Shown here: piece by piece, positions 1 through 20,724 of the stretch
How positions within the stretch are numbered: the first letter of the stretch is position 1
Layout: every line of letters begins with the position of its first letter
Origin: a virus
Virus record (IMG/VR): IMGVR_UViG_3300008450_009762
Span: 1-20,724 of that record
Length of the DNA: 20,724 bases
Strand: one strand, 5' to 3'
Translations under genes and position numbers: made by a program
Notes under the pieces: generated by a model
Seen by the model: only the letters and a program-made list of their open reading frames with translations
What the model was told of the DNA's origin: nothing
Database searches by the model: none

Positions 1-22
1 TACTTCCAAACTATTTTGAAAA

Positions 23-274
23 TTATTTTGATTTGCGTATCAAATCGAACACTTGTGTTGAACTCAAATCGGTGTACAATTTAAGTGAGTCTTTATCATA
101 TTTGAATTGTGCAATCGAATCACCTTTAAAAAACCCATAGTACATATTGTCTTCTTTCGATTGGACCACCTGCAGGTTTGGGTGCAATTTTTTAAATGCA
201 CGTGTAAATTCCATAAAATCAATTGGAAAAAACTTTTCTACCTTATTCAGGAATATACTAATTGGTGTTGCCAT
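23..274 (-). CDS. hypothetical protein, 83 aa
   Basis: I do not recognise this small soluble protein. It is lysine- and phenylalanine-rich, with an amphipathic N-terminal stretch (about residues 5-30) followed by a region of likely beta strands around the YYGFFKGD segment (about 45-55). There is no signal peptide, membrane segment or known catalytic motif. The start ATG at 274 lies only 1 base below the stop of the tiny basic gene at 276-428, so the two are very probably co-transcribed. Past its stop, a minus-strand TTTG lies at 7-10, which could be the -33 element of another promoter whose -7 element would fall outside the window. It is probably real because of the tight packing and the absence of a better frame. 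Confidence 0.7.
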   Translation of the reverse strand: MATPISIFLNKVEKFFPIDFMEFTRAFKKLHPNLQVVQSKEDNMYYGFFKGDSIAQFKYDKDSLKLYTDLSSTQVFDLIRKSK

Positions 275-275
275 A

Positions 276-428
276 CTATCGACCTTGTCCTTTATATGCT
301 TTAATGTAATGTTTAGACTTCTTTAATTTGGATACACGTTTTTTAGAATGTATACCAGGTCTACGTTTAGCTGGCTTAGCATTGTAACCGCCTCTGTAAG
401 ACTCGTCAGATTTTTTCTTTTTGGCCAT
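276..428 (-). CDS. tiny highly basic protein, 50 aa
   Basis: This short gene encodes a 50-residue protein in which about a third of residues are Lys or Arg. It starts with MAKKKK, has a central PGIHSKK segment, then a KLKKSKHY cluster, and ends in YKGQGR. The ATG at 428 follows a well-formed TTTG-N20-CATATTTA promoter (443-474), and the stop TAG lies 1 base above the start of the next gene. The charge suggests binding to DNA, RNA or another polyanion; that is inference. Small basic proteins with a similar GQGR-like end are, as I recall, common in marine and freshwater T4-like phage genomes, but I cannot confirm homology here. It overlaps the 3' end of the membrane protein gene at 406-693 by 23 bases. 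Confidence 0.65.
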   Translation of the reverse strand: MAKKKKSDESYRGGYNAKPAKRRPGIHSKKRVSKLKKSKHYIKAYKGQGR

Positions 429-693
429 TTATGGTTTTAATATAAATATGTCGCTGATAGAAAAACAATCCAAAAAAGAACATCGATAATCCATAGAAAA
501 CAATATCCGTTAACCAGTAAGAATTGGTGTAATGCATTACTGTCGCAAACAACACGTCGAAGCCAACCGGATTGAAAAACATAGCTATCATTAATAGTAT
601 TTGCATTCTCGACTCCGGGCGTGTTAATGTAATAAGAAATTTCTTGATTTTGGTTATCACTATTAGTATCCACGCATTATTAATTAAGTACAC
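406..693 (-). CDS. small two-span membrane protein, 95 aa
   Basis: This is a hydrophobic protein with a basic N-terminal part (about residues 1-29) and two likely membrane segments, about 30-52 (containing a MIAMFFNPVGFD motif) and 60-79 (rich in Phe), followed by a short charged tail ending in QKEKI. I do not recognise a named family. The arrangement of NPVGFD, then SYWLTD, then a second helix looks like conserved sequence rather than chance. An alternative reading in another frame over the same span (437-673) is less convincing because it lacks such an organised pattern. An internal Met at about residue 30 could be the true start, since the first 29 residues are less typical. The gene lies downstream of a hairpin at 706-747. 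Confidence 0.6.
   Translation of the reverse strand: MYLINNAWILIVITKIKKFLITLTRPESRMQILLMIAMFFNPVGFDVLFATVMHYTNSYWLTDIVFYGLSMFFFGLFFYQRHIYIKTINGQKEKI
443..474 (-). promoter_or_regulatory. promoter, TTTG-N20-CATATTTA
   Basis: On the minus strand a TTTG (plus 471-474) is followed after exactly 20 bases by CATATTTA (plus 443-450). This matches the Bacteroidota -33 TTTG / -7 TAnnTTTG pattern and the spacing of the other promoters in this window. It lies inside the 3' part of the membrane protein gene, 15 bases above the ATG of the 50-aa basic protein, so it would give that gene its own transcript with a very short leader. Confidence 0.6.
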
Positions 694-705
694 AAAATGG
701 TAAAA

Positions 706-747
706 GCATTGCTCTAGTTATTGTTTACACAGTACTTGGAGCAATGC
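706..747 (-). terminator. hairpin below the histone-like gene, possible terminator
   Basis: A perfect 9-bp inverted repeat GCATTGCTC / GAGCAATGC (706-714 and 739-747) encloses a 24-base loop. On the minus strand the stem is followed by TTTTACC, a short U tract, and it begins 8 bases past the stop of the histone-like gene (756). This fits a factor-independent terminator, although the loop is long and the U tract short. A role in mRNA 3' end protection is an alternative. Confidence 0.45.
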
Positions 748-755
748 CATTTACT

Positions 756-947
756 TTACTTTTTCTTTGTTTCAGCGACACTTGCTTGCTTGTAAGCAGT
801 TATCCCAGACTTAAGCAATTGAATTGCTTTTCTAGCACGAGCGGCAGCTGCCTTATTACCTTTAGCGGTAAAAGTAGAATGCTCAGTCTCAAACTCATTC
901 CAATTAGCCTTAAGGCTATCGAAAAGTTCCTGTAACGATGTTTCCAT
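756..947 (-). CDS. histone H1-like (Hc1-type) DNA-binding protein, 63 aa
   Basis: This small protein resembles the Hc1 / histone H1-like family that is widespread in Bacteroidota. An acidic amphipathic helix (about residues 5-24, containing ANWNEFETE) is followed by the family-like core FTAKGNKAAAARARKAIQ (about 26-43), then a second helix and a Lys-rich tail ending KKK. Such proteins bind DNA and are thought to affect nucleoid compaction. Its length is normal for the short bacterial members (about 55-65 residues). In a phage it could compact phage DNA, alter host chromatin or act in regulation; none of this can be decided from sequence. The ATG at 947 follows an A-rich leader with no Shine-Dalgarno site. 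A hairpin at 706-747 may end the transcript. Confidence 0.75.
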   Translation of the reverse strand: METSLQELFDSLKANWNEFETEHSTFTAKGNKAAAARARKAIQLLKSGITAYKQASVAETKKK

Positions 948-994
948 GACTTTTTTGTTTTTGTTTAGTGAATAATAAAAATCTTATATAAATA

Positions 995-1207
995 TTAAAG
1001 TTTTGATCCTCCAAGTAATGTATTTAATGTTTTTTCTAGATTTGCGCACTTTTCATAGTCTTCTCGAGCTGAAAAATAGTCAATCATTTTTCTAATCAAC
1101 GTTTGTTGATCGGTGACTGACAATTCTGAAGGCCATGTTACAGGTTCTTGTTGCAGAATAGTATATACTATCAATACTAATGATTCAAAGTGATTTGTGT
1201 CTGTCAT
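995..1207 (-). CDS. hypothetical protein, 70 aa
   Basis: I do not recognise this short, mainly helical and acidic protein. The N-terminal half has a hydrophobic helix (about residues 8-19), followed by a PSELSVTDQQ turn. The C-terminal half contains a YFSAREDYEKCANLEKTL helix (about 44-61), reminiscent of the helical UvrB/UvrC-type interaction motif, in which acidic and aromatic residues precede a Cys/Ala-x-Leu pattern. The resemblance is weak and may be only structural. It lies alone between two intergenic gaps of about 47 and 77 bases, in line with the surrounding small genes. Confidence 0.65.
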   Translation of the reverse strand: MTDTNHFESLVLIVYTILQQEPVTWPSELSVTDQQTLIRKMIDYFSAREDYEKCANLEKTLNTLLGGSKL

Positions 1208-1284
1208 ATTAATAGTAAATAGTAATCAGGTAATTTGAAAAAACTATATTGGTAACATCCATGGTTGCAGTGCTCGTATACATG

Positions 1285-1524
1285 TTAATTAGCTATTTTT
1301 AATGGGCGAATGGTGTCTAGAAATTCTTCTACAGAATAGTACTTTTTAAAGTCATCTGAAATAGTTACATGTTCAAGCATTTCAGGATATTTGGAAATAA
1401 TGTTACCTAATGCTTTGAATCCTAAGTCAGAGTAGAACGTGTCAAAGGATACGTCTCCTAATACATTATTAGGCGAGCTTATAGCTTCTTTATCATCTCC
1501 CGGCATACTTATATAATAACGCAT
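1285..1524 (-). CDS. hypothetical protein, 79 aa
   Basis: I do not recognise this acidic, soluble protein. It has a short beta-like N-terminus (RYYISM), a loop rich in Asp, Ser and Asn (about residues 9-25), and helices at about 28-45 and 64-74. There is no signal peptide or membrane segment. A promoter-like CTTG-N20-TATATTTA (1570-1601) lies upstream, overlapping the end of the glycosyltransferase gene, so it may be transcribed separately from the glycan island. A short AGCTC-TAA-GAGCT hairpin (1543-1555) sits in its leader. Confidence 0.65.
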   Translation of the reverse strand: MRYYISMPGDDKEAISSPNNVLGDVSFDTFYSDLGFKALGNIISKYPEMLEHVTISDDFKKYYSVEEFLDTIRPLKIAN

Positions 1525-1569
1525 ACTATACTATTTTAAATGAGCTCTAAGAGCTTTTCAATTACAAAT

Positions 1570-1601
1570 TAAATATAACAATATTAATTGAAATCACCAA
1601 G
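1570..1601 (-). promoter_or_regulatory. promoter candidate, CTTG-N20-TATATTTA
   Basis: The minus strand carries CTTG (plus 1598-1601) and, 20 bases further, TATATTTA (plus 1570-1577). The -7 element and spacing are identical to the promoter of the large RNA, with one mismatch in the -33 TTTG. It overlaps the stop of the glycosyltransferase gene at 1584 and would drive the gene at 1285-1524. Confidence 0.5.
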
Positions 1602-2366
1602 AAATTTGCGATTAGTTTTTGTATCGTGGTGTATATAACTTCCCCATTTGTATTTTGCATACTCATGACCTTTTGCTTCTGATTGTTGTCTCATCAAACG
1701 TTTCTCGGCAGTATCAGTTGTTGATACTGAAACGAAATGATAAAAATGACAATTCCAAGTTCTAATCATTTTTAATCCTGATAATGTACATTTCAAGAAA
1801 AAGTCCCAATCAGCAACCATTCCCATTTCATAGTTTTCGTCCCAACCACCTAAACGAATGTAATCGTATTTGTTCATAAAGATAGGTAAGGTTGAGCCGC
1901 ATTCTTCTTTTTTATCTCCTGATGCGTAATGGTAATCATGTTGCCAAAAAGCTTCCAGGTTGAACGTTTCCGGAGTACGGCCTAAATCGTATATATGAAA
2001 CTGCGTAAACATTGAAGGATACGGTTCAATTTGGTTTGGTGAAATAACCGCTCCTTCTTGCCAATCATCCAATAGAGTCGTATCCCAGAACCGAGGAAAT
2101 ACATTATCATCATTAACTATAAGAATTTTATCATATCGTGCATTATACACTCCCAAATTGGTGCCTCTACATAATCCGACATTTTCTTCTAAATTTAGCA
2201 CATCAATATGTTCAGACCATTTTTCAAGTACATGTTTGTTTGTATCATAAAACCCGTCTACAACTACTATAATTTGATTTTTATTTTGTTGTCCTTCGAT
2301 AGCTGATTGTAAACAAAGTTCTAAAGCTTCCGGTGATTTGTAGGTTGGTATTATAACTGATATCAT
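1584..2366 (-). CDS. family 2 glycosyltransferase (GT-A fold)
   Basis: This is an inverting-type GT2 sugar transferase acting in the cytoplasm on an activated sugar. The chosen start gives the typical N-terminus MISVIIPTYKSPE. It is followed by the nucleotide-binding strand IIVVVDGF (about residue 35), NVGLCRGTNLG (about 66-76), the metal-binding VNDDN (about 89-93) in the DXD position, and a C-terminal acceptor/catalytic region around GMVADWDFF (about 190-198). At about 260 residues it is a compact single-domain GT2. I chose the ATG at 2366 because it forms an ATGA overlap with the stop of the upstream gene; an ATG four codons earlier (2378) is the alternative. It is the last gene of the glycan island. 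Donor and acceptor cannot be told from sequence. Confidence 0.88.
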   Translation of the reverse strand: MISVIIPTYKSPEALELCLQSAIEGQQNKNQIIVVVDGFYDTNKHVLEKWSEHIDVLNLEENVGLCRGTNLGVYNARYDKILIVNDDNVFPRFWDTTLLDDWQEGAVISPNQIEPYPSMFTQFHIYDLGRTPETFNLEAFWQHDYHYASGDKKEECGSTLPIFMNKYDYIRLGGWDENYEMGMVADWDFFLKCTLSGLKMIRTWNCHFYHFVSVSTTDTAEKRLMRQQSEAKGHEYAKYKWGSYIHHDTKTNRKFLGDFN

Positions 2367-3049
2367 ACTTTGCTCCAATCAGTTAATGGTGATAAGAATT
2401 GTGTTTCACAATGTGTGGAGTATCCCGGTACTGCCGATACTAAATTAGACCCGCTATTCCATAAGTGTATAAATTTTGTATGATCATACCCATCATGTGT
2501 GAATTCCGGACTACAATATTTCATATGGATATCCCAATGCTTTTTAAATGTCCGCCACATCGCGGCATATGTATTACAAGTTGATGGTGTAGTTCTCCAG
2601 TGTGATGACTGTGTATGTAGAATTTTTGATTGTAGTTCATCGTACATGGGTAAAAAATACTTGTCCGGATGGTCGTACAAAGTTACGTAATCTACATTAA
2701 AACTATTGAATGCTTCTTTTAATACTAATTCCCAGTTAGGACGATGCATATAATCATCTTCAACTATATAAATAATATCATCATTTTGTAGATTTGAACT
2801 CTCAATTGCTTCAAGACAAAATTTAAAACTAGCGGCATCACTACCACCTACGTATTCTATTACCTTATCGGTATCGTCAAACTGAAAATGATGATCAGCT
2901 CTGGTACCATCTAATAGAATTGTCAAATCAACATTAGCGTTTTTAACTGAGCGATAACAATTCTCATAGGAGAACCAAGTTGGTCTCACATCTTGTTTTC
3001 TTAGATTAGCTTTGTTATAGTGTCTTAGATAAACTTTTATTTTACTCAT
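2363..3049 (-). CDS. glycosyltransferase-like protein, 228 aa
   Basis: This is probably a GT-A type sugar transferase, although its N-terminus is not a classical GT2 one. The key visible motif is YIVEDDYMHRPNW (about residues 94-106), an EDD that would serve as the DXD metal site, preceded by a segment that could bind the nucleotide (LTILLDGT, about 42-49). The conserved-looking segments TCNTYAAMWRTFKKHW (about 157-172) and PGYSTHCET (about 208-216) resemble a family seen in phage and marine bacterial glycan clusters. The gene overlaps both neighbours (8 bases with the GT9-like gene and an ATGA with the GT2 gene), so translation is probably coupled. The substrate is unknown. Confidence 0.7.
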   Translation of the reverse strand: MSKIKVYLRHYNKANLRKQDVRPTWFSYENCYRSVKNANVDLTILLDGTRADHHFQFDDTDKVIEYVGGSDAASFKFCLEAIESSNLQNDDIIYIVEDDYMHRPNWELVLKEAFNSFNVDYVTLYDHPDKYFLPMYDELQSKILHTQSSHWRTTPSTCNTYAAMWRTFKKHWDIHMKYCSPEFTHDGYDHTKFIHLWNSGSNLVSAVPGYSTHCETQFLSPLTDWSKV

Positions 3050-3713
3050 GGCATATCCATTTATTATTTATTAATGTTTTTATTGGAGATAAATCTTTAT
3101 CTAAGGGGGTTCTTGGATATAAATGTAATGGAGTTTTTTCTAATCTCAAAGCTTCAATTACAAAAAATATTGCTGTTGAGACAGTATGTATTTCGTCTGC
3201 TTGTTCTAATACTCCGCACCAATCTAATAAAGTAAAACCATCAATATATTCTTGATAGATTATTTTTAAATCTGTTTGAAGTTCAATATCTATTTTATAA
3301 TTATATTCTGGGCCCGCGAAGTTATTGTTAACAAGTATAAATTTATCTTCTGAATTTATATTGAGATATTGTTTTAATTCTTCTTCTTTTTCTTTATTTC
3401 TAGTAAAACTTAAAGTTCTCCATAATTCAGTATCTGCTTCTAGTAACATATATTTAGCTTCCATACAATCTTCAGCTTGTGGAACTAAAGAATGTGCATG
3501 TTGTAGAGGTACTTCTATATAGTCATTATATTTTGTAGAATCAAATTCAGAAGATTTAACAAATGTTAAATTATCTATGTTTATATAATCTTTTATCCAA
3601 TAATAATGATCAACAACGGGCCAAACAGCATGTTCAATATCTAAATTAGCAACTAGTGGAGATAAAAATAAAATATCTCCAATACCAAAAAGTTGATTAA
3701 TTATTACTTTCAT
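3042..3713 (-). CDS. GT9-like (heptosyltransferase-type) glycosyltransferase, 223 aa
   Basis: This protein resembles a shortened GT-B fold enzyme of the GT9 (heptosyltransferase) type. The N-terminal FGIGDILFLSPLV (about residues 9-21) matches the usual GxGDxxxxxP start of that family. The later FILVNNNFAG (about 124-133) and the C-terminal TVSTAIFFVIEAL (about 177-189) occupy the places where GT9 enzymes bind the nucleotide sugar. It is short (223 residues against roughly 320-350), so one domain may be reduced. Placement in an island with heptose-kinase-like and nucleotidyltransferase genes makes a heptose donor plausible, but this is inference. It overlaps the downstream gene by 8 bases and the upstream GT8-like gene by 17. 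Confidence 0.6.
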   Translation of the reverse strand: MKVIINQLFGIGDILFLSPLVANLDIEHAVWPVVDHYYWIKDYINIDNLTFVKSSEFDSTKYNDYIEVPLQHAHSLVPQAEDCMEAKYMLLEADTELWRTLSFTRNKEKEEELKQYLNINSEDKFILVNNNFAGPEYNYKIDIELQTDLKIIYQEYIDGFTLLDWCGVLEQADEIHTVSTAIFFVIEALRLEKTPLHLYPRTPLDKDLSPIKTLINNKWICHE

Positions 3714-4452
3714 AAATTTTATTTAGATGTTGTTTTACTTCTTTATTAAATAAATTGAAATCTAATTTAGTTGCTCCATGACCGCCTCCATGATGTAATA
3801 CTTTAACTTTTTTATTATTAAGTATTAATTCATTTTCTATTAGTTGAATATCCATCCAACTATCCCAATGTGTGGTATCTCCATATAAATTAGATATACC
3901 ATAATAAACATTAGATTCTATTGGATCTATGATTTTTGTTTTCCAATCTTTAGTCATAAGATTTAAAACTGTTTGTTCTTGAAACGGCATCTGATTTCCA
4001 AATTCAGTATTATTTACCATCCATTGCTCTACAAATGCTTTATTAGTGATAGCTACTAATCCAGCATTAAGATATTTTTGAGTATCCAATCCTGGGTTTG
4101 TTATAGGATTATCTTTACCCGCTTTATTAAAATCATTATTATTTCTGACCCCTATAATATCAAATTCTAAATTAGATTCATCAATTAATTCATCTAATTT
4201 TCCTACAACCATTGAATCAGCATCAAAATGAACCACCATATCATATTGATCTATTAGTTGGTATGATACAAAAGGATGTACTGTATTCCAATTTACATTA
4301 GGATGAATAGAAAATAATTCATTTAATTGTTTATCTCCAAAACAATAAAAATCAATTTCTGGGTGGAAATACTTTAAAGATTGAGATAATTTATGAGCCC
4401 CGACTGAATAATACCAATTATCTGATACGTGGGTACAAAAAGCAACTTTCAT
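3697..4452 (-). CDS. GT8-like glycosyltransferase A, 251 aa
   Basis: This is likely a retaining GT-A transferase of the GT8/glycogenin type. It begins MKVAFCTHVSDNWY and has the metal-binding VVHFDADSMVVGKLDE motif (DAD at residues 77-79). It also has a YLNAGLVAITN segment (about 135-145), which in GT8 enzymes contacts the acceptor, and a C-terminal VLHHGGGHG (about 225-233) in place of the usual HxxGxxKPW metal/phosphate site. I chose the ATG at 4452 because it forms TAATG with the upstream stop; an in-frame ATG at 4476 would add eight unlikely residues. It is a clear paralogue of the gene at 4925-5692, with the DAD motif at the same residue number. Confidence 0.75.
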   Translation of the reverse strand: MKVAFCTHVSDNWYYSVGAHKLSQSLKYFHPEIDFYCFGDKQLNELFSIHPNVNWNTVHPFVSYQLIDQYDMVVHFDADSMVVGKLDELIDESNLEFDIIGVRNNNDFNKAGKDNPITNPGLDTQKYLNAGLVAITNKAFVEQWMVNNTEFGNQMPFQEQTVLNLMTKDWKTKIIDPIESNVYYGISNLYGDTTHWDSWMDIQLIENELILNNKKVKVLHHGGGHGATKLDFNLFNKEVKQHLNKIYESNN

Positions 4453-4928
4453 TATCGCTTTAAATTTACATAGCAAGGGCCGTTATAATTAAACACCTCA
4501 TCTAATGTTTGATTAATATTATCCATCACCGGCCAGTATGATTTAACATTTTTAAAAGAATTTAAAACTATATCTTTATCATCTTCAGCCCAATGACTAA
4601 AACCATCATGTGAATAATCTTTATCTCTACCCGATCCTACTAATTTGATATTTAATTTTTCTTTATTAATATAGTTTCGAATTAATTCAAAAGGCCTATA
4701 TAATAAAAAAGGTGTAATGGAATATGCTATTGGTTTTTTACCTTCATAAGCAGCACCGATGCATAGTCCTATCATTAATTGTTCTGATGCTCCACAATTA
4801 ATAAAGTTATTAGGATATTTTTCTTTTATATTATCAAATAACCCATACCCTAGATCTGCAGTAATTAATATGATAGAAGAATCTTGTTCTATTTTTGATT
4901 CTAAATAATTTACAAATGTTTTTCTCAT
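4452..4928 (-). CDS. transketolase pyrimidine-binding domain subunit (B half), 158 aa
   Basis: This is the pyrimidine-binding half of a thiamine-diphosphate transketolase, which moves two-carbon ketol units between sugar phosphates. Visible motifs are ITADLGYG (about residues 22-29), FINCGASEQLMIG (about 42-54, with E49 in the place of the Glu that activates the thiazolium cofactor), and YSITPFLLYRPFE (about 69-81). SHDGFSHWAEDD (about 106-117) contains His residues like those that contact the substrate. It stops after this single domain, whereas free transketolase B subunits are usually about 300 residues with a C-terminal domain. The partner TPP-binding half is encoded at 6410-7030, two genes away. 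The product sugar is unknown; sedoheptulose-7-phosphate is an attractive guess given the heptose-like genes nearby. Confidence 0.8.
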   Translation of the reverse strand: MRKTFVNYLESKIEQDSSIILITADLGYGLFDNIKEKYPNNFINCGASEQLMIGLCIGAAYEGKKPIAYSITPFLLYRPFELIRNYINKEKLNIKLVGSGRDKDYSHDGFSHWAEDDKDIVLNSFKNVKSYWPVMDNINQTLDEVFNYNGPCYVNLKR

Positions 4929-5692
4929 GTTACTATATTATATATAAAATTAACAACTTCTTGTGAAAACAATTCATTTGGGTGTGGTTTATTAACACCG
5001 CCTCTAGCAAAATGATATGCTTTTACAGGTTTTCCATCTAATTCTAGTTGATTATTATTAACTACTATTTGATTTTCTCTACCTAAAGATGCGCACCCAT
5101 AATAACAATTAAAATCTGAGTGGGTATATTCATAATGGCCGTCTAATACTTTTACATTAAAAGGTAACATATGACATAATAAATTTAAAATATCATTTTC
5201 TTTATTTCCAAATAAATCCGAGTAATTTAAACTAGCATATTCATATTGATCCCAGAATAATTTAGATGTACTTGCTATTAAACCACCCTGTATATATTTT
5301 TCATATGGTACTAGAACATTTGATGAAAATACACCGCATGTATTTGCAAATGTATTTGTTCCGATTCCTGAATTTAACCAACTATTAAAATTAGTAGGTA
5401 TTGCTATATCGTAGTCCCCTAATAAAATTTCATCCATTCTACCAAAAACTAAATGATCTGCGTCAATATTTACTACTAAATCATAATCATTATATAATTT
5501 TTTGGCAAATGTTGGCTTCGAATTATAAAAGTTAAGTTTTGGATTAGTCGCAAATGTTTCATCAATTTCTTTTTGTCCAAATACCACTAAATCAATTTCT
5601 GGATGGAAATGTTTAAACGATTTAATAAACTCATCGGTTCGACATCCGTGATAATGTGAATCGCCAATTATTATATAAAATACCGTTTTCAT
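4925..5692 (-). CDS. GT8-like glycosyltransferase B, 255 aa
   Basis: This is a paralogue of the GT8-like enzyme at 3697-4452. Shared features are FHPEID followed by an FGxK motif (about residues 29-41), YDLVVNIDADHLVFGRMDE (about 70-88, IDAD at 76-79), YIQGGLIAST (about 133-142), and a C-terminal YHFARGGVNKPHP (about 227-239) that is closer to the canonical GT8 HxxGxxKPW site than in its sibling. It probably transfers a sugar from a nucleotide donor with Mn2+ help. Its stop overlaps the transketolase B start by an ATGA. The two copies bracket that gene, which suggests a tandem duplication with later insertion or a shared functional unit. Confidence 0.75.
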   Translation of the reverse strand: MKTVFYIIIGDSHYHGCRTDEFIKSFKHFHPEIDLVVFGQKEIDETFATNPKLNFYNSKPTFAKKLYNDYDLVVNIDADHLVFGRMDEILLGDYDIAIPTNFNSWLNSGIGTNTFANTCGVFSSNVLVPYEKYIQGGLIASTSKLFWDQYEYASLNYSDLFGNKENDILNLLCHMLPFNVKVLDGHYEYTHSDFNCYYGCASLGRENQIVVNNNQLELDGKPVKAYHFARGGVNKPHPNELFSQEVVNFIYNIVT

Positions 5693-5700
5693 TTTTGTTT

Positions 5701-6402
5701 TTAGTTTTTAATTTGTTTATAACAATATAACCCATCTGGACCGAAATGTTTAATTTCGTAGCCATATTTAATAAAGATCTGTTCAAATATCGCTCTTTGT
5801 TCTGTATAGCCAATTCCACCAACTTCGTGAAACTCAATTAAAATTTTCGTTACTTTATCGCTAATCGATTTTATAATATCTTCATTGAGTGCAATAGTTT
5901 CAGATCCTTCGATATCCAGCTTAATAAAATCTACACGCTTTAGGCCCGACTTCTCGATTAAATCTGGAATGGTAATACTATCAACCATAAAATGATTACC
6001 ACCTCTATTAATTAGAGAATTCATTGTAGTGTTAGAAGTAAATGTAAAAAATGGTATTTTACCAGTTTCATTAGATATTGCTGCTTGGATTCGTTCAATA
6101 TTACTAAATTTACTAGTTAACTGTTCATTTAATGTAAAATGACTTGGTGTTGGTTCTACTGTTATAATTCTATCAGCCCACGGGGTAACATGAATAGCAA
6201 ATAAACCTATATTACCACCTAAATCTAAAATTATTTTATCATTCTCTGTTAAATATTCAGAATACCAAGATAATTCATTAAATTGATGTAAAATTTCGTT
6301 AGTGCAGTTAGTTGAGTTATTAAAATGTTCAATTAACTCATTAGTGTTTAATTCGATAGTATATAAACTTCCATCGATAAGTTTTTCTTGTCTTGTTTCC
6401 AT
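5701..6402 (-). CDS. FkbM family SAM-dependent methyltransferase, 233 aa
   Basis: This protein transfers a methyl group from S-adenosylmethionine, probably to a sugar hydroxyl. It shows the class I Rossmann fold glycine motif ILDLGGNIGLFA (about residues 58-69), an acidic strand end in IITVEP (about 79-84), and the diagnostic FkbM signature FIKLDIEGSE (159-168) followed by ILIEFHE. The length is normal for FkbM enzymes. It sits inside the sugar island between the transketolase A half and a GT8-like gene, so O-methylation of the glycan being built is the likely job; methyl capping of phage or host surface sugars is known for this family. The leader is A-rich with no Shine-Dalgarno site. Confidence 0.88.
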   Translation of the reverse strand: METRQEKLIDGSLYTIELNTNELIEHFNNSTNCTNEILHQFNELSWYSEYLTENDKIILDLGGNIGLFAIHVTPWADRIITVEPTPSHFTLNEQLTSKFSNIERIQAAISNETGKIPFFTFTSNTTMNSLINRGGNHFMVDSITIPDLIEKSGLKRVDFIKLDIEGSETIALNEDIIKSISDKVTKILIEFHEVGGIGYTEQRAIFEQIFIKYGYEIKHFGPDGLYCYKQIKN

Positions 6403-6409
6403 TTTTATT

Positions 6410-7030
6410 TTATTTTATTTTCATATTATTATTAGCCATAGTGTAATGAGCTGCTAATGAAGTTTCAAATTGAATAATTTCATTCACATCTGTATAATGA
6501 ATATTAATTTCAGGTAAAAATAACTTTAATCGTTGAGATAATTTATCTGAATCAACCGGTTTATATGCGGCCCATCCGTTTATATTAGTATGTATTTCAA
6601 TATTTTTAATTTGATTTTCATCAATAAATCTTAATGCTTCCCAAATACTTCCTTCAGCACTTTCTCCATCAGAAATTGTACAATATACTTTTATATTAGG
6701 ATTAGCTAAAGCCATTCCTGTTGCTATTGTTACTCCTAAACCTAAACTGCCTGTAGAAACATCTATAAAATTTTCTAAATCTCTTTCAGGATGAATTCCA
6801 TGAGTTTCAAGTAAATGCTCAGCATCAACCCCATAAAAATGTTCTAACACAACATATAAAGCTAACCCAGCATGGCCGTTAGATAATACAAATTTATCTT
6901 CAGGTCTTTTTTTAGAATATATTTCATAAATTATAGGTAAAGCAGTAAAACAACTTCCCAAATGGGATAATTTATGTTTAATACTTATTTCTAGTATTCT
7001 TTTATTTAGTTTATTTATATTTTCTTTCAT
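6410..7030 (-). CDS. transketolase TPP-binding domain subunit (A half), 206 aa
   Basis: This is the thiamine-diphosphate-binding half of a split transketolase. Motifs in family order are KLSHLGSCFTA (about residues 20-30), VLSNGHAGLALY (48-59, corresponding to SKGHASxALY), GSLGLGVTIATGMA (94-107), and the cofactor-binding SDGESAEGSIWEA (120-132) ending with TNINGW (148-153). The usual GDGE reads SDGE here, which may or may not weaken cofactor binding. Length (206 aa) is a little short against about 270 for free A subunits. Its partner is at 4452-4928, so the halves are separated by an FkbM and a GT8 gene. The start overlaps the end of the epimerase gene by 20 bases, suggesting coupled translation. 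Confidence 0.82.
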   Translation of the reverse strand: MKENINKLNKRILEISIKHKLSHLGSCFTALPIIYEIYSKKRPEDKFVLSNGHAGLALYVVLEHFYGVDAEHLLETHGIHPERDLENFIDVSTGSLGLGVTIATGMALANPNIKVYCTISDGESAEGSIWEALRFIDENQIKNIEIHTNINGWAAYKPVDSDKLSQRLKLFLPEINIHYTDVNEIIQFETSLAAHYTMANNNMKIK

Positions 7031-7847
7031 AAATTTCTTTTAAACCAGTTTCTAAAGTGTATTTTGGATTGAATTTATACTTTGATTTAGCATATGTTAT
7101 ATCAGCAACCCAATTTAGCGTATCATAATTATTAAATATATTATTTATTTTGGTAGGTTCCAAATTAGACTTGTAAATATTTTTTATTATGTTAAAAACT
7201 TCTAAATTTGAATATTGAACTCCACTTCCAAAATGTATCACGTCGCCTTGTATAATTTCTTTTTCGGAATGCAGTACTGCAAATATACCATCAATAAAAT
7301 CATCGATATGTATAAAATCATGAACTCCTAAACTTATTTTTGAAGTTATATTATTTTGAAAATTCCTAAATAATGTCGGTATAAGTCTAGCGCTCGGTTC
7401 ATACAACCCGTACACGCTAAACGGCCTAACTGTAGCTATAGGCTTATTATACTCCGTTGCATATCCCTTACAAAGTAACGTACTGGCGCCTTTGGTTGAT
7501 TCATACATCGTTCTAGGTTTCAATACATCTAGCTCACTAATTGGTTTATTTGTAGCTCCATATTCAGAAGATGAACCTATATTTACGAATCCTAGATATC
7601 CAACGTCCTTTGTAGCTTCCAACAACCAATATGTCATTACTACATTCGAATTAAAAGTTTTTGATGAATCCTTTATCTCAGCCGCACAATGTATTATATA
7701 GTTCGGTGCAAATTGTTTAATTCGTTCAGGCAATGTTGAATCCGTTTCCCACTCTCTACCAACTAACAAAAGTTCATTTGTGCGTTGTAGCCGTTCAACA
7801 ATTGATTTACCTATAAATCCTGTATGTCCTGTTATTAGATACTTCAT
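7011..7847 (-). CDS. NAD-dependent sugar epimerase/dehydratase (extended SDR), 278 aa
   Basis: This is an extended short-chain dehydrogenase/reductase acting on a nucleotide-linked sugar. The NAD(P)-binding GHTGFIG lies at residues 7-13, IIHCAAEI at about 51-58, NIGSSSEYGA at about 89-98 (catalytic Ser), and the catalytic YESTKG at 115-120 (Tyr and Lys). RPFSVYG (about 136-142) is the typical substrate-domain segment. Length is slightly below the usual 300-330. Candidate reactions are 4-epimerisation, 6-epimerisation of an ADP-heptose (HldD role) or 4,6-dehydration; sequence alone does not choose. It sits between a methyltransferase and transketolase A, with a 4-base ATGA overlap with the former and a 20-base overlap with the latter. 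Confidence 0.88.
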   Translation of the reverse strand: MKYLITGHTGFIGKSIVERLQRTNELLLVGREWETDSTLPERIKQFAPNYIIHCAAEIKDSSKTFNSNVVMTYWLLEATKDVGYLGFVNIGSSSEYGATNKPISELDVLKPRTMYESTKGASTLLCKGYATEYNKPIATVRPFSVYGLYEPSARLIPTLFRNFQNNITSKISLGVHDFIHIDDFIDGIFAVLHSEKEIIQGDVIHFGSGVQYSNLEVFNIIKNIYKSNLEPTKINNIFNNYDTLNWVADITYAKSKYKFNPKYTLETGLKEIYERKYK

Positions 7848-8341
7848 ATACGTTCACCCATTACCATAAATGCATTATTTAAATCTATTCCTGATTTGAA
7901 TATATTCGCATAACCGCGGTCTTTCATGTAGTCTGCAATAATATCAGGAGTAAATACATTAACGTGTTTTCTATTATTCCATGGGCGCCAATATACTTGT
8001 GAGTAGTCAGGTAAATATAAAAATAATACACCACCACTTCGTAATTTTGAAGTCCAATAATCCAGAACATCGACCCAATTTGGTATGTGTTCAAGACAGT
8101 GTGAACTGAAAACATAATCTAATTCGTCGAGATTTTCTGGAAAGTTCGTTGCACTAAAATCATTTATTTCCGGGTCAATTGGTATCGCACCCGGAAATGT
8201 CCATTCTAATCTATTACAACCTACGTCGACTCCTACACCAGTACATACATGTTTTGCGAACGGTATAGCAAACTGCGCCGCGTTTCCTTGTGTTTGAAAT
8301 TCCGGATAATTGTTTGTTTTGTATTGTATTGTCTTTATCAT
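7844..8341 (-). CDS. class I SAM-dependent methyltransferase, 165 aa
   Basis: This compact Rossmann-fold methyltransferase starts at MIKTIQYKTNNYPEF. Motif I is GVGVDVGCNRLEWTFPGAIPID (about residues 36-57). YVFSSHCLEHIPNW (about 76-89) is the typical post-II segment with its C/HxLEH pattern, and LRSGGVLFLYLPD (about 101-113) is motif III. I chose the ATG at 8341, ten bases past the upstream stop at 8352; a start at 8407 would overlap the kinase gene by 56 bases and add an unlikely basic leader. The substrate is unknown. The sugar-island context favours a nucleotide sugar or glycan, as for similar small methyltransferases next to PfkB and cytidylyltransferase genes. Confidence 0.82.
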   Translation of the reverse strand: MIKTIQYKTNNYPEFQTQGNAAQFAIPFAKHVCTGVGVDVGCNRLEWTFPGAIPIDPEINDFSATNFPENLDELDYVFSSHCLEHIPNWVDVLDYWTSKLRSGGVLFLYLPDYSQVYWRPWNNRKHVNVFTPDIIADYMKDRGYANIFKSGIDLNNAFMVMGERI

Positions 8342-8351
8342 ATATTTTTGT

Positions 8352-9092
8352 TTACGGTGTCGCAACGCCTCTTTTTCTAACAACCTTCGCTGCCATAGTA
8401 TTTCCAAAATTTATCGATACCGTTACGTCATTAGTTTCAACATATTTCAGTGCAAATGCAGATGTAAATGTGTCACCCGCTCCGCTAACATCTATCGTTT
8501 CGACCGGTTCTACAGTCTCAAATATTTGCTCTAAGTACTTAGTACCTCTCGAACCTAATGTAACTATTAATTTATCCGATAATGTCAGATGTCTATTTTG
8601 ATACGCTTCTTGTTCGTTAAGCTTTACAAAAGTAAAATTTTCTATAATTGTATCGGTTAGTAGTCTTTTAGTATCCAATACTGAAGTAGTGCCTAACTTA
8701 GCGAGCACCGGTAACTGCTCGTCAGATAAAAAGCCTTTCTGATAATCGCTTACTATAACCAGGTCATAGAAATTTTTCTGTAATTGTTCAATAGACTCTA
8801 AACTACATTTTGATATATCGTCCTTTTCCTCATCTATTCTAATAAATAAATGATTACTTTTCTTATCAACATATCTAATCTTTTTAATTACATCGGATTG
8901 ATGTACATGCGTAATATATGCCGTTGAATCAATACATTTAATATTATTAACGACGTTGCCGGACATACCATCGTTAATCGTAGTATATATCGGTTTTACA
9001 ATAGGTACGGGCCCTTCTGGACACAGTCGTGTAGTATCGCAATAAATAAACTCATCTATACACGTTTCGCCAATAACAAGTATTTGTTTCAT
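8352..9092 (-). CDS. PfkB-family sugar kinase, heptose-7-phosphate kinase-like (HldE N-domain type)
   Basis: This is a ribokinase/PfkB fold sugar kinase. It opens with VIGETCIDEFIYCD (about residues 6-19), has RLCPEGPVPIV (22-32), which matches the RxSPExPVPV pattern of heptose-7-phosphate 1-kinases, and SDYQKGFL (115-122). VSGAGDTF (202-209) carries the catalytic Asp at about 207. At 246 residues it is shorter than the roughly 310-residue HldE kinase domain, with reduction in the lid region. The stop/start overlap (ATGA) with the cytidylyltransferase gene recreates the two halves of HldE as separate proteins. The most likely reaction is phosphorylation of a heptose or related sugar phosphate at C1. 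The exact sugar is inference. Confidence 0.85.
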   Translation of the reverse strand: MKQILVIGETCIDEFIYCDTTRLCPEGPVPIVKPIYTTINDGMSGNVVNNIKCIDSTAYITHVHQSDVIKKIRYVDKKSNHLFIRIDEEKDDISKCSLESIEQLQKNFYDLVIVSDYQKGFLSDEQLPVLAKLGTTSVLDTKRLLTDTIIENFTFVKLNEQEAYQNRHLTLSDKLIVTLGSRGTKYLEQIFETVEPVETIDVSGAGDTFTSAFALKYVETNDVTVSINFGNTMAAKVVRKRGVATP

Positions 9093-9478
9093 CGTAAAAA
9101 CATATTTTGTAATATCATGGATGTAGATTTGTCGGGTATTCTTTGAAAAAATCTAACCGTATCAACACAATCACTACCAATAATATTTTGGTCTATATAA
9201 TCACTACCGACGACTATCATTTTACATTTGTGTGTTTTTATTGCCATAATCAATTCATCATTTGTATCAAAACTCACAACGCGTTTAACATATTTGATAG
9301 ATTCTAATACGCCGATTCTATCGGTTAGCGTATTAAATGGCCTTAAGTTACCTTTATTCTCCATAATACGACGATCAGAATCGAGTCCGACGATTAGATC
9401 ACCAAAACTACTAGCATATTGTAATAGTTTTATATGTCCTATATGTATTATATCAAAACATCCGTTTACCCAAACCAT
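9089..9478 (-). CDS. cytidylyltransferase-family sugar nucleotidyltransferase (HldE C-domain type), 129 aa
   Basis: This is a small nucleotidyltransferase that activates a sugar-1-phosphate. It has the GCFDIIHIGHIKLL motif (6-19) with the HIGH signature at 12-15, LIVGLDSDRRI (about 28-38), NLRPFNTLTDR (about 44-54) and IVVGSDY (about 88-94), all in the order seen in HldE/RfaE C-terminal domains and HldC. The length matches the isolated domain. It partners the PfkB kinase (ATGA overlap), so together they would turn a sugar 7-phosphate or similar into a nucleoside-diphosphate sugar; ADP- or CDP-heptose are the known products of relatives. No GmhA isomerase or GmhB phosphatase is visible in the window, so host enzymes or genes outside it would be needed. 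Confidence 0.87.
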   Translation of the reverse strand: MVWVNGCFDIIHIGHIKLLQYASSFGDLIVGLDSDRRIMENKGNLRPFNTLTDRIGVLESIKYVKRVVSFDTNDELIMAIKTHKCKMIVVGSDYIDQNIIGSDCVDTVRFFQRIPDKSTSMILQNMFLR

Positions 9479-9494
9479 AAAAAATCATATTTCA

Positions 9495-9926
9495 TTATTC
9501 TCTATTAAAATCATCATCTATTCTAACGATATCAGATTCTTCGCATTTATCACCGAACTGAATTTCTATTATTACTAAATCCTTCATTCCAATATTGTGA
9601 ACTCTATGCAAATCACCGCGTTCTATGTAAAATGTATCATTAGCCGATGTTGGTACAGTTTTTGCATTTATGGTTACTCGGCCGGAGCCTTCTAATACAC
9701 TCCAATGTTCACGTCTATACCTATGGTATTGATAGGAAAGTCGGTAACCGGGTTTAACTACAAAGCGTTTAACTTTATATGTAGGCGTAGCCAATAAAAC
9801 TTCAAAATAACCCCAAGGTCGTTCTTCATAGAGTTTTTCATTACTCATCAATGCTCTAATAGCAGAACCTAAAGTTTGATCATTAGGATTATCATCAATA
9901 ATTTTCTTAATTTCAGATAGTGTCAT
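9495..9926 (-). CDS. mannose-6-phosphate isomerase type II-like cupin, 143 aa
   Basis: This is a single cupin domain like the C-terminal domain of bifunctional ManC/AlgA proteins. The pattern RPWGYFEVL is followed by YKVKRFVVKPGYRLSYQYHRYRREHW, with the metal-binding His residues and Arg. WSVLEGSGRVTI, then YIERGDLHRVHNIG and IEIQFGDKCEESDIVRIDDDF complete the family's usual order. The N-terminal ~45 residues are extra and helical. Known relatives interconvert fructose-6-phosphate and mannose-6-phosphate; some stand-alone cupins instead act on nucleotide sugars. I chose the ATG at 9926, which overlaps the upstream stop by 14 bases; an ATG at 9956 would add ten residues and overlap by 44. No GMP partner domain is present. 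Confidence 0.82.
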   Translation of the reverse strand: MTLSEIKKIIDDNPNDQTLGSAIRALMSNEKLYEERPWGYFEVLLATPTYKVKRFVVKPGYRLSYQYHRYRREHWSVLEGSGRVTINAKTVPTSANDTFYIERGDLHRVHNIGMKDLVIIEIQFGDKCEESDIVRIDDDFNRE

Positions 9927-10527
9927 AAAATGAGTTTTGCTGTTCCTGCTTTTCAATACTCTTCACGTGTTCGAGTGCATACTCATCAGGTATAAATGCA
10001 AATTTTTTGAAACCTGTAGGTACTTCGTGAACCGCGTTTTGCCACATAATATAAGAATTTCTTTTCATGATTCTTAATTGATTGTCAGGAAAATTTACAA
10101 ATCCATTTTCGTTTAATCGCCAATTCCATTTAGCAATATGTTCTGGAGTAATGCCTATAACAGTATTTTCTCGAGGTATAGCATACAAATCAACATCTGG
10201 ATTGGCTGATATAATTGCTTTCAAATTAACAATTAATTCAGGTTTAACCATTTCATCAGCATCAATATTAAATATGAAATCTCCTGAACACTTACTAGAC
10301 AAGTAATTTTTTTGATTAGCAAAATTGTTATTCAAAGGGTTCTTGTATAACTTGATGTGTTTATTTTTACTGTAATCAGTTAAAATTTGCAATGTAAGTT
10401 CATCTGTTGAATAATCGTCTACTACTACAATTTCATCTTGAGGGTCTTTGTATTCCAGAATAGTTTGAAACAATCTTTCGATACATTCACCTTCATTATG
10501 TGTTAGTATTGCATATGATATTTGCAT
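9913..10527 (-). CDS. family 2 glycosyltransferase (WaaE/KdtX-like), 204 aa
   Basis: This is a compact GT2 enzyme. It shows ISYAILTHNEGECIERL (about residues 3-19), DEIVVVDDYSTDE (about 31-43), NFANQKNYLSSKCSGDFIFNIDADE (the acceptor-site and DXD-bearing strand, about 68-92), and a later FPDNQLRIMKR with WQNAVHE (about 146-167). This order is typical of the WaaE/KdtX subgroup, which adds a hexose to the LPS inner core. At 204 residues it is somewhat shorter than those enzymes (about 250), missing the C-terminal tail. The start ATG at 10527 touches the stop of the upstream GT4 gene, so translation is probably coupled. Acceptor unknown. Confidence 0.88.
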   Translation of the reverse strand: MQISYAILTHNEGECIERLFQTILEYKDPQDEIVVVDDYSTDELTLQILTDYSKNKHIKLYKNPLNNNFANQKNYLSSKCSGDFIFNIDADEMVKPELIVNLKAIISANPDVDLYAIPRENTVIGITPEHIAKWNWRLNENGFVNFPDNQLRIMKRNSYIMWQNAVHEVPTGFKKFAFIPDEYALEHVKSIEKQEQQNSFYDTI

Positions 10528-11828
10528 TATTCTACTTTTTTGAGTTTCGGTAATTCGATTTTCTTTAATTGCGGCAACACAAGTTTTTGTGCTTTAGGTG
10601 CAATAGGTACTTCATTCAATATGGTTTCCAATTTGGATTTCATTAATTCCCAAGAAAAATTGTCTTTCATATATTTAGGCATTTTTCTTGACTTTTCCAA
10701 ATAAGTATTGTAATTTTTATATACGTCCTTCAACACACCAATAAAATAACCGTAATCAGCAGTGAACCATTGCGATTCTTGCAAAATCACTTTATCCCAC
10801 GCTGCACTAGGATGAACGTTTGTCAATTGACCTGGTATTAAGGTTACAAAGTCTTTATTTAAAAAGTCGATGTGTCCTGACCATGCAGTTGCTATAATAG
10901 GTTTTCCTGACATAGCCGCTTCAGCTAATGGTCTACCATAACCTTCTCCTTTCGTTAAAGACACATGTGCCTTAACTTTTGGATGCATATACAAAGAGTT
11001 CATTTCAGATTCATTCATATCACCATGCAACAAATAAATGTTAGGAAGTCTTCTAGCTTTTACACTATCGCGAATGGCTGCAATTTTCCTGAGTATATCT
11101 AGCCTATCCATATGACTAAATGTTCCGCCACTAGATTTCAATATCAAAGCGGGTGCATCAGTCACGTTTTTAAATGCTTCTAAAAATGTTTGAATCAACA
11201 TACCAACATTTTTTCTGTCTTCTCCCATATCACCTTGCATCCAATGACCGACATATAAAAATGCAAATTGCTCTGGTATACTAGCCAATTCATCAACAAC
11301 TGTTTTACTCAATTCTGATGTTTTATTGTATACACTAGTATCTACTCCTTCGAACAATACTTGAATAGTTTTCACTAATTCTAGCATACCTTCTTTTTGC
11401 TTGGTATTGGTATTAATTTGGTCGTATTTCGTGGCAGTGAATACATTTTTAGAATGTTCGCTCGGTACAATAATCATATCCATTTTATTAGCACCTATCA
11501 ACCAATCAGATGAGCACATAGTGGTTTCAATACCTGCTGTAACACCGATATTATAGTTACCAATAGGTTGAAATTCATTAGGTACAGATACTTGAATAAA
11601 AATATCTGGTTTGGTAGTCAACTGCGGAACCAATCTACTAATTAAATCATCATCAACTCCTTGAGTTAAAGCATTGATAGGTGTACCGCCCCATCGCGTA
11701 CTAATAATTTGTACTTGATATTTATCCAATGCAATTATTGCACGAATTAAATCTCTTGAACGTGAACCATAACCACTTACTGTAGCTACGGGTGCAACGA
11801 TTGCACATATAGGTTTATTGTTTTCCAT
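10527..11828 (-). CDS. family 4 glycosyltransferase (GT-B), 433 aa
   Basis: This is a retaining GT-B fold transferase. The N-terminal domain opens with ICAIVAPVATVSGYGSRSRD (about residues 7-26), the donor-domain start is FAFLYVGHW (about 191-199), and the key GT4 catalytic signature is KGEGYGRPLAEAAMSGKPII (about 291-310), with the E-x7-E type acidic pair. A C-terminal tail of alternating LPKLKKIELPKLKKVE type, rich in Lys (about 415-433), is unusual and may contact membranes or a partner. The gene is 9 bases downstream of a second GT4 gene, with which it shares the general plan but little obvious sequence. The sugar donor cannot be read from the sequence. Confidence 0.88.
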   Translation of the reverse strand: MENNKPICAIVAPVATVSGYGSRSRDLIRAIIALDKYQVQIISTRWGGTPINALTQGVDDDLISRLVPQLTTKPDIFIQVSVPNEFQPIGNYNIGVTAGIETTMCSSDWLIGANKMDMIIVPSEHSKNVFTATKYDQINTNTKQKEGMLELVKTIQVLFEGVDTSVYNKTSELSKTVVDELASIPEQFAFLYVGHWMQGDMGEDRKNVGMLIQTFLEAFKNVTDAPALILKSSGGTFSHMDRLDILRKIAAIRDSVKARRLPNIYLLHGDMNESEMNSLYMHPKVKAHVSLTKGEGYGRPLAEAAMSGKPIIATAWSGHIDFLNKDFVTLIPGQLTNVHPSAAWDKVILQESQWFTADYGYFIGVLKDVYKNYNTYLEKSRKMPKYMKDNFSWELMKSKLETILNEVPIAPKAQKLVLPQLKKIELPKLKKVE

Positions 11829-11837
11829 AACTTATTT

Positions 11838-13214
11838 TTATGTTGTATATAATGTAAATCTTTTACGCGGAGTCCAATTAGCAAATGCTGTATTCATGTA
11901 TTCAGTAAATGCTGAACACATACTTTCTGCACTAAGCATTACATCAGGTTTAAGAAAATGTTCTCTACCAGCCAATCCTCTACCTTTTCTTTCTTCATAA
12001 CCCAATTCATATACTTCCATTATGCGGTCGGCAGCTTCTTTATATGATACAATGTCGTCCCAAATATATGGGGTAGGTATAGAACCTTGCATTGTCTGTA
12101 CTTTAGGAAACACCGGGAATGCCCATTCACCACAATCAGTGTATTTGCCGTCATTATTTGTTCCCCATACATCTGAATAATCGTCTGCTGTCAAATATGT
12201 ACCATCAGCCTTTTTAAATCCACATTGGTCTTGTAATCCACCTGTAACATTAACAATAATAGGCGTACCTGCCATAACAGATTCAGCAGTACCTAAACCA
12301 AATCCTTCGTTTGAAGCTAAATTGATAGTAACATCAGACAAATTGTATAGAAAATTCAATGTTTTAGGTGATACCTGATTGGCTGAAAATATTACATTGC
12401 ACTCAGGCATTAATTCTTTCCAGGTAGCATACAAATCAGTACCATTATCGTCTAATGGTTGTGTGTGCATAAGTAATACACATTTGTCAGCAGCTTCTTT
12501 AGGCAACATTTTTCTAAAATGATTGAACGCCAACATAACATCACTAGTATGCTTTCTACGAATATTTCGTGCATTATACAATACTACAAATGCATTATCA
12601 GCTATACCTAATGCTTTTTTATGTTCCAGCATCTCTTTGTATTCAGGAGCATCCGGAGTAATAGGATAAAATGTTTTATGATTGATACCATGAGGCAAAT
12701 ATTTTAACTGCCAATCTTTGTATCCCTCTCCTGCTAACACCGTTTGATGTATTGCATTACTTTGTTTTGATATACCTAAAATCATATCACACGACATATA
12801 AAATGGTTTGTTCCACATCGGAGCAGGCCAATTGTCCCAAATTGCTAAATAGTAAATTGGAAGTATTTGTCGTATCTCGTGCTCAGCAGCATACAACCAA
12901 CCCCAGAATCTAGGGTCTGTGAAATGTAATATACAATCAGGTTGTTCAATGTTAATAAGCTGGCGTATTACATCCATATTACCATAGCCATCACTCGGAT
13001 AAATTTTTACCGAGGCATCAGGAATACCAAATTCTTTTTGTATTGATTCACTTAAATCGATAGCCTTGCCGGCTTCAGGATGCTTGATAGCAGCGCCTAA
13101 TTGTACCCAATCAAATTGTTTTAAAGTACCTAATACCAATTCTCGGGATACTACACCTATTCCCGAATTTAATCGCATATCATCGGAGAGTAGTAAAATT
13201 TTCTTTTTCTTCAT
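11838..13214 (-). CDS. family 4 glycosyltransferase (GT-B), 458 aa
   Basis: This is the first gene of the glycan island in the direction of transcription. It begins with a basic MKKKKILLLSDD and a SGIGVVSREL turn (about residues 17-26) that would bind the acceptor. The second domain opens with FVVLYNARNIRRKHTSD (about 209-225), and the catalytic signature is SNEGFGLGTAESVMAGTPIIV (about 307-327), matching GT4 with its two Glu residues. Length is larger than average owing to insertions between about 330 and 390. The leader (13215-13253) contains TTATATTTATA, similar to the -7 elements of the local promoters, but I see no TTTG at the right distance. A GT4 pair of this kind could build the base of the glycan. 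Confidence 0.88.
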   Translation of the reverse strand: MKKKKILLLSDDMRLNSGIGVVSRELVLGTLKQFDWVQLGAAIKHPEAGKAIDLSESIQKEFGIPDASVKIYPSDGYGNMDVIRQLINIEQPDCILHFTDPRFWGWLYAAEHEIRQILPIYYLAIWDNWPAPMWNKPFYMSCDMILGISKQSNAIHQTVLAGEGYKDWQLKYLPHGINHKTFYPITPDAPEYKEMLEHKKALGIADNAFVVLYNARNIRRKHTSDVMLAFNHFRKMLPKEAADKCVLLMHTQPLDDNGTDLYATWKELMPECNVIFSANQVSPKTLNFLYNLSDVTINLASNEGFGLGTAESVMAGTPIIVNVTGGLQDQCGFKKADGTYLTADDYSDVWGTNNDGKYTDCGEWAFPVFPKVQTMQGSIPTPYIWDDIVSYKEAADRIMEVYELGYEERKGRGLAGREHFLKPDVMLSAESMCSAFTEYMNTAFANWTPRKRFTLYTT

Positions 13215-13228
13215 GTTCGTAACTTTAT

Positions 13229-13244
13229 TTAATATAAATATAAG
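13229..13244 (-). promoter_or_regulatory. AT-rich -7-like element upstream of the glycan island
   Basis: The minus strand reads TCTTATATTTATATTA here, 15-30 bases above the first glycosyltransferase ATG. TATATTTA (plus 13235-13242) is identical to the -7 element of the promoter at 17534. No TTTG lies 19-21 bases further upstream (the expected position reads ACTT). It may be an activator-dependent promoter or simply AT-rich leader. Confidence 0.35.
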
Positions 13245-13253
13245 AAAAACTTA

Positions 13254-13439
13254 TTAAGATTTAAGTTTCTTGAAAATAAATTTATCAATATTCCAGAAAA
13301 CCAAACCTCCAATTAGTTGAAATGCAATAGTAGTATTTAGATTGTTCCAACCTAGGTAATCATGGAAAAAGTAAATGCACGGTACTGTAATTATGGCTCC
13401 GAGCTGCCATTTAAGCATGTATAATACAAATGGTTTCAT
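13254..13439 (-). CDS. small membrane protein, 61 aa
   Basis: This protein consists of two hydrophobic segments (about residues 4-25 and 36-53) joined by a short HDYLGWNN loop and ending in a basic tail with FKKLKS. No named family is recognised. The positive C-terminus implies that both ends face the cytoplasm. The stop codon lies 39 bases above the first glycosyltransferase, and its start overlaps the stop of the SLOG-family gene by an ATGA, so the two are translationally coupled. A role with that gene or as a holin-like protein is possible but cannot be shown. Confidence 0.65.
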   Translation of the reverse strand: MKPFVLYMLKWQLGAIITVPCIYFFHDYLGWNNLNTTIAFQLIGGLVFWNIDKFIFKKLKS

Positions 13440-13927
13440 ACCTTGTCTCCTATTATTATGTACGGTTTGTTGTGTTTTATCGCCATCTTAATGGCATGGT
13501 CAGTACCACTAGATTTACCAGTGCTTCGAAATGCGATTACAGAATCACTGTATAATACTATTAATTCATTTCTGTGCATTAATTGTGATACGTGATAGTC
13601 CTGTTCATAGTATTCATCAGGCATCATTGAGTACAAATTTTTAACAGTATGTGCAGGATTAAATTCTGCGTATCCTACACCTAATTCCAAAGCAAACTTT
13701 TTAGCATATCTATCCGCACCATTACTTGCACCGCCTGATACTATTTCTAGATTAGGTAGATTGTTTTTGAGTTTGAATATCATATCCCTAATTTTGTTTT
13801 TGTTTTCATAGGACCTAGAACCCACAATCGCTACCTTATTATAATCGGCCTTAAGACTGCGTTTGGCCTCAATTAACTGCCGACAAGCATGTATGTTAAA
13901 TAGTCTATTAAATGGCAAATCACTCAT
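13436..13927 (-). CDS. SLOG-superfamily (DUF2493/YpsA-DprA-like) nucleotide-binding protein, 163 aa
   Basis: This is a Rossmann-like protein of the SLOG group. VAIVGSRSYENK (about residues 32-43) and IVSGGASNGADRYAKKFALELG (about 62-83) are the two signature segments, binding a nucleotide or nucleotide-linked ligand. Further helices and DSVIAFRSTGKSSGTDHAI (about 128-146) complete the fold. SLOG proteins occur in DNA uptake, nucleotide salvage and several anti-phage systems; those in phages are mostly of unknown role. Here it is flanked by overlapping genes for a lipoprotein (8 bases) and a membrane protein (4 bases), an arrangement worth noting. The N-terminal 30 residues before the fold are basic and not recognised. 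Confidence 0.82.
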   Translation of the reverse strand: MSDLPFNRLFNIHACRQLIEAKRSLKADYNKVAIVGSRSYENKNKIRDMIFKLKNNLPNLEIVSGGASNGADRYAKKFALELGVGYAEFNPAHTVKNLYSMMPDEYYEQDYHVSQLMHRNELIVLYSDSVIAFRSTGKSSGTDHAIKMAIKHNKPYIIIGDKV

Positions 13928-14141
13928 AGCTAATACGTTTTAATTTACTGAATTTGAATGTGTCTCCGAGTTGATGTGCATTGTTACTGTCAACCAATGA
14001 TATACGTTGATGTTTACTTTTTAAAATGTATATACTGGTATATTCAGATGGAATGACGGTTTGTACTGTAAAGTATATAGTACTTGTCGGTTTACAGCCA
14101 TACATTACACACATGGCCAAGAATAATAAACATTTATTCAT
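13920..14141 (-). CDS. small lipoprotein, 73 aa
   Basis: The N-terminus (MNKCLLFLAMCVMYGC) is a short signal peptide ending in a lipobox-like MYGC, with Cys16 the predicted lipidated residue. The -3 position is Met instead of the usual Leu, so the call is likely but not perfect. The mature part is about 57 residues, mainly beta-like and basic, with no family that I recognise. In tailed phages small lipoproteins include outer spanins and superinfection-exclusion factors; neither can be demonstrated. It overlaps the SLOG gene by 8 bases and follows the Fe-S nuclease stop by 2 bases, so it is part of the same transcription unit. Confidence 0.65.
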   Translation of the reverse strand: MNKCLLFLAMCVMYGCKPTSTIYFTVQTVIPSEYTSIYILKSKHQRISLVDSNNAHQLGDTFKFSKLKRISYE

Positions 14142-14143
14142 TG

Positions 14144-15109
14144 TTATAGTGCTTTGATTCTATTTTCCTTTGGGCAGAGATTAAACTTATCTGCAAAATC
14201 ACAATATTTACAATTCTTGCCACCTTTGTCTGCAAAGGCAGTATATTCTCGATTTGTATTTTTAGTACCATCTGCATTGAAACAAGACGATACAAATGAA
14301 TCAATATCCTTTTGTAAATTTTTTCTGGTTACTTTACCTGAAGATGGTTGAAATTCTTGTATTCTACGTTGCGGAAACATACTTTCAGCTAACAATTTGC
14401 GTTTAACTATAAAATAGTTAATGTGTATTTTTTCTACATCATAACCGTATTGTTTAGCAAAATACTGTTTATACAAAACTAATTGTGATGTTTTGAGTTT
14501 GTTTGCTTTGTCGTATTGAGTCCAGCCTCTAGTGGAAGTTTTAATGTCTAAAATGTGAATTTCATCATTTTTAGTGTCACGCAATACCACATCAATAAAT
14601 CCATTCATGAACACATTAGAATTTGACTCAGATGCTTGAATGTATAACGGCAATTCAACACCTAACAATTCCCAACCCAATACTTTAAAATATGTTGTTC
14701 TATTTTTTTGTAGATATGTTAAAATTTCTACACCGTCCATGTAAAACTCTTGCATTGTTTTAGCATCCGTGAAGTGTTCACCATTATTGTTAGTGTGCAT
14801 TTCAATTTCATATACCTCCGTCAATCTTTCCTGCAATAAGTCTGATAAATTGATTTGATCTGCTTCTTTTGCAGTTTTGTGGTATAATACATACAAATAG
14901 TATTGCAGTGTTTCGTGAAATGCAGTACCAAATGTTGTTATAATACTTGGACCACCAAATCTTATTTTGTCAATATAATTGAGTTTCCATTTTAATTGAC
15001 ATTGCTGATACATGGAAAATTGACTGTATGATATTGTTGCATCAGTCGGTTTTTTCTCGGGTAACGTCGCACGGAATATGGCACTGATATCTACTATTGG
15101 TTTAGGCAT
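14144..15109 (-). CDS. PD-(D/E)XK exonuclease, Cas4/RecB-like with Fe-S cluster cysteines, 321 aa
   Basis: This protein resembles the PDDEXK_1 / Cas4 / AddB nuclease group. SYSQFSMYQQCQLKW (about 27-41) is the family's N-terminal motif with Cys37. GTAFHETLQ (61-69) has the motif-II-like His65. GFIDVVLRDTK (170-180, Asp173) and ILDIKTS (186-192, Asp188 and Lys190) form the metal site, and Gln209 and Tyr213 give the QxxxY motif. The C-terminal NCKYCDF...LCP (Cys300, Cys303, Cys312), with Cys37, matches the four-Cys pattern of a 4Fe-4S cluster. It is probably a DNA exonuclease for replication or recombination. It is followed 2 bases later by the lipoprotein gene and preceded by dNMP kinase. It is not CRISPR-associated here: no array or other cas gene is visible. 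Confidence 0.88.
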   Translation of the reverse strand: MPKPIVDISAIFRATLPEKKPTDATISYSQFSMYQQCQLKWKLNYIDKIRFGGPSIITTFGTAFHETLQYYLYVLYHKTAKEADQINLSDLLQERLTEVYEIEMHTNNNGEHFTDAKTMQEFYMDGVEILTYLQKNRTTYFKVLGWELLGVELPLYIQASESNSNVFMNGFIDVVLRDTKNDEIHILDIKTSTRGWTQYDKANKLKTSQLVLYKQYFAKQYGYDVEKIHINYFIVKRKLLAESMFPQRRIQEFQPSSGKVTRKNLQKDIDSFVSSCFNADGTKNTNREYTAFADKGGKNCKYCDFADKFNLCPKENRIKAL

Positions 15110-15118
15110 ACTATAAAT

Positions 15119-15850
15119 TTAAGGAATTAAATTCTCCTTTACAAGGATTGCTCTTACTTTATTTAAGAGTGCAGTATAGTCGCCATCATTCGATATTTCA
15201 TAATCAAATGAATACGTATCTAATGCAGTTTCAGACGGATGTGTTCCACAGACAGTACCAGGTCTAGTAACACGAATGGTTATGCCGTTTCTCTCAGCAA
15301 CCGCATCATATTCATTTGGAAATCGTAGGTCTGTTATAACCCATTTAGGTTCAACGTCTTCATCTATTACATCAAATTCATTTGAGCCTACAGCTATTGT
15401 ATTGACAGTATAATCACTGAATAAAGCATTCACCCATGTATTTGTATGTAAGCCATTACGCATTGCTTCAGTACCGAGTTTTTGAAGAAACTCACGAACA
15501 GTCATTTTGTTTACAACAAGACCAATACCATCATCAGTAATTGTTTTATCTTTGAGAAAATAATTCCACTCATTAGACAAAAAAGTATTTTTAAATTCTT
15601 GATCTTCAAACTTATATGCCGGAATACCAGATAATATTGATGCTATTTGTTTGAGTTTACCTGCAAACTTTTTAATTTGCCAATCGGACCAATATTCATA
15701 ATCAGTAGCAACTCGTATACCCAATTTGTCATAGTCTAGAAATTCATCGAAGGCATACTTGTCTACTGCTGTTGATGTTAGATACTGAATCATTTTTCCT
15801 ACGGTATCTTTGCCACTTCCGATTTTTCCGTTGATTGCAATTATTGGCAT
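15119..15850 (-). CDS. deoxynucleoside monophosphate kinase (T4 gp1-like), 243 aa
   Basis: This P-loop kinase phosphorylates deoxynucleoside monophosphates to supply precursors for phage DNA synthesis. The Walker A motif is INGKIGSGKDT (about residues 6-16). The family-specific helix reads REFLQKLGTEAMRNGLHTNTWVN (about 119-141), and WVITDLRFPNEYDAV (about 170-184) with TIRVTRPG follows. All three are typical of the T4 gp1-like family, and length (243) equals the usual 230-250. The start overlaps the end of the DUF1937-like gene by 10 bases. Some relatives phosphorylate modified nucleotides, for example 5-hydroxymethyl-dCMP; there is no modification gene in the window to support that here. 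Confidence 0.9.
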   Translation of the reverse strand: MPIIAINGKIGSGKDTVGKMIQYLTSTAVDKYAFDEFLDYDKLGIRVATDYEYWSDWQIKKFAGKLKQIASILSGIPAYKFEDQEFKNTFLSNEWNYFLKDKTITDDGIGLVVNKMTVREFLQKLGTEAMRNGLHTNTWVNALFSDYTVNTIAVGSNEFDVIDEDVEPKWVITDLRFPNEYDAVAERNGITIRVTRPGTVCGTHPSETALDTYSFDYEISNDGDYTALLNKVRAILVKENLIP

Positions 15851-16197
15851 ATTACTATTTGATTATTGATTATTTGAATAAATTTTACTAGTTTACCGGT
15901 TTCAACAGCATATCGTACCTCAGCTTGTACGCCGACAGATTTTTCTACTCTAGCACGTCCTTCGGTTGGTATTAAGACCCAAATTTCATCAGCCCAATCA
16001 ATAAATTGATAGTCAATTTTCTGCCAATAGTCCCATGTACCTTTTGCTCCGTGTTTTACTAATGGATGCGAATGCGTAATAGGACTAAATACGTTGATTT
16101 CATATTCATTTATAATATGAGCAGTCGCCGCAGTCGCTTGTTCATAGCTACTGGTTTCCATACCGCTGTATGGTATAGCCAAATAAACTTTTTTCAT
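15841..16197 (-). CDS. DUF1937 / nucleoside 2-deoxyribosyltransferase-like protein, 118 aa
   Basis: This small Rossmann-like protein starts KKVYLAIPYSGM and continues with FSPITHSHPL (about residues 37-46), WDYWQKIDYQFIDWADEIWVL (about 55-75), and SVGVQAEVRYAVETGK (about 87-102). This pattern matches the DUF1937 group, which is related to nucleoside 2-deoxyribosyltransferases and SLOG proteins; the Asp/Glu in GVQAE is in the position of the catalytic Glu. It may act on nucleotides or nucleosides in DNA precursor metabolism, which fits its overlap with the dNMP kinase gene. No direct proof of activity is available from sequence. Confidence 0.75.
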   Translation of the reverse strand: MKKVYLAIPYSGMETSSYEQATAATAHIINEYEINVFSPITHSHPLVKHGAKGTWDYWQKIDYQFIDWADEIWVLIPTEGRARVEKSVGVQAEVRYAVETGKLVKFIQIINNQIVICQ

Positions 16198-16234
16198 GGT
16201 AACTTTAATTTTGTAAAGTGTTAGAAAGATTGAA

Positions 16235-16468
16235 TTATCCTTCTTCGTAGTGATTAACGGATTTGATTATTGAAGCATCATGGTTTAAAAACAATTCGTA
16301 TTGTTCCCATGTACCCTTTATTATGTAAGTATAATAACCGTACGGTTCATCAAATTCATGAAGCAACTCCATATCGGGCTCAGTCACATTATTTACAGAA
16401 TCAAAAATGTCCATAAACTCGGCAGAATCCTCAGGATTAATACCAATATAAAATTCAATAAAAGTCAT
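16235..16468 (-). CDS. hypothetical acidic protein, 77 aa
   Basis: I do not recognise this acidic protein. It has an N-terminal beta strand (FIEFYIGI), a helix with several Asp and Glu (about residues 11-40), a YGYYTYIIKGTWEQYELF segment (about 43-60) that looks like a strand-turn-helix, and a short tail. It resembles small ACT-like or ferredoxin-like folds only in general pattern. The gene lies between the tRNA-Arg-like element and the DUF1937-like gene, and could be read through from the promoter of the large RNA or from its own promoter. Confidence 0.65.
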   Translation of the reverse strand: MTFIEFYIGINPEDSAEFMDIFDSVNNVTEPDMELLHEFDEPYGYYTYIIKGTWEQYELFLNHDASIIKSVNHYEEG

Positions 16469-16489
16469 ATGATAGTATAATGTTATGAT

Positions 16490-16512
16490 AGTAACTAATA
16501 GATATAGTTACT
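16490..16512 (-). terminator. inverted repeat just below the tRNA-Arg-like element
   Basis: A perfect 8-bp inverted repeat, AGTAACTA / TAGTTACT, with a 7-base loop lies 5 bases past the 3' end of the tRNA-Arg-like element on the minus strand. It is AT-rich and not followed by a U run, so it is a weak terminator candidate. A processing or 3' end protection hairpin of the large RNA transcript is an alternative. Confidence 0.35.
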
Positions 16513-16516
16513 TTAG

Positions 16517-16591
16517 TTGCGGGAATGGGATTCGAACCCATGTCATTGAGCCTCGGAGGCTCAGCTGGAACCAACTCCAGTCCATCCTGCG
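16517..16591 (-). tRNA. tRNA-like element, possible tRNA-Arg (CCG)
   Basis: The 75-base element has a perfect T arm (ATGGG, loop TTCGAAT, CCCAT), a perfect 5-bp anticodon stem (TGAGC / GCTCA) with a 7-base loop CTCCGAG (U33 then CCG, decoding CGG Arg), and a 5-base variable loop. It also has a D arm with a CTGG/CCAG stem and GG-containing loop. The 3' acceptor strand TCCCGCA is clear, but the 5' strand (CGCAGGA) pairs imperfectly, with C-A and A-C mismatches, and four instead of two bases separate it from the D stem. CCA is not encoded. It follows directly on the large structured RNA and may be processed out of it or be an integral tRNA-like domain. Confidence 0.5.
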
Positions 16592-17527
16592 ATGTGTATA
16601 ACCTTGAGATTACAGGTTTTAACGGCTGAACTTTAAAGGTATTATTTATTCCCCTCGTATCCAGAGACTTTTGATCTCTATTCAACCAATGCCGATTAGT
16701 TAGACTAATCACTTCTTGAGGTGCAAGTTAATCTCTAACTAGTCAATCTGTTCAACTCTGCCGAGCTAATTCATCCTTGCGGGACTACAAACCTTTCATT
16801 AAAATCACATAGGCCTTGCGAGCTTCTGTGGCAACCAACTGCTGGTTACTATGTAGGCATCTTTCTTCGGATTCGATGACTTACACCTGGTGCACACTTG
16901 GGCTTTATTTGTAGTTTTCGTTAGATTACATAAAATCATAGCTTTAGTGCTGTGGAATTTAGTGAGGGTAGCGGTGCACCTTAGACTCTACCAACTTTTG
17001 ATCGGGAGAATATCTAACTACCTTCTGAAACATCCCTGCTTCCATATTTCACGTCAACTTCATTCGTAAACCTTGGTAGGTTTTTTGAACGGAATCTATC
17101 AGCACCACCTGTGTTAGATTCTTGATTTTCATCTTCAAGCCAACATTGATATTGAATAACGCAATAATACACTCGGACAAGTACATTTTTTGCATGTATT
17201 CTACACGTTATTTTTATTGGACTTCCGCCCTCAACTCACCTATCCACATAGGCAAGTCACACTATCATTCTCCCTACAGTGTCACCCTCAGTACTAAAGA
17301 TTATGCGATATCGTGCTCGTTTACTCGAGCTAATTTCTTAGCCGCAATTGTATTTAGCATTACAATCACTTTATCCTACTTTCGTAGTTTATTTTTAGGA
17401 ACTAGTCCATGGACTATAAACGGCCCATTGATTATTTTCTAACACATTTCAAATTTGAAATTATCTCCTTTAATTTGTGATTCGAAAACAATAAATTACA
17501 ATATGTTAAAGAACTATTTTCTGCTTT
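16592..17527 (-). ncRNA. large structured noncoding RNA (GOLLD/ROOL-type candidate)
   Basis: About 0.93 kb without a convincing protein gene lies between a strong minus-strand promoter (17534-17565) and the tRNA-Arg-like element. On the minus strand it folds locally into many perfect hairpins. These are CTAC-GAAA-GTAG (17376-17387, a GNRA tetraloop that exists only in this orientation), CGAGC pairing (17315-17330), AACCA/TGGTT (16833-16847) nested inside ACATAG/CTATGT (16807-16854), and AGAGA/TCTCT (16663-16679). There is also a switch-like region at 16694-16741. Size, phage context, tRNA adjacency and ornate structure fit giant phage RNAs of the GOLLD or ROOL class; that name is inference, not a match I could compute. 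Its 3' part shares sequence blocks with the RNA at 17709-17922. Start is placed from the promoter; ends are approximate. Confidence 0.6.
16601..16617 (-). repeat. conserved hairpin block, copy 1
   Basis: On the plus strand ACCTTGAGATTAC is shared exactly with 17718-17730. Here ACCT pairs with AGGT to form a stem around the conserved loop. It lies 9 bases above the 5' end of the tRNA-Arg-like element, in the same relative place as copy 2 above tRNA-Leu. Confidence 0.7.
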
Positions 17528-17533
17528 ATATTA

Positions 17534-17565
17534 TAAATATAAGGAAACTTTTTCAATTTTCCAAA
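17534..17565 (-). promoter_or_regulatory. promoter of the large RNA, TTTG-N20-TATATTTA
   Basis: The minus strand carries TTTG (plus 17562-17565), a 20-base spacer, and TATATTTA (plus 17534-17541). This equals the Bacteroidota -33/-7 pattern with the same spacing as four other sites here. Transcription would begin near 17528 and enter the large RNA. It lies just below the tRNA-Leu-like gene and an unusual 13-base homopolymer (17574-17586). Confidence 0.7.
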
Positions 17566-17597
17566 TTTTTACATTTTTTTTTTTTTGGATAAAAAAG

Positions 17598-17708
17598 TGG
17601 TCAGGACAGGATTCGAACCTGTATGTCGTATCGCACCTCATTTATTAGCATTCTTGAATCAACGACTATCCCAAATGCCTTAGCGTCTACCAATTCCGCC
17701 ACCTGACC
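17598..17708 (-). tRNA. over-long tRNA-Leu-like gene, probable CAA anticodon
   Basis: The acceptor stem is a perfect 7 bp (GGTCAGG / CCTGACC) with discriminator A. The D arm reads GGCGGAATTGGTAGACGC, a typical leucine D arm, and the T arm is ACAGG-TTCGAAT-CCTGT. At 111 bases it exceeds a normal class II tRNA by about 25. A GGCAT/ATGCT stem would fit the anticodon stem, enclosing a 23-base loop that ends TTCAAGA, i.e. U33-CAA with purine 37. Removing 16 bases would restore a normal TTCAAGA loop. The extra piece also contains GTCGT, which can pair with ACGAC in the variable region. CCA is not encoded; a T6 run follows the 3' end. Confidence 0.65.
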
Positions 17709-17922
17709 GGGTTCCCCACCTTGAGATTACTGGTGAGTAGATTTTACCGGTTTAGTTTTCTTGAAAACAAACACATTAGTGTCTTACCACATAAAAATAT
17801 AAATCACACTACTGGGAGGGTTTGTGCTGTCCCTTTATTCCCACGAGACTGGCGTTTAAGGATGTCCAGTCCAATACCCTATCAAGTTTAAATGAGACAT
17901 TGACAAGTCTTCTGAGTATCTC
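17709..17922 (-). ncRNA. shorter structured RNA module upstream of tRNA-Leu
   Basis: This 214-base gene-free stretch runs from the stop of the membrane protein gene to the tRNA-Leu-like gene. On the minus strand it contains a GACTGG/CCAGTC hairpin (17847-17871), a GTTTT-CAAG-AAAAC hairpin (17756-17769), and the CACC/GGTG hairpin with the conserved loop (17717-17735). Five blocks, CCAAT, hairpin, TTTATTCCC, TTTTACCGG and ACCTTGAGATTAC (plus-strand forms), recur in the same order near 16601-16690 in the large RNA. It therefore looks like a reduced relative of the 3' domain of that RNA. It has no promoter of its own that I can see and is likely read from the promoter at 18841. Confidence 0.5.
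17717..17735 (-). repeat. conserved hairpin block, copy 2
   Basis: CACC pairs with GGTG around the conserved TTGAGATTAC loop (plus-strand form). The 13 bases 17718-17730 equal 16601-16613 exactly. It ends 9 bases above the 5' end of the tRNA-Leu-like gene. The changed stem bases in the two copies keep the pairing, which supports an RNA structure. Confidence 0.7.
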
Positions 17923-18204
17923 TTACTCATTTTTCGAGCCAGCTTTTGTTTCGTTGCGTTTTTTAAATTCCACCGCACCGGCTGTTCCTATAAAAGAACC
18001 AATTAAAGCAGCAATAAATAATCTACTGTCGGATAACCAATTAACTGTAGTAAATGCAGCAAAGCATAGAATTATACAAGACCAAAGACCTGCCGAAATC
18101 GTTTTTCGTTCGTCTACTTTTATGAAGTAGTAGGTCCATGCTATATCAGCAAGAATCATTGAACACATTACCAGAATAAATTTGATATAAAAAGTAAATT
18201 CCAT
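17923..18204 (-). CDS. small integral membrane protein, 93 aa
   Basis: This protein has three likely membrane segments (about residues 6-29, 37-56 and 60-80) separated by short loops, the first of which is charged (KVDERK). It ends in a basic and polar tail (FKKRNETKAGSKNE). I do not recognise the family. The SFIGTAGAVEF segment (about 70-80) looks like a tight helix packing motif. The gene is 25 bases downstream of the conserved phage protein at 18230-18829 and directly precedes the RNA module and tRNA-Leu, so it is probably in the same transcript as they are. Confidence 0.75.
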   Translation of the reverse strand: MEFTFYIKFILVMCSMILADIAWTYYFIKVDERKTISAGLWSCIILCFAAFTTVNWLSDSRLFIAALIGSFIGTAGAVEFKKRNETKAGSKNE

Positions 18205-18229
18205 TAGTTTGTATTTTTATTTGTGCAAA

Positions 18230-18829
18230 TTAGTCCCACCATCCACGAATGCCTGAACCATTAAACTGACTATCAAAATCAATTTCTTTATCAAACTTTG
18301 AATAGTCTTGTCCTTTGATAATATCCCACAATTCATCCCATTCTTGTTCCCCAATTTCTCTCGCTCTAGCAAATACTTTTGCATTATGAGCTTTTTCTTC
18401 CGGACTCTCCTTATCAATTAATCGAGAACAGTCTGGATGGTCTGCAGACGGTTCAAATTCCCAATCATGTAATATTAAGTCACCCAATTCTTTTTCGGCC
18501 ATATCAATATACAAATCATCATTGTAATTTTTAATGAGTTGTATCGCCCTACGCATCTTAGCGACCTTTTTCAGTCTAGAATGGTCTACTTCAATACCGC
18601 GAGTTTCAATATTGTTAGCCATATCAGTCAATCCTATTTCCATAAACATAAGAGTGCCGTGATGATCAAACCAATAATGGTTGTATAAGGCTTTTTTAAA
18701 TTTCCATATGTTTTTGAAAAATCTAGGCAAATCATATCTGAGAAATTTGTATACTTTGTATGGTACGGTATTCTCCCAACACACACCTTCTAGCCATTCA
18801 TAAAAAGAATTTGTAAGTTTAAATATCAT
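18230..18829 (-). CDS. conserved phage protein of unknown function, 199 aa
   Basis: The protein begins with a segment rich in aromatic residues (about residues 1-55), including YDLPRFFKNIWKFKKALYNHYWFD, followed by a helical core with MANNIETRGIEV and KVAKMRRAIQLIKNY (about 68-101) and an acidic C-terminal half (about 105-199). The order of an aromatic and basic RFIKN-type helix, a core, and a RAI-x-L segment is, as I recall, a recurrent feature of a hypothetical protein in large myophages, with no proven function. There is no membrane segment or catalytic motif that I can identify. It has its own promoter (18841-18872). Confidence 0.75.
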   Translation of the reverse strand: MIFKLTNSFYEWLEGVCWENTVPYKVYKFLRYDLPRFFKNIWKFKKALYNHYWFDHHGTLMFMEIGLTDMANNIETRGIEVDHSRLKKVAKMRRAIQLIKNYNDDLYIDMAEKELGDLILHDWEFEPSADHPDCSRLIDKESPEEKAHNAKVFARAREIGEQEWDELWDIIKGQDYSKFDKEIDFDSQFNGSGIRGWWD

Positions 18830-18840
18830 AACTTATTTTA

Positions 18841-18872
18841 TTAATATATGAAATATTTTTGATACCGCCAAA
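18841..18872 (-). promoter_or_regulatory. promoter, TTTG-N20-TATATTAA
   Basis: TTTG (plus 18869-18872) follows immediately on the stop codon of the upstream nuclease-like gene; 20 bases later comes TATATTAA (plus 18841-18848). It would drive 18230-18829, the membrane protein, and probably the RNA module with tRNA-Leu. The -7 element differs from the best form at one position. Confidence 0.6.
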
Positions 18873-19358
18873 CTATTCCCAAAATAATTTTGTTGCCGGC
18901 GTCTCGTTTGGTTTACCATTTGGAAATTTCAATTGAAGTAAAATGTCGCCGTTTGATTCACTGATATTGAATGAGTTTGGTGATTTTAACAATCTTTTGG
19001 TAATGTAATATCGCATTTCATTCAAATCATAGTATAAGTATCTACCCGTATAAGAATTTACGTGGTATATCCGGTCAGCTTTTGAGGTATATAGCCAGCC
19101 CGCCTTGTTTTCACGCTGCAGCTCTATTTTGAAAGCATAAAAGTCCTGTTCTATGTAAAGATTAGTCTTGACATCCAAAGTATATTCCCTGCGCCAATTG
19201 GGCTCTTTGATACCAAAATCAATTCCTTGAGTTTGCATAATGTAATCTTGCCTGTAATCGGAGGTTTGATATCTTTTACTTAGCACTCGGTATAACCAAG
19301 TTTCTCCGTTGGCGCCTTTGGTGCCTAGATTTCCGAACTTGTCTGATAAATTACTCAT
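18873..19358 (-). CDS. putative PD-(D/E)XK nuclease, 161 aa
   Basis: The protein has the arrangement of a small PD-(D/E)XK nuclease or resolvase. An N-terminal helix contains GANGETWLYRVLSKRY (about residues 15-30) with Glu19 in the position of the motif I acid, then GIDFGI (about 45-50, Asp47). A strand reading YTLDVKTN (about 59-66) carries the Asp62-x-Lys64 catalytic pair. The remainder is beta-rich. A role in Holliday junction or branch cleavage is plausible by analogy with T4-like phages that encode nucleases of this size, but the fold assignment is mine from the motif pattern. Expressed from its own promoter at 19398-19429. Confidence 0.62.
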   Translation of the reverse strand: MSNLSDKFGNLGTKGANGETWLYRVLSKRYQTSDYRQDYIMQTQGIDFGIKEPNWRREYTLDVKTNLYIEQDFYAFKIELQRENKAGWLYTSKADRIYHVNSYTGRYLYYDLNEMRYYITKRLLKSPNSFNISESNGDILLQLKFPNGKPNETPATKLFWE

Positions 19359-19397
19359 TCAATTTTTTATAAGGTAAAACAATAATTTACTAATACT

Positions 19398-19429
19398 TAA
19401 ATATATAGTAAATCGATTGCACTACCAAA
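19398..19429 (-). promoter_or_regulatory. promoter, TTTG-N20-TATATTTA
   Basis: TTTG (plus 19426-19429) begins directly after the stop of the phosphoesterase gene at 19430. After a spacer of 20 bases comes TATATTTA (plus 19398-19405). It would start the transcript for the PD-(D/E)XK-type gene about 35 bases above its ATG. Confidence 0.7.
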
Positions 19430-20224
19430 CTAATTTCTACCTTTTTCATTTGGATACAAATCACGTACGGTATCCGATTGCCAGTATTGTAAAGTATCAA
19501 TATCCATCAATGTTAATTTACCATCAAATGCAGCGCCTGTGTCTATATTCACTATTTTATCTGCAAACATAGGTATGGTCTTTGGCTGTCCTTTCTGTGA
19601 TAGTATAATACCTGAATTAGAAACTGTTTCTTTTTCTTTCCAATTGGTAGTAGGTGTATGACCTATAAATATTTTATTGATATCTAAGTCTTTGAATCTC
19701 AACGCATTGTACTTTTCATTACTTATGGTACCTGCCGATAGCGACTGTAGAAATAAATCTCTGTCCCACCAGTATATATCAGATACGGGTTGTTCAGCTA
19801 AATTAAAATGTCGATTCCATCCGCCGTGTACAAACACGTTATTAGCCGAATCTTTATAATAAGGCAATTGATTTTCATAAAATTGCAAATGCGATTCAGG
19901 ACAAGTAAAGGGTATAATACCATCAGATGCTGGGCAATTATCAATATAAGATTGTAATGTAGCACGTGCACCGTGTGATAAATTAGCAGGATGCTTACCT
20001 GTAGTTAAGTATGTTAGCCACCAATCATCATGATTACCTTTTATTGAAATTAAATTTTTACATGAAAGAAGGAGCTCGACACATTCATATGTTTGGCTCC
20101 AACCGTCTACCACATCACCTAAATCAATAAGTCTATCAGTATCGGGATTAAAACCGCTACGTTGAAATACTTGAAGCATTGCTTTGTATCCACCGTGCTT
20201 ATCCCCTAGTACAAATGTTTTCAT
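19430..20224 (-). CDS. metallophosphoesterase (lambda-type Ser/Thr phosphatase family), 264 aa
   Basis: This is a calcineurin-like metallophosphoesterase. All core motifs are visible in order: GDKHGG (about residues 7-12, in the GDxHG position), DLGDVVDGW (about 34-42), IKGNHDDWW (about 61-69), VHGG (about 132-135) and IGHTPTT (about 187-193). The chain closes with VNIDTGAAFDGKL, a pattern typical of the lambda phosphatase/ApaH group. It probably hydrolyses phosphoprotein, phospho-nucleotide or dinucleoside polyphosphate. GDVVDGW replaces the usual GDxxDRG, so the Arg that binds substrate phosphate is absent at that position, which may alter specificity. Its ATG overlaps the small membrane gene upstream by an ATGA. 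Confidence 0.88.
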   Translation of the reverse strand: MKTFVLGDKHGGYKAMLQVFQRSGFNPDTDRLIDLGDVVDGWSQTYECVELLLSCKNLISIKGNHDDWWLTYLTTGKHPANLSHGARATLQSYIDNCPASDGIIPFTCPESHLQFYENQLPYYKDSANNVFVHGGWNRHFNLAEQPVSDIYWWDRDLFLQSLSAGTISNEKYNALRFKDLDINKIFIGHTPTTNWKEKETVSNSGIILSQKGQPKTIPMFADKIVNIDTGAAFDGKLTLMDIDTLQYWQSDTVRDLYPNEKGRN

Positions 20225-20418
20225 TCTGCTATTAATTTAATGAATGCGGCCGCGGCCAATACAATAAGTGCTGCCACTATAGGTAACCATAATGGTGCAG
20301 TAACCCACCACCAACTCCAATCGGCGACTACACCTAAACCGGCAAGTTTAAGAGTTAAAAAAATTAAAAATAGTATTGTAAAAAATCCGATATCCGTTGA
20401 TTGTTTTGATTTTTCCAT
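20221..20418 (-). CDS. small phage membrane protein, Fragile-X-F-like, 65 aa
   Basis: A polar N-terminus (MEKSKQSTDIG) is followed by a membrane segment (about 11-28), a short amphipathic piece with the aromatic cluster DWSWWWV (about 33-39), and a second membrane segment (about 40-62). The family commonly labelled transmembrane Fragile-X-F protein in phage and bacterial genomes has this organisation, with a DWSWWW motif between two helices. The name is historical and says nothing about function. The gene has its own promoter (20438-20469) and its stop overlaps the start of the phosphoesterase gene by an ATGA. Confidence 0.75.
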   Translation of the reverse strand: MEKSKQSTDIGFFTILFLIFLTLKLAGLGVVADWSWWWVTAPLWLPIVAALIVLAAAAFIKLIAE

Positions 20419-20437
20419 TTGTATTATTTTATAAAAC

Positions 20438-20469
20438 TAAAGATAAGAAATAGTTTTGGTATTACCAAA
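20438..20469 (-). promoter_or_regulatory. promoter, TTTG-N20-TATCTTTA
   Basis: TTTG (plus 20466-20469) follows directly on the stop codon of the gene at the window edge; after 20 bases comes TATCTTTA (plus 20438-20445), which matches TAnnTTTG except in the last base. It is placed to drive the small membrane protein and the phosphoesterase. Confidence 0.7.
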
Positions 20470-20470
20470 C

Positions 20471-20724
20471 TTAAAACATTTTTTCTATTTCCTTTTCTGT
20501 CTTGCCGTATTTTTTCAATATAGAAAAAAGTTCATTTGGATTGATTTGAATAATGAGTTCCAAATACTGCTCCGCTTCTTCTGAATTGTACATGAAGTGC
20601 TTTCTTATAATTGATACGAGTTCTTTATTGAATTTGTCTTCATTTTTACCCTTCACATACTTATGGAATGATTTATCATTAGGCAACACATCGCAATACA
20701 ATCGTTGAGTGACGCCATCGGGTA
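20471..20724 (-). CDS. clamp-loader small subunit-like protein (T4 gp62 type), C-terminal part, gene runs off the window
   Basis: The reading frame is open without a stop to position 20724, so the 5' part lies outside the window; the first Met-like codon inside (TTG at 20701) is not a real start. The visible 84 or so residues read VLPNDKSFHKYVKGK, an amphipathic helix ending ELVSIIRKHF, the EEAEQYLELI helix, and LFSILKKYGKTEKEIEKMF. This resembles the C-terminal part of T4 gp62-like clamp-loader subunits, in which a basic RFGKW-type segment is followed by two helices of this kind. In T4-like phages gp62 works with gp44 to load the sliding clamp. I could not align it, so the call is moderate. 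Confidence 0.5.
   Translation of the reverse strand, partial: PDGVTQRLYCDVLPNDKSFHKYVKGKNEDKFNKELVSIIRKHFMYNSEEAEQYLELIIQINPNELFSILKKYGKTEKEIEKMF

What the first reader, a model, noticed from the sequence alone, without database searches (positions are those of the whole stretch)
16592..17527. About 0.9-kb highly structured RNA between a strong promoter and a tRNA, a candidate giant phage RNA
Seen: roughly 0.9 kb with no credible protein gene, a minus-strand promoter at one end, a tRNA-like element at the other, and a series of perfect hairpins on the minus strand. One is a GAAA tetraloop (17376-17387) that is stable only in minus orientation. Known: the GOLLD (about 800 nt) and ROOL (about 600 nt) RNAs occur in phage genomes beside tRNAs, GOLLD originally in lake metagenomes, and both are of unknown function. 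Inference: this is a divergent GOLLD- or ROOL-type RNA or a new class of similar size.
Basis: partly seen in the sequence, partly recalled or inferred. Interest (0 to 1): 0.85.

Follow-up and report, generated by a model that had tools for sequence, protein, structure and literature searches.

The report
Phage GOLLD RNA with boxA leader
The 0.9-kb stretch is a GOLLD RNA, a known type of giant phage RNA that builds protein-free cages, and comparison with over 100 relatives suggests that it is transcribed with the same boxA signal that bacteria use to complete their ribosomal RNA; just upstream lies a second structured RNA that matches no Rfam family.

Summary
The minus strand at 16601-17025 matches the 3' domain of Rfam GOLLD (RF02032) end to end: 259 bits, cut-off 150, E about 1e-73. 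The preceding 400 nt is the GOLLD 5' domain, shared with two 635-642-kb uncultured phages and at least 119 IMG/VR contigs. On 50 sequences, 82 of 103 predicted pairs show double compensatory changes. ROOL, RNase P, tmRNA and introns gave no match.

Two things go beyond "it is a GOLLD". (1) Between a Bacteroidota-type promoter (17565-17534) and the RNA core lies boxA, the rRNA antitermination signal (17515-17499). GTTCTTTRA occurs in 62 of 63 non-redundant leaders of this clade (0.4 expected), and the 17-mer also lies just upstream of 23S in Bacteroidota rRNA operons. (2) At 17930-17714 is a second structured RNA, absent from Rfam 15. It has a covarying pseudoknot, sits between tRNAs in many phages, and ends in the GTAATCTCA loop of GOLLD's 3' end.

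Likely model: host NusB-S10 loads at boxA, prevents premature termination of the untranslated RNA, and the RNA assembles into cages; here its 3' end is probably cut at the adjacent tRNA. Cargo and purpose remain unknown.

The parts
17534..17565 (-). Bacteroidota-type promoter TTTGG..TATATTTA (TTTG-N20-TANNTTTR)
   Evidence: sequence and position; same form ahead of GOLLD in relatives and of 16S in Bacteroidota rRNA operons
17499..17515 (-). boxA antitermination element AGTTCTTTAACATATTG
   Evidence: GTTCTTTRA in 62 of 63 non-redundant leaders; the 17-mer precedes 23S in Bacteroidota rRNA operons
17026..17426 (-). GOLLD 5' domain (cap domain in the solved GOLLD), starting at GGGCCGTTTATAGTCC
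   Evidence: alignment with huge phages; 82 of 103 pairs with double changes on 50 sequences
17376..17387 (-).
   Evidence: its stem covaries
16601..17025 (-). GOLLD 3' domain
   Evidence: RF02032, model 1-416 of 416, 259.2 bits, gathering score 150
16601..16617 (-). GOLLD 3'-terminal hairpin with loop GTAATCTCA (taken to be P27/L27)
   Evidence: naming by comparison with PMC12286853
16516..16591 (-). tRNA-Arg(CCG), 9 nt after the GOLLD 3' hairpin; two mismatches in the acceptor stem
17598..17708 (-). tRNA-Leu-like element of 111 nt with an abnormal middle, no anticodon found
   Evidence: Rfam tRNA 38.6 bits; not called by ARAGORN; relatives
17714..17930 (-). second structured RNA ('R1'), not in Rfam 15, just upstream of the tRNA-Leu-like element
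   Evidence: 158.9 bits to a model of 31 sequences that includes the window; no Rfam match
17717..17735 (-). 3' hairpin of R1, CACC-AGTAATCTCAA-GGTG, same loop as the GOLLD 3' hairpin

Best explanation
The region encodes a full-length GOLLD RNA (core about 830 nt, transcript about 930 nt) of a phage that probably infects a Bacteroidota host. A host-type promoter starts transcription. The boxA near the 5' end of the transcript recruits the host NusB-S10 complex, so that RNA polymerase is not stopped early, by Rho for instance, on this long untranslated RNA, as on rRNA. The RNA folds into a 5' cap domain and a 3' ring domain and, like the GOLLD solved by cryo-EM, probably assembles into a 14-mer RNA cage. 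In this phage the 3' end is probably cut by RNase P at the adjacent tRNA-Arg. Shown here: family membership, covariation, conservation of boxA and promoter, tRNA adjacency. Inferred: host, antitermination, 3' processing, cage assembly. I take the most likely role to be an abundant RNA compartment made during lytic growth that shelters or sequesters something; the cargo is unknown.
For: RF02032 full-length match. Covariation in the 5' domain, 96% of cells paired, energy -88 against -2 for shuffled alignments. boxA in 62 of 63 non-redundant leaders against 0.44 expected; same element ahead of 23S in Bacteroidota rRNA operons. Promoter within 75 nt upstream of boxA in 53 of 62 leaders. A second GOLLD clade with sigma-70-type promoters has its own boxA. 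boxA binds NusB-S10 and counters Rho on rRNA (PMC10931766). Cage structure and increased expression during lysis of other GOLLDs (PMC12286853).
Against: No expression, binding or assembly data for this phage or clade. Phosso, X1 and XacN1 carry GOLLD without a recognisable boxA. The two huge phages differ: one has GTTCTTTGA, the other no match at the usual place. Host phylum rests on promoter and boxA form only. In several relatives the GOLLD 3' end is followed by T-runs rather than a tRNA. A GOLLD was reported dispensable for phage production in a Lactobacillus prophage (quoted in PMC7567579).
Confidence: 0.8

Rival explanations
1. It is a GOLLD RNA, but GTTCTTTRA is a conserved structural or transcription-start element of this RNA clade rather than an antitermination boxA.
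For: No experiment shows antitermination; the element lies just downstream of the promoter.
Against: Its distance to the RNA core varies from about 38 to 140 nt while the sequence between is not alignable. The same element lies between tRNA and 23S, far from promoters, in rRNA operons. A second GOLLD clade with other promoters has boxA as well.
Confidence: 0.12
2. It is a decaying GOLLD copy that is no longer made or does not assemble.
For: The neighbouring tRNA-Arg has acceptor mismatches and the tRNA-Leu-like element has no anticodon; the score of 259 bits is lower than most relatives, which reach 270-332.
Against: The score is well above the cut-off with few broken pairs; promoter, boxA and all main blocks are present.
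Confidence: 0.05
3. It is a new class of giant RNA or a ROOL-type RNA.
For: Size and tRNA neighbourhood alone would allow it.
Against: End-to-end GOLLD match; no ROOL or other family match even at E up to 5.
Confidence: 0.01

Closest known systems
GOLLD RNA (Rfam RF02032; env-38 14-mer cage, PMC12286853)
   Same: 3' domain matches the whole Rfam model; separate 5' domain of about 400 nt with a GAAA loop; over 800 nt; phage-encoded; beside a tRNA.
   Different: Leader with Bacteroidota promoter and boxA, which I did not find described for GOLLD in the open-access library; assembly untested here.
rRNA operon antitermination leader (boxB-boxA-boxC) and boxA-led CRISPR arrays
   Same: Promoter, often a short hairpin, then GTTCTTTRA ahead of a long untranslated RNA.
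   Different: Here it precedes a phage structural RNA rather than rRNA or crRNA; the window's own leader lacks an obvious boxB-like hairpin.
ROOL RNA
   Same: Large phage RNA near tRNAs that forms cages (PMC12286853).
   Different: No sequence or structure match in Rfam search.

Membership tests
GOLLD (RF02032) | Conserved 3' domain (covariance model) over the gathering score | tested here: met
   259.2 bits against 150, model 1-416 of 416
GOLLD (RF02032) | Separate structured 5' domain, total length over 800 nt | tested here: met
   5' domain with 82 of 103 covarying pairs on 50 sequences; core 17426-16601 is 826 nt
GOLLD (RF02032) | Phage origin, near tRNAs | tested here: met
   virus record, phage gene families, tRNA-Arg 9 nt downstream
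GOLLD (RF02032) | Homo-14-mer cage and its intermolecular contacts | not testable with these tools
   kissing loops of env-38 were not mapped onto this clade; assembly needs experiment
rrn-type boxA antitermination | boxA consensus between promoter and a long untranslated RNA, conserved | tested here: met
rrn-type boxA antitermination | Same element in the rRNA operons of the presumed host phylum | tested here: met
rrn-type boxA antitermination | boxB-like hairpin before boxA | tested here: inconclusive
   spacer between promoter and boxA folds below -3 kcal/mol in 41 of 53 leaders, no control made; not obvious in the window
rrn-type boxA antitermination | Binding of NusB-S10 and readthrough of terminators | not testable with these tools
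   needs binding or reporter assays
ROOL, RNase P, tmRNA, group I/II introns | Covariance-model match in 16400-18250 | tested here: not met
   no match at E up to 5

The most novel reading that the evidence does not exclude
Two linked novelties. (a) GOLLD RNAs of Bacteroidota phages, and of one other GOLLD clade, are made with rRNA-style boxA antitermination borrowed from the host. (b) The same phages carry an undescribed structured RNA of about 210 nt (window 17930-17714), usually set between two tRNAs, with a covarying pseudoknot and a terminal loop (A)ATCTCA like the one that GOLLD uses as a tertiary hub; it may be a partner of GOLLD or a companion in tRNA processing.
Probability: 0.7. Interest if true: 0.75.

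Novelty: new member of a known kind. Interest (0 to 1): 0.55.

Why it matters
GOLLD has a solved cage structure and no known function. A conserved boxA implies that the phage needs this RNA full-length and probably in large amount, like rRNA, and ties it to a host factor (NusB-S10) that can be manipulated: a direct handle on an open question. The second RNA, with 74 non-redundant members lying mostly between tRNAs and sharing the GOLLD hub loop, would be a new family with a possible link to GOLLD or to tRNA processing.

Tried and rejected
ROOL, RNase P, tmRNA, introns: no Rfam match. Protein coding: no credible frame and strong RNA covariation. 'boxA in every GOLLD': rejected. The upstream copy of the 3' hairpin as a decayed GOLLD: rejected, because the GOLLD model does not hit it and its own family has a different fold. 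Prophage origin: the exact 5' motif gave 0 hits in one genome for each of 84,980 bacterial and archaeal species. A first check for 16S downstream of the boxA 17-mer seemed negative because the element mostly sits before 23S; about half of the 120 genome hits had no rRNA recognised by my short patterns, some of them probably chance matches. Named relatives of R1: none; INPHARED matches covered only 12-15% of the query, at the tRNA end. Relatives by the neighbouring kinase gene mostly lack GOLLD (1 of 19, below the cut-off). In one search the 'end' column is too small by 450 through a slip in my script.

Full report
What is there. Rfam 15 places GOLLD (RF02032) on the minus strand at 17025-16601, the whole 416-position model, 259.2 bits against a gathering score of 150 (repeated). 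A tRNA-Arg(CCG) starts 9 nt downstream. The window is a 20.7-kb virus record with phage genes around the RNA: deoxynucleoside monophosphate kinase, a PD-(D/E)XK exonuclease, a NinI-like phosphatase and glycosyltransferases.

The 5' half. Rfam covers only the conserved 3' domain. A nucleotide search found two uncultured phages of 635 and 642 kb sharing the 5' part, both with full GOLLD 3' domains. Of 50 such contigs searched, 45 have a GOLLD match and 44 exceed the cut-off; the other five were not examined one by one, but several motif matches lie near a contig end. An alignment of 50 members gives a consensus fold with 96% of cells paired and 82 of 103 pairs with changes on both sides; energy -88 against -2 for column-shuffled alignments. 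The fold was derived from the same sequences, so the pairing percentage leans in its favour; the double changes and the shuffle control do not depend on that.

The leader. Upstream of the core I saw little shared sequence apart from two things: a promoter of the Bacteroidota form and the element GTTCTTTRA. In 63 leaders made non-redundant by k-mers it is present in 62, against 0.44 (maximum 3) in dinucleotide shuffles and 1.0 (maximum 3) in random stretches of the same contigs. The set was chosen by a motif inside the RNA, not by this element. The window's version, AGTTCTTTAACATATTG, with A or G at one position, was used to scan one genome for each of 84,980 species; at least 120 places match. 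In 58 of 120 a 23S start motif follows, and cmscan confirms 23S shortly downstream and tRNAs upstream in five examples. Two 16S leaders also have GTTCTTTRA. This is the place and sequence of boxA, which binds NusB-S10 and protects rRNA transcription from Rho (PMC10931766); the boxA of a Legionella CRISPR array is GTTCTTTAAAA (PMC7862264).

Generality. A second GOLLD clade from tRNA-rich phages has TTGACA-type promoters, a short hairpin and CGTTCTTTAAAAAGT or TGCTCTTTAAAAATT (L115, L116, L121, L125, L126), altered by one base in L123 and L124 and not seen in L111, L122 and L127. The named phages Phosso (Sinorhizobium), X1 and XacN1 (Xanthomonas) carry GOLLD without a recognisable boxA. boxA is therefore a clade feature, nearly invariant in the window's clade.

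3' end. In the window and some relatives a tRNA starts 11-21 nt after the GTAATCTCA loop; others have T-runs. Release by RNase P at the tRNA is inferred for the window only.

The second RNA. The terminal hairpin of GOLLD recurs at 17735-17717, with the same 9-nt spacing to a tRNA-like element. Scanning IMG/VR for it gave about 50 contigs with a conserved element of about 210 nt. A covariance model and a second scan by its other end led to 87 hits, 74 of them non-redundant. Features: a 5' hairpin; a pseudoknot between loop 2 and a downstream strand, 84 of 84 pairs at one register over 21 distinct sequences, 23 to 76 of 84 at the other five registers tried; with partners dealt out anew, all four pairs form in 11.8 of 21 on average (maximum 16) against 21 of 21 observed. 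The 3' hairpin keeps (A)ATCTCA in nearly all members while its stem varies in a compensatory way. Among 44 members picked without the loop motif, 15 have the full GTAATCTCA; most others differ in the first two or three bases. ARAGORN finds a tRNA 4-8 nt downstream in 42 of 71, and one ending within 1 nt upstream in 33 of 74, of many isoacceptors. R1 co-occurs with GOLLD in 11 of 46 contigs. No Rfam family matches it. Its function is unknown; release by tRNA-processing enzymes is a natural inference.

Verdict. Observation confirmed; GOLLD supported; antitermination leader well supported by comparison but untested at the bench; cage assembly inferred from the family. The literature searches covered only the open-access library; I found no report of boxA with GOLLD there.

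Noticed in passing
window 17714-17930 (-); L253 405-613 (-), L261 9139-9348 (-) and others: Structured RNA of about 210 nt between tRNAs, not in Rfam 15, with a covarying pseudoknot and the terminal loop (A)ATCTCA of GOLLD. In the window its first hairpin overlaps the stop codon of the ORF 17923-18204.
   Followed up: yes
window 17598-17708 (-); L240, L265, L454, L471 and others: Family of tRNA-Leu-like elements with constant acceptor, D and T arms but an unrelated middle of very variable length: 89 distinct, 80-142 nt, only 14 recognised as tRNA by ARAGORN. Perhaps anticodon-less tRNA mimics or tRNAs with inserts.
   Followed up: partly
L259, L459, L471, L491, L513 and others: boxA with a Bacteroidota promoter also stands at the head of phage tRNA arrays: 0.27 per kb inside array zones against 0.10 outside.
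   Followed up: partly
L264 295-356 (-): freshwater-1 RNA (RF02979, 71 bits, just under its gathering score of 72) directly upstream of an R1 RNA.
   Followed up: no
L131 (contig G098 21475-21576): A second partial GOLLD match (model 306-415, 30.8 bits) about 230 nt downstream of a full GOLLD.
   Followed up: no
window 1584-13214 (-): Long run of sugar-related genes: glycosyltransferases, a transketolase-like frame and others by their look; a heavy load for a phage fragment.
   Followed up: no
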